A stretch of 64,000 bases of DNA from Morinoia aosen (lineage: Eukaryota; Arthropoda; Malacostraca; Amphipoda; Talitridae). Location of the stretch: assembly GCA_030386875.1 (NCBI GenBank), contig CM059572.1, positions 41,041,732 through 41,105,731 on the forward strand, given 5' to 3'. A program made the position numbers and the translations under genes. Positions 1 to 64,000 of the stretch are shown piece by piece (within the stretch, counting starts at the first letter, position 1; each line of letters opens with the position of its first letter). Under the pieces are notes generated by a model that saw only the letters and a program-made list of their open reading frames with translations, was not told the origin of the DNA and ran no database searches.

Positions 1-254
1 AAATTTGCTTGCGATTGGTTTTCAACAAGTTAGTACCTGTGTAAGACACCCGCGTCTTGTCGTCTGATCCATGTGTTGGTTCAAATGTTTTTCACAATAC
101 ATCATCACATCGCAATTGTTCTTTACCATCCGTCCATCATCATCTCGCTGTCTTTTACATTTCTCTTAAAAGGTTAACATCGGCATCTTTGGGATGCTTT
201 ATTTCCAATCAAGCCTGATACATATGATCTTAGCATTGGTTTTTCAACTGTCTT

Positions 255-455
255 ATAACTAACCCTATATATAGGACACCATGACGGTTCCCCCGTAAAG
301 CCAGTACCCATTTCCGACACCTGGGTTGAGTGGGGTATTGTGCTTGAGCTTTCCCTTATACCCAACGGGGAAAATCTCCGCGCCAGCGCCGGGATACGAA
401 CCCGCGACTCCAACATACGAGCCCGATTCCTTAACCACTGTACCACGGAGAGCAC
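255..455 (-). mobile_element. tRNA-derived SINE
   Basis: Read on the minus strand, the sequence has an RNA polymerase III A box TGGTACAGTGG (435-445) and a B box GGTTCGTATCC (392-402) at tRNA-like spacing. Complementary TCTCCG/CGGAGA segments suggest a remnant acceptor stem. About 120 bases of non-tRNA body follow. This is the architecture of a tRNA-derived SINE. A true tRNA gene is less likely, since the stems are poor and there is a long 3' body. The open frame across it is a shadow. Confidence 0.65.
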
Positions 456-612
456 GTACTGATTTAAGTTAATACTGAACTCGTCTCTTCTAAATTACTC
501 AATCAAATTTGTTTTCGATTACTCTCCAATAATCCTGCAACTGAGAAGGAGTTATTGTGTCACCGGACACAAATTCGGGCTTGCACGCACCTGATAGCAC
601 CTGAGCTCACAG

Positions 613-796
613 TCCAAGTCTCACTTCTGCCACCAGGCCTGCGGCGACCTGTGCATTGGAACAGACAGTCTGATGGCTTGCGTCAAATACCACTGGCGGA
701 ATGGGAACATCCCAGATTTCAAAGTATCTGACGCTAATGTGAACCTGTACAAAAAAAATTGCAAGTACGATGACGTCGAGTTTCATGTGGTTTCTG
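613..796 (+). CDS. Integrin beta gene 1, beta-tail domain exon
   Basis: The frame opens after the acceptor ...CTCACAG and ends at CTG|GTGAGT. It encodes a Cys-rich segment beginning SKSHFCHQACGDLC and ending YDDVEFHVVS. Cysteine spacing and position fit the junction between the last I-EGF module and the beta-tail domain of integrin beta chains. The length of 184 nt gives phase 0 in and phase 1 out, which matches the next exon. The 5' border is the less certain end, because other AGs lie about 10-20 bases upstream. Confidence 0.75.
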
Positions 797-1038
797 GTGA
801 GTATTGAGTATCGGATTTATCCCGTAACTGTCAATCATCGCATTGAAAAGTGCGCCGAGTTTCGGCATTGTATCCTGTACGTATGAAGGATCGTACTGCG
901 TGTGCCCGGAAAGTATCGAGTCTCGTACTGTACCTGGTAAATAGATTGCGTGATAAATTGTCTCGTGAGCATATAGTACCGTATTTTACTTCATGAGTGT
1001 CTGCAACAATATCTCGTGAATATCGCGCATTGAAATAT

Positions 1039-1061
1039 ATTTATATATATATATATACAGA
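1039..1061. repeat. AT-dinucleotide microsatellite
   Basis: Short run of ATATAT in the first gene 1 intron. Confidence 0.7.
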
Positions 1062-2751
1062 GTATTATCGCTGGGTATTACGATAGTAATTCTCTTCAGG
1101 AGGTCATGATTCTGAAGGCGAAGATGTCAAAAGGACTGTGTGAGACTTGGAGTGAACTACTGCTGGAGGGATTATAAACGTCACCTGCCATTCCTCAGAT
1201 AATTAACAATAGCACAATCGACAAAAGTACAGCAATGAAGCGTTGATTTTACAGCACTGAGGAAGATCTCATCAGTTGACTTAAACGGATGTTGTGGCCA
1301 GTCTGCCGTTCGCAAAAGTGAGGCGAGGAACAGAACGATTCATTGGCAGTTTGCTATGCATGTTAATATTTCAGCAGAGTTAAATAGTCGTATATACCTG
1401 AAGAATGTTTGTAAAATGTACTCCTTGATTTATTCACTGTTTTAGATCTAGCTTCACATTTTTTAAATGCCTCACCTCAACATTAGTTTCATGGAGGAGT
1501 CGATCTTCATTGACGGGAACCTTTGCGAAAACTTATTCGAGTTCATCAAAAATCAATCAACTATTTTCGAATTCGTTCAAAAATTAGTGTTATGGACGAA
1601 GCGACAGTATAACTTCACTTACACTACGAAAATATACGTAATGTGTAAATCGTGTTGCAATATTACCTCCTTAGACGTTTAATCGGCAATGACTCAAGCT
1701 CAAATAAAAACCTAATGTTACACGTCCGATGTTACCAATTTCCGGCGCATTTTTTTTTCTCGAAAATATTTTCCTGCAGAACCAATTATTAAGATCATTT
1801 GTCTTGCGTCCCTGTTCTTGGATGGGGAACCTTTTTTGTATTAATTTTCTATTTATCAATCAGTAGGAAAATCTTCGTAGAAATCTTGTTTTCCATGGGA
1901 ATATTAAGATTTCCTTTTTGGCTGGCCAGTCTTTTCGTAAAAATTTTTTTGTAAATAAAGAATTTGGAGTTTTTCTCTGTGGAACTCAGTTCCTGAATGA
2001 AAAAGAAAACGATGAAATCTGCCACAGTTTATTATCAAATCATTCCTTTTCTAACAATGAGCTTCAAACGACATCTGTAGCTAAAAAAATCCATGAAATT
2101 TCGGATTTGGAACCGATTAAACAAGTTTTGAAAGTAGTGGAGCAGCTGTAGAGACACCAAGGACTCAAATGACTTACGACCTGCCAATACGCCTTACTGA
2201 GGAATACGGAGACTATTCATTCCTTGTTATGAGAGGAATTATAACCGACTGTGACGGGGCAATGAATTATAAGCAATCACGTGAGGATAATGAGTACGAA
2301 TTTCACTTCACATGAAAATGTACTTCCCCTACCGTATCTTATTCCCAATCCTGTATCTTTGAAACGATTGAAGCTAGAATAATTGTAAAAATTTTCAACT
2401 GTGCGTGGGAAAATTTCGCTACATTTTAAAATTAAAAACCTATTGTAAAATTAACCCTTTTTATATTAGGAAATGATCACCTTAAGCTCTTAACCTCATA
2501 AATATTTACATGTTATTTTTTTACTTCTCCTAATAAGTAGCATGATTTCTAAACACTAATATTCCAGATACTAAAGTATAAAATGTGTAATGACCAAATT
2601 TTTAGAAAGAATTTTTTCTCTACTCACTCACTAGTTTGAGCCACTATTTAGTGGCAGTTCAAGAAGCTCAAAAAAGACGCGATGAACCTAAAGCAGCAAA
2701 ACATCTTCCAACTCAAAAACTTCCTCCTCAACTCTTGCTACTTTTTCTGTA

Positions 2752-3030
2752 CAGCTGTTACATGCGTTATTAACTTTTTTGTACAGCTGTTACATGCGCC
2801 ATTCTCTGTCCTATGCAGCTGTTACATACGCCATTCTCTGTCCTGTGCAGCTGTTACATGCGCCATTCTCAGTCCTGTGCTGCTGTTACATGCGCCATTC
2901 TCTGTCCTGTGCAGCTGTTACATGCGCCATTCTCTGTCCTGTGCAGCTGTTACATGCGCCATTCTCTGTCCTGTGCAGCTGTTACATGCGTCATTCTCTG
3001 TCCTGTGCAGCTGTTACATACGCCATTCAA
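2752..3030. repeat. 32-bp minisatellite, about 8 copies
   Basis: Tandem units of 32 bp built around CAGCTGTTACATGCGCCATT, followed by CTCTGTCCTG. The first two units are the most divergent. Because 32 is not a multiple of 3 and the unit lacks stops in all plus frames, several overlapping open frames appear. They are artefacts. The array lies mid-intron in gene 1. Confidence 0.95.
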
Positions 3031-5026
3031 TTTCCACGCAAATTTTACGTAAAAATGTTTCATACCTCCTGAGCTTTGAGCTTCTGATATTTTCTGATAG
3101 CAGATTAATTGTAATGATGAATAATTTCAGAGCTATATCGTGGCCTATAAACCACATTTTTTCATTATTTTCCAGATTACAAATAGCATGGCTAAACTTT
3201 GCCAAAGCATCCTTTTTATCTGTTATGCATTTTCCGTTGATCTCACTTAAGCGATTCATTATTTTCAGTTTTGCTGATATGTTTCACGAGACTTAGTCCT
3301 GCCCCTTACAAATTTACATTAATGAAGAGACCGGTTTTTCGAAATGGAGGAATTGGCATACCTTCATGAGAAATAGAGTACAAGGAAAAACACAAGAAAA
3401 TACAGGCAAACCAAAATACACAAACATTAAAGTTCAATGAACATACCTCACAAATACTAAAGTAATGGCGGTACTCACCGAGTGAAGAGACCCACTTACA
3501 ACAGCGCGTTTTCTGTGCGCATCCGTCTTGACGAGAGATGCTGCTTACGTCGTCGGGTGTTTGATACTAAAGATGTCGTTGTGTAATTTTATGGTTACGG
3601 CAGTACATTCCATCACACGTTTATGAGTCTAATATCCCGTTGACATACCGTAAGGTATAGTGCAACTACAAATACCTCAAACATACAAACCTTTACAATA
3701 CATTAACACGACTAACAGAATTGTAAAATATAAAAGCGTAATAGCCCTCATGAAAATGCTATCCTAATAATTGGCCTGCCAACACTCCCTTTACAAGTTA
3801 ACTACACAAAGAATACATGACAAAATGATACCTATCCTATATTACGTTTTCCAACAGCATAGGACACGGTCACAACTTCAGATTACAAGTAGATTCGCAA
3901 TGGCATGGCTTCAGTTCAGATCCCCTGGATATTATCAGTTAAGAAAATGCGCTTTTAACGCCTGCATTCAGAGCTTCCCGTCGATTTTTCTATGGGGAAA
4001 TAGAACCGCCCTCACTTGCAAAATCACTTGTTTTCATTACTTTGATTGCAAAAATCGGGTTCATTTATAAATTTTATATTTAATTCAACGGCATTAATTT
4101 TTTCATTATATATGTATATATGTTTCGAACAGCATCACTTGTGAACAAAAACATAACTCTCACCCGCCCAACGACGTTTGATCTTTTTCTTCCGACCACC
4201 GTGGTCTTATTTAATCCCCTTTTTTCTACAAATAGATAGAGAAATATTGATTACCTATACAAAAATTTTAACAAGTTTAACTTTTTGCATATAAATATAT
4301 TTCGACACATGCTATATCCACATATTATTTTCAAAGTAATATTTTTCAGTCAACACTTGGTTAAGACGCACTTTGCCGTTGCACACCCTTTCAATGTTAC
4401 CGCTCGACTAAGCTCCCCTTGCGTAGCGTCATGTGCTTGTGGGTGTTCCTTGCTTGCCCATTCTTTACACGAACCAGTCCCAATTTTTAGTATTTCGGAG
4501 GTGCTCGCCTAAGCCTTCCTTATTGGCTGTGAGAACGCTGCGACTAGAACGCTGTTCACTACGCCTTCTTTCAGGTCCGGTCTCAGATATTTTTCTGTAA
4601 ATTCGCATATCCCTCGAGCTTGAGTGTCGTGCTATATGTCTCTGTCACCGTCTTGAGGTTGACCGTTGGGTTTGATGTACTTTCGGTTCAAGTGTCGGTC
4701 ATTAATTTTCACCCTCCTGCGATCCAGCCAACTTTTGCTTACCCACACAACTAACACAAACACAACACACAACAGCACAAACTCACAACCATACAAACTG
4801 TTGAAGCAACAAGCAAGCACTGTTGGAATACGCAATTTTCTATGCGTACTAAGATAAGAACAAATCTTAAAATACCATACAAAAAAAGAAGCAAAACACG
4901 AAGCAAAACACAATTTAGGCATAAAAAACACAATCTAAAAAAACACAATCTAAAAAAACACAATCTAGTGATTATTACAGAATTAAAATATTTCGTCACA
5001 TATGAACGATGTTTTTTCTTGTTCAG

Positions 5027-5188
5027 CTGAGGAAATTGACGACTTGGTGGACCACGTGAGCGAATGCACAGCCAAGGGCGACAAAGGGAGTTGCACGAAG
5101 ATATTCTGGTACGACAAGCCCTCAGCTGAGAAGAAATACATCGTTTACTACACGGCTGATCCAGCGGTCTGTGAGCCCACCAATCTGT
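5027..5188 (+). CDS. Integrin beta gene 1, second beta-tail domain exon
   Basis: It follows the acceptor CTTGTTCAG and ends CTGT|GTGAGT. The reading frame AEEIDDLVDHVSECTAKG... SCTKIFWYDKP... KKYIVYYTADPAVCEPTN has the Cys/aromatic pattern of the end of the integrin beta-tail domain just before the membrane helix (family pattern: C-x-aromatic-x-aromatic ... V-x ... C-P/E). The 162 nt run phase 1 in to phase 1 out. The last base, T, joins AC of the next exon to make Tyr. A 51-bp minisatellite begins directly after the donor. Confidence 0.85.
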
Positions 5189-5197
5189 GTGAGTGAC

Positions 5198-5632
5198 TCA
5201 CTGGGGCATTTATTGCGGGGTGCGTGCCTTGGACGCGTGAAGCTTGACGCTAATTGCTGGTTATGTCATTCTTTGGGCTTGTGCATACTGGTTCATGGGG
5301 CCGCTCACTGGGTACGACATTTATAGGGGATGCGCATAGTGGTTCATGGGGCCACTCACTGTGTACGTCGTTTATTGGGCATGCGCATCCTGGTTCATGG
5401 AGCCACTCACTGAGTACGTCATTTTTAGGGGATACACATACTGGTTCATGGGGCCGCTCACTGGGTACGTCATTTATAGGGGATGCGCATAGTGGTTCAT
5501 GGGGCCATTTACTAGGTACGTCATTTATAGGGGATACACATACTGGTTCATGGGGCCATTTACTGGGTACGTCATTTACAGAGGATGCGCAAACTGGTTC
5601 ATGGGGCCATTCATTGGGTATGACAGGGTACA
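5198..5632. repeat. 51-bp minisatellite next to a splice donor
   Basis: About seven units of 51 bp centred on TGGTTCATGGGGCC plus a CACTGGGTACGTCATTTAT block. The segment immediately after the donor (ACTCACTGGGGCATTTATTGC, from about 5197) is a diverged partial unit, so the array effectively starts at the 5' splice site. It is open in one frame on each strand because 51 is a multiple of 3; neither looks like a gene. Confidence 0.9.
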
Positions 5633-6295
5633 TGGAAGATAGGCTTTCAAAAGCTTTATTTGCTGAACTTTCTTGTAATATAGCCTGTGAACCAACAAGA
5701 GCACCTGTACTTTTCTGCAAAACGAATTTGAGTGAGCTGTTTTGAGCCTTACATTCGTATTACAATGTAACATTATGAATTTATGTTTCCCTATTTTCCG
5801 TTATGAATTGTTCGAGAGATGACATAGTATTTAAAAAATCATTTGGGTGAGGTAGCATCGCAATTTAAGCGTAATCATGTCTGTGTTCTTCAAACCAAGG
5901 CATTCTATAAGTAAAAGCTTTACTAAATGTGAACACGCCATAGAGATGGTGTGTGTGCATCCCTCAGAAGATATAGTACACCAGATTACCTGATATCTCC
6001 TTGGTGCACAATGGGGACGCTCACCCCTCACCACACGCCAGCCTGCCTCCTAGTGGTGACGTTTCGTTGGGGACAGCCTCAAACCACTATGATACAATAA
6101 TAATTCATTAAAAAGTCGAATGAAATACATCAGGCTGGCTACAGGAGCAGCCTAGTCAAAGAGCGCCGCATTTATTATCTTGTAGTTCCCCGTAAAGTAC
6201 TCTTTGTGCATATTATACTCATACATTGGACCATCCCTGCTTACATTAGAAAGTAGGTAATTCTGCACACTATAAACAAAAAGGGTCGCGTGGAA

Positions 6296-7448
6296 CTGAG
6301 GGAACATTTCCCCATGTGCAATGAGTGTCCTCACCAGGAGGTACTGAGGGAACATTTCCACATGTGCAGAGGGTGTCCTCATCAGGAGGTACTGAGGGAA
6401 CATTTCCACATGTGCAGAGGGTGTCCTCATCAGGAGGTACGGAGGGAACATTTCCCCATGTGCAAAGAGTGTCCTCACCAGGAGGTACTGAGGGAACATT
6501 TCCACATGTGCAGAGGGTGTCCTCATCAGGAGGTACGGAGGGAACATTTCCCCATGTGCAATGAGTGTCCTCACCAGGAGGTACTGAGGGAACATTTCCA
6601 CATGTGCAGAGGGTGTCCTCATCAGGAGGTACTGAGGGAACATTTCCACATGTGCAGAGGGTGTCCTCATCAGGAGGTACTGAGGGAACATTTCCACATG
6701 TGCAGAGGGTGTCCTCATCAGGAGGTACTGAGGGAACATTTCCACATGTGCAGAGGGTGTCCTCATCAGGAGGTACTGAGGGAACATTTCCACATGTGCA
6801 GAGGGTGTCCTCACCAGGAGGTACTGAAAGAACATTACCACATGGGCAGAGGGTGTCCTCATCAGGAGGTACTGAGGGAACATTTCCCCATGTGCAAAGA
6901 GTGTCCTCACCAGGAGGTACTGAAAGAACATTACCACATGGGCAGAGGGTGTCCTCACCAGGAGGTACTGAGGGAACATTTCCCCATGTGCAAAGAGTGT
7001 CCTCACCAGGAGGTACTGAAAGAACATTACCACATGGGCAGAGGGTGTCCTCATCAGGAGGTACTGAGGGAACATTTCCCCATGTGCAAAGAGTGTCCTC
7101 ACCAGGAGGTACTGAAAGAACATTACCACATGGGCAGAGGGTGTCCTCACCAGGAGGTACTGAGGGAACATTACCACATGTGCGAAGAGTGTCCTCATCT
7201 GGAGGTACTGAGGGAACATTTCCACATGTTCAGAGGGTGTCCTCATCAGGAGGTACTGAGGGAACATTTCCCCATGTGCAAAGAGTGTCCTCACCAGGAG
7301 GTACTGAAAGAACATTACCACATGTGCAGAGGGTGTCCTCACCAGGAGGTACTGAGGGAACATTACCACATGTGCAATGAGTGTCCTCATCAGGAGGTAC
7401 TGAGGGAACATTTCCACATGTCCAGAGGGTGTCCTCACCAGGAGGTTT
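6296..7448. repeat. 48-bp minisatellite, about 24 copies
   Basis: Head-to-tail 48-bp units of the type GAGGTACTGAGGGAACATTT followed by CCACATGTGCAGAGGGTGTCCTCATCAG, broken here only for length. At least three unit variants alternate: CACATGTGCAGAGG, CCCATGTGCAAAGAG and CACATGGGCAGAGG. This gives short higher-order blocks of two units between 6800 and 7150. The unit is a multiple of 3, so frames of up to 428 aa are open on both strands. They are repeat artefacts. The array lies in the second gene 1 intron in the window. Confidence 0.95.
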
Positions 7449-7926
7449 AAGTCATGTTATTTGGTTCCCGAGGCGCTCACGCGTGTGCGAGACTTACGTG
7501 GTGAATGGCCTTGCTGGCATCTCATGCACTTGTACTTACACCAACCTTTTGCATTCAAGTCACTTCTTCCTATTATGCACGACCCAATTTTTCAAAAACG
7601 GCTCTAAAATTGTCTAAACTCCTCAGAGAGATTTACCAATGTGTGGCACTGTGATTATTGTCACACACACGCAACAAAAGTTTTATTTATACTCATTACG
7701 AAAATTTCCAACAAATTGTTCCAGCTAACTGCCAACTTTCTTTCACTATCTTAAATACGCTTCAACACAGGATGTGCCGGAATAAAGAGAATAAAAGATA
7801 AACCCTGCAGATGCACTTTTTTGAACCTGGGTAGCAGTGTGTTATGAGGACGGATATACGAGTACATATACTGCTTGTGCATTTATCAGCTGTTATTATA
7901 TGTATAAAAGATATTGTTTTTTGCAG

Positions 7927-8068
7927 ACATCATTCTCGGAGGAGTCGTGGGTGGCATCATGCTCTCGGTATTTGTGGTCTTGGTGACGTGGCTTTGCTGG
8001 AGTTATCGCGAGAACTAAAGGAACTTGAAGCCTTCGACAAGAACTTGATAGCAGAACATCAAGTCCAG
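7927..8068 (+). CDS. Integrin beta gene 1, transmembrane exon (frame broken)
   Basis: The acceptor is TTTTTTGCAG and the donor CAG|GTAAGT. The upstream frame gives YIILGGVVGGIMLSVFVVLV then TWLCW, a convincing single-pass helix. It then reads SYREN and stops at TAA 8016-8018. The membrane-proximal tail is instead in the frame one base off: KELEAFDKNLIAEHQVQ, which aligns with the family pattern K/R-E-F-x-x-F-x-K. That frame runs to the donor and matches the last exon. The exon is 142 nt where 143 (or 140) would keep the phase, so one base appears lost between about 7998 and 8025. Either the gene is damaged or truncated here, or the assembly has a one-base error. Confidence 0.8.
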
Positions 8069-9006
8069 GTAAGTCTCCAGCGGAAATTAAAAACTGATTT
8101 TATTTCATTAAAGTAACTTTATTTCAGGGAAAAAATCCTATTTCTTCTGTCAGAAATGCCTGTATTTTTCTTTCAACTGTTGTGTTATGCTCTGGCTCCG
8201 ATTCCGAGCTTTTGACCGTCAATTCAGAACTACGAAGTACGTGTGAGATTTCGAAGCTTCATATCGAAGCTGATGTTATAGTTAAATAATGCATAGAGAT
8301 TTTGTGTGCTCATCCCAAAGCTGGCGCCACAGTTACATATATTTTAAATCTACACTGTTCTAATAACTCAAAGTAGTTCATTAACGCAGCTTAATGCTGC
8401 ATCCTGAGCGTACATTACCTCATTGGAATGGCATCAGTTCTTTTTATAATTTATTCATTCATCAACTCATCGTACGCAATGGACGAAATTTGAGATGTTA
8501 AATCAACAAAACGCTTGTGCACAAAGATAGCTTGACATATCGCTCTTTGCAAAAGATGTTTACAAATAAAAGATGATAAATATTGTCGAACTAGGAGAAA
8601 TTTGTAAATATTTTTCATGTTTTCTTGATCTCAATAATAATTGTTTAAAGAATGCTTAGAAGTAATGAAATGAGAGAGAGAAAATCCATAACTTGTGTGA
8701 TGAAAACATGACTTGTGTACTACTGGCAGTTATAAAATGTTGAGCTTATTTCAGAGTCGTTGTGCATCGAACCAGAATTTTAGAACATGAAATCCGCGAA
8801 ACATTGAACAAACTCGTATTTCAAATGTCAAAGTTAAGATAGTATTCCTTCTACCGGGAGTTCAGTTTGATTTCCTTATATTTATGAAAAAGTTCTACCG
8901 AATTATCTTCGCTGTCAGTACACCAATACTTTTTCTATGAATGTGGGAATTAAACAGAATTCAAAAGTTCTCCTTAAAATAAGTTGTTTTGTTTCTTGTA
9001 TTTCAG

Positions 9007-9087
9007 ATGAACCCCGTGTTCAACAATCCAGTATCGACCTTCGAGAACCCCTCCAGTGAGGCTGCCCAGCAGACCAGTTCTATCTGA
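9007..9087 (+). CDS. Integrin beta gene 1, cytoplasmic-tail exon and stop
   Basis: After the acceptor CTTGTATTTCAG the frame reads MNPVFNNPVSTFENPSSEAA... and ends at TGA 9085-9087. It aligns without gaps to the classic tail NPxY-x8-NPxY: NPVF replaces the first NPxY (Phe is tolerated by PTB domains), STFxNP is kept, but the second motif is NPSS with no aromatic residue. Talin-type binding could persist while the kindlin-type distal site looks lost. This is inferred from family knowledge. Confidence 0.85.
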   Translation: MNPVFNNPVSTFENPSSEAAQQTSSI

Positions 9088-9680
9088 GATGACACCGTCG
9101 CCTCTCCGGCAGCGCCAGTGCAGGTCTCAGGATTGCTGTTCAGGAGCGTTGCGCACGGCAGGGAACGAGTTACTTCTCGTTTTTATAGAAATTATCAATT
9201 GGATTTGATGCTTACTGTATCTATGGCTTAACCACAGTTATTCTTGGTTCATTCTGACATCCAAGAGATGCCACCAACATGCAGTTGAGGCGCAGTAAGT
9301 TGCTTCCAACAAATCAATCTAATTCAGCCACGCTGGTTTGATTTTGATATTTTGGCTCGGGAATAATACCTTGATTGATAGTTTACTTCAGTAGCTTATT
9401 TGAGAGTAGTGCAGACGTTATTGTTACTGCTATTATATTTACCGTTCTAAATAAGTGAAAGTAACGTGATTTTCATTTTACCTATTTTCTTTCGATTGAG
9501 CTTTGCAATTAGGCATATTATCTACGTTATACCTAATAGATTAGATGAACTACCAAATCAGTGCTGAATGATGACAATCTGACACATACTAGTTAGCAAG
9601 GAGCTATTCTAAAACGCATTTTCCGATTGGGATGAATATACTGTAGAGGTTGCAATAAATATCATTGTTGATCTTTCCAT
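9088..9680 (+). promoter_or_regulatory. Gene 1 3' UTR with candidate poly(A) signal
   Basis: There is no coding sequence after the stop. An AATAAA hexamer sits at 9654-9659, followed by a TG/T-rich stretch (ATCATTGTTGATCTTTCC), a plausible cleavage region. Confidence 0.5.
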
Positions 9681-10689
9681 CATTACGGAACGGGTTTTGG
9701 CTTCAGGTTTTTAAGGCTTTTTAACTCAAGAAGAGGAAGTGAGTGAGTGAAGAACATGCTCAGAATTGAAGCCCTTCCCTCTACTGTAACTTCTACTTAT
9801 CTTCTCCGTTTGCTGTTACCGCCAGAGAACGTGGGGTCTGGTGTAAACACCACGCGCTTCCACAGGAATGGAACTGTGGTATCTAATTCAAATTTGGATG
9901 CAAAGTTTAAAGCTTTTAATTAGTATGGAACACATTTAGAATGCCATGCACCCTTTCGTCAATAGAGAGGAGATTTCGTGCCAACACTGACTCTGATGTT
10001 GGTGGTTATTTGAGGTAGCTTGCTGATCATGAAGAAATTTTGAACAATGAAAAGATTGGGAAATTGAGTTTGTATGCAGCGTCAAACGTTTTTCGTTAGA
10101 TTAAAACAGAAATCTTCTGCTAACGCGCTGCTATTCTGATGGAAGCGCGCTGAACTTTTATAGGGCGCTTGAAAGCGCTGGTGAATGATCGAAAAGTTTT
10201 CATAGAGTTCCTCAAATGTGAGATGCATCTTTGATGTATAAGAATTATACATGTGTTTTGTTCGTATAATATCAAACTACAGTTTACACGTTGTTGTACT
10301 AAATACGAGTTATATGATATTTATATTTCCTTTTACTGATGAACTTTCTAAATAATTTTACAATGTCGATATAATAGAAAATTTTCTGTAGTAATCGCGA
10401 CATGCTCAGTTGTAACTTGCAGGTTTTAAGTTGCGGATTTAACTGATTCCCAGATACAATACGTTACCTGCACCATCTCGCAACAGTCTGTGAGCAGCAG
10501 AGGCAGCGGGGCTGAACGCTCGACTTCCGCATTTGTTGCACTGATAACAACTCTGCCTGAAGGTAGTGAACAGCTCACGCTTTCCGTATTGTACTTCGTT
10601 GATAACCGATTTTTGATGTGGTTGCTAATATACGTTGTTTGTTGATAGCAAATGGAAATAGACAATTGGTAAAAAAAGTCTTTGCTGAC
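9681..10689. other. Intergenic, nothing recognised
   Basis: AT-rich sequence without a supported gene, RNA or repeat. Confidence 0.5.
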
Positions 10690-11692
10690 AATCGACGTTA
10701 GTAGATAACGTTTCTTGAGGTATCCAATCCGCGGTAGTAAATACCGTTGCTTGCAATCAGCGGGGGTAAACACCGTTGCTTGCAATCAGCGGCGATAGAC
10801 ACCGTTGCTTGCAATCAGCGGGGGTAAACACCGTTGCTTGCAATCAGAGGCGGTAGACACCGTTGCTTGCAATCAGCGGGGGTAAACACCGTTGCTTGCA
10901 ATCAGAGGCGGTAGACACCGTTGCTTGCAATCAGCGGGGGTAAACACCGTTGCTTGCAATCAGAGGCGGTAGACACCGTTGCTTGCAATCAGCGGGGGTA
11001 AACACCGTTGCTTGCAATCAGCGGTGATAGACATCGTTGCTTGCAATCAGCGGGGGTAAACGCCGTTGCTTGCAATCAGCGGCGATAGACACCGTTGCTT
11101 GCAATCAGCGGGGGTAAACACCGCTGCTTGCAATCAGAGGCGGTAGACACCGTTGCTTTCAATCAGCGGGGGTAAGCACCGTTGCTTGCAAACAGCGGTG
11201 ATAGACACCGTTGCTTGCAATCAGCGGGGGTAAACACAGTTGCTTGCAACCAGAAGCGGTAGACACCGTTGCTTGCAATCAGCGGGGGTAGATACCGTTG
11301 CTTGCAATCAGCGGGGGTAAACACCGTTGCTTGCAATCAGAGGCGGTAGACACCGTTGCTTGCAATCAGCGGGGGTAAACACCGTTGCTTGCAATCAGCG
11401 GCAATAGACACCGTTGCTTGCAATCAGCGGGGGTAAACACCGTTGCTTGCAATCAGAGGCGATAGACACCGTTGCTTGCAATCAGCGGGGGTAAACACTG
11501 TTGCTTGCAATCAGAGGCGGTAGACACCGTTGCTTGCAATCAGCGGCGGTAGACACCGTTGCTTGCAATCAGCGGGGGTAAACACCGTTGCTTGCAATCA
11601 GAGGCGGTAGACACCGTTGCTTGCAATCAGCGGGGGTAAACACCGTTGCTTGCAATCAGCGGCGGTAGATACCGTTGGTTGTAATCTGCAAC
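10690..11692. repeat. 29-bp minisatellite with 58-bp higher-order period
   Basis: About 34 units of the form CACCGTTGCTTGCAATCAGC + GGGGGTAAA (29 bp). Two unit types alternate: one ends GCGGGGGTAAACA, the other GAGGCGGTAGACA or GCGGCGATAGACA. This gives a 58-bp dimer along most of the array. The edges (10690-10740 and the last unit at 11670) are degenerate. It lies between the two integrin genes. Confidence 0.95.
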
Positions 11693-12750
11693 CACAAACG
11701 CCTCATTGACAGTAATTAACGGGAAATTAATAAAGGCATACCAATCAGTCAATCATATCATATTTAAATGAATTTTAAACCTACTGATTTGAATGCTCAG
11801 TTGAACTATGTCCTAGTAAAGCAAGTAATTAGCATTTGTTTAATTTCCTCTAAATAAATCGAATAGCCTACTATCCACAGTACACCATATTGAAACATAA
11901 TCGATGCAAAATACAGTGGAAAAGCGATCGAAAAAGTGTTTTAATCATAAAAAATATATCTGTTCACAACTGAAGTGCACAATGGAACGTAGTAGATTGG
12001 CAAAAATAGGGGCAAAGAATATTTTCAGAGCTCAATGAAGAAGCAAAATTCAAAATCTTTCCCATGCTCACAGGCTTCAGCCATGAAACAGAAGACAAAT
12101 TTCTCTTAGCAGCACACAGCCATACACATCCATTCCAATTCAGCAACCCTCATCGTGCAAGTTTTAGGGCACATATATACATAGATTGTTGCATATTTAT
12201 TCTAACATCTATGCCGATGATTTTCCGATTCTAAACAATTGTGTAAATCTCAGCAATTGTCTACAACACCTGCTTTATCGACTACAAGAGAAATGGTTCA
12301 TGAAAGAAGGATCATAATCCTTTAACGTTCCATTTTATGATCGTGTTTCCTTTGCAAATGCAATGCAACAGTTACAATGAAAATGAGTCCTTTACCTATG
12401 AGGGTAGAGTTGATGTGCAATCTCAATGAGTAGGAGGATTTGCTCCGTGCCTTCACCCATCCGTTTTTTTGAGGCGGCCTCACACGACCAATCCGTAGTA
12501 CTACGTTATCAAATTGATCGGGTTGCTAGACGGAATGATGAACAGAGCTGTCACACGCTTCAGGATTTTGTTGCGATCCGTAGCCATTTAAATCAAGCAA
12601 TCATACAAGATGGATGGGAACACAAGTGTTTGTCAAGTTGGGGTGAAGTATTTCACGCTCTCTGAAATAGCTTTTACCGGTGGAAAATGTTGATCAATCA
12701 AAAAAAGAGAAAAATGTGGTCGGCTTCGACTTGGAATTGCGAACTATCTA
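11693..12750. other. Intergenic, nothing recognised
   Basis: No supported gene. The 79-codon open frame at 12426-12665 matches nothing I know and has no splice or codon support. Confidence 0.45.
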
Positions 12751-12949
12751 GCAAAAGTTATGCGATCGGAAGACGCTGAGTCCTACAAGTACGGATATAA
12801 TGAATTCCAACAGTTTTATTTATTTATTATTTACAATTTTAATTACCGTATGTCGATACCGTTATGCGGTCGACGTGAGGGTTCGTGGAAAAGGGGCTGT
12901 CTTCTGTGCAGCTACTTTTTTCCGGGGCGCTACCTTTTCCGCGCAGCTG

Positions 12950-13200
12950 CCCTTCCTGAGGTTCGTGTGGGTACCGCCTACGCCGTAATTAGTCCGCTAG
13001 GGCAACAGAAGTAGTTTCTGTATGTGCCGAACTACGGCAGTGTTAGAATGAGGTTTGTGTGTGTACCGCCTACGCCGTAATTAGTCCGCTAGGGCAACAG
13101 AAGTTAATTCTATTTTTGCCGAAGTAGGGCGGTACCGTTAGGAAGACGAGCAACTGCCTGCGCTGTAATCAGACCTTTAGGGCTCCTCAGGAATTTCCCT
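12950..13200. repeat. Tandem duplication of about 95 bp
   Basis: The block TACCGCCTACGCCGTAATTA with GTCCGCTAGGGCAACAGAAG occurs at about 12970-13012 and again at about 13065-13104. A third, diverged trace (CTGCCTGCGCTGTAATCAGA) is near 13155. Confidence 0.8.
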
Positions 13201-14270
13201 GATTCGACGAACTGTGACAAGGTCTTCCTCTACGACAAACTATGCGGAATAGTTTGTCCTCCAATGTGATGCCTTAAGTCCCTTACTAAGCAAGGTATCG
13301 TAATAGACTAAAGCCTCTATCAAAAAGGAGCGAAGAATCTCCTTTTAACTCGGGATCTTGTTTGGTGTTGGCAGAATCTCTTTACAGTGCCTCTAAAATA
13401 GACAGATACATTTCAGGAAAGACAGTGATTCATTTTCTTTTACAAAAATAGTGTGTACAAACATGAGCTACGGCATAACATGGTACAACACGCAAAATTA
13501 TATTTAAAATATTACTGTTATTCAGCTAGGTAATCAAAATTATATGGAAATATCGAATTACAATATAAATGACACTTAAGGGCTAACTAAAGTAAATGTA
13601 CAGACGCACTATCGGGGCAGAGGAAGAGACTTAGGCCGGGTACAAGGAACTGATCACTTAAAGAAAATATTTAAGATTATGGGTAACTAATAGAGATAGG
13701 GCTCGACAACATCTGCGCGGCATGATACCGTATTACCAGTTCGCACTTTGAAATAAGGAACTCTGTATGAACTCCTCGTTGCATCTTTATCGCAGTAATC
13801 AAAAATGTATTTTGCTATACATCCCACTGTCTCATACAGCCTTTCGCTCTAATTTGTGAATTATCCCGTTTTAGAACTTTTTAAGCTACACTAATATGTT
13901 TCATGTATAATCATTATTTGCTTTGTGCATTTAAATGAATATTTTTATTTTTAAAAAATCTCGTAGACTCAAATCAAGCACTTTATCAATACCTTTCTAC
14001 CGGGGTCACAAGCACACACCAATTTTGGACCCCAGCCTAGTCTGGAAAGAATATTTTTTAAATTGAAAGCCTCATTAATTGTGGAAAGGACTGAAAGTTT
14101 TTATATTTTTCTCTAACCAAAGTATATAATGCTGAAATAATGGCCCCTTTTCGCGTCTAATAAGGAGTACGTTTTTATATTCGTCCACTGCCAACTCTCC
14201 ACACCGCGAAAACCTCACACTCAGCCAGCGTAGTGCAGTTGATCATTAAACCATAATTAGGTTCATATGT
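13201..14270. other. Intergenic, nothing recognised
   Basis: AT-rich, no supported gene or clear repeat. Confidence 0.45.
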
Positions 14271-14279
14271 AATTTATAT

Positions 14280-16395
14280 GTAGAAATTTCATAGCTACGT
14301 GGTACTCATAAGTAATACCAATCTCTCACCGTGGCTCTATTTTATCGCATGTCGTTAAAGAAAATACGGAGAGGACGAAAAAACCTAAAATGTTTTTTGT
14401 TGTTGCTCTCCAACTGTAACTCGATTTTCCTGAAATTTCTGCTAGAAAATTAGTAATTATCTCTTTTTTACGTCCACTAAGTCCCTCTTATATTTTTCTT
14501 AATTATTTCCGTCGACTACAATGAGCAACACAGGCGTCAGCTCAATGTAACAGGACGAAGTTTGTTTTTATAAATACAATTATTCTTATTTTCTGTATTC
14601 ATAGTTACCCTCCGTATAATGAACAAGCTCTGAAGTTAATTTTGTGCGTATATCCGTTTACATGTTTCGATAGATGCGAGTGTTTTGCTATGTTTTCCAT
14701 AAATTATTCTTGGCTTACGTTGTCTCCTAATTCTGAAATCATTTACGACGGTGTTTCAGTCGAGCTCGATAAAGCGTATTCATATCTTTTTCTCCTTTCG
14801 TTTTTTCTTTCGCTTATAGTGAAGGACTTCCAAGGCATTCTCTAGTAATGTTTATGGGTTTTCAATCATATTATCAAGCATGAAATATCGCAGAGAATAG
14901 ATTTTGCATGTTTCTCTCATTGACATAATTATTCACTGGGAGGGCTATTGTTCTCCTCGTTTGGTTTGTACTCTTGCACTCTTCGTAGGTGGGGAATAAG
15001 TAGTTTCTTCTTCCTCATATCTTCTTTCTCTGCGCAAAGTTGGCACTGAATTTCAAATCAAAAGTAACTCTAAATTTTAGTAAATAAAATTAGCACACTG
15101 GCTCACTCTTCCATTTACGTCTTCGTGCCTAATTTTCGTAAATATTTGCTACTCATTAGTGATATCCGGCTAGCTCAGTATCTCCGTTTTATCCGATGTG
15201 CCCATATCCGTACATTGTTGAAAAGAATACCGGGAGGATGTGAAACCCGAGATGTTTTTTGTTGTTGCTCCTAGACTGTAACTTGATTTCCCATAAAATT
15301 TCTGTTAGAAAATTAAAAACTAGTTCTTTTTAGGTTTTTCGGAGTCTTTTTTACTTCTACTTGTTTTTCCATCCAGTAATTTCATACCATAACACTGAGC
15401 TCGACTGTAATTTTCGATGTAGCGGAAGGAAGTTTGTTTTTTATGTTTATCATTTTTCTTATATTCATTTTCAGTACGTAGATATATGAATATTACATTT
15501 TTATTTAATTCGTCCCTGGCGTGGTTAATCTATTAGTACGCCTCATATGGTTCGTCAATAATGTAACGCCTCGCATGGTTTGTCTATTAGTACTTCTCGT
15601 ATGGTACGTTTATAAGGACGGTTTACACTAAGGAATTTTTTAAATCCAATCTGTTGATATGCATCTTATGTATAAACTTTTTGGAAATGAACGGTTTTTA
15701 TTTCTTTCTTTTCTTTTCTTTTCTTTCTTTCTTTCTTTCTTTCTTTCAGCTTTCAGAATTTCAACTCGTTTCAATGTCATTCTTGTGAATTAGCACTCGT
15801 TTCTTTCTTTGTCTTCAATCAGGGTTACCACTCGCTTCTTCATCATCGACCAACTCCAACTCGTTTCGATGTCATCTATCAGAAATACGACTTCATTTCT
15901 GTGTGATCTATCGGAATTAGAAGTCGATTTTAGTAATAAATCAGATTTAAAACTGTTTAGAAATTTTTAGAGTGCGTTTTGGGCAATGTTGTTGATAAAT
16001 GAATTTTAAACTATCTTTTTTCTCATTACTTGGTAATAATTTATGGTATTTCAATCCGCTTCGGTAAGACGCTTTTTTTTTCTTTAGTTATTTCGTTTCA
16101 ATTATTAACTTAGGAATTGCGAAGAATTATCTAGTAGTATTGCAATTATTTATTAGTTGTCACCCATCTCTACGTGTATAAAATATCCAAGAAGTGATAT
16201 TTAGACTGTTACTCTCAATAACATAATTAGCCCCCGATACGACTACATATAATAAGCCTTGTAAGGTTTTCCATCAATTATGAGGACCTTTATATTAAGA
16301 GATTTTTAAAACCCAATGTGTATGCATCTTATGTATTAACTTTTTGGAAGTAAGCAGTTTTCTTTCTTTTTTCTTTCTGCTAGAATAGTTTAAAA
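14280..16395. repeat. Old direct duplications
   Basis: Segments at about 14280-14520 and 15130-15360 share blocks such as ATGTTTTTTGTTGTTGCTC and TTTCTGNTAGAAAATTA in the same order. Segments at about 15500-15720 and 16200-16390 share TGCATCTTATGTATNAACTT with a following TTTTGGAAnTnANCnGTTTT and a TTTC-rich tail. They look like diverged copies of one non-coding unit, possibly an old transposon. Confidence 0.6.
15703..15748. repeat. TTTC microsatellite
   Basis: Run of TTTC/TTTTC units at the end of one copy of the old duplication. Confidence 0.9.
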
Positions 16396-16424
16396 AGATC
16401 GAAACATCAGTTTCGACAGATCAC

Positions 16425-17471
16425 TTAAATCGTGAATAGCGGTAAATTGTACATGGAAAGGGACGGAACATTTACGACATCCACGTTAGGTTTCAAACGT
16501 ATTTTGTATGGTTTAATCGCAGCAGCGGAGATCGTTTCATTTTCTATAGTAATAACGTCTCTGAATTCATTCAAGAAACTCAGCAATTCAGGCTTCATTT
16601 CGTCATCGTTACACTTGATATCATCATTATTTAATTTCCGCCGACCACGGGCTACTTCTTTGGAATCAGAAACGTACCCTTTGTCGACAACTCCTGTGAT
16701 CCCAACAGATTTACTATTAGTGTCTTTCTTCTCGACATCTAAATGACTGTCCTGAACAACACTCGCTGCCTGCACAAAGGTACTCAATCCTCCTTTTAAT
16801 TCTCCTTGTACATCTGACAAGTAAACTTCGGATTCAACGTGATCCTTCTCCACTTTTTCTAAAGTACTTATAATTGCATTCTCTGGTAAAACAATCGCTC
16901 TGTCGGAGCTATTAATTAACAACAACGGAATCTTTCTCCTATTATTTACTTTCACAATTGCTTCTGCGACACAAATGCCTTCTTTTAAAGTTGCTTTCTT
17001 TATTATGTATTCTCCATTTTTACACTTTCCAACATGTCCTACATGTTTCAAAATTACATTGGGAGCAATCTCCACTCGTTGAGTATGCACTCTTAACGGC
17101 CTTGGCCCTGTGTGGGAATTGGTAACTGCAACTACGCCTCGAACAGGCTGATTTTCTCTCTTACCATCCTTTTTTACTTCCTCGCCTGCTCTCTCAGCAT
17201 TACACGTCCTGAGATTTTCTCTCTTCTCTCTTAGCTTATTTAGGACTTTTTTCTTAGCTCTGGACGTAATCGTGTCCGCCATGAGACACTCAGTATTCTC
17301 TATTAAATACTCGAGACACTCTGTCTTTCTCTTTTTTCGTCGTTTTACCTCTGCAAAGGGGATTTTCTCGTCTTTGATAATTAAACATCTTTGTTTCAAG
17401 TCTACAACGGCGTTCTTGTCTAATAAATCACGCCCAATAATGACGTCATAATTGTAAATACCATCCTTAAT
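16425..17471 (-). pseudogene. pol: Ty3/gypsy pol fragment B: protease end and RT start
   Basis: It begins at the BEL target site with YNYDVIIGRDLLDKNAVVDL, the conserved C-terminal I-G-R/x-D-L-L block of retropepsins. It then runs through a basic linker and a beta-rich segment to FLNEFRDVITIENE...KPYKIRLKP, the usual lead-in to gypsy reverse transcriptase. Thereafter the similarity stops and the frame terminates at 16425. No RT catalytic motif is present. The fragment is non-functional by truncation. Confidence 0.8.
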
Positions 17472-18614
17472 TGTCTAAAATAAAACCTTATTTTACGCTA
17501 TTTTTCCGCGATTGGGGAAACTAGCCTTCGCGAGTTGTAATAAAGTATTTTAATTAAACTTCAAAGTTAAAATACACTCTGGGAGGCCGCCCGATATTCA
17601 TAAAGTGTGAAGACTATTACAGACGGTTTCCTCGAGTCACGACACCTGAGAGAGGCAGACCCATTTCAGCCTCAGCGGCGCACACATCTCCGTGCTTAAT
17701 CAACTGCCTTTACATTCGAGAGCCCACGAAACGATGATGGGCTAAGGCACATATCCGGCACGGCCTGCGTCTTGTGGGCGCTGGCCTCTGGAGACTTCAC
17801 TTCGCCTGCACACCTGCACGCCGTAGCCTGAGTGGCAGATGTAAGTCGGGCGGCCTTTATTTCCCGATGTCTGAAGCAGGCATTAATTAGGCTAGCCTCG
17901 GTGATCCTCTGTACGGGTTGCTTTTAAACGCGACTCGTGAAGCTAGGCTTTCCCTAATCTGTGGCGACAGCCGGGGCCAGGGCTTCAAAATGAAATACCA
18001 CAACTCTATTCGCGCATAATACCAAAACTCTATTCGCGCATAATACCAAAACTCTATTCGCGCATAATACCAAAACTCTATTCGCGCATAATACCAAAAC
18101 TCTATTCGATCGTGCATAATAAAAATCTATTCGATCGTGTATAATAATATAAATTTATTCGATCGTGTATAATATTAAAAATCTATTCGATCGTGTATAA
18201 TATTAAAAATCTATTCGATCGTGTATAATATTAAAAGTCTATTCGTTCTTGCATAATATTAAAAGTCTATTCGTTCTTGCATAATATTGAAAGTATATTC
18301 GTGTACAGCACTATAATCGATAAGTCTTCCTCCAGCAATCCATGCTCCTTGGGCGATCGCGAGGGTCCTCCATCCGGGTTGCCTGCCCGGGATGCTCCGC
18401 TCGTGCCCGGCCTGCCTCGGTCATCCAGAAGACTGTTGTTTAACTCCTCTGTAATTTTTTCCTTCGAACTTTCTGAAACTTAAAACCTGCGACTCCACAA
18501 AATTCATCAAAATTAAAAGTCTTTGCGGTGGTGAATTTGGTTAATCTCCTTTGCGATAGTAAATTTGAAATTAAGGAAGAGACCTCGAAGTTTTGATTGG
18601 GGGTTTTTTCTACA
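17472..18614 (+). repeat. BEL 5' LTR
   Basis: TG...CA-ended, 1143 bp. It contains a tandem array at about 18003-18300: five copies of CTCTATTCGCGCATAATACC plus AAAA (24 bp), then about seven copies of a related 27-bp unit with TCTATTCGATCGTGTATAAT. Small frames on either strand inside it are shadows shared by both LTRs. Confidence 0.93.
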
Positions 18615-18634
18615 TGGCGCTGTAGACAGGATGC
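18615..18634 (+). promoter_or_regulatory. Candidate primer-binding site of the BEL element
   Basis: TGGCGCTGTAGACAGGATG begins directly after the 5' LTR. The TGG start fits pairing with a tRNA 3' CCA end. I could not name the tRNA. Confidence 0.6.
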
Positions 18635-18728
18635 CGAGGCGGCAGTGTGCGGGTGTGAGTCTCCTGGGTTGGCGGCCCGTGACGGGGCTGCGCTGATCTT
18701 CCAAAATTGTGAGTAACTATCTTGAACT

Positions 18729-20582
18729 ATGTCTAATAAGGACTTTATCATTAAATCTCGTGGTTTCGTCAGGACTCAGATTACTAAACTTCATGACAAA
18801 ATTTCTAGTGATTATTTAGTTCTTTCCGAGACTGAGAAACAGGCTCATGTCTTTAAGTTGAACCAGTTGGAAACTGATGTAACTGCTTTCGATGCTCAAG
18901 TGGCTTCGCTGTTGTACGGGTCTGGTGTTGATGATTCTAAGTTTTATGAGGAATTGGAAGCTTGCCAGGCTTATAAGGATAAGATTGTCGAATCTAGAAG
19001 CTTTCTCACTGTAGTCATGACTTCTCCTGTAAGCAGTGATGCGGCCACATTACCTCCTACTGTAAGCAAACTCAAACTGCCTGAAGTGCCTTTACCTAGT
19101 TATTCTCATGCTCCTGAGGAGAGTTTACAGCACTTCCTGAGAGGGTTTGAAAGCATCCTAAACAAATATTCTCTTACTAGCCACGAAAAATTCATATTCT
19201 TGAAGCGTCAATTAAAGGGTGAGCCTTTGTCGCTCGTTAATTCTCTAGGCGTGTCGGAGCAGTCGTATGAGAACGCAAGGGAATTGTTGATAAAGGCATT
19301 TGCCAGTGAAACGGTTCAAAAGTTTGATGCAATAAAGCGTTTGGCTACCCTGGAGCTACCGGTAAATGGTAATTCTTACGAATTTGTTAGTGAAATGAGA
19401 GTAGCTTTAGAATCTTTTCGTGTACTTCAGATTGACATTGAGACCATCCAACAATTTTTCGTTTGGAATGCCATGAATTCTGATTTGCAAACTCAGTTAA
19501 TAAACATCTGTAATAATAATAAACCTACTATTAAAGAAATTCAAGACAATATCTTTAAAGCAATTGACCGTTGCAAAGAAATTGACTCTAACAAGAGTAC
19601 AAGCAGGGACAAAAAAGTAAGATCTTGCAGTTCCTATTCGGCAGAACCTGACCTTTCTTCTTTCGCGGTAAATGTTAAGTACGGGTCCAGAGGCGAGCCT
19701 AGGGCAAATTCCGTGAGATTTTGTAGCTTGTGTAGTGAAACCGGGCGGTCTAAAGTCACTTCTCACGTTACCAGAGAATGCAGGAAGTACGAGACCCCTG
19801 AGTCTAAGATAGCACGGTTGAAGTCCTTAAATTATTGTACTCGTTGTGGCTTTGCTAATCACTCAACTGAACAATGTTCTTTTAAATTTGGTAGGCCCTG
19901 TTTTAAATGTAAAGGTGACCACATGACCTTCTTGTGCACCGAGGGTAATCCTCCTAAACATAAATCTCCTACATCTAGAAATAATACCCCATCAAATGCG
20001 AGTTTGTTCACTGGTACGGTTTGGACGAGTGTAGCCGATATTGGTGAGAATTCTGTCATACCGACATTTACTGCAAAAATAAAGAATGTTGATATACGCG
20101 CTATGAAAGATACTGGCTGTCAGCCTAACTTCATTGTCTCTAAAATCGCAAGTGACTTAAACTTGCCTATCCTGCGTTCTAATGTGCCAATAACTGTAAA
20201 CGGTTTTAACGAGGCTAGGAAGCTTGTAACTAATGTAGTTCAGGTTCCTCTAGAAATGAACGGTAAACTTCGCAGGGTAGAGGCCATTTGCATTCCTGAA
20301 ATAAGACTTAACGTAAACTTACCTGGTCTGTCTGATGTGGCGAAGCAATTTCAGATTAAAGGATATAAACTGGCAGATTCCTTGGTAACTGAATCTGATT
20401 CTTTATCATGCTTACAGTTTGTGCTCGGAACCAATGATTCGTATGTTTTGATTGAGCAACAAATTGAGTTTGGAGACTCTGTTCCATCAGTATTTGCGAG
20501 GACTGAGGCAGGTGTTCTTCTCTTCGGTAATCTGAATAGGCTTCTGGCGAATGTTTCTTCCCTTCCACCCTCAGAGTCTTGA
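18729..20582 (+). CDS. gag: BEL/Pao gag-protease
   Basis: 617 codons from ATG 18729, the first start after the primer site. Residues about 1-300 are a helical Gag region, including the BEL-type capsid block LPSYSHAPEESLQHFLRGFE. Residues about 365-410 hold two Cys/His knuckles (CTRCGFANHSTEQC and CFKCKGDHMTFLC). Around residue 460 lies the aspartic protease site MKDTGCQPNFI, followed by a retropepsin-like fold and the LLFGNL segment. The ORF ends in TGA at 20580-20582, exactly between protease and RT. The next ORF is in the same frame only one codon later. Confidence 0.9.
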   Translation: MSNKDFIIKSRGFVRTQITKLHDKISSDYLVLSETEKQAHVFKLNQLETDVTAFDAQVASLLYGSGVDDSKFYEELEACQAYKDKIVESRSFLTVVMTSPVSSDAATLPPTVSKLKLPEVPLPSYSHAPEESLQHFLRGFESILNKYSLTSHEKFIFLKRQLKGEPLSLVNSLGVSEQSYENARELLIKAFASETVQKFDAIKRLATLELPVNGNSYEFVSEMRVALESFRVLQIDIETIQQFFVWNAMNSDLQTQLINICNNNKPTIKEIQDNIFKAIDRCKEIDSNKSTSRDKKVRSCSSYSAEPDLSSFAVNVKYGSRGEPRANSVRFCSLCSETGRSKVTSHVTRECRKYETPESKIARLKSLNYCTRCGFANHSTEQCSFKFGRPCFKCKGDHMTFLCTEGNPPKHKSPTSRNNTPSNASLFTGTVWTSVADIGENSVIPTFTAKIKNVDIRAMKDTGCQPNFIVSKIASDLNLPILRSNVPITVNGFNEARKLVTNVVQVPLEMNGKLRRVEAICIPEIRLNVNLPGLSDVAKQFQIKGYKLADSLVTESDSLSCLQFVLGTNDSYVLIEQQIEFGDSVPSVFARTEAGVLLFGNLNRLLANVSSLPPSES

Positions 20583-20585
20583 CAG

Positions 20586-23500
20586 ATGGCAGATCGTGCA
20601 GACGTCTCTCCGACCTGTGAGCTAGGTAACTGTGGTAATTGTATTGGTTTCTCTGCATACGTCGTCTTAGACGATGAGGGGGAAGTTTTAGATAGAGATC
20701 TTCAGTTGGCAACAAGTGAAGTGTTGGATTTTTGTTATAATAGAGTAGTCAATTACGATAGAACTAGCGACTCAGAATCTCATGAAGAAAACGATGAAGT
20801 TGTTAATTTTGTTTTGAGTAATACTACTAGAGATGCAGATGGGAGACTAATCATGCCCTTGCCTTGGCGGGGTGAATTTTCGCACTTGCTGGGATCAAAT
20901 TTCGGCCTAGCGAAGAGTATACTTAGCTCTAATCTACGGAAACTTCATAAGGACAAAGAAAAATTGATTATGGTGGATAACGTTTTTAAGGATCAAGTCG
21001 AGTCAGGAGTTATTGAACGTGTGCCTAATTTTCGTGAGTTTTGTGGGAACAACAAGCATAGTTTCTTGGCTCACATGCCCATTTTCAAGTTGCAGAGAGC
21101 TACTACTAAATGTAGGGTTGTCTTTTTGTCTAACATTTGCGAGAAATTTCAGGGTAAGGTTTCAATGAACCATAATCAAGTTCTTTGTCCTGGCCCTTGC
21201 CTGAATCATAAAATTTCTACTGCCTTGTTGATGCTGAGATTCGGTGAAAGACTGTTAATTTACGACTTGCGTAAGGCGTTCCTGCAGCTCTCATTAAATG
21301 ATCTAGACTCTAACCGTTTGATGTTTCTCTGGTTTAGGGACGTATCGAACGGGGATTTTTCCTTGGAGGCCTACAGAAGTTTGAGATTGCCCTTTGGGTT
21401 AAAGCCTAGCCCGGCGTTGCTGATGTTGGCCTTGTTTAAAATTCTGGTCCTCGATGAGAGCGAGTCCAATGATTTGAAACTATTGAAAATTCGGCTGTAC
21501 TCGTTGATTTACATGGATAATGGGGCCTATGCTGGGTCAGACGAAGAAGTGCAGTACGCGTTCTCAAAGTTGAATGAAATATTTAACCCATATAAATTTG
21601 AGATTCAGCAGGTGGAAACGAACTCAGAGAAGGTGCACCAGCTGTTGGTACAAAAAGGCGAGTCTCCTCCAGAAACCAAAGTCCTAGGTATGGTTTGGGA
21701 TAAAAGTTGCGATGCACTTGCCATTGTACGATTGGAGTTGGATGTCCAGGCCAATACAAAAAGGTTAGTTCTAAAGACTATTGCATCACAATACGATAAC
21801 TTCGGTTTAATTTTGCCTTGCTTAAATAGGGCTAAGTTATTTGTTCATAAGCTGCAGTGTTGCTCTGGTTTACAGTGGGACTCTGTTTTGAATGATGAAC
21901 TCATTAGGGAGTGGAAAGTTATTGCACGCCAATTCAATGCCCGACCTAACTACACCATAAAGCGGAATGTTGGTCACCACTCTGACGCGTATGAATTGAT
22001 TGCATTTTGCGACTCTAGTAAATTGATGTACGGTGTGGTGGTCTATTTGAAGAACGTTTGCACTGGTGTGGTCAGTTTCCTGCTAGCGAAGAATAGAATT
22101 ATTAATGACAGATTGAGTGTAAAAAGCATTCCCGTTCTCGAGCTTCAGGCCGTGGCCTATGCAGTGGAAATATTGGCAGAGTTACGGGACCAATTATCTG
22201 GAGAGTCGATCTTGTGCAAGGTAAATTTCGTTAAGTTTAAAGTTTGCACAGACAGCATGATTGCACTGCACTGGATCAATTCTTACGCGCTTAAGCTCGA
22301 GAAAATGCAGAAACATTCAGTGTTTTTACAAAATAGGTTGAAACAAATAATGGAGATGACAAAATCCTTACCCGTGGAATTTTCTTTCGCAGCATCAGTT
22401 GAAAATCCTGCCGATTTGACAACAAGGCCTGTCAGTCCTAGAAAACTAAGCGTGCGCACTTTTCATGAGGGGCCAGAATTTCTTTCAGGTGATGCTGAAA
22501 TGGCTCAAGATTTTACGGTAAGCTTGCCTCACCCTTGCCAGGACAGAGAGCGACCTCCCGAGCAGACTTATCTGGCAAGCGCTGGAGTAGAGGTGAGGGG
22601 CATAGAGTTCGCCGTTCCCGCTTCGCGATTCTCGAGTTTCGCTAAATTAGTATCAGTGTACTTTATAGTAAAGAGATTTTTTTTTTGTTTCGTAAGGAAA
22701 TTCGGGTCGGAGCCGGTGAAGCAGAGATTTGAGGAAAAAAGTTCAGAATTTAACCGTTCCCAAGCTGTTACAGATCTCTTACAGCTTGACCAACAACTTC
22801 ACTTTGGCGATATTTTTGAATATTTCAGAAACAGAACTACTTTGAACGAAACTCCTAAGTTAGTCTTTCGGTTGAATTTGTTTATCGATGCAGCCGGCCT
22901 TTTGAGAGTGAAGAGCAAGTTTGGCCGGGCTAGTGATTATAGTCATAATAATTATAACCCGATTGTGCTCTCAAAGAATAGTCGTGTAACTGAGTTGATT
23001 ATTAGAGATGCACATGTGCAAGCTGCCCATTCCGGTTGTTATACTTTACTTAATCAGTTGAAGAGGGAGTACTGGGTTGAGCATTTCTTCTCCACAGTGA
23101 AACGCGCTATTAAGAACTGCGTGGTGTGTAAGAGATTCAATTCTCGTACTGTAAAATTAAATCAGAACTCTTACAGAGACTTCAGGAGAAATCCCCCTTG
23201 TATTCCGTTTCGATCGATTTTTGTGGACTATTTAGGTCCCATGTGGGTCGGTAGTCAGACGGGCAAAAGGAAAGTTTGGCTGCTGTGCGTGACGTGCTTA
23301 TGGAGTAGGGCCGTGAACCTGAAAATTTGTGCAGACCTGTCGGTAGAGTCATTCTTGACAGCATTTCAGACGCACGTATACGAGCACGGTGTGCCTAGTC
23401 GCGTGTTTTCGGACCTGGGATCGCAACTAGTCTCAGCTGCAAATATTGTCGCAGATTTCCTTAAAGATGTGCATACGCAGACCTTCTTGAGCAGAAATGG

Positions 23501-24293
23501 AGTTGAACCTGTAAGATTCGATCATTATTTCAAAGGAAACAGCTCTCTAGGCTCCTTGGTGGAGGTTTGCGTCAAGTTCGTTAAACGGCTGCTCTACAGT
23601 TCAATTAAGAACTTGGTATTACCTTTGGATAAGTTTGAGCTGCTGGTAGCGAAAGTTGTGCATTTTGTGAACAAGCGACCGCTGGCTTTTAAAGAGGCTC
23701 TAAGGGAAGATGTGGAGCAGACTCCTTTGCCCATAACCCCAGAGTTGCTTTCCAGGGGACGAGAATTGATCTCTCCTAACATTATTCCCTATCTGACCAG
23801 TGGCGAAGTTTGGCAACCCGATACCACTCGGGAGAAATCCTTACTAGACGGTTTTTCTAGGCTATCTACCATTGATGACAGACTTGTCTCTACGTACAAT
23901 GAGGCCTTCTTTGCTAATCTGTTGGATCAGGCAACGAGTGAATCGGGAAAGTATAAACCCGTGCGACATGAGAAGTTAGCAGAGGGCGACATAGTTTTAC
24001 TGAAGGAGCCAAACATGAAAGTGTATCACTACCCAATGGCAGTGGTTCATTCAACAGTCGAAAATGATTTGGGTGAGGTCACGGCAGTTACTGTTTACAA
24101 GGGTCGAACGAGAGAAACGGTCAAGAGACACGTGTCGTCGGTAATACCTTATTTGCGCCCTACGTGTAGCCCACCTGTTCAACGGGAAACATTGACTGCT
24201 CCTAATTGTCAGGAGGAGGCGCGTCCTCAAAGAGCTGCTTCCGTAAGAGGAAGCGCGATTTCTCGGCGGATGCTGGAGAGAAATCTAGTTTAA
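20586..24293 (+). CDS. pol: BEL/Pao pol: RT, RNase H, integrase
   Basis: 1235 codons in the same frame as gag, with TGA CAG ATG between them. RT motifs: YDLRKAFLQ (about residues 226-234), LPFGLKPSP (about 268-276) and the catalytic box YMDN (about 309-312), where Y-x-D-D is usual. RNase H: FCDSSKLMYGV, LELQAVAYAVE and CTDSMIALHWI. Integrase: zinc-binding HVQAAHSG...CVVCKRF, then D in FVDYLGP, D in SDLGSQL and E in LVEVCVKFVKR, a complete D-D-E set. There are no internal stops. Because pol starts after a stop, it needs readthrough or internal initiation, or the stop is an inactivating mutation. Confidence 0.92.
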   Translation: MADRADVSPTCELGNCGNCIGFSAYVVLDDEGEVLDRDLQLATSEVLDFCYNRVVNYDRTSDSESHEENDEVVNFVLSNTTRDADGRLIMPLPWRGEFSHLLGSNFGLAKSILSSNLRKLHKDKEKLIMVDNVFKDQVESGVIERVPNFREFCGNNKHSFLAHMPIFKLQRATTKCRVVFLSNICEKFQGKVSMNHNQVLCPGPCLNHKISTALLMLRFGERLLIYDLRKAFLQLSLNDLDSNRLMFLWFRDVSNGDFSLEAYRSLRLPFGLKPSPALLMLALFKILVLDESESNDLKLLKIRLYSLIYMDNGAYAGSDEEVQYAFSKLNEIFNPYKFEIQQVETNSEKVHQLLVQKGESPPETKVLGMVWDKSCDALAIVRLELDVQANTKRLVLKTIASQYDNFGLILPCLNRAKLFVHKLQCCSGLQWDSVLNDELIREWKVIARQFNARPNYTIKRNVGHHSDAYELIAFCDSSKLMYGVVVYLKNVCTGVVSFLLAKNRIINDRLSVKSIPVLELQAVAYAVEILAELRDQLSGESILCKVNFVKFKVCTDSMIALHWINSYALKLEKMQKHSVFLQNRLKQIMEMTKSLPVEFSFAASVENPADLTTRPVSPRKLSVRTFHEGPEFLSGDAEMAQDFTVSLPHPCQDRERPPEQTYLASAGVEVRGIEFAVPASRFSSFAKLVSVYFIVKRFFFCFVRKFGSEPVKQRFEEKSSEFNRSQAVTDLLQLDQQLHFGDIFEYFRNRTTLNETPKLVFRLNLFIDAAGLLRVKSKFGRASDYSHNNYNPIVLSKNSRVTELIIRDAHVQAAHSGCYTLLNQLKREYWVEHFFSTVKRAIKNCVVCKRFNSRTVKLNQNSYRDFRRNPPCIPFRSIFVDYLGPMWVGSQTGKRKVWLLCVTCLWSRAVNLKICADLSVESFLTAFQTHVYEHGVPSRVFSDLGSQLVSAANIVADFLKDVHTQTFLSRNGVEPVRFDHYFKGNSSLGSLVEVCVKFVKRLLYSSIKNLVLPLDKFELLVAKVVHFVNKRPLAFKEALREDVEQTPLPITPELLSRGRELISPNIIPYLTSGEVWQPDTTREKSLLDGFSRLSTIDDRLVSTYNEAFFANLLDQATSESGKYKPVRHEKLAEGDIVLLKEPNMKVYHYPMAVVHSTVENDLGEVTAVTVYKGRTRETVKRHVSSVIPYLRPTCSPPVQRETLTAPNCQEEARPQRAASVRGSAISRRMLERNLV

Positions 24294-24435
24294 GTTATTT
24301 GTTAAGAGTTGTATTCTCCAAATTTTGTGTTCTTACGTTTTCGTTTTCTGATTTAATGCCATAGGCTTAGTCCAGTTTTACTTTAAATGTTTAACTGTTC
24401 ATTTTCATTTCGAAAATGAACCTTGGCCCCCGGAG

Positions 24436-25578
24436 TGTCTAAAATAAAACCTTATTTTACGCTATTTTTCCGCGATTGGGGAAACTAGCCTTCGCGAGTT
24501 GTAATAAAGTATTTTAATTAAACTTCAAAGTTAAAATACACTCTGGGAGGCCGCCCGATATTCATAAAGTGTGAAGACTATTACAGACGGTTTCCTCGAG
24601 TCACGACACCTGAGAGAGGCAGACCCATTTCAGCCTCAGCGGCGCACACATCTCCGTGCTTAATCAACTGCCTTTACATTCGAGAGCCCACGAAACGATG
24701 ATGGGCTAAGGCACATATCCGGCACGGCCTGCGTCTTGTGGGCGCTGGCCTCTGGAGACTTCACTTCGCCTGCACACCTGCACGCCGTAGCCTGAGTGGC
24801 AGATGTAAGTCGGGCGGCCTTTATTTCCCGATGTCTGAAGCAGGCATTAATTAGGCTAGCCTCGGTGATCCTCTGTACGGGTTGCTTTTAAACGCGACTC
24901 GTGAAGCTAGGCTTTCCCTAATCTGTGGCGACAGCCGGGGCCAGGGCTTCAAAATGAAATACCACAACTCTATTCGCGCATAATACCAAAACTCTATTCG
25001 CGCATAATACCAAAACTCTATTCGCGCATAATACCAAAACTCTATTCGCGCATAATACCAAAACTCTATTCGATCGTGCATAATAAAAATCTATTCGATC
25101 GTGTATAATAATATAAATTTATTCGATCGTGTATAATATTAAAAATCTATTCGATCGTGTATAATATTAAAAATCTATTCGATCGTGTATAATATTAAAA
25201 GTCTATTCGTTCTTGCATAATATTAAAAGTCTATTCGTTCTTGCATAATATTGAAAGTATATTCGTGTACAGCACTATAATCGATAAGTCTTCCTCCAGC
25301 AATCCATGCTCCTTGGGCGATCGCGAGGGTCCTCCATCCGGGTTGCCTGCCCGGGATGCTCCGCTCGTGCCCGGCCTGCCTCGGTCATCCAGAAGACTGT
25401 TGTTTAACTCCTCTGTAATTTTTTCCTTCGAACTTTCTGAAACTTAAAACCTGCGACTCCACAAAATTCATCAAAATTAAAAGTCTTTGCGGTGGTGAAT
25501 TTGGTTAATCTCCTTTGCGATAGTAAATTTGAAATTAAGGAAGAGACCTCGAAGTTTTGATTGGGGGTTTTTTCTACA
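24436..25578 (+). repeat. BEL 3' LTR
   Basis: Same length as the 5' LTR and, by eye, the same sequence, including the internal 24/27-bp array at about 24967-25264. It is preceded by a purine/C-rich stretch (CTTGGCCCCCGGAG), the likely polypurine-tract position. Confidence 0.93.
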
Positions 25579-26203
25579 TTAATTATTAAAGCATTTGTCT
25601 TTAAACTTATACCGTTTTTTAACTTTAGGACAAGCTCCACCTCGCCTTCAACATTACTCTTAGCGTTAACGCCTTTTATAGTCAGAGAACTTGGCTTCAC
25701 GTCATTACTTATCTCACTAATTCTGTGGTAGCTGATTAGACATTTCTCTGATCCTGAATCAATCAATGCATTCCACAGGTCTGCATCTTTTCTAAGCACA
25801 ATCATGGGCTTATGACTTTTTCGTAATACAAATAATTCATTTTGTCCTGTAACTTCAACTTCTTCATCTTCTTCGTATTTACAAACGTTCGCCGTCACAT
25901 GGCTTTCAAATTCAGTGCCATGAGCATTTAAATCTTTCAAATCGCTTAAATCCACCTCTCCCAGCGATTCATATCTATTTTGACACTTAATTAGTGGGTC
26001 AATTATCTCAACATTTTTAACGAGGGAACCTCCAGACATGTTTAACACATCAACTCTCTCGACATTTTTAACGAGGAAATCTTCAGCACCAGAATTCTCC
26101 TCGGGTTCACAGGGAGCTACTGACGTAGAGTCACACTTAGTTATTTCAATTTCATTTTTACCATTGACGTTATTTCTATCGGAAATGAAATCGTCTCCGC
26201 AGC
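25579..26203 (-). pseudogene. pol: Ty3/gypsy pol fragment A: linker and protease
   Basis: The frame, -1 relative to gag, reads from an acidic linker (KNEIEITKCDSTSVAPCEPE) into an aspartic protease with the active-site triad in ALIDSGSEKCLISY and a hydrophobic strand ELVLKLKNGISLKTNALI. It is cut at TTAAT 25579-25583 by the BEL LTR. Its continuation is at 17471. A predicted protein continuing into the LTR (to 25404) is an artefact of the insertion. Confidence 0.85.
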
Positions 26204-27682
26204 TTACGCTAAAAGATTATCGCCACTGTTAGTTTGGTAAGTTTCTACCTGGCCTTTTTCTGGTACACGAGTTTTATGCTGTCCTCGCGCACGGACACGA
26301 TCAGGTCTACCTGGTCTGTTGAAATAGTCTCGTCTGGACCTACAGTCTCTTGCGTAGTGTCCTAACTTATTACAACGAAAACAAGCTACATCACGCAGTG
26401 AATGCTCGGTGGCTGTCTGATATGAACCTGGTTTGTACCAATCAGTCGGTTTCCTAGCCACAGTGGTTACCGACACACCTTGTCCTTGACAGATACACAT
26501 ATTACTATTACAATTCGAGCAACGCCTCGCTTCAGTAGCTGTCTCTAATGCTTGGGCTTCGAGAGTTCCTAGTTCACGATCTCCAACAAAAGATTTTACG
26601 TGAGGTCTAGCACGGAAAGTTGGTCTCGGGAAATTTGGTCTCCAGTAGGGCCTACGCGTCCTACCTCTACCTTGAAATCCGCCTCTTGTCATTGTATGCA
26701 CTTCGGCCTCATCATAGGCTGCATCAAAGTTTGATTCGGACGAATGGTCATCCTCTGCACAATAGATTTCCACAGATCTCTCAGATCGAGTCGCTAATAT
26801 TTGCTTATCCTCGGGAAAATTCCTAATGACAGTCACGAGTCTCTGAAGGAGCTCTTCCGACGAGTTAAAGGGTTTGTTAAATAGTTTTTTGGAAAAATCT
26901 TCTGTTACTAGGGGGTTGATGATGGCCATAGCTAACGCAACAATTAAAGTATTCTCGACATACTTATCGAGAGCAACAGGATCGTGACAATTTACTACAT
27001 AGGGGTGGGCTCTGTTCGAACACTCCGGGCTGGTCATTATTCTGTGGGTTAGCTTACGGATTTTGGATAGTATAGCAACAAACTGGCTCGCTAAAGCATC
27101 ATTACGTTTTAGGCGTACGTTATTTAGATCACAGGCGACCGCGTGCAGAGATCTTTCACCTTTCGAGACGTAGATATTTTCCAACAGGTGCACGACTTCT
27201 TCGAAACTTAATTCATAACCTTCACTAATTATGGACGCGACGACCGTGTTGAAGTCGCCTACCCGCTTGTCTGCAGTTCGCAACAATAAGTTTAGTTTCG
27301 CTTCTTCCGAATTATCTGACAGCATATTGAAATATGCTCGCACATTCTTTATATGCGTTTCTAGTGACTTATTTTCTATGAAGTCAGGGTCGTTTCTCCG
27401 TCTTCTACCTCTGAACTGCGGCAGATCCTGCCCAGCAATTACAACACTAGGTATCGGACTGACAATAGAAGTCCTCACAGCGGTAACCGTACTAGTTACA
27501 GAGCTAACTGTGGTAGTGACTGCACTGGTAACAGGGGTGACTGTGGTGGTGGTCGTCATCGTGATAGGTACAGAAATCGACTTCGCGGAAAAAATAGGAA
27601 TTGATACTCTTCCTAATCTAGTCACGTACGGGGTAGTTCTTATGTACTCGTATCCGTCAGAGTCACTGTCCGACATAAGCAC
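26204..27682 (-). CDS. gag: Ty3/gypsy gag
   Basis: 492 codons. A Ser/Thr/Val-rich N-terminus is followed by a capsid-like helical region (residues about 120-300) with RRRRNDP, LLLRTADKRVGDF and LNNVRLKRNDALASQF. After an Arg/Pro-rich stretch comes one CCHC zinc knuckle, CFRCNKLGHYARDC (about residues 433-446). This is the layout of gypsy-group Gag, which binds RNA and forms the capsid. It ends at TAA near 26204. The protease frame lies in the -1 frame relative to gag and is open across the end of gag, consistent with frameshift expression of Pol. Confidence 0.9.
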   Translation of the reverse strand: MLMSDSDSDGYEYIRTTPYVTRLGRVSIPIFSAKSISVPITMTTTTTVTPVTSAVTTTVSSVTSTVTAVRTSIVSPIPSVVIAGQDLPQFRGRRRRNDPDFIENKSLETHIKNVRAYFNMLSDNSEEAKLNLLLRTADKRVGDFNTVVASIISEGYELSFEEVVHLLENIYVSKGERSLHAVACDLNNVRLKRNDALASQFVAILSKIRKLTHRIMTSPECSNRAHPYVVNCHDPVALDKYVENTLIVALAMAIINPLVTEDFSKKLFNKPFNSSEELLQRLVTVIRNFPEDKQILATRSERSVEIYCAEDDHSSESNFDAAYDEAEVHTMTRGGFQGRGRTRRPYWRPNFPRPTFRARPHVKSFVGDRELGTLEAQALETATEARRCSNCNSNMCICQGQGVSVTTVARKPTDWYKPGSYQTATEHSLRDVACFRCNKLGHYARDCRSRRDYFNRPGRPDRVRARGQHKTRVPEKGQVETYQTNSGDNLLA

Positions 27683-29420
27683 AAAATACTCCTATATTCT
27701 TAGACCTCTAATTACCTTTAAGCGAAAAATGTTCTACACACATATAATGAAAATATTCTACATACAATAAAATGATAACTCACATTTTCAGCGGACTTAA
27801 AACAGGCTATTCCAGCACCACAAAGTCAAAGCTCGTGAAGGTCGGCAGCAAACTGAACAGAGCAAGCTGATCCGGCTTACTCTTATGTGCTAGAGGACAA
27901 TGGGTGCTAGAGAGCACTGGCTACAACTTCCTTCAATTGTTCTAGAGAACAATGGACTACCGCCTCACACAAATGCTTCCGCGTACACGCTCTCCCACTC
28001 CCAGGAATCCGCGCTTGCAATGCCTATGCTGCTCGCCGCTGAACTTCCACTCCCAGGAATCAGCGCTTGCAATGCTTACTGCTTACTGCTTACTGCTCGC
28101 TGCTCAACTTCCTACTCATTAATTTTATAATGATGATGTATAATCATTAAATTGAGCGCATGCTTATTTAATTTGCAAGCAACATTATCGGCGTACACTT
28201 AACTTGTTGGTGACGTTGAACAATATTTTGGCGATGCGTAGCTCTCGTCGATCTTCTCGCTGCAGATGACGGTGCGTAAATGCGTAGATCTCGTCGACAG
28301 ATCAGGTTGTTGATCTGGACCCCTCACTTCATCTTCTCCTTTGAGTAGCGATGATCCAGACTGGTGAAGGCTGAGTAGCGTGTAGATTTTCGATTGTTTC
28401 TCCCTCGAAGTTCTTTCCAATAACTTCGATTTTCTGCGCTGACGTCCTTCTTCCTTTTCTCGATGCTCTGAAGTAATGTGATAACTGTGCGACGTTACTC
28501 CAAACAGGGTGACACTCCTCACACTTAATTAAAATCACGGATCAGCAGAACCGAAGATCAATTCTTGATATCTTTCTTCTTCAATGGGGCAATGTGGCAA
28601 TGTGGATATCTTTAATGTGGCATCCCGATATACTGGCCACCATAAATGTTCCGGCCTTTTCAGTATACAGGTCGAAACTAACGCGAATGAGGTTCGGGAG
28701 TGACTTCAAATGCAGTAACGTAGTTATCCTTTATTGGTACTTCAGAATTGGCACAGGCTTGGGAATTGGCAAAGAATCAGTTAGATCGGACGGTAGGTGC
28801 TAATGCGAAGTGATGTTACTTCTATAACGCATCTGTGACCTATACAGGTGCTTCCTCGACAGTCGCGCTTCCGCTAATGAAGAGCGACGTCTCTTTTAAT
28901 GTGCTACCTCTACGGCAGGCCACCGCTAGTGAACGGCGATGTCTCTTGCCGATTCTATTTATATACTCGGCGGGCGCACAATACCTACAGCGCAACAGAC
29001 GGCGAAATTCACATCGGTGGCAACAACTTGTACTGAACTGTAAAATTTTTATTCTTTAGTGAGGAAATAGGAGAATTGAAACATGCGACCCTGAAGAAGA
29101 GTGGCAAACGATGGTAAAAGATTAACGAAATTTAGCAAATACGCTAAATATTACTGTAATACACTTTTGATTACAAAACAGTTGACCATTGAAAATTCTC
29201 TTAATAGTCTCTTGATTGTTCTGCCATAACTGTTAGAAAACTGGACTTGCAATAATTATTCTCGGCGAAGCAGTCAAATACGAATTTCGCTGAACTGAAA
29301 ATGGAACGAGTAAACGCAAATAATTACGGCAACATATTTTGGCAAAACAATGATGGAAACAAATTAATTCTCCAACTACTGGTACCACTGCGAGTGTGTC
29401 CCAGAGTCGCCTTTCTCAAT
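27683..29420 (-). promoter_or_regulatory. Leader / probable 5' LTR region of the Ty3/gypsy element
   Basis: There is no coding sequence. On the minus strand, TATATAAATA (28957-28966) sits in a GC-richer setting. Downstream of it are repeated words (CCGCTANTGAACGGCGATGT type at about 28868 and 28921). The block TCCCAGGAATCNGCGCTTGC is repeated near 28000 and 28055. I infer the 5' LTR and leader lie here but cannot place their borders. Confidence 0.35.
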
Positions 29421-29427
29421 TGTTGAG

Positions 29428-29655
29428 ACGATTCTTCTTCAGATAAACCCCGCCCCTAATGCAACACATAAGTTCACCCACTTGTAACATTCGAAATAAT
29501 GCACCTATCGACTTCAAATTACTCTCAAGCGAAAGAATGTTTTAATCTTACGTTTGAGAAGAATTTAAAGTCGATAGGTATATCATTTCAAAAGGTACAG
29601 TTGGGTGAACTTATGTATTGTATTAGAGGCGAAGCTTATCTGGAAAAGATCCGTT
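29428..29655. repeat. Imperfect fold-back element (about 230 bp)
   Basis: Two arms of about 113 bases are reverse complements around a centre near 29541. Left-arm words such as ACATAAGTTCACCCA (29466) and CCTATCGACTT pair with their complements at 29616 and about 29570. Outer parts (TTCAGATAA and TTCCAGATAA) also pair. There is almost no loop. It could be a MITE or the source of a long hairpin RNA. Confidence 0.8.
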
Positions 29656-29659
29656 ATGA

Positions 29660-31190
29660 CTGTCCATCCTTCATTCACACGTCAAATAAACTGATTGTTA
29701 AAAAACTGACACATCTCTGTATGTGAATGAACATTTTTAACGATTTCTTGCTCTGAGGCAAACACTTTTCAAACAGCAACCTTCAGAAAGAATAAAAAAA
29801 TGGCCAGCAGCACAGGAATTTTTATTAAGAGGGGATATGAAGAAAATTTAAACAATAAAGATATTAAGAATGGGAATGAAAAATATTTTTAGCTGTTATT
29901 TAGTTTTACATTCAAAATTTTAACGTGGTAAAAAGGTTGTGGATCATTTTCAGGGTAGAATGATTGTAACGTATGTGATATCTGTTCCTGTACTGTGTTT
30001 TTTTCATTTCTATAGGGCTAAAACAGTGAATTATTTTATTGAATGGTTATTTTTTTAAACCACCTATACTAGTAGTAAGCAACCTACCACTTTAGACACA
30101 GGTCACCACAATTATCTTATAAAGAAAATAAATTAACAAAAAATATAATAAAATAGTTCTCCATTGACGAATTTTTCCTTTTTATAACCAGAAATTACTT
30201 ACATAAACGATCAAGTCCCTTATAGATATACATTTCAGTTTTCTTAATTTCCATCCATTTTGGCAAAGTTTTCCCATCGATTTTAGCAAAGTTTATCCGT
30301 GCTGGCAAGCTCTCAAAACATCATTGCCGAGGCATCATTGCCGTCAGTTCACCAAGACCAGATTTTTATTGCCTACAAAGTTCTATATAAGTTATTTGTC
30401 ACGAAAAAATCCAAGCTAATACAAGCCAGAATTGTAGTCCACCGCTGGGGACGGGAGCAAGCAGCAATCTATTTATGATCATTTCAATTTACCGCTTAAA
30501 TTAAATTCTACCTTCCATTCATGCCGAATTACAGTATCATCACCAGAGCTCCTTCTTTCATCAGCTCCATGTAAAAGCGTTTCCCTTTGATAGTCTGAGT
30601 ACATTAGCTGCATTCAACGATGATACTTCTTAAATGTATTCTGAAGCTACTCACCAATGTCACGATATTCTCAAAATTTTACACTTAACTACTTTGTAGT
30701 TGGAGATCAACTAAAGTTTTTGTTCGGGTTCTTTTATGGCAAACGTATTTTTTACATAAACATTTCCCCTGAAAATCTAAAAATCTATATTAAAGTAGAA
30801 GCTATCTAAAAGAAATTTCAACAGAAAACCAGCGCAATCATTTGGTGTTCACAACAAAGTTCTTTTTTTCGTAAATACACCGAAGAATAGGTGTCTTCTG
30901 CAGTCTCTGCGACGGTTTCAGCGTCGTTGCTCACCAGCCTTGCACCTGACTTGACCATCTATACTTCTCTTCATTTTAATAAGCTGTGCTGTTAGATCAA
31001 CTCCTGAGTGTGGCTCGTGTCTTGCTACAGTCTCCTGTTCTACCTCGCTCCTTCATCGAGATGGTCCTGACGGTGCCATGGTGACCGACCACCTGTCTTC
31101 CGTGGCCGACCTACCGCCTCCCTGCGCTGCGCTTCTGCTTCACCACCCGAGTTCGGCTGCTTAAGGAGATCGTCCCAGGCCCCTGCCGCT
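29660..31190. other. Intergenic, nothing recognised
   Basis: Mostly AT-rich. A GC-richer stretch at about 30890-31190 has no recognisable frame. Confidence 0.4.
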
Positions 31191-31349
31191 CAGGAGGTCA
31201 TTTTTCATATTTTTGTTGGAAAAGGACCCTTATGTGGTGGACTATTCGGTCCCAAAATTTTATGGCGCTACGGACAATAGATCCCCTCCAGGGGACCAAA
31301 ATCTTTAATTTTGAGCCCATTTCAACCCCATATAAAAAGAGAACAAATG

Positions 31350-32105
31350 GGAAATGGAAAAAAACCATGTGAGTTTGTTTGAAATGTTTCAAGGATTCTA
31401 AAACTGACTTTGTTTTTGTTCTAGCATCAAAACTCGATGGCGAGTCCCATTTTGAAATATCATTACCAGTGAAATATCAATACCTAAAAACCAATATGTC
31501 AAAGTTTTTCAAAAACTAAGGCCTAAATAAAAAAAATTGATGGAATAAATTGTGTTTCTCTTCAAAGGTTACATATCATAGTTTAATTTCATAAGAATCA
31601 GACTGAAAATAAAAAATTCATATTTTTGAAAAAAAAAAAAAATTTTTTTGGGGGGGGGTTTAGAAATCACAATTCACACTGTGAATATGAAGTTATGTAT
31701 GGAAATTATCGAAATAAAAATAAAACTGCATCCAATTACATAAATTGTTCATTATATTATGTACAACACTTCAAACTTTCAACATTCAAAATGGGACTAG
31801 TCCTCGTGTTTTGATGCTAGAACAAAACCAAAGACAGCTTTAGAATCCTTGGAGCATTTCTAACAAACTCACACGGTTTTTTCCAAATTCAAATTTTTCG
31901 AAAAAATATATAACTCTAAACCCAAAAAATTATTGTTGTTTTTAGAAATTTTAAAAAATTTGAAAAAATAGAAATATTTTGAAAATGGAAAAAACGCGTG
32001 AGAGTTTGTTAGAAATGTTTCAAGGATTTTAAAACTGTCTTTGGTTTTGTTCTATCATCAAAACTCGATGCCGAGTCCCGTTTTGAAATATCCATAAAAT
32101 ATACC
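31350..32105. repeat. Triplicated 110-bp unit, one copy inverted
   Basis: The block GTGAGTTTGTTTGAAATGTT ... TTCTAGCATCAAAACTCGATG occurs direct at about 31357-31470, inverted at about 31780-31885 and direct at about 31983-32095. The first and second copies, and the second and third, could form hairpins. It is flanked by A- or T-rich sequence. Confidence 0.75.
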
Positions 32106-32109
32106 AAAA

Positions 32110-33300
32110 AACTAATTTTTCTTGAAATAAAAAAAACTAAGTCCTAAATCGAAAAAATGACACGAGTAAAAAAGGTTTACTTTCACAAAATACATTCACT
32201 GGCAAATTTTCAAACGAATCGGACAAAAAAAGTTGAAAAAGTGGGACGATCTCCATTACTGGTGGGTGTGAGTCACCGTAATAGTTAGCGCCACAATTTT
32301 ATGATAGTGACGTCCGTCGCGGCTTTAAGTATCTACCCCCGGATAACTCAAAAATAATGGGAAATTTATTATTTGCGTAACATAGCCATAAATTTACAGA
32401 ATTGATACACTGAGTTTCGATTGAAATTGTCACGTAAAATTTCTATTTAAAATACTACTGTTGTTCACTTTCGTGTTCTCGTATTGAAAAACAAGTGCTC
32501 AAATTTAAAGACGAACGACTATATTTAAAATTACCAAAATTAAATTAGGATTTAACATATTTACTAAGATTAGAATTAATTAGTCTTAGACAGCTATTCC
32601 TAAATATTACGAAATCTGAACTCTCGAGCCGCGCATTATTTTCTGCAGGGCAACGTGTTCACCAATACCTTAATCTCGTGTCGTGATTTGTCAAGTGACG
32701 TACGCGGTTTTTCGGTCTCATTTATTTTGCGGTGTGAGATCTATTTCATTTGGGCCTATTTCTAAGCTACAAATTTATGAGTAGTCGTTACCTACTAATT
32801 TGCATAAATTGTTAACTATTTTTTCTCTAAAAACAGTGATCGTGGCACGGTGCTGGAGGGGCGCTGAGGGTGTCCTGGTGTCCCAGTCTCTCCCTTCTTC
32901 CGGCCCATTCGCGGGATTTAGCATTGATTTATCGAACTGAAAAAATGTTAATTTTTTACTGTTTCCTAACCCTGCGTCAGTGCCACGTCTCTTTTTTGTC
33001 AATAGTCTTTAGCCATTTCTATTTCAATGCTCGGCAAAGGTAGTTACCGTTCGCAGATAAGAGTTGCACTCTTAGATGTTAAAAATTGTCTCCTACCTTA
33101 CAGATTTCAACAGTGGATGAGGTGTGTTTGTCTCACCCATTGCAAGGCTAAGATAATCCGTTATGTTCCTCTCCCTGTGGTAAGCGAGGTGACACATGTC
33201 ACGAACAGGGTGACTCATGTGACTTGTGGGGGACAAAACAGTACATGGAGAACAATCTTTAACTGGTGCAGATAGAAGTTTTGTACGTAAAAGATGCAAG
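32110..33300. other. Intergenic, nothing recognised
   Basis: No gene or clear repeat. Confidence 0.4.
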
Positions 33301-33319
33301 AATTTAAGTTAACTTCATG

Positions 33320-33420
33320 TATAAATGCGACATCTCAGCCGGCAGCGTCTCGCCTCACTTCATTTGAGCCTTCTTATCTCCCGCGAACTGATAAACCGGC
33401 GCTCTTATCAGACCGGAGCA
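33320..33420 (+). promoter_or_regulatory. Weak candidate promoter region upstream of integrin beta gene 2
   Basis: TATAAAT (33320-33326) lies about 30 bases before a GC-rich segment. GATA-type words CTTATCT and CTTATCAG follow (about 33370-33405). It is 2.5 kb upstream of the gene 2 start codon, so a non-coding first exon would be needed. Speculative. Confidence 0.2.
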
Positions 33421-34291
33421 AATTATTTTAGCTCAAGCGTTGATTCATTTCCTCTTCCACTGTTGTGAGAGGCAGAACGTGGTGCCCCGTAGACTTTAAA
33501 TTAGTTCAAAGAACGTACCTAACAGTGTTTTTGATTGTCAAGTATCGTACGGACTATCATCAGCCATTGTAGCAAGATGCAGAGTTGAAGAATTTTCGAA
33601 GATGTCTTAGTTTTGGTGCTCGAGAGATGATCACTTGAGACAGCGAAGGATTGCTTTGAATATACTCAGTAACGATGAACATTTAACGGAAATGTGGTAG
33701 CTGTTTCAATGAAGTATTCGTCCATTACAAGTTTCTAAAGTGCCAGGATAACAGTTGATGCGTATGTACTGATTGCTGTTCTGAATATTACTTCTACGGA
33801 ATATTACTTCACCGCGAGACAAACAAAATAGTCTGAATACAGTATGAGTGAAAGAACTCCAATATTTCACAGTGCTTTAAATTATTACTTATTTCAGTCA
33901 ATTGGTACTCTTGAAATGCAAATGAAAATGATAAATTGTTGTTTATTGTGGCAATACTGTGTAAATAATATGTGATCGGAAGTATACTGAGCAATATAAG
34001 ATAAGTTTAAACTTGACTTTTAAATGTATATATCAGAAAATAAGTTTAATAAAGCAAAGTTACCATTCAAAAACGAAACATGACCTGAAGAGTACGGATG
34101 AGTTGCGGGAGGTGGCAAAGAATGAGACTCAATACACAGTATATATCTATACCAGATACAGGAAGCAACGTTTCCAAATGTTGTATTTTTCAGCACCTCA
34201 TAGTGATGTTTAATTAACTTCTATATTTTAGGTGTTTAATCAACTTCTCACATATTAATTCGATGTCAATTTTTTAGAGCGCACTCTTATA

Positions 34292-34855
34292 CAGGGTGTC
34301 TGCTAATAAAGCAGCCGGTTTAAAAATGCTGAAGTTTGTAAAATATTGATGCTGGAAGGCTGAAATAGGTTTCATTGAAGAAACAAGGATTTAAAGTTTT
34401 TTATAACAATAATTTCATCTATTTGACAAACCTTTCATAAGATAGTAATATTCATCATTAAAAATTATGTTATCCGACAATATTTGATTAGAATTGCTCA
34501 TGTTTTTTATTCTGTGGCAAAATAATTACCTGCGATCTTTATCGTGCGGTGAGATTTCTTGTTATTGCATTTCATATAGTTTTAAATAAAGTTTTTTGAG
34601 AATAAAATTAATAGAAGTTCTCATTACCTGTGTTTCAGGAGACAACTTTCTCACTGATTTCATTTTATAATCGTTAAATAAAGTGCTCATCGTGTTAATT
34701 CTTGTTTCTGTGCTTCTGGTATGCCAAATAGACAAAATTATCGAAATCAAATTATAAATTTTGCTTTTTTCAATGAAACCTATTTCAGCCTTATAGCACT
34801 AATATTTTACAAACTAGAACATTTTTAATTCGACTACTTTTTTAGCGGACACCCT
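34292..34855. mobile_element. Non-autonomous element with inverted termini of about 95 bp
   Basis: The left end CAGGGTGTCTGCTAATAAAG ... GGCTGAAATAGGTTTCATTGAA matches the reverse complement of the right end (TTCAATGAAACCTATTTCAGCC ... GCGGACACCCTG at 34770-34855). The interior has no coding sequence. The CAGGGTGTCYGCT ends resemble those of mariner-type MITEs; a left TA is present but the right flank is CG. Confidence 0.7.
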
Positions 34856-35454
34856 GCGCTTTGCGGCGTTCGAGCGGAGGTAAGCCAGCACCCGGTGGCT
34901 GATGAGTGCTCAAATCTCCGAGCAGCCGGGAATGGCGCAGCGCACAGCGCCCGGTCGTGTAACTCTCAACATACAATGCTTCTTGTCGTTGAATATAAGT
35001 ATACTCGGTACAAATTTATTTTGAAAAGACATTTTTCTATATGAATATATTCAGACCATCAGCGGAGCTCAAATATAAGACATACATATTTAAATTAGTT
35101 CATCAATTTGTATCTAAATATTTTCATCCCGGTTAACGATTTTCAAAAACTGACTGAGTCGCACTGTATTTTTATTAGAGAAATTGGCACCATTCACAAA
35201 TAATGTTCCCATACTGAATGCATTTAAACGTATCAACATGAAGTTAGAACCCTCATGAGGCTTCTTAACTTACCAACCTTCAAGTTTCGATACAAGTGCA
35301 GTAGCGGAGGTGCGAGATGAGCAAGGTGTGGCTTACCTCACCAGATAACGGAGGTTGCAGGCATCCAAATTCAACTTCGGTGTTGTTTATCAATTTTAGC
35401 TTCATACGACACCAGTGCTGGCAGAGGTACTAAGTGACGTCGAAACAGAGCTTG

Positions 35455-35835
35455 CGATGGCGCTGCATTGCGATTCCAGCGCTGTGTTGCGATTCTAGCG
35501 CTGCACTGCGATTCCAGCACTGTGTTGCGATTCTAGCGCTGCACTGCGATTCCAGCGCTGTGTTGCGATTCTAGCGCTGCGTTGCAATTCCAGCGATGCG
35601 CTACGATTCAAGCGCTGTGCTGCGATTCTAGTGCTGTGCTGCGATTCCAGCGATGTGTTGCGATTCCAGCGCTGTGTTGCGATTCCAGCGCTGTGTTGTG
35701 ATTCTAGCGCTGTGCTGCGATTCCAGCGCTGTGTTGCGCTTCCAGCGCTGTGTTGCGATTCTAGCGCTGCGCTGCAATTCCAGCGATGCGCTACGATTCT
35801 AGTGCTGTGCTGCGATTCTAGCGCTGCGCTACAAT
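35455..35835. repeat. 19-bp minisatellite ending just before the gene 2 start codon
   Basis: About 20 units of GCGATTCYAGCGCTGTGTT (19 bp), with variant units alternating GCTGCACT and GCTGTGTT. The last unit ends about 25 bases before ATG 35861, so it probably lies in the 5' UTR or promoter. Confidence 0.93.
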
Positions 35836-35860
35836 TAAAACAACTTAATATCCAACAGAC

Positions 35861-36028
35861 ATGGGAGTGGTAGCAAAATTGCCTTTTTTAGCACTTGTGC
35901 TGATAAGCACGACCTTCATATCAAGCGTGACGTGTGATTCGACCTGCGGAAATTATAAAAGGTGTAAAGACTGCATCACTGCAGCGTCCCAAAGATGTGG
36001 GTGGTGTGAAGATAGTACTGTAGGACAG
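35861..36028 (+). CDS. Integrin beta gene 2, exon 1: signal peptide and PSI start
   Basis: ATG 35861 (context AACAGACATGG) starts MGVVAKLPFLALVLISTTFI, a signal peptide ending near VTC-DS. It is followed by CGNYKRCKDCITAASQRCGW-CED, the Cys pattern C-x5-C-x2-C...C-x-W-C of PSI domains. It ends GGACAG|GTGAGT, phase 0. Reading past this donor meets TGA after 11 codons. The exon end and donor are the seed of the 52-bp array that follows. Confidence 0.93.
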
Positions 36029-36830
36029 GTGAGTGTGGTACCTGGCCTGCATCTGGTGTGAAGGGAGCACTGTAGGACAGGAGAGTGTGATACCTGGCCT
36101 GCATCTGGTGTGAAGGGAGCACTGTATGACAGGTGAGTGAGGTACCTGGCCTGCATCTGGTGTGAAAGGAGCACTGTAGGACAGGTGAGTGTGATACCTG
36201 GCCTGCATCTGGTGTGAAGGGAGCACTGTAGGACAGGTGAGTGTGATACCTGGCCTGCATCTGGTGTGAAGGGAGCACTGTAGGACAGGTGAGTGTGATA
36301 TCTGGCCTGCATCTGGTGTGAAGGGAGCACTGTAGGACAGGTGAGTGTGATACCTGGCCTGCATCTGGTGTGAAGGGAGCACTGTAGGACAGGTGAGTGT
36401 GATACCTAGCCTGCATCTGGTGTGAAGGGAGCACTTTAGGACAGATGAGTGTGATACCTGGCCTGCATCTGGTGTGAAGGGAGCACTGTAGGACAGGTGA
36501 GTGTGATACCTGGCCTGCATCTGGTGTGAAGGGAGCACTGTAGGACAGGTGAGTGTGATACCTGGCCTGCATCTGGTGTGAAGGGAGCACTGTAGGACAG
36601 GTGAGTGTGATACCTGGCCTGCATCTGGTGTGAAGAGAGCACTGTAGGACAGGTGAGTGTGATACCTGGCCTGCATCTGGTGTGAAGGGAGCACTGTAGG
36701 ACAGATGAGTGTGATACCTGGCCTGCATCTGGTGTGAAGGGAGCACTGTAGGACAGGTGAGTGTGATACCTGGCCTGCATCTGGTGTGAAGGGAGCACTG
36801 TAGGACAGGTGTTACCTGGCCTGTGGGATC
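36000..36830. repeat. 52-bp array of exon 1 end plus 5' splice site
   Basis: About 15 units. Each carries TGGTGTGAAGGGAGCACTGT AGGACAG followed by GTGAGTGTGATACCTGGCCTGCATC. The first 29 bases copy the end of exon 1 (codons for W-C-E-[D/G]-S-T-V-G-Q) and the rest copies the intron start. Every unit therefore holds a good CAG|GTGAGT donor. The unit length is not a multiple of 3, so frames shift between units. Confidence 0.95.
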
Positions 36831-37290
36831 TGGTGTGAGGAATGCCTTCACCTCATATGAGTTTGTATCTTCGTTTAATTAAGATGAATGGTATTCTGAA
36901 TTGAGCCGATAACTTCCTAAATTGCGCTTACACTACTATAAAATATACGAATAAATTTCAAATTTATTCAGTACAGTCATTTAGTGACTGAAACCGAGCC
37001 ATAGAGCCATTATTGCATTATGCCAGTTCCTGTCATATGCTTAATCGCCTTCAATTACTTTCAAGTTCATATCATTTGATCCAAAATAGTGTTTAGGACT
37101 CACAGATACCAGCAGTCTTGCTGAATTACACGCGAACTCCGCGAGTAGTGGACCATGGGGACGCTATTACTTAACGCAGCACGGAGCTTTATGTTTGACT
37201 GAACCACTTCCCGAGCTGCAAAAGTATCTAAAATATATGTTCGATTAGCATTTTGAATAAGTTGAACAATGAAGGATGTTGTCATTGTTT

Positions 37291-40200
37291 GTAACACTGC
37301 ACGTAACACTCTCGTAACACTGCGCGTAGCACTCTCGCAACACTGCGCGTAACACTCTCGCAACACTGCACGTAACACTCTCGTAACACTGCACGTAACA
37401 AGCTCGTAACACTCTCGTAAGACTCTCGTAACACTGCGCGTAACAAGCTCGTAACACTCTCGTAACACTGCGCGTAACACTCTCGCAACACTGCGCGTAA
37501 CACTTTCGCAACACTGCACGTAACACTCTCGTAACACTGCACGTAACAAGCTCGTAACACTCTCGTAACACTGCGCGTAAAACTCTCGTAACACTCTCGT
37601 AACACTGTCGTAACACTGCGCGTAACACTCTCGTAACACTGCGCGTAACACTCTTGTAACACTCTCGTAACACTCTCGTAACACTCAGGTAACACTCTTG
37701 TAACACTCTCGTAACACTGCACGTAACACTCTCGTAACACTGCGCGTAACACTCTCGTAACACTCTCGTAACACTCTCGTAACACTGCGCGTAACACTCT
37801 CGTAACACTGCGCGTACCACTCTTGTAACACTCTCGTAACACTCTCGTAACACTCTCGTAACACTCTCGTAACACTCTTGTAACACTCTCGTAACACTGC
37901 GCATAACACGCTCGTAACACTCTCGTAACACTGCACGTAACACTCTCGTAACACTGCACGTAACACTGCGCGTAACACGCTCGTAACACGCTCGTAACAC
38001 GCTCGTAACACTCTCGTAACACTGCATGTAACACTCTCGTAACACTGCGCGTAACACTCTTGTAACACTCTCGTAACACTCTCGTAACAATCTCGTAACA
38101 CTCTCGTAACACTGCACGTAACAATCTCGTAACACTGCGCGTAACACTCTCGTAACACTCTCGTAACACTCTCGTAACACTCTCGTAACACTCTCGTAAC
38201 ACTCTCGTAACACTGCGCGTAACACTCTCGTAACACTCTCGGAACACTGCGCATAACACGCGCGTAACACTCTCGTAACACAGCACGTAACACTCTCGTA
38301 ACACTGCACGTAACACTCTCGTAACACTGCACGTAACACTCTCGTAACACTGCACGTAACACTGCGCGTAACACGTTCGTAACACTCTCGTAACACGCTC
38401 GTAACACTCTCGTAACACTGCACGTAACACTCTCGTAACACTGTGCGTAACACTCTCGTAACACTCTCGTAACACTCTCGTAACACTCTCGTAACACTGC
38501 GCGTAACACTGTCGTAACACTATCGTAACACTCTCGTAACACTGTCGTAACACTCTCGTAACACTGTGCGTAACCCTCTCGTAACACTGCGCGTAACACT
38601 CTCGTAACACTGCGCGTAACACTCTCGTAACACTGCGCGTAACACTCTCGTAACACTGCGCGTAACACTCTCGTAACACTGCGCGTAACACTATCGTAAC
38701 ACTGCGCGTAACACTCTCGTAACACTGCGCGTAACACTCTCGTAACACTGCGCGTAACACTCTCGTAACACTGCGCGTAACACTCTCGTAACACTCTCGT
38801 AACACTGCGCGTAACACTCTCGTAACACTGCGCGTAACACTATCGTAACACTGCGCGTAACACTCTCGTAACACTGCGCGTAACACTCTCGTAACACTCT
38901 CGTAACACTGCGCGTAACACTATCGTAACACTGCGCGTAACACTATCGTAACACTGCGCGTAACACTCTCGTAACACTGCGCGTAACACTCTCGTAACAC
39001 TGCGCGTAACACTCTCGTAACACTCTCGTAACACTGCGCGTAACACTATCGTAACACTGCACGTAACACTCTCGTAACACTGCACGTAACACTCTCGTAA
39101 CACTGCACGTAACACTGCGCGTAACACGTTCGTAACACTCTCGTAACACGCTCGTAACACTCTCGTAACACTGCACGTAACACTCTCGTAACACTGTGCG
39201 TAACACTCTCGTAACACTCTCGTAACACTCTCGTAACACTCTCGTAACACTGCGCGTAACACTGTCGTAACACTATCGTAACACTCTCGTAACACTGTCG
39301 TAACACTCTCGTAACACTGTGCGTAACCCTCTCGTAACACTCTCGTAACACTCTCGTAACACTGCGCGTAACACTGTCGTAACACTGCACGTAACACTAT
39401 CGTAACACTGCGCGTAACACTCTCGTAACACTGCGCGTAACACTCTCGTAACACTGCGCGTAACACTCTCGTAACACTGCGCGTAACACTCTCGTAACAC
39501 TCTCGTAACACTGCGCGTAACACTCTCGTAACACTGCGCGTAACACTATCGTAACACTGCGCGTAACACTCTCGTAACACTGCGCGTAACACTCTCGTAA
39601 CACTCTCGTAACACTGCGCGTAACACTATCGTAACACTGCGCGTAACACTATCGTAACACAGCGCGTAACACTCTCGTAACACTGCGCGTAACACTCTCG
39701 TAACACTGCGCGTAACACTCTCGTAACACTCTCGTAACACTGCGCGTAACACTATCGTAACACTGCGCGTAACACTCTCGTAACACTGCGCGTAACACTC
39801 TCGTAACACTGCGCGTAACACTCTCGTAACACTCTCGTAACACTGCGCGTAACACTATCGTAACACTGCGCGTAACACTCTCGTAACACTGCGCGTAACA
39901 CTATCGTAACACTGCGCGTAACACTCTCGTAACACTGCGCGTAACACTCTCGTAACACTGCGCGTAACACTCTCGTAACACTCTCGTAACACTGCGCGTA
40001 ACACTATCGTAACACTGCGCGTAACACTCTCGTAACACTGCGCGTAACACTATCGTAACACTGCGCGTAACACTATCGTAACACTGCGCGTAACACTATC
40101 GTAACACTGCGCGTAACACTCTCGTAACACTGCGCGTAACACTATCGTAACACTGCGCGTAACACTCTCGTAACACTGCGCGTAACACTATCGTAACACT

Positions 40201-43200
40201 GCGCGTAACACTCTCGTAACACTGCGCGTAACACTATCGTAACACTGCGCGTAACACTCTCGTAACACTGCGGGTAACACTCTCGTAACACTGCGCGTAA
40301 CACTCTCGTAACACTGCGCGTAACACTCTCGTAACACTCTCGTAACACTGCGCGTAACACTATCGTAACACTGCGCGTAACACTCTCGTAACACTGCGCG
40401 TAACACTCTCGTAACACTGCGCGTAACACTCTCGTAACACTGCGCGTAACACTCTCGTATCACTGCGCGTAACACTCTCGTAACACTGCGCGTAACACTC
40501 TCGTAACACTGCGCGTAACACTCTCGTAACACTGCGCGTAACACTCTCGTAACACTCTCGTAACACTGCGCGTAACACTATCGTAACACTGCGCGTAACA
40601 CTCTCGTAACACTGCGCGTAACACTCTCGTAACACTGCGCGTAACACTCTCGTAACACTGCGCGTAACACTCTCGTAACACTGCGCGTAACACTCTCGTA
40701 ACACTGCGCGTAACACTCTCGTAACACTGCGCGTAACACTCTCGTAACACTGCGCGTAACACTCTCGTAACACTGCGCGTAACACTCTCGTAACACTCTC
40801 GTAACACTGCGCGTAACACTATCGTAACACTGCGCGTAACACTCTCGTAACACTGCGCGTAACACTATCGTAACACTGCGCGTAACACTATCGTAACACT
40901 GCGCGTAACACTATCGTAACACTGCGCGTAACACTCTCGTAACACTGCGCGTAACACTCTCGTAACACTGCGCGTAACACTATCGTAACACTGCGCGTAA
41001 CACTCTCGTAACACTGCGCGTAACACTATCGTAACACTGCGCGTAACACTCTCGTAACACTGCGCGTAACACTATCGTAACACTGCGCGTAACACTCTCG
41101 TAACACTGCGCGTAACACTCTCGTAACACTGCGCGTAACACTCTCGTAACACTCTCGTAACACTGCGCGTAACACTATCGTAACACTGCGCGTAACACTC
41201 TCGTAACACTGCGCGTAACACTCTCGTAACACTGCGCGTAACACTCTCGTAACACTCTCGTAACACTGCGCGTAACACTATCGTAACACTGCGCGTAACA
41301 CTATCGTAACACTGCGCGTAACACTCTCGTAACACTGCGCGTAACACTCTCGTAACACTGCGCGTAACACTCTCGTAACACTGCGCGTAACACTCTCGTA
41401 ACACTCTCGTAACACTGCGCGTAACACTATCGTAACACTGCGCGTAACACTATCGTAACACTGCGCGTAACACTCTCCTAACACTGCGCGTAACACTCTC
41501 GTAACACTCTCGTAACACTGCGCGTAACACTCTCGTAACACTCTCGTAACACTGCGCGTTACACTCTCGTAACACTGCGCGTAACACTCTCGTAACACTA
41601 TCGTAACACTGCGCGTAACACTCTCGTAACACTCTCGTAACAATGCGCGTAACACTCTCGTAACACTGCGCGTAACACTATCGTAACACTCTCGTAACAC
41701 TGCGCGTTACACTCTCGTAACACTGCGCGTAACACTCTCGTAACACTCTCGTAACAATGCGCGTAACACTCTCGTAACACTGCGCGTAACACTATCGTAA
41801 CACTGCGCGTAACACTCTCGTAACACTGCGCGTAACACTCTCGTAACACTGCGCGTAACACTCTCGTAACACTGCGCGTAACACTCTCGTAACACTCTCG
41901 TAACACTGCGCGTAACACTATCGTAACACTGCGCGTAACACTATCGTAACACTGCGCGTAACACTCTCGTAACACTGCGCGTAACACTCTCGTAACACTC
42001 TCGTAACACTGCGCGTAACACTCTCGTAACACTATCGTAACACTGCGCGTAACACTCTCGTAACACTGCGCGTAACACTCTCGGAACACTCTCGTAACAC
42101 TACGCGTAACACTCTCGTAACACTGCGCGTAACACTATCGTAACACTGCGCGTAACACTCTCGTAACACTGCGCGTAACACTCTCGTAACACTGCGCGTA
42201 ACACTCTCGTAACACTGAGCGTAACACTGTCGTAACACTATCGTAACACTCTCGTAACACTGTCGTAACACCGCGCGTAACACTCTCGTAACACTGCGCG
42301 CAACACTCTCGTAACACTGCGCGTAAAACTCTCATAACACGCTCGTAACACTCTCGCATCACTGCACGTAACACTCTCGCAACACTGCGCGTAACACTCT
42401 CGTAACACTGCGCGTAACACTCTCTTAACACTGCGCGTAACACTCTCGCAACACTGCGCGTAACACTCTCGTAACACTGCGCGTAACACTCTCATAACAC
42501 GCTCGCAACACTCTCGCATCACTGCACGTAACACTCTCGCAACACTGCGCGTAACACTCTCGTAACACTGCGCGTAACACTCTCGTAACACTGCGCGTAA
42601 CACTCTCGTAACACTGCGCGTAACACTCTCGTAACACTGCGCGTAACACTCTCGCAACACTGCGCGTAACACTCTCGTAACACTGCGCGTAACACTCTCG
42701 CAACACTGCACGTAACACTCTCGCAACACTGCGCGTAACACTCTCGCAACACTGCGCGTAACACTCTCGTAACACTGCGCGTAACACTCTCGTAACACTG
42801 CGCGTAACACTGCGCGTAACACTCTCGTAACACTGCACGTAACACTCTCGCAACACTGCGCGTAACACTCTCGTAACACTGCGCGTAACACTCTCGTAAC
42901 ACTGCGCGTAACACTCTCGCAATACTGCGCGTAATACTCTCGCAACACTGCACGTAACACTCTCGTAACACGCTCGTAACACTCTCGTGACACTGCACGT
43001 AACACTGTCGTAACATTCTCGTAACACTGCGCGTAACACTCTCGTAACACTGCACGTAACACTGTCGTAACATTCTCGTAACACTGCGCGTAACACTCTC
43101 GTAACACTGCACGTAACACTCTCGTAATACGCTCGAAACACACTCTCGTAACACTGCACGTAACACTGTCGTAACATTCTCGTAACACTGCGCGTAACAC

Positions 43201-45200
43201 TCTCGTAACACTGCGCGTAACACTCTCGTAACACGCTCGTAACACTGCGCGTAACACTCTCGTAACACTGCACGTACCACTGTCGTAGCATTCTCGTAAC
43301 ACTGCGCGTAACACTCTCGTAACACTGCGCGTAACACTCTCGTAACACGCTCGTAACACTCTCGTAACACTGCGCGTAACACTGTCGTAACATTCTCGTA
43401 ACTTTGCGCGTAACACTCTCGTAACACTGCGCGTAACACTCTCGTAACACTGCACGTAACACTCTCGTAACACTGCACGTAACACTCTCGCAACACTGCG
43501 CGTAATACTCTCGCAACACTGCACGTAACACTATCGTAACACTGCACGTAACACTATCGTAACACTGCGCGTAACACTCTCGTAACACTGCGCGTAACAC
43601 TCTCGTAACACTGCGCGTAACACTCTCGTAACACTATCGTAACACTGCACGTAACACTATCGTAACACTGCGCGTAACACTCTCGTAACACTGCGCGTAA
43701 CACTCTCGTAACACCGCGCGTAACACTCTCGTAACACTGCACGTAACACTATCGTAACACTGCACGTAACACTATCGTACCACTGCGCGTAACACTCTCG
43801 TAACACTTCGCGTAACACTCTCGTAACACTCTCGTAACACTCTCGTAACACTGCGCGTAACACTCTCGTAACACTGCGCGTAACACTCTCGAAACACTGC
43901 GCGTAATACTCTCGCAACACTGCACGTAACACTATTGTAACACTGCGCGTAACACTCTCTTAACACTGCTCGTAACACTCTCGCAACACTGCGCGTAACA
44001 CTCTCGTAACACTGCGCGCAACACTCTCGTAACACGCTCGTAACACTCTCGCAACACTGCACGTAACACTCTCGCAACACTGCGCGTAACACTCTCGTAA
44101 CACTGCGCGTAACACTCTCGTAACACTGCGCGCAACACTCTCGCAACACTGCGCGTAATACTCTCGCAACACTGCACGTAACACTCTCGTAACACGCTCG
44201 TAACACTCTCGTAACACTGCGCGTAACACTGTCGTAACATTCTCGCAACACTGCGCGTAACACTCTCGTAACACTGCACGTAACACTGTCGTAACATTCT
44301 CGTAACACTGCGCGTAACACTCTCGTAACACTGCACGTAACACTCTCATAATACGCTCGAAACACACTCTCGTAACACTGCACGTGACACTGTCGTAACA
44401 TTCTCGTAACACTGCGCGTAACACTCTCGTAACACTGCGCGTAACACTCTCGTAACACGCTCGTAACACTCTCGTAACACTGCGCGTACCACTGTCGTAA
44501 CATTGTCGTAACACTGCGCTTAACACTCTCGTAACACTGCGCGTAACACTCTCGTAACACTGCACGTAACACTCTCGTAATACGCTCGAAACACACTCTC
44601 GTAACACTGCACGTAACACTGTCGTAACATTCTCGTAACACTGCGCGTAACACTCTCGTAACACTGCACGTAACACTGTCGTAACATTCTCGTTACACTG
44701 CGCGTAACACTCTCGTAACACTGCGTGTAACACTGTCGTAACATTCTCGTAACACTGCGCGTAACACCCTCGTAACACTGCACGTAACACTCTCGTAATA
44801 CGCTCGAAACACACTCTCGTAACACTGCTCGTAACACTGTCGTAACACTACACGTAACACTCTCGTAACACTGCACGTAACACGCTCGCAACACTCTCGT
44901 AACACTGCACGCAACACCGCGTAACTGCCTGCAACACTGCCCGTAACACTGAACGCAATACTGCTCGCAACACTGCACGCAACATTGCAACACTGCCCGC
45001 AACACTGCCCGTAACACTGCCCGCAACACTGCCCGCAACACTGCCCGCAACACTGCCCGTAACACTGCCCGCAACACTGCACGCAACATTGCACGCAACA
45101 CCGCAACACTGCCCGCAACACTGCCCGCAACACTGCCCGTAACGCTGCCCGTAAAACTACACTTAACACACACGTAACACTGCACGCAACACTCACACAA
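37291..45200. repeat. 7.9-kb satellite of 11/12-bp monomers
   Basis: Built from CGTAACACTGCG (12 bp) and CGTAACACTCT (11 bp), mostly alternating as a 23-bp dimer, roughly 340 dimers. Variants ATCG, GTCG, GCACG and GCTCG are scattered. Large blocks recur: the stretch at 38370-38900 is repeated about 0.7 kb later (39120-39600). A block with TAATACGCTCGAAACACACT recurs at about 43127, 44350, 44579 and 44797. The last 250 bases change to CACTGCCCGCAA monomers and run into the exon 2 acceptor. All minus-strand frames are open for hundreds of codons because the unit lacks stops; they are artefacts. Confidence 0.97.
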
Positions 45201-45203
45201 CAG

Positions 45204-45360
45204 AGCGCGTGTGTCGGAGCGGACGAGGGAGCCATGAAGTGCAAGACCGGCACGCTGCACAACCCCCAGAACGAGTACCACTACAACGCGAAGGACCACT
45301 TGAGCAACAACCCCAGTATGGACATCTTCCCGAAAAAAAACTTGGTTAAGATAAGAGCAG
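45204..45360 (+). CDS. Integrin beta gene 2, exon 2: rest of PSI
   Basis: It follows CACACAACAG and reads SACVGADEGAMKCKTGTLHN... NPSMDIFPKKNLVKIRA, ending GCAG|GTCAGT (phase 0 in, 1 out). The cysteines complete the PSI domain. The basic FPKKNLVKIRAG leads into the hybrid strand, as in other beta chains (K-L-R-x-G). The 7.9-kb satellite abuts the acceptor. Confidence 0.88.
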
Positions 45361-47796
45361 GTCAGTGGCGTTTGCATCTCCTTTGAAATGTGTTTATTTT
45401 TTAGTCTCTCGAACTTATAACGAATGTCCTGTTCATCTGTTAGCTTCTTTTTTGGGATTTTCTTAGCTATTTTAAGCGTTTGTTCAATATCTCTAAAGAA
45501 AAACTACATGCATGAATAATTTTAACGGACTAGCTTTCGGCCAGCAATGGCAGAAATCGTTCAAGTCAAAGTATTTGATTTCATGTTTATAAATGAATGA
45601 TCCTTAGCAGATCCTCATAGAACGTATGAAACGAATTCAAATAGAAAGAATTAGTTAAATAGACATCGCTTCCACTTTCTTGGGACACCTACACAGAGAT
45701 GTCTTTCATCTTTCATTAAGAATACATTTCCATAAAACTCTTTTATTTTCACAATTGACCTCTACCTTCTGTAACCGTGTGAGCCTAATTCACTTTTGCA
45801 GCCCTGTAGCCCGCTCTACTTATATTGCCATGCAGCCTTGCTACAGCTGTACAACCCCGCAAACTTTATTCCCCGATCTAATAACAAAGATTATACTTTC
45901 AACGTATTAATGTAGATAAATCTTCCTTACCTATGCATCATTTAATCGAGACTCTAGAAATTGAGCTCTCCCTTATTTTAACTCAATGATTGAACTGTGA
46001 AGGCTGTTATAGTTGCTCGAAACGCTGCAATGCTTAAAGGCTTAACAATGCTTTAATTCCGCAGCCTACGCGACAAACTGGTTGAAAACACCAATGATAT
46101 TAATTGCTTACGATGATATTTTTCCGCCACGAGGATGACTCGAGTTTGAACTGTCGCTTAGAGCAGCAACTGTTCTTCTCCTCTGTGACTAACATCAATT
46201 CTGAAATTACTGTTGCATGAACTTCATGTCAGAATAAATACTTCATATCAGAGAAAAGCACTTGAAGGTCAAAAAACATGAAAATGTGTTTTTTTTTAAG
46301 TTAATAACAAATTTTACATTTTTGGTGTAATGGAAAAGTTAAGAACACTGCAATAATCTAAAATTCTCTCCAGTTTCGAAGTTTTCATTGAAAAAAAAAC
46401 CCAAGTTTCTGAGAATTAGCCTAATTTACGTCGAAATAAAAAAATACATAAATAGTGAGGAATCAATTCATTATGGTATTTCTTAAATCAAGTTGAAGTA
46501 TCAATGCGAATAAAAAAAATTCAATTATTGAAACTTCAATCACGCCACTGCATTTTAAAAGCCTCAGATCTCTCAATGAAGTAACTTTAACCCTTTAACG
46601 CCCCAGAAAACCATACGCTCCACTGTCGGAAAAACTTTAATATATTTTAATCTCGTAAAATTTCTTCCCTAATCTCTTCATTGAAGTGCCCAGCCGAGAG
46701 GCTGTTCCTTTCTTATTTTGATGTCAGTGACAACCTAACGCCATGCAGTGTCAGTCGGATGACGGTGTATGTAATAACCGCAGAATGAGAACAAAATTAT
46801 TAACGTTGTAGGGTTAAGTATACGGTGTTCATCGGACAGCATCAGGGCGCACTTATGAAGATGTCTTTCAACGCTTACTTCTAAGGAATACGATTTAATG
46901 CCACTGGATACCTTTCAATTATTTGTTTTTATATTTATTACTCGTTATGCCTAGCGATGTTAAATTTTTAAATTTGAAGCTTTATTTAGTATCACGTGGC
47001 GTCATGTGATGTTTGATACTTATATTTGATGATATATTTGGCATCTCGTGGTGTCTTTTGATGTCTAATACTTATGTATGATACCATATTTAATATTACG
47101 TTATATCATTCCAGGTTTTATACATACAAATGATGTCCTGTTTAACATCACAGGATGCCATTTCAGGTTTAATACTATTGTTTGGTGCTATATAAATACC
47201 GGATTGACTTGATATTGAAAATAAAGGCTATTTGATGTCATGCGCTGACGATGATGATACGAGCTTGCTGCTGATATCTGTAGGGTAAATATTCAGAGGG
47301 AGAAAATATACCACATAGAACGCACTTCTTAACTCTGCCAGATGAGAACCATTCACTGACTCGATTTATATATCGTTCGTATATAACATGTAATTTGTTA
47401 CCACTCAACTAACCCTCTAAATTTTCAAATTTTACAGATGTTCCATGTTGGACATAAAGAGTTGACGAAAAGATGAACTTTAAAAGTTCGATTTATGAGA
47501 GTAATTCATCGCATAGGTTTCCGTAACCTCAATTTACATCCCTCTCCCTTTAACCACAGCGCATGTGTAGAAGGATGACTGCAAAATGGACCTAATTTAC
47601 ATGTTATATTCAATTTTTTTTCCTTCTACATACTTGTTCATTAGAGGTATACATCACCCACACAGGAGCATCCATCTACCCAGAAAACGTTCAGGGCTTA
47701 ATTCAATGCAGGAGGACTTCTAGTGTGCGAGTAATCTTCGAAATTTTAGTCATTCTTTTTGGAATTTCCATACTGTTATACGAAATTTTTCTTCCA
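45361..47796 (+). other. Gene 2 intron 2, mostly featureless
   Basis: AT-rich. Loose, diverged repeats of a TGATGT...ATACTTAT type occur at about 46980-47230. No gene is supported. Confidence 0.5.
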
Positions 47797-47960
47797 GAAT
47801 GGTAATTTGACAAAAATCATGATTGGCGTAACACGTAACACAGGAGACACGGTCGACATCCAACTGTGCACCATAATCCAAGCTTTAAAATGGCACTTTC
47901 AGAATGGTTATTTGAAATAATCTTGATTGGCATGACGCAGGCGAAACCGTCGACGTCCAA
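47797..47960. repeat. Duplicated 3' splice site of exon 3
   Basis: 47797-47867 is a diverged copy of 47901-47980: AGAATGGTAATTTGACAAAA...ATTGGCGTAACACGTAACACAG, then GAGACACGGTCGACATCCAA. The true border is GCATGACGCAG|GCGAAACCGTCGACGTCCAA. The upstream copy keeps AG but has lost the coding match after about 40 bases. Confidence 0.8.
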
Positions 47961-48100
47961 TTGAGCATCAAAGTCCAGGACAAGCAGCCGGTCGACCTGT
48001 ACTATCTGACGGACATCTCGGGCAGCATGAAGGACGACATGGAAAACATTAAAAAAGTGGCAGCCGAACTGTGGAACGGGTTAAAAAACGTCACCAACAA
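47941..48100 (+). CDS. Integrin beta gene 2, exon 3: start of beta-I domain with MIDAS
   Basis: It reads ETVDVQLSIKVQDKQPVDLY then YLTDISGSMKDDMENIKKVA and ends GLKNVTN plus two bases at AA|GTGAGG (phase 1 in, 2 out). Residues D133-x-S135-x-S137 form the MIDAS and D140-D141 the ADMIDAS of the ligand-binding beta-I domain, so metal binding looks intact. Confidence 0.95.
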
Positions 48101-48105
48101 GTGAG

Positions 48106-48300
48106 GCACTCTGATTTTCAACACGTGGTAGACTGAGATCGATTTTTCATTCGTGGTAGACTGAGATACTGGAATTTTTCATTCGTGGTAGACTGAGATA
48201 CTCGGATTTTTCATTCGCGGTAGACTGAGATACTAGGATATTTCATTTGTGGTGGACTGAGATACTGGGATTTTCAACATGTCGAATATTGAGATACAGT
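48106..48300. repeat. 34-bp imperfect repeats next to the exon 3 donor
   Basis: Five or so copies of GTGGTAGACTGAGATACTGG plus ATTTTTCATTC begin a few bases after the donor. Diverged copies reappear at about 49400-49620. Confidence 0.8.
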
Positions 48301-48580
48301 GTAACTCCTAAACAGCGAAGTAACCATTTTTATTTGAGCTTAGAACTCGCACGCTCTTTAGAAAGAGGCATTTAGTAATAATGTTTTCCCTCATATAATG
48401 CATTTTTTATCAATTCTCTATTATTGGTTGATTAACCTACAGCTGAAATAAATTATCTTGAATAGACAATTAGCTTATTGTAGAAGTTCAAGCATTTATA
48501 TTTTTAAATCGTTGTCCAATATTGGGTAAATTTTAAGGAAAATATGAGAACTCGTAAGTAATGGTAATGCATAATGTACT

Positions 48581-49088
48581 GGGTGATTCAAAGAGAATGA
48601 CCCTATTTCATGATCAAATATTTCTTAAGTAAATGTATGAATCAGAATGAGGGAAAGGGTGTTTGAAAGATCAGATTTCAAAGATCAGATTTTCTCCCCA
48701 CTGGAGCTTATCAGTAAGAGCATTTCAAAAGAAAAGCGGCCTCAGCGATGGATTGGTCGGATAGGGGCCCAAGATATTACACTTTGTGCTTGGCCTCTTA
48801 GATCTCCTGACCTCACAGTTTGTGATTTGTTCTCTGGGTCATCGATTAAAAATCGAATAACAACAGCGATCAATTCAGTTGATCCTGAGGTGCTTCAACG
48901 TGTTTGGAAACAACTCTCACATCGTATTGTTGTTGTTCGTGCTACAAGGGAGCTATGTTGAGCACTTGTAACATGTGAAACAAAACTTGGCTGATAGTAG
49001 AATACTTGTGTTGTAAGTTTTATTTTTTCCCATGTTTCCTTCATAAAATATTTAATCATGATATGGGGTCATTCTTTTTGAATCACCC
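48581..49088 (+). mobile_element. Tc1/mariner-superfamily element, internally deleted
   Basis: Terminal inverted repeats of about 55 bp (GGGTGATTCAAAGAGAATGA at the left; complement of the same, with few changes, ending 49088) enclose a remnant transposase frame (48647-48961). It reads QRWIGRIGAQDITLCAWPLR-SPDLTVCDLF..., matching the conserved RSPDLTPxDFF block around the last catalytic acidic residue of this superfamily. The N-terminal half is missing. Confidence 0.8.
48647..48961 (+). pseudogene. Transposase C-terminal remnant (Tc1/mariner superfamily)
   Basis: 104 codons. The recognisable part is residues about 35-100: RWIGR, W-P-x-R-S-P-D-L-T-x-C-D, then a helical INSVDPEVLQRVWKQLSHRI tail. 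The first 30 residues do not fit, and the DNA-binding domain is absent. Confidence 0.7.
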
Positions 49089-49777
49089 TTTATTCCAGTG
49101 ATTGGACAAGGCCTTATTTTAAAGTGAACAAACATGATGATATGATACTCGTCATTTAAAGCGTTCATATCCATGCGTTAAAAAATAATGTCATAAAATA
49201 GCTAATTTGTTAATTTAATTCAATTGCCTGTGCCATTGCGAGTGGCTGTAAATTCCTCGGCAATAAATAGGTGGCGCCACCATTGGTAGACCTTCGCTGT
49301 TTAGGAAATATGTAACGCTGTTTGGGTACACCCGATTTCAGAGCATTTCTTTCTTTACAATCACGCTGTTTAGGAGTAATGTTGTTCTGGTATTTTCCAC
49401 TCAAAGCAGACTGAGATACTGGGATTTTCCACTCATGGCTGAGTGAAATACTGCAAATTTTTACTCATAGCTGACCAAGTTTTGCCACACGTGGGAGACG
49501 AAGCTTTTCTACAAGTGGAGACTAAGTTTTCCCAAATATGAGCGACTAGGCTTTCCCACGTACGGCAGACTCAGCTTTACCACATGTGGAAAACTAAGCG
49601 TTTACACTTGTATGAGACTAAGTTCCCTTTAGGGAACAACGGAGGTTCCAAGTGCAGATCGAACACAATTTCTCGAAAATTAAAGTTAAAAGTGGATACT
49701 TTTACCTTTAATGTTGAATAATTATTTTTCGCCAAATGTAGCATTTTAGGGGTAAACAATGTCACCAAAGTTAGTTC

Positions 49778-50248
49778 TTGCTTTGTTGTAAGAGGTATTC
49801 AGTGTTGGCCGGATTAGGTGATGCTAAAAATGGCTTACCGGATTTTGATCGTAAACCCATCAAGCCAGTCTTTGAACTGCTGTTTAATGATAAACTATTG
49901 TCAAAATGTTCTCACGGAGGTATCCAAAATACAAATGAGTTTTTTCCTCATTTGATATGGGAGCTTAATCTGAAATATATTTTCGTTGGTCGCACTCGTT
50001 TAGAACTTTCTGTGTATGAAGCAGCAATTGTTTACACTGAGGGAGAGTTAGGTAGAATTCCTTTAGTTGAGGCATTGAATTTGAATCGAAGTATTCATTT
50101 GAAGAGAGGTTTACCGGCCATTTGTTATACCAGAGTACGACTAGCATGTGTCCCTGGTCAAAAATCAGTGGTGAATAACTGTCGTCTTCAATCATTAAAA
50201 GAGAAAAATCAGAATAATGAATTGTCGCATAGCGCTGGAAGTTTCTGA
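49778..50248 (+). pseudogene. Mutator-like transposase fragment
   Basis: An open frame of about 156 codons with KCSHGGIQNTNEFFPHLIWE, then YIFVGRTRLELSVYEAAIVY and TEGELGRIPLVEALNL. As I recall it, this matches the C-terminal part of insect Mutator-like transposases (C-x-H/D-G-x-T-Q-N-x-N-E-S...W). No N-terminal part is present. It lies in intron 3 of integrin gene 2. Confidence 0.5.
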
Positions 50249-50259
50249 TTGTGTTTCAG

Positions 50260-51170
50260 CAATAATTGAAAGATATTTCACAGTTGGTTTTATCGGATGA
50301 CAAGTTTGTATTCCTTGAAAATTAACTTTGAAAATTTTAAATTCGTTTTTCTCGAATCTTAATTTTTTAGAAGTTACTCGCTATTTGTGTCACGATTTCT
50401 TCGCAATGCTTATAGCTATTAATATATACATATATAAACACACATTTTGTTCTAGATTCACTGTCTTCCTCATTTTTATTCGTTTTTGTGGCACGGATTT
50501 TTTATTTTTTTTTTGCCGTGTCAACTTGAAGTACGTCCTGACGTCTAGCATCTTTTTGTAGACCATTGATTCTAGCACAAAATGTCTATTGAGTTATATT
50601 ATTTTGGAGAAATGTTCATTTATGCCAAAACTGGTCCAAATAATTTTATTATATGAGTATTCTGCCAGAAGGTTATATGATTTTTTGACTCATCGGTTTA
50701 GTGTCTTATTAGGGTACTAATTAAATTTATATGATTGAGTTGACATGAATAAGTTTGGTAGAAATATTTACAACTGACTCATTTCTTCCTTCCTACGTAG
50801 TCTCTGGCGATCCGGCCTCAGTTCGCTGATTAGCAGCTTTATATTTTGCGAGACGGGTTCCTTCATAGGCCCTTCAGGATTTGGTCTACCCTTTAACTTC
50901 ATGTTTTTTGCAATTTTAAGTTTTCTTACTTTGTCGTCCTGATAGTTAATTGAAGCTTCAAAGAAGAACTTTTTCTATAATATGTAGATGATGCAAAAAT
51001 TGTGGGTTTTTCTCTAGGAATCGATTTCTTGGGAAATAGATTGAATTTCTTTAAAGGTGTGTTCGTGGGTATTAGCTTAGAAACTAAAACTTAAGATCTC
51101 ATGAAGGGTAATTGTACACTTGACTGCATCTATTTCGATGATTTGTTTGTGTTTTGACGCGCTTTCATAG
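50260..51170 (+). other. Gene 2 intron 3, distal part
   Basis: AT-rich; nothing recognised. Confidence 0.4.
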
Positions 51171-51239
51171 CCTGCGGCTCGGCTTTGGGACGTTCGTTGA
51201 CAAGAAGATGCTGCCTTACTACGATCATCACGTCGCGGC
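51171..51239 (+). CDS. Integrin beta gene 2, exon 4
   Basis: A 69-nt exon between TTTCATAG and GC|GTAAGT (phase 2 in, 2 out). It encodes LRLGFGTFVDKKMLPYYDHH-VAA, the highly conserved F/L-R-x-G-F-G-S/T-F-V-D-K strand of the beta-I domain. It is too short for ORF-based detection but certain by sequence and phase. Confidence 0.95.
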
Positions 51240-53761
51240 GTAAGTGCTTCTGTTTCTCCTTTTTTGCATGTATTATAAAATTAGTTAAATTTGACAAATG
51301 AATGTGATCTGCATCGAACTGCATGGAATCTTGTGAATTTGATGCTATTAAACACTCACATGCATTTAATTTCACACTGAGCGACACCTCTTCACATGTC
51401 CGAAATACACGAAAATAAAGTTTCACAGAAAACTTAATGTATTTTTTACACGATTTAAAAGGGATAATGAATAAATTTTCTTCCGAAAAGTGCATTAACT
51501 CTTTGTTGAGATAGATTAAACTTAAGTTCTATATTCAAATGAAATATGAAGTCAGTTGTAGTAAGGAACTTTGTAGAAGGAACCGTGAACTGGATCATGC
51601 ATTCATTTAGCTTTAAATAAGTATTTATAAAAATTGAGTTACGGATTACAGGTCAGTCAGGGGCGTTATGAAAATACCCTCCTTGTACACGGGCGGCTCG
51701 CATCGCGGTCAAAGTATTAACATGAAATAAAGAACTACGACTAGCCAGCAATTGATAAAATCTATTACGACGACACAAACATATTTCTTGTGATTTACAA
51801 AACACTTGGCACGCAAGCGTGTTAATTTGGTAAGTTTGCTTAGAGTTCGAGAGTGTGTAACTTTACTAATGCCTCATCTGAGACCGACACAGGAAAGGCT
51901 TCAGTGAGTCAATATCATGACTGCACCATCACGGATTCAGGAATCTGTAGGCTTCAATGATACTGTACTTTACTCAAGTCTTATCAAAAGTTCGAAACTT
52001 TATTTGTTAATTCCGATAATCTACTAAAACCAGTTTTAATTTTTTTTAACTGTGGTGTTACTGTAACCGTTTTATAGATTGCTACACCACAGGTACTTGC
52101 TCCTGAATTTTGAGCTGCTGTAGCTTTCCCCGGAGCATTGGCTTCGGCTAATTCCTTGTGCTAACCTGTAGCTGAATCATAATTTTCTTTTAGTAGTTAA
52201 GCTTTGGTTTTGCTGAAAAATAATAGATGTCAGGAATTGTAATGCAACATTCAAATACATATTGCATTAAAAAAATTGTACCTCCAGACAATATTCGGGA
52301 GCAATGACTTACTGCTTGATAATTGCAGAATAGTATTAAAAATGTGCTAGTACTTAGGGAAATGCTCACGAGCAAAGGTACCCAGTACATATCAACGAAT
52401 AAAGTTGTTTTGTGACCATTGCTTACCCATTCTTAGCCCAGACATATTTAGTTCTCACGATTACTGATACTGACATTCAATCAATTCATTCATTTTCTAG
52501 TTCTCTCATGTTGCAAAAACTTGTCATTAAATCCTAAATGTTATTAGAATCATGGTCCAAAATCCATAGATAAAAATTTATGATTAATGATTATTGCATG
52601 TACGGAATTAACCGATTGTGTGATGAATCGATCGATGTGTTCCCTAGTTTTGTGTTCCCTAGCGATGTGTTCCTTTTCGTTGTGTTCTCTACCGTTGTGT
52701 TTCTTATTAAGCGACGTGTTCCCTAGCGTTGTGTTCTGCGTTGTGTTCTCTACCGATGTGTTTGCAAGCGATGTGTTCCCTAGCGTTGTGTTCTGCGTTG
52801 TGTTCTCTACCGATGTGTTTGCAAGCGATGTGTTTCCTAGCGTTGTGTTCTGCATTGTGTTCTCTACCGATGTGTTTCCAAGCGATGTGTACCCTAGCGT
52901 TGTGTTCTGCGTTGTGTTCTCTACCGATGTGTTCCCAAGCGATGTGTACCCTAGCGTTGTGTTCTGCATTGTGTTCTTAACCGATGTGTTTGCAAGCGAT
53001 GTGTTCATTAGCGATGTGTTGTAAGCCAGTAAGGGAGCCAACTCTCATGCGCTAAGTTGGAGTGTCTGCCTCAAGTACAGCCGAAGTTTCTCAGTATAAG
53101 CTAGGCTCCTCAATATAAGCTCGGTGAAGTTCTATTTCACGAACGAATATCGAATTGATACAGAAATTCTATGCAGTTATCGTGATGCTTGGAATTTTAT
53201 AACTTCAACAGCAGTTCACTCACTTAAGGACTGTGCCATTGGTTTCATGCTAGTCCTTTTCTGCAGCACGTCCTTACTATTTTTTTCGGTTTCCGCGGAA
53301 CAATTTAAGCCCAAAAGAAATAATACTTACAAGTTCTTTTTGGTTGTCGACTGTTTCTCTATTGCCGCATGTGCAAAGTTGTTTTTAACTGGTTCTCTTT
53401 TCCTCCACGTGCTAATTGGCTTTTTGCTGGTTCTTCTTTGCTGGTAGGTTTTATTTAGATACAAATCTCTTCAGCAGCCTTTTCAACAAATAATTTAAAG
53501 TAAAATACTAGTACGACAGCTCTAAAATCATTAAACTCAAACCTCGTACTCATTTGATATGAATTATTATTGATTCAACGTTGTTCTCAGCAAACAATTC
53601 TGACTCCAAAGCTTTAAGCTACGGAATTGTAAAGAAGTTGTTCATATAAATGAATACAAGAGCCGTTTGATACTACACAATTTGTGTTAATTTTTATCGT
53701 AACCCTTGCTGTCCTAATAAATTGTCACCTTCGTAGACCTGATAAATCGAACCCTTCGCAG
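51240..53761 (+). other. Gene 2 intron 4
   Basis: No gene. It contains the 57-bp array at 52615-53020. The rest shows nothing I recognise. Confidence 0.5.
52615..53022. repeat. 57-bp minisatellite
   Basis: Five to six units of CGATGTGTTCCCTAGCGTTG + TGTTCTGCGTTGTGTTCTCT + ACCGATGTGTTTGCAAG (57 bp). These are themselves made of 13-19-bp CGATGTGTT sub-repeats. It is open in several frames on both strands by chance. Confidence 0.9.
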
Positions 53762-53849
53762 TTCCTCAGACATCTCTCAGCTCTGCGAAGGTGCCCTCGG
53801 GTTCTGCAACGCTATGTCTCTTGAAGATTACAACGCAGATAAATTCCAG
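53762..53849 (+). CDS. Integrin beta gene 2, exon 5: specificity loop
   Basis: The acceptor AACCCTTCGCAG is chosen because it alone keeps phase with exon 4. It encodes SSDISQLCEGALGFCNAMSL then EDYNADKFQ and ends TTCCAG|GTAAAT (phase 2 in, 0 out). This is the beta-I specificity-determining region. Here the two cysteines enclose six residues, and the segment is shorter than the fly C-E-N-C-K-A-P-Y-G-Y pattern. Alignment of the second Cys is ambiguous. Confidence 0.9.
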
Positions 53850-54204
53850 GTAAATACCAATATTTTTACCACGTTGTACTCTCAGAAGTGGTTTCGAATT
53901 ATTTTCAAGATCTGCACGAGTTTTTACTTTGGAATCTGCGTTAAAAATTTGGAACAAACTGGTAACTGACACATTCTGCGTAGAAACTACGACAGCTCAA
54001 ATTTCAACACATTAACGTTAAAACAAAGATAATTTCGGTGTACGTCACTGTTTGCAGTCGGCACATAAGAAAAGAGTTGTCGTGCAGATATTGAAGTTCG
54101 CTATTTTAAATAAGCACATGCCGCAAAGAAACGATTATCGACATGTATAAATAAAAAAGTGTTATCGTAAAATAAGTATTTGATTAAATATTCTCCAACT
54201 CCAG

Positions 54205-54375
54205 GATATAATCAGCAAAACTGTGGTGATGGATAACCAGGACGCACCAGAAGGAGGCTTTGACGCTCTCCTCCAGGTTTTGAAATGCAAAGAGGAGATT
54301 GGGTGGACGGAAGACTCGAGGAAGATTGTCCTCTTCACGACGGATAACGCTTTTCACTACGCTGGAGATGGAAAG
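54205..54375 (+). CDS. Integrin beta gene 2, exon 6: SyMBS and central beta-I
   Basis: 57 codons, phase 0-0: DIISKTVVMDNQDAPEGGFD ... GWTEDSRKIVLFTTDNAFHY-AGDGK. N-x-D-x-P-E is the synergistic metal-site motif of integrin beta-I domains, and the T-D-x-x-F-H-x-A-G-D-G-K block is near-invariant. Confidence 0.96.
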
Positions 54376-54841
54376 GTATGGCTAATCCTACATTTTATTA
54401 TATTGTTGTGTCTTCCATAATGTTGTGTATGTGTGGTTGCTGTATCTTTCAATTATATTTATCAACAATGCTAGCTCTCAGTGTCCCGATTATATATTCT
54501 ACTATTTACGATTCGCATAAATTTTGCTTCAACATCATTTTGTTTCCAACATGCCATGCAATTTTTTAAATACCTTTCTACTTCTCTTAGTTCCCATTTG
54601 TGTGAAACTTGAAAGATTTAGGTTATTTATTGTTAAGAGACTTTATTTTAATTTGTGGTTAAGAGTTTCCAGCGCATTTTGCATCTAAAATCAACAATAT
54701 TATTGAAAGACATTAAGTTGAATAATTTGGCTTTATTTCGCACGATTTAGGTTTATTTATAAATCGTTTGAAAATCAAAATAATTTCATTTGTGAGTGAT
54801 TCGTTCTAGTTTACTGAAAATTTATTCATTTTCGTCTAAAA

Positions 54842-55487
54842 TTCATACAGAATTGAGTTTCTTCCACAACTTATTCAACGTTGGGCTTCTATCACAGCTT
54901 GCAGGCATTATATAGTTTCTTAAACTTTAGGTTGCAGCTGATAGGCATTTTACAATTTCGTACTCGATGGGTATCTATAGCAGCTGATATGCATTTTAAA
55001 GTTTCTTTTACCCTGGATTGGTACGGTAGCTGATACGCCTTATAAAGTTTCTTACACCTTGGGTTTATTTGCACCTGCTAGCCATTTTACTTTATTCTTA
55101 CACCCTGGGCTTATATCGCAGTCGGTAGGTATTTTACAGTTCCTACAGGTTGGCTTATATTGCAGTAGGTAGCCATTTTACAGTTTTTCATTGCCATAAT
55201 TTACAATGCGGCTGGCAAGTATTTCACTGTTTCTCACACACCGGGTTTACATTGCAACTGGCAAGTATTTCACTGTATCTCACACACCGGGTTTACATTG
55301 CAGCTGGCAAGTATTTCACTGTATCTCACACACCGGGTTTACATTGCAACTGGCAAGTATTTCACTGTATCTCACACACCGGGTTTACATTGCAACTGGC
55401 AAGTATTTCACTGTATCTCACACACCGGGTTTACATTGCAGCTGGCAAGTATTTCACTGTCTCTCACACGCTGGTTTTACATTGCAG
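54842..55487. repeat. 46-bp array of the exon 7 3' splice site
   Basis: About 14 units of CTGGCAAGTATTTCACTGTA + TCTCACACACCGGGTTTACA + TTGCA(A/G). Each unit's end copies the intron end (TTTACATTGCAG) and its start copies the first bases of exon 7 (CTGGCAGGCATTTC). Units become more alike towards the exon: those before 55200 are strongly diverged, while the last six are nearly identical. Some units end GCAG and some GCAA, so only a few retain a usable AG. Confidence 0.92.
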
Positions 55488-55583
55488 CTGGCAGGCATTT
55501 CGAGAGTGAATGACGGCGAGTGTCACTACGCTTCCGGCTCCTATACCGAGTCCCTAACTATGGACTATCCTAGTGTTTATCAG
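55488..55583 (+). CDS. Integrin beta gene 2, exon 7
   Basis: 32 codons, phase 0-0: LAGISRVNDGECHYASGSYT-ESLTMDYPSVYQ, matching the family L-G-G-I-x-x-P-N-D-G-x-C-H-L...Y...D-Y-P-S-I. It ends TATCAG|GTATGT. The minimal form uses the first donor at 55584. Thirteen to fourteen further identical donors, in frame, follow at 66-bp intervals, so longer exon forms are possible. The frame is open to 56633. Confidence 0.93.
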
Positions 55584-56625
55584 GTATGTGACCCAGCTTC
55601 TGGCTCCTATACCGAGTCCCTAACTATGGACTATCCTAGTGTTTATCAGGTATGTGACCCAGCTTCCGGCTCCTATACCGAGTCCCTAACTATGGACTAT
55701 CCTAGTGTTTATCAGGTATGTGTCCCAGCTTCCGGCTCCTATACCGAGTCCCTAACTATGGACTATCCTAGTGTTTATCAGGTATGTGTCCCAGCTTCTG
55801 GCTCCTATACCGAGTCCCTAACTATGGACTATCCTAGTGTTTATCAGGTATGTGTCCCAGCTTCTGGCTCCTATACCGAGTCCCTAACTATGGACTATCC
55901 TAGTGTTTATCAGGTATGTGACCCAGCTTCCGGCTCCTATACCGAGTCCCTAACTATGGACTATCCTAGTGTTTATCAGGTATGTGTCCCAGCTTCTGGC
56001 TCCTATACCGAGTCCCTAACTATGGACTATCCTAGTGTTTATCAGGTATGTGTCCCAGCTTCTGGCTCCTATACCGAGTCCCTAACTATGGACTATCCTA
56101 GTGTTTATCAGGTATGTGTCCCAGCTTCCGGCTCCTATACCGAGTCCCTAACTATGGACTATCCTAGTGTTTATCAGGTATGTGTCCCAGCTTCTGGCTC
56201 CTATACCGAGTCCCTAACTATGGACTATCCTAGTGTTTATCAGGTATGTGTCCCAGCTTCTGGCTCCTATACCGAGTCCCTAACTATGGACTATCCTAGT
56301 GTTTATCAGGTATGTGACCCAGCTTCCGGCTCCTATACCGAGTCCCTAACTATGGACTATCCTAGTGTTTATCAGGTATGTGACCCAGCTTCTGGCTCCT
56401 ATACCGAGTCCCTAACTATGGACTATCCTAGTGTTTATCAGGTATGTGTCCCAGCTTCCCGCTCCTATACCGAGTCCCTAACTATGGACTATCCTGGTGT
56501 TTATCAGGTATGTGTCCCAGCTTCCGGCTCCTATACCGAGTCCCTAACACCTAACTATGGACTATCCTGGTGTTTATCAGGTATGTGTCCCAGCTTCCGG
56601 CTCCTACACCGAGTCCCTAACTATG
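55530..56625. repeat. 66-bp in-frame array of exon 7 end plus 5' splice site
   Basis: Fifteen full units and two altered ones. Each has about 50 bases of exon 7 (codons for A-S-G-S-Y-T-E-S-L-T-M-D-Y-P-S-V-Y-Q), then GTATGTGTCCCAG or GTATGTGACCCAG. The unit is 22 codons with no stop, adding V-C-[V/D]-P per unit. Substitutions are few (GTC/GAC, TTCT/TTCC, one TCCC, one S-to-G), so the array is young. The sixteenth unit carries a short internal duplication (CTAACACCTAACTATGG) that shifts the frame. Confidence 0.96.
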
Positions 56626-56639
56626 GAAAATAATTGATG

Positions 56640-57512
56640 TTTATGAAAGTTAGTGTTTGCCTTCGACTAACACAATCAACCCTAGAGCGGCTTGTAGGCC
56701 TACAATCAGAAAAATTCCACGATGTAAGTATCGAAGTAAGAATTTCCATTTCGAAAATCCTTTTACTTTAAGTAAGTAAAGTAGCTTTCTTGGATATGAA
56801 AAAAAGAGCGAAAACTAAGTCCGAACTTTTAGATATAATCACCTTTGAGCCATTCAATTTATGTCCTATCTAGCTCCAATTCACTCAAAGTAAAAAAGAA
56901 AAGAAAAAAGAAAAGGAAATTGAAAAAGTTAATTTCCAAAAAACAAAATAAAATCACATTTCATTGGATTTTAAAATACTTAAAGTTAGGATCCTTAGTT
57001 GATACACCTGGGTATCGTTATACCCATGTCACTAGCTGAAACAAATGATAAAGGGCAATGTAGTCCTTTTGTTGCTTAATCTTGCTTTGATAATGTATGT
57101 AACTACAAATAGGAAAAAAAGACATAATTTCAGTGACAAAGCATTGATGAAAACGCTCTTTTTAGTGCACACTTACATTGAAATACGAGCTCAGGGACTT
57201 GCGGTATAAGGAATTATTTTTGAAAGTAAAATGGGTGGATTAAAATAATTCTGCATCTAAGACTTTGGGGTCGACATTCACTGTTATATTCAAATCTTTT
57301 TCTCTTTAAAAAATATCAGCCATGATGCACAAGCAATTTAGGGAGTACATTCAAAATAGGGTTACCAAATATAAAAAGAGAACATTTACTTAAATTAAAA
57401 TAAAATGTTTAGTTTTTAAATTGCCATCGAAAAGAACCCATGGAGCGTTGCTTACTTCTTATGAATATATATTATACCACACATGAATTTTACATAAGCA
57501 TCCCATTTTCAG
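56640..57512 (+). other. Gene 2 intron 7, remainder
   Basis: Non-coding. An A-rich tract lies at 56885-56950. One arm of a 310-bp inverted repeat is at about 56971-57275. Confidence 0.5.
56971..57275 (+). repeat. Left arm of intronic inverted repeat
   Basis: Runs from TTAAAATACTTAAAGTTAGG to ACTTTGGGGTCGAC. Its reverse complement, roughly 80-85% alike by eye, is at 61283-61590. Shared words include AGGATCCTTAGTTGATACA, GACATAATTTCAGTGA and AAATACGAGCTCAG. Confidence 0.85.
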
Positions 57513-57677
57513 ATCTCTGATGCTGCAGGCAAAAATCATATTGCCATCATATTTGCCGTGGTGAAGGAAGTGAAGCCGCTCTACGACAAGCTGTCGAGCC
57601 AAGTGGCCTTGTCAACTGTCAGCACTATTGAGAAGGACTCATCGAACATCTTGAATGTCATCACCACTCAAGTGGAG
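57513..57677 (+). CDS. Integrin beta gene 2, exon 8: end of beta-I domain
   Basis: 55 codons, phase 0-0: ISDAAGKNHIAIIFAVVKEV... LYDKLSSQVALSTVSTIEKD-SSN. It matches the beta-I strand I-x-x-I-F-A-V-T followed by Y-x-x-L and the D-S-S-N motif. Acceptor CCCATTTTCAG, donor GTGGAG|GTAATG. Confidence 0.95.
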
Positions 57678-58337
57678 GTAATGCTTCTGTTAATAATGAA
57701 CATGTTGCCTAAACATGACCCCTCGTCTTTGGCTGGGTCATAGAGAAAGCATTGAATAATGTCCACCGTGCTAGGGTTAAAGAGGCTTACACTAATTTAA
57801 TCTTGGAGAAATAAACGAATAGGGAGTGGCACCCATTACGAAAGGCAGGAGCATGGCAACAAGTTAGGAGATACACGGCAGAGCAACATTTGCATGAACT
57901 GGATGTGCACATCGGTATGGCAAATCGAGAATGGCCATTTTTTACACGGTGGGTAGACAAGAAAATGGGAAAAAAAATATTTGGTAGCGACAATACAGGT
58001 GTGGACCGGGAATTTCTATTGAACGTACTACCATAACTGAACAAACTGCTTGCTTAAAACTAATACGTAAATAAAATCGAAATGTTTTCTTTTAAGTTCT
58101 GTAGGGATCATCAGATGCGCTCTTAAGCGAGTTACTTTGAATCCTTACGACTGTTGTGAATAACAAAATAAATTCATTCTTTTCCAGGAATTAATGAAAA
58201 AGTATATCTTCATCAGGAATTACTTTAAATTAATTACTTCTCTAAAAAGGAATTCATGAAAAAGTAATTATTTTTCAGGAATTACTTTGAATCCTTACGA
58301 CTGTTGTGAATAACAAAACAAATTCTTTATTTTTCAG
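57678..58337 (+). other. Gene 2 intron 8 with duplicated acceptor
   Basis: 58131-58220 and 58281-58370 are near-copies (ACTTTGAATCCTTACGACTG ... TTTCAGNAATTAATGAAAAAG). An intermediate partial copy is at 58231-58280. The second copy contains the real exon 9 start. The first carries a decoy TTTTCCAG and about 20 bases of exon 9-like sequence. Confidence 0.85.
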
Positions 58338-58487
58338 AAATTAATGAAAAAGTTTACGTTCACGAGTAGAGACGCACCAGAGTATTTGGACATCAGCTTC
58401 ACCAACACCTGCCCTGGGCCAGATAAAGAAGAAAAATGCGATGACTTGAAGTTGGGGGATGAGGCTACCGTTACTGCTCATATCAAG
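58338..58487 (+). CDS. Integrin beta gene 2, exon 9: hybrid domain
   Basis: 50 codons, phase 0-0: KLMKKFTFTSRDAPEYLDIS ... EEKCDDLKLGDEATVTAHIK. It matches the family's return into the hybrid domain (I-x-F-x-S-x-C ... C-x-x-L-x-x-G-x-x-V-x-F). Donor AAG|GTATGA. Confidence 0.95.
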
Positions 58488-59279
58488 GTATGAAATCCAA
58501 TACTCTAGAAATTCACAAAGAAAGACTAATAAGTTCACTCTTGCTCAGAAATTACGTTTTTCATACCTACAAGCATGCCATTGAAATTATATTTACGCTA
58601 AACATATTATTTTTCATGAGAGTTGTCGAAAAATACAAGGAAATCTTAACGAGTACCTGGCACAGTTTGGATCGTTGAAGTAACATTCATTCAAGTTCTT
58701 CAAACGGAAACATGGAAATTATTCGCATGTTTCCTCCCCGCATTTGATTTACTGGAGAGCACGGTCATGAATCGCAAAGAAATTCCTGTTTCTTATGACC
58801 CGTGGCATTTTCCTAAGCTCGAGGAAGCTTTTGAAGTTGTTGGGCGGCAAATTTGATGCAGCAACTAAATCTACGTTTCTGAACCTTGCGGTAAAGTAGA
58901 CTCATCCCGCAATGTTGTGTGCAGAGGTCTAGCTCTGTTTTGACGTCAAAATGGAATTTTTAATGCCACCTTCATCGTATCCACACCTGCGTTGCATGAA
59001 TTTTAGTTTGTAAATTTCGAGCTGCATGTTAGCCATCAAAATAGGGCAACTAGTACACACTAATTTCAAGGACTTGGTTGCTGTGTAGCAAAAGTTCTAG
59101 TTTAAAATATTCGAGATTCAGTATTGTCATCAAAATGAAGCAGCTCGTCCTGTACAAACTGTTTTAAAAATCTTTGTGTAGGCCCCAATCCTCAATCCTA
59201 CCAGACCTGAGACCCTAAACCCTGTAAACGTTAAGGGGTGCGACTACAGTAAATAACACCTGATTTTTCAAATTTCCCT

Positions 59280-60225
59280 TTTCACATTTCTGTCGCAACT
59301 AGGTTAACGAAAATGCGTACAAATTTGTAAAATTGAATTCTGAACACATTTGCTTTTGTAAAAAATTTCGAATTTCACAGTAGAAAAAAAGTTATTGCGT
59401 GAACATAAAAAATAAATACAAATACGCCAAACATTTCTCACCCTACAACTGTCAATGTAGAAGCGTGATTTTGGTCTCATTCGACGCGAAAAAATTTTGG
59501 AAACAGCGTAACGAAGGTTATTTTTGAATTTCGAGTTATAAAAAAATTTATGGTTACAAATGTCAAAGAACATTTTTTCCCCAAAAAGAATCCTAGTTTT
59601 TTACAATAAAACTATAATTTAGAATGTAAACAGAATTCCGCTTCGTTACGCTGTTTCCACCGTTGTACTGCATCGAATGAGACCAAAATCACGCTTCTAC
59701 GTTGAAAATTGTAGAATAAGTATTTTTTTGCCCAAATTTATGTAATGTATACTGTACATGTATTTATGTTCGCACAATAACTTTTTTTCTATTGCGAAAA
59801 TCGAAAATTTAGTAGAAGCGAATGTGTTCAGAATTAAATTTCAGCTCTCGGTATGCATTTTCGTTTACCTAGTTGCAATAGAAATGTAAAAACTGAAACT
59901 TCTAGGATTTTTCTAGGGAACACCAATTTTTAGAACAAATGGAATCATAATTTTTTTCTAATTCGAAATTCAAAAATATCCTTCGTTACACTGTTTCCAA
60001 AGTCTTTCCGCTTCGAATGAGACTAAAATCACGTTTCTACGCTTACAATTGTAGAGTGAGAAATGTTTGGCGTAATGTATATTTTTTTATGTTCGCGCGA
60101 TAACTTTTTTCTACTGCGAAATTCGGAAAATTTTTATAGGTACACATGTGTTCAGAATTTGGTTTTACATATCCCTACGCATTTTCTTTAACCTAGTTGC
60201 AATAAAAATGCGAAAAGTGAAATTT
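59280..60225. repeat. Three copies of a 250-bp unit, the first inverted
   Basis: Copies at about 59285-59540 (inverted), 59636-59895 and 59978-60220 share TTCGTTACGCTGTTTCCA, GAATGAGACCAAAATCACGC, TTCTACGTTGAAAATTGTAG and TACCTAGTTGCAATAGAAAT. The first and second copies form a long imperfect stem. The family is not recognised; it may be a MITE. Confidence 0.8.
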
Positions 60226-61282
60226 GAAAAATTAGATAAATGAGATGAATTTAGCAGTAGTAGCTTCCCATTAAACCACACAAGGTAAATTCTAACACAT
60301 GGGGACTGACGTTTGCAATGGCTAATCATGAGGTTTGACCACGCAAGATTAAATCATCAAACTTGAAATAACTTGCTATAAGGGATACATTAGTATACTT
60401 TTCTCTCGGTCCATTGTACGAACATTGACATGGGCTGTCCTTAAGTAACTAAGGGCCTTTGTGTTAAAATATTTAATTGAAACGAAAAACTTGTAATTTC
60501 ATGCCTGTACCCTAGTATTATTGTATTCCTCATATTATTGTCAAGCATTTAAATGATAAATCGCATAAATCTGTTGTATGATTTTACGCATGCTCTTTTA
60601 GGAAATTAACTCTCATGTGATTACCCTAGCTTGAAAATATATTTTTGAATGTCTTCCGTAACAAACACCCTGATGTCAAGAAAGCCAATGCTCATATGCC
60701 ATCGTACGTGGAAACTGTCATAAGTGCTTTCACCGCACAGAGTTCATTACCTTTATCTCTATTGCATTCATAAATAAATACTGTTCAACTTCAATTAACT
60801 AGCTATGAGATACATGGTTTTTTTCTCTCAGTCTTTGTACAAGCATTGACCTGGACCGTCATGGCACCTGTGTATGTTTATAAATTCAAGACATTTGCAT
60901 TAAGACAATTCATAAATAATATTATTTTATTTAACGTATTAATTTTACAAGACATTAATGATGCCTTCTCTAATTCACGCCATAAAATATTCCTGTTTGC
61001 CTTGAGTGGTGCAATGTATAATTTCTTATACTCATGAGTATATCATGACAGCCTTATCTAGGTAGTTAATTTCACGTGTTACTCCATCTATGTTGTACAT
61101 GTCTTGGTTGCCGTTGTAGAACAATCCTTTTCAGTTTTATGACTCAGGTAGACTCTTTTGCACCATTTTCATTATCGTAGAAAAATCAAAAATTTATGGG
61201 GTGAGAAAAATATATATTTTCTCAGAGCTCCTTGATTGGCATACTAGTTGATACGTAGGAGTGACAATATTGTTCTGGTTGT

Positions 61283-61590
61283 CGACCCCAAAGTCATAGA
61301 AGCAGAATTATTTTAATCCACCTGTTTAACTTTCAAAAATAATTCCTCACACCTATCGCAAGTCTCTGAGCTCGTATTTCCATGTAAATGAGCACTAAAA
61401 AGAGTGTTTTCAACAATGCATCATCACTGAAATTATGTCTTCTTTTCAAATTGTTGTTAATTATATTACCAGACCTAGATTAAACAACAATAGGAATACA
61501 TTACCCTCAATCATTTGTTTCGGCTAGTGACATAGGTATCACGATACGCAGCTGTATCAACTAAGGATCCTTACTTAAGATATTTTGAAG
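61283..61590 (-). repeat. Right arm of intronic inverted repeat
   Basis: Reverse-complement partner of 56971-57275. It ends about 70 bases before the exon 10 acceptor. The pair encloses exons 8 and 9. Confidence 0.85.
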
Positions 61591-61663
61591 ACCAGTGATG
61601 TGCTTTTTGTATCATCTTAATTGGAAATAAACTGTATTTCTTTTCTTTCCTTTTCTCTTCCAG

Positions 61664-61777
61664 CTGAAAGAATGTCCGTCGAATGGCAAGACTAAAGATA
61701 CGTTCTCTGTAGGAGCTTCAGAAGTGAACAACTTTGTTGAAATCAACATCGAATATCTGTGTAACTGCAACTGCGAG
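61664..61777 (+). CDS. Integrin beta gene 2, exon 10
   Basis: 38 codons, phase 0-0: LKECPSNGKTKDTFSVGASE ... EINIEYLCNCNCE. It ends the hybrid domain and begins the C-x-C-x-C run of the first I-EGF module. Strong acceptor CCTTTTCTCTTCCAG; donor GAG|GTAAGC. Confidence 0.96.
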
Positions 61778-63241
61778 GTAAGCTTCTGATAGTAATTCTC
61801 TTACTTTTAAGTGGCAGGGAAATGTTATTTGTACATTTTAGGAGAGATGCTCGTTTGTAGCGGAAAATTTGTTTGTAATATAAAAATCATATATTACTTA
61901 CTCATTTTAAATAATTACCTCAACTTATCCAGTTTCATGATGGAGAAATGCTACCATCATTTTGTTAAACACCTCGCGTGATGACATTTTCTTGTATGTA
62001 TATTTACGACAGCTGTGCAAAAGATTTCAGAAGAAAAAATGTGAACGAGGCTCATAAGACAAAATTAGAATTATCAGTGGTGTAGAACTGATGTAATTAC
62101 AAAAGGAAGCAAATTCAAACGTTGCAATCTCAAATCAAGAATTACGAAAGAAATTAGAGAACAAAAAATGCTGCCGTAACATTCTTTAGCCTCTAAACGT
62201 GAGCCAAGTTACTAGTGATGATGATAAGCCTTGTGTAATGTAAGGAAATTTATAGGTCAAGTCAGGACAGTAACTTTGGCTCATTTAGCATAATATAGAA
62301 CTAGTTCTTTGTATGTACACTTTTCAGACACTCTATGTTGGATTACCAGTTCCAAACTATTACCCCATTTATGTGCACTTGAATCGTTATAATTTTATAA
62401 ACTTGTCTCTAATTTGAAGCTCAAAAATTAAGATTTAATTTTTCATATGCTTTCTCATTCGCGCACAAAAGTCACATTTATCATTTGGTTCAATAGATCA
62501 TTCGAGAGGTGAAAGAGAAAAATGTGCCAGCGAAAATGCCAATAGGAAAAGTCATGAGTTCTAAAATTCCAGTCAGTGTATATTTTCTAATTGGTCTGAA
62601 TTCGAGCTACTTAAACAATTCTATGTTGTAAAACAGCTGGTTGAAAGTATAATTGAACGCAACTCTCGAACTACATAAGCCTGAGAGGTATTAATTTTTC
62701 GACCGTTAACTCTTTAAACAACTTCCTCGCTTGATAATAATTTTGTATTACTGTATTAGTAAGAAATAAAGTGTGCACCAACAAATAGTCTGAGGAACAA
62801 TGAATGCCTGGCTTCACACAAGTGCTCCATTCCATAAATGAAATATCATCGCGATCATTGTTTGATATACCTCGGAAATCTTGCAAAATTTAAACAATTT
62901 ATTTTAAACATGAGCGATCTATCAGTAGATTTTTTCTTAAGGCTCTTATAATGGACACATTTGAATACAGCTACTTATGGGCCCGAATAAGTTCAATGAC
63001 TTCTAGGGCCTCCTCTCATCAACGCTATTATAAGGTGTACTTAAGTTCATCCAAGTACACTTATCTTAGTCGCACACTAGAGTGGTCAATGAATGGGTTC
63101 ACTCATAATTCAATCCCAAAGCTTACAACAATAGTTAATATGTTTGCTTTATCACTAGAAGAGTGTCCTAATTTTGCAATCTCAAATTTTGCAAAATTAT
63201 CACTAGAAGAGTGTCCTAATTTTGAGCTGCTGCTGTGACAG
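61778..63241 (+). other. Gene 2 intron 10
   Basis: Non-coding. A 45-base block (ATCACTAGAAGAGTGTCCTA ATTTTG) is present twice at about 63150 and 63200, directly before the next acceptor. Confidence 0.6.
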
Positions 63242-63463
63242 AACACGGGCGACAGCACAAAGTGCAGCAACGCAGGCACCTACGAGTGCGGCACGTGTAT
63301 CTGCGATGACGGCCACTTCGGCTCCGACTGCAGCTGCGGCATCGACGACACTGCGAGCAACACCCAGTGCCGCGTGGACGGTACGGGGAGTGTGTGTGCT
63401 GGCAGAGGGCAGTGCATCTGCGGGGAGTGTCACTGCGATACTTTCTTGGAGGATGGCAAAGAG
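63242..63463 (+). CDS. Integrin beta gene 2, exon 11: I-EGF repeats
   Basis: 74 codons, phase 0-0, with 14 or more cysteines: CSNAGTYECGTCICDDGHFG-SDCSC ... CAGRGQCICGECHCD. The C-G-x-C-x-C and G-x-x-C-x-C spacing is that of integrin EGF modules 1-2. The acceptor CTGCTGTGACAG has a weak pyrimidine tract. Donor GAG|GTAATA. The base composition is GC-rich compared with the introns. The gene continues beyond 64000. Confidence 0.95.
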
Positions 63464-64000
63464 GTAATAAGTGTTGATTTTTTTGGCTGAATGAACGTTT
63501 CACTAATAAATTTAAATGACTTTGGAAGAAATTTATATTCTGAAAAAAATTGAAGGATTAAATCCCGAGAACAATTCTAGGGTCCTTTTTTAGCCCTGCA
63601 CACTCGTCATTTGTTTCAGTTCATAAAACGCAAATTATTTTCGTTATAATTTTCAAAATAAAACGTGAGCGCAAAATTCGCTGCACTTTCTGTTTGAAAT
63701 CTAAATTAAGTTTTAACATGAGAGAATGATTTTTCGAGTCATAAATACAATACATATTTTTTGGTCTTCAGCGATGTACACTTCTCGGATGTAATGATTC
63801 AAAAATTTGTAGCGAGATTTTCATACTGACTGAACTATGACAAGTGGTCAATGAAACATAATTGTGAGACATTACAGTCTTTATGAAGCGCCGTAAAGCA
63901 ACAAGCAAAGTAACGCACGGGTATAACCTGGCGACAGCTCCAAAAATGTAGGCACTCGGTAGGAACAAATCACCAAGTTGCACGCACACTCATTTCAGGT
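63464..64000 (+). other. Gene 2 intron 11, start
   Basis: AT-rich, nothing recognised. The final bases (CATTTCAGGT) may approach the next acceptor. Confidence 0.5.

Follow-up and report, generated by a model that had tools for sequence, protein, structure and literature searches.

A 66-bp minisatellite multiplies an exon end and its splice donor in frame within the beta-I domain of an integrin gene

Background

Choice among identical 5' splice sites is a textbook question that has been approached mostly in small constructs carrying two such sites, and in the classic experiments with duplicated sites the downstream of the identical donors was often favoured. An integrin-beta gene of Morinoia aosen raises this question in a natural setting, as the end of its exon 7 and the adjoining splice donor are repeated in a tandem array that offers 16 donors to a single exon. 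An earlier note on this DNA proposed that the array could provide a graded set of isoforms, or length alleles, of the ligand-binding domain from one locus. Whether the array is such a ladder or a fast-changing repeat that has taken in a splice site is the question considered here. The window, i.e. the whole stretch of 64,000 nucleotides that was analysed, is located at C17:41041732-41105731 in a genome searched over 1.99 Gb in 29 contigs.

Results and discussion

The integrin-beta gene of the window

The plus strand of the window carries an integrin-beta gene, hereafter referred to as gene B, with 11 exons between 35861 and 63463 that encode 520 amino acids without a stop (Table 1). The joined protein matches PF00362 (beta-I, the integrin beta VWA domain) with 273.6 bits, the Pfam cut-off being 24.8, and EGF_integrin with a score of 29 for a cut-off of 27; I-EGF_1 (25.1, cut-off 26.1) and PSI (20.2, cut-off 23.1) both fall slightly under. 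The order of the exons is that of a Hyalella azteca protein (P0032), and Hyalella azteca provides the best-scoring named protein match of gene B (42%) among the best 120 of the 264 matches. All the protein matches retrieved are at most 60% identical, and hence none is from the species itself and they are silent on its mRNAs. Since a stop codon is absent up to exon 11, a continuation of the reading frame downstream is expected.

Table 1. Exons of gene B and the repeat arrays associated with them (positions in the window)
Feature	Position	Strand	Remarks
Exon 1	35861..36028	+	Start codon; ends at the first donor of the 52-bp array
52-bp array repeating the exon 1 donor	36002..36811	+	16 copies, 13 with GT; open protein from the first only
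8-kb GTAACACT-type array	37291..45198	+	Ends 5 bases short of exon 2
Exon 2	45204..45360	+	
Exon 3	47941..48100	+	Intronic array 48124-48297 starts directly past its donor
Exon 4	51171..51239	+	
Exon 5	53762..53849	+	
Exon 6	54205..54375	+	
46-bp array repeating the exon 7 acceptor (TTACATTGCAG/CTGGCA)	55200..55501	+	Older diverged units back to about 54840 (by eye)
Exon 7 proper	55488..55583	+	96 nt, LAGISRVNDGECHYASGSYTESLTMDYPSVYQ; ends at donor 1
66-bp array, 16 CAG/GTATGT donors	55530..56627	+	Last exonic bases 55583 + 66n to 56507, then 56580
Last full unit of the 66-bp array	56508..56580	+	73 bp, with 7-bp insertion; shifts donor 16 out of frame
Exon 8	57513..57677	+	Phase 0; joined by exon 7
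Exon 9	58338..58487	+	One extra acceptor copy at 58148-58206
Exon 10	61664..61777	+	
Exon 11 (integrin EGF)	63242..63463	+	

The exon 7 array

With a period of 66, 16.5 copies, 96% matches and a score of 2014 in Tandem Repeats Finder (55530-56627), the array at the end of exon 7 is not a product of chance. The sequence TATCAGGTATGT was found 16 times in the window at a spacing of 66 bases, the last one at 73, and the donor CAG/GTATGT is kept in all the 16 copies. Each unit consists of the last 54 bases of the exon and the first 12 bases of the intron, and the partition into 50 exonic bases, a donor and 10 intronic bases in the earlier note has to be amended. Donors 1 to 15 are in phase with exon 8 and stop-free, and all 15 of the corresponding eleven-exon products are open, as had been supposed for every donor; the exception is donor 16, which is out of phase and runs into a stop, the last full unit being lengthened by a 7-bp insertion. 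Every added unit of 22 residues brings one Cys (VC[D/V]P) into the beta-I domain, as anticipated. The in-frame multiplication of an exon end and its donor within an integrin beta-I domain, as put forward in the earlier note, is supported.

Variation within the first 14 units is confined to four columns, and each of the 14 further copies in frame shows 0-2 differences from the exonic copy over 54 bases. The array thereby appears to be young, as claimed before, or homogenised. Higher-order blocks, suggested by eye, were dropped as a candidate feature of the array (P 0.15). Conservation of the donors as a sign of their use was also rejected, because invariant donors are expected where 14 units have four variable columns and because 3 of the 16 donors of the exon 1 array in the window copy are dead.

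Exon 7 joined to exon 8 through donor 1 aligns without a gap over 83 residues with integrin beta-1 (PDB 9p6s), and against beta-3 chains the aligned stretch of the same product is one residue longer; donor 1 is thus predicted to give the normal beta-I spacing. With one extra unit, the best match of the exon 7-8 product (a beta-3 chain) splits into two overlapping pieces. The PF00362 total is then 275.6 bits in two stretches as against the value given above in one stretch, and as it does not drop on addition of a unit, this score cannot separate the isoforms. A survey of the junction covered 182 integrin proteins, including the best 120 of the 264 matches, of which 31 remained unparsed; exactly 14 residues are present at the exon 7-8 junction in 142 of the 151 parsed proteins, the pattern being misplaced in the other 9, and no insert was found at this position among the 151.

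U1 duplex values were compared for the exon 7 donors and nine other donors of gene B, leaving out that of exon 10. They range from -9.1 to -10.2 at exon 7 and from -5.1 to -9.1 at eight of the others, with -14.1 at exon 1. In U1 pairing, the exon 7 donors match or beat eight of the nine others and so rank with the stronger donors of gene B.

Four gene copies and the number of donors

The DNA of the exon 7 array matches at least three further places on C17. Four genes are located there, A at 41.015 Mb, B in the window, A' at 43.690 Mb and B' at 43.746 Mb, all of them with the same eleven exons and 520 open residues. The number of exon 7 donors is one in A, one in A', three in B' and 16 in B; all three donors of B' give open products, and one and the same partial unit closes the arrays of B' and B. 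B' lies 2.67 Mb from B, and over three stretches outside the arrays the two genes differ at 23 of 6811, 81 of 9599 and 5 of 9801 positions (99.1-99.9% identity). Variation in array length, which the earlier note had raised, is therefore seen between two nearly identical genes with 16 and 3 donors, respectively, and alleles and paralogues would both fit.

At every tested point across 620 kb, the block that holds the genes has a second match 2.65-2.67 Mb away; for the points at 40.70 and 41.32 Mb, it is found at 43.36 Mb with 98-99% identity and at 43.97 Mb with 85-91%, respectively. The second block is quite probably a retained second haplotype, in which case the 3 and 16 donors would be alleles. 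A and A' are less alike, their collinear pieces being 92.7-98.7% identical among the matches listed, which argues against a retained haplotype; alternatively, the block may have been duplicated recently as a whole in one large event. The blocks also differ in other respects. A stretch resembling an LTR element (17472-25579), with identical 1144-bp ends and long ORFs, is present in the block of B and absent at the matching place in B', which points to a recent insertion, and a dispersed element of about 231 bp at 40.70 Mb is missing at 43.36 Mb. Positions 1-8100 of the window hold the 3' end of the sister gene A, with tail-like exons near 640-801 and 5023-5187 and, by eye, an exon resembling a membrane span near 7926, the membrane and tail-like parts being in different frames.

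The four genes are likely to make protein. The dN/dS values are 0.52-0.63 between the A-type and B-type genes and 1.00 between A and A'; being at most moderately below 1, they indicate weak constraint, on which the argument from exon 1 given below rests. Between B and B' the value is 0.18, on five differences.

In the sister gene A, where the unit is bounded in B, the motif GCTTC occurs both in the exon (TAC-GCTTC-CGG) and in the intron (GTATGTTTTCCA-GCTTC-GTC), 69 bases apart; the intronic GCTTC of A' is off by one base. On the simplest reading, this microhomology suggests a likely origin of the founding duplication.

Other arrays of the gene

The 52-bp donor array at exon 1 is common to all four gene copies. 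The number of GT donors, identified by pattern, is 5 in A, 13 in A', 17 in B' and 13 in B, and none of those downstream of the first leaves the protein open (0 of 4, 0 of 12, 0 of 16 and 0 of 12, respectively; 0 of 44 in total); in the window copy, a junction at any one of the 15 downstream copies ends the protein at a stop after 66 residues. In each of the four genes, the exonic copy has GATAGT and most of the array copies have GGGAGC. Hence, if the genes make protein, the first of many near-identical donors is taken.

Acceptors of the gene are also repeated. The exon 2 acceptor, located at the end of the 8-kb array, is spanned by 203 matches, and the two upstream AG-bearing copies of the exon 7 acceptor, at 46 and 184 nt, both give stops. 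The exon 7 acceptor array is largest in intron 6 of gene A (L007:4079-8690), with 69 acceptor-like units, 31 of them with AG, as against 7-11 units in the other copies. Selection for frame in the 66-bp unit was considered and rejected as unneeded, since the neighbouring units of 52 and 46 bp are not multiples of three and a unit of 22 codons need not mean selection; divisibility of 66 by three is about a one-in-three event.

A second donor array in a betaPS-like gene

A distant betaPS-like gene at C17:57.33 Mb also has a donor array where the exon matching exon 7 ends (L044:1605-1842). This array is independent of that in the window gene. GGCGCAG occurs in it six times, in five cases with GT directly after it, in irregular GT-rich units at a spacing of 33, 48, 41, 63 and 52 bases. 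When exons 7 and 8 alone are considered, the extra GT donors are open at 33, 81 and 237 nt and closed at 122 nt; as three of the four are open, frame breaks are a poor general argument. Diverged copies of the exon 6 donor and the exon 8 acceptor lie near these sites in the same gene, and a copy of the exon 8 acceptor with the exon start precedes the real site by 163 bp (L033:1309-1363).

Repeats and splice sites

In the window gene, a spanning copy is present at 5 of 21 splice sites, compared with 239 of 1000 random 60-mers in a control that excludes positions within the 8-kb array; the count of 5 of 21, taken without a control, is the same in each of the other three gene copies. The betaPS-like gene has a spanning copy at 6 of 22 splice sites versus 188 of 667 random positions, leaving out exons with unclear ends and the C22 and C12 loci. 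The frequency of repeats at splice sites is thus close to that at random positions in both genes. Random placement of the eight gene B arrays with paddings of 0, 10 and 30 bp gave P values of 0.0002-0.0073 for the full set and 0.0012-0.0058 when the 8-kb array was removed, in a test designed post hoc with the pattern already seen and with short rows of two or three copies excluded beforehand. At 18 other loci, 10 of 36 ends, taken as approximate match ends, fall in repeats, the repeat fraction being 0.261. Targeting of splice sites by the arrays was dropped as a candidate since the spanning-copy and placement tests disagree. The conclusion drawn is that splice sites are not exempt from minisatellites here; it is not claimed that the minisatellites seek them out.

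Explanations of the exon 7 array

We consider it moderately probable that a minisatellite has engulfed the splice donor of exon 7, the first donor being dominant, the length of the array hypervariable and leaky isoforms of +22n residues possible. The 66-bp unit is repeated in one lineage of the integrin-beta gene pair, with 3 and 16 donors in its two near-identical members, and is not repeated in the two sister genes. The first duplication would have occurred between two copies of GCTTC, one exonic and the other 12 nt into the intron. Splicing would take place mostly at the 5'-most donor to yield a normal beta-I domain, with the remainder of the array removed along with intron 7; the downstream donors, having the same sequence, would be used at a probably low level and give isoforms longer by 22n residues that are mostly non-functional. 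The array would grow and shrink like the other minisatellites of this genome. This explanation draws on the 520 residues open in all four copies, the fit of the donor 1 product, the series of 1, 1, 3 and 16 donors, the GCTTC microhomology, the exon 1 array with 0 of 44 open downstream donors and the array of the betaPS-like gene. It is opposed by the open frame at 15 of the 16 exon 7 donors and at three of the four extra donors of the betaPS-like gene, and by A', which lacks an exact intronic GCTTC. Given the strength of the exon 7 donors and the preference for downstream sites in the classic experiments, later donors may be used at a leaky level or even predominate. In human cells, a branch-like ACTAAC between two competing donors lowered the use of the intron-proximal one (PMC1877881); by analogy, CCCTAAC inside the 66-bp unit is a weak hint that donor 1 may be favoured.

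It is unlikely that the array is instead a ladder, in which several in-frame donors are usefully employed to make integrins of +22n residues and the array length sets the range for each allele. Such a ladder would be consistent with 15 in-frame donors of equal strength, with the existence of 3- and 16-donor copies of which the shorter is open throughout and with the open extra donors of the betaPS-like gene, and the two downstream repeat donors used in IFI6 (PMC4526556) offer a precedent; however, the junction of 14 residues is constant in the parsed integrins apart from the mis-parsed ones, and each unit would put one more Cys into the domain. The frame-breaking units of the neighbouring arrays imply no frame constraint, and the exon 1 array implies that a first donor is usable against near-identical rivals if the gene works. 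A length dial in the strict sense, with the 15 in-frame donors used at graded levels, the ligand-binding domain extended by 0-14 blocks of 22 residues, the range set by array length and the 3- and 16-donor alleles segregating, would be more doubtful still.

The array might also erase itself, each unit serving as a 66-nt intron (GTATGT...CCCTAAC...TATCAG) that is removed singly or in blocks so that any donor would lead to the same mRNA. All 15 inter-donor intervals start with GTATGT, end with TTTATCAG and hold a branch-like YNCTRAY site, but tandem AG/GT boundaries yield GT..AG units automatically and the branch-like match may be due to chance. The last 20 bases of the unit include 12 pyrimidines, within the range of 9-18 at ten gene B acceptors; against this, a nearer AG (CCTAG) would shift the frame and 66 nt is short for an intron. 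Despite its likeness to intron gain by AGGT duplication or to recursive splicing, removal of this kind is improbable. Equally improbable is an assembly artefact, with a wrong copy number or with the 3- and 16-donor copies being one mis-assembled locus. In its favour, the block is rematched at 2.65-2.67 Mb over 620 kb, as expected of an unpurged second haplotype. Against it, the unit variants and the 7-bp insertion differ consistently between the copies, both B and B' contain the repeated unit, and a retained haplotype would mean an allele difference rather than an error.

Relation to known systems

Engulfment of a donor by a minisatellite has a precedent in the human gene 6-16 (IFI6), where a minisatellite was found in 1995 to give multiple splice donors to an interferon-induced transcript and two downstream repeat units are reported to act as donors, giving three mRNAs (PMC4526556). 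In both cases, a minisatellite provides several donors for one exon and steps the protein, as predicted for the integrin; downstream use is reported for IFI6 and would here be a prediction from the DNA, and the present case differs in its 66-bp unit of 22 codons, in being an integrin beta, in the several arrays of the genome and in the copy-number series. In human segmental duplicates, tandem repeats that vary at the boundaries of exons and introns change splicing (PMC2812944). Minisatellite changes at the exon-intron boundaries of recent gene duplicates alter the splicing potential there as here; new introns with transcript support are described in that study, unlike the 16-fold donor of the integrin, which is seen in the genome. 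Intron gain through tandem duplication (PMC4974935) similarly makes GT...AG units from tandem AG/GT stretches, with a branch-like site present in the integrin unit; the integrin has many units rather than one, and their removal would be hypothetical. The ratchet points of recursive splicing in Drosophila, described as occurring mostly in long introns and needing a cryptic exon (PMC8605326), juxtapose an acceptor-like sequence and a donor as every unit border does here (TATCAG/GTATGT), but the border here is the exon's own end, repeated. No integrin with such a donor array was found among the papers listed in the literature searches, which accords with the novelty claimed for it in the earlier note, although the general arrangement had already been published for IFI6/6-16. 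Thus, the kind is known, and the integrin case with 16 donors is a new and extreme form of it.

Conclusion

The related genes provide a natural series of 1, 1, 3 and 16 identical donors at a matching exon, which constitutes a test of donor choice, and their exon 1 adds 5-17 near-identical donors with protein from the first only. The likely founding duplication is visible with its microhomology, and the arrays suggest a genome whose intron minisatellites do not spare splice sites. The exon 7 array looks less like an isoform ladder by design than like a fast-changing repeat into which a splice site was taken.
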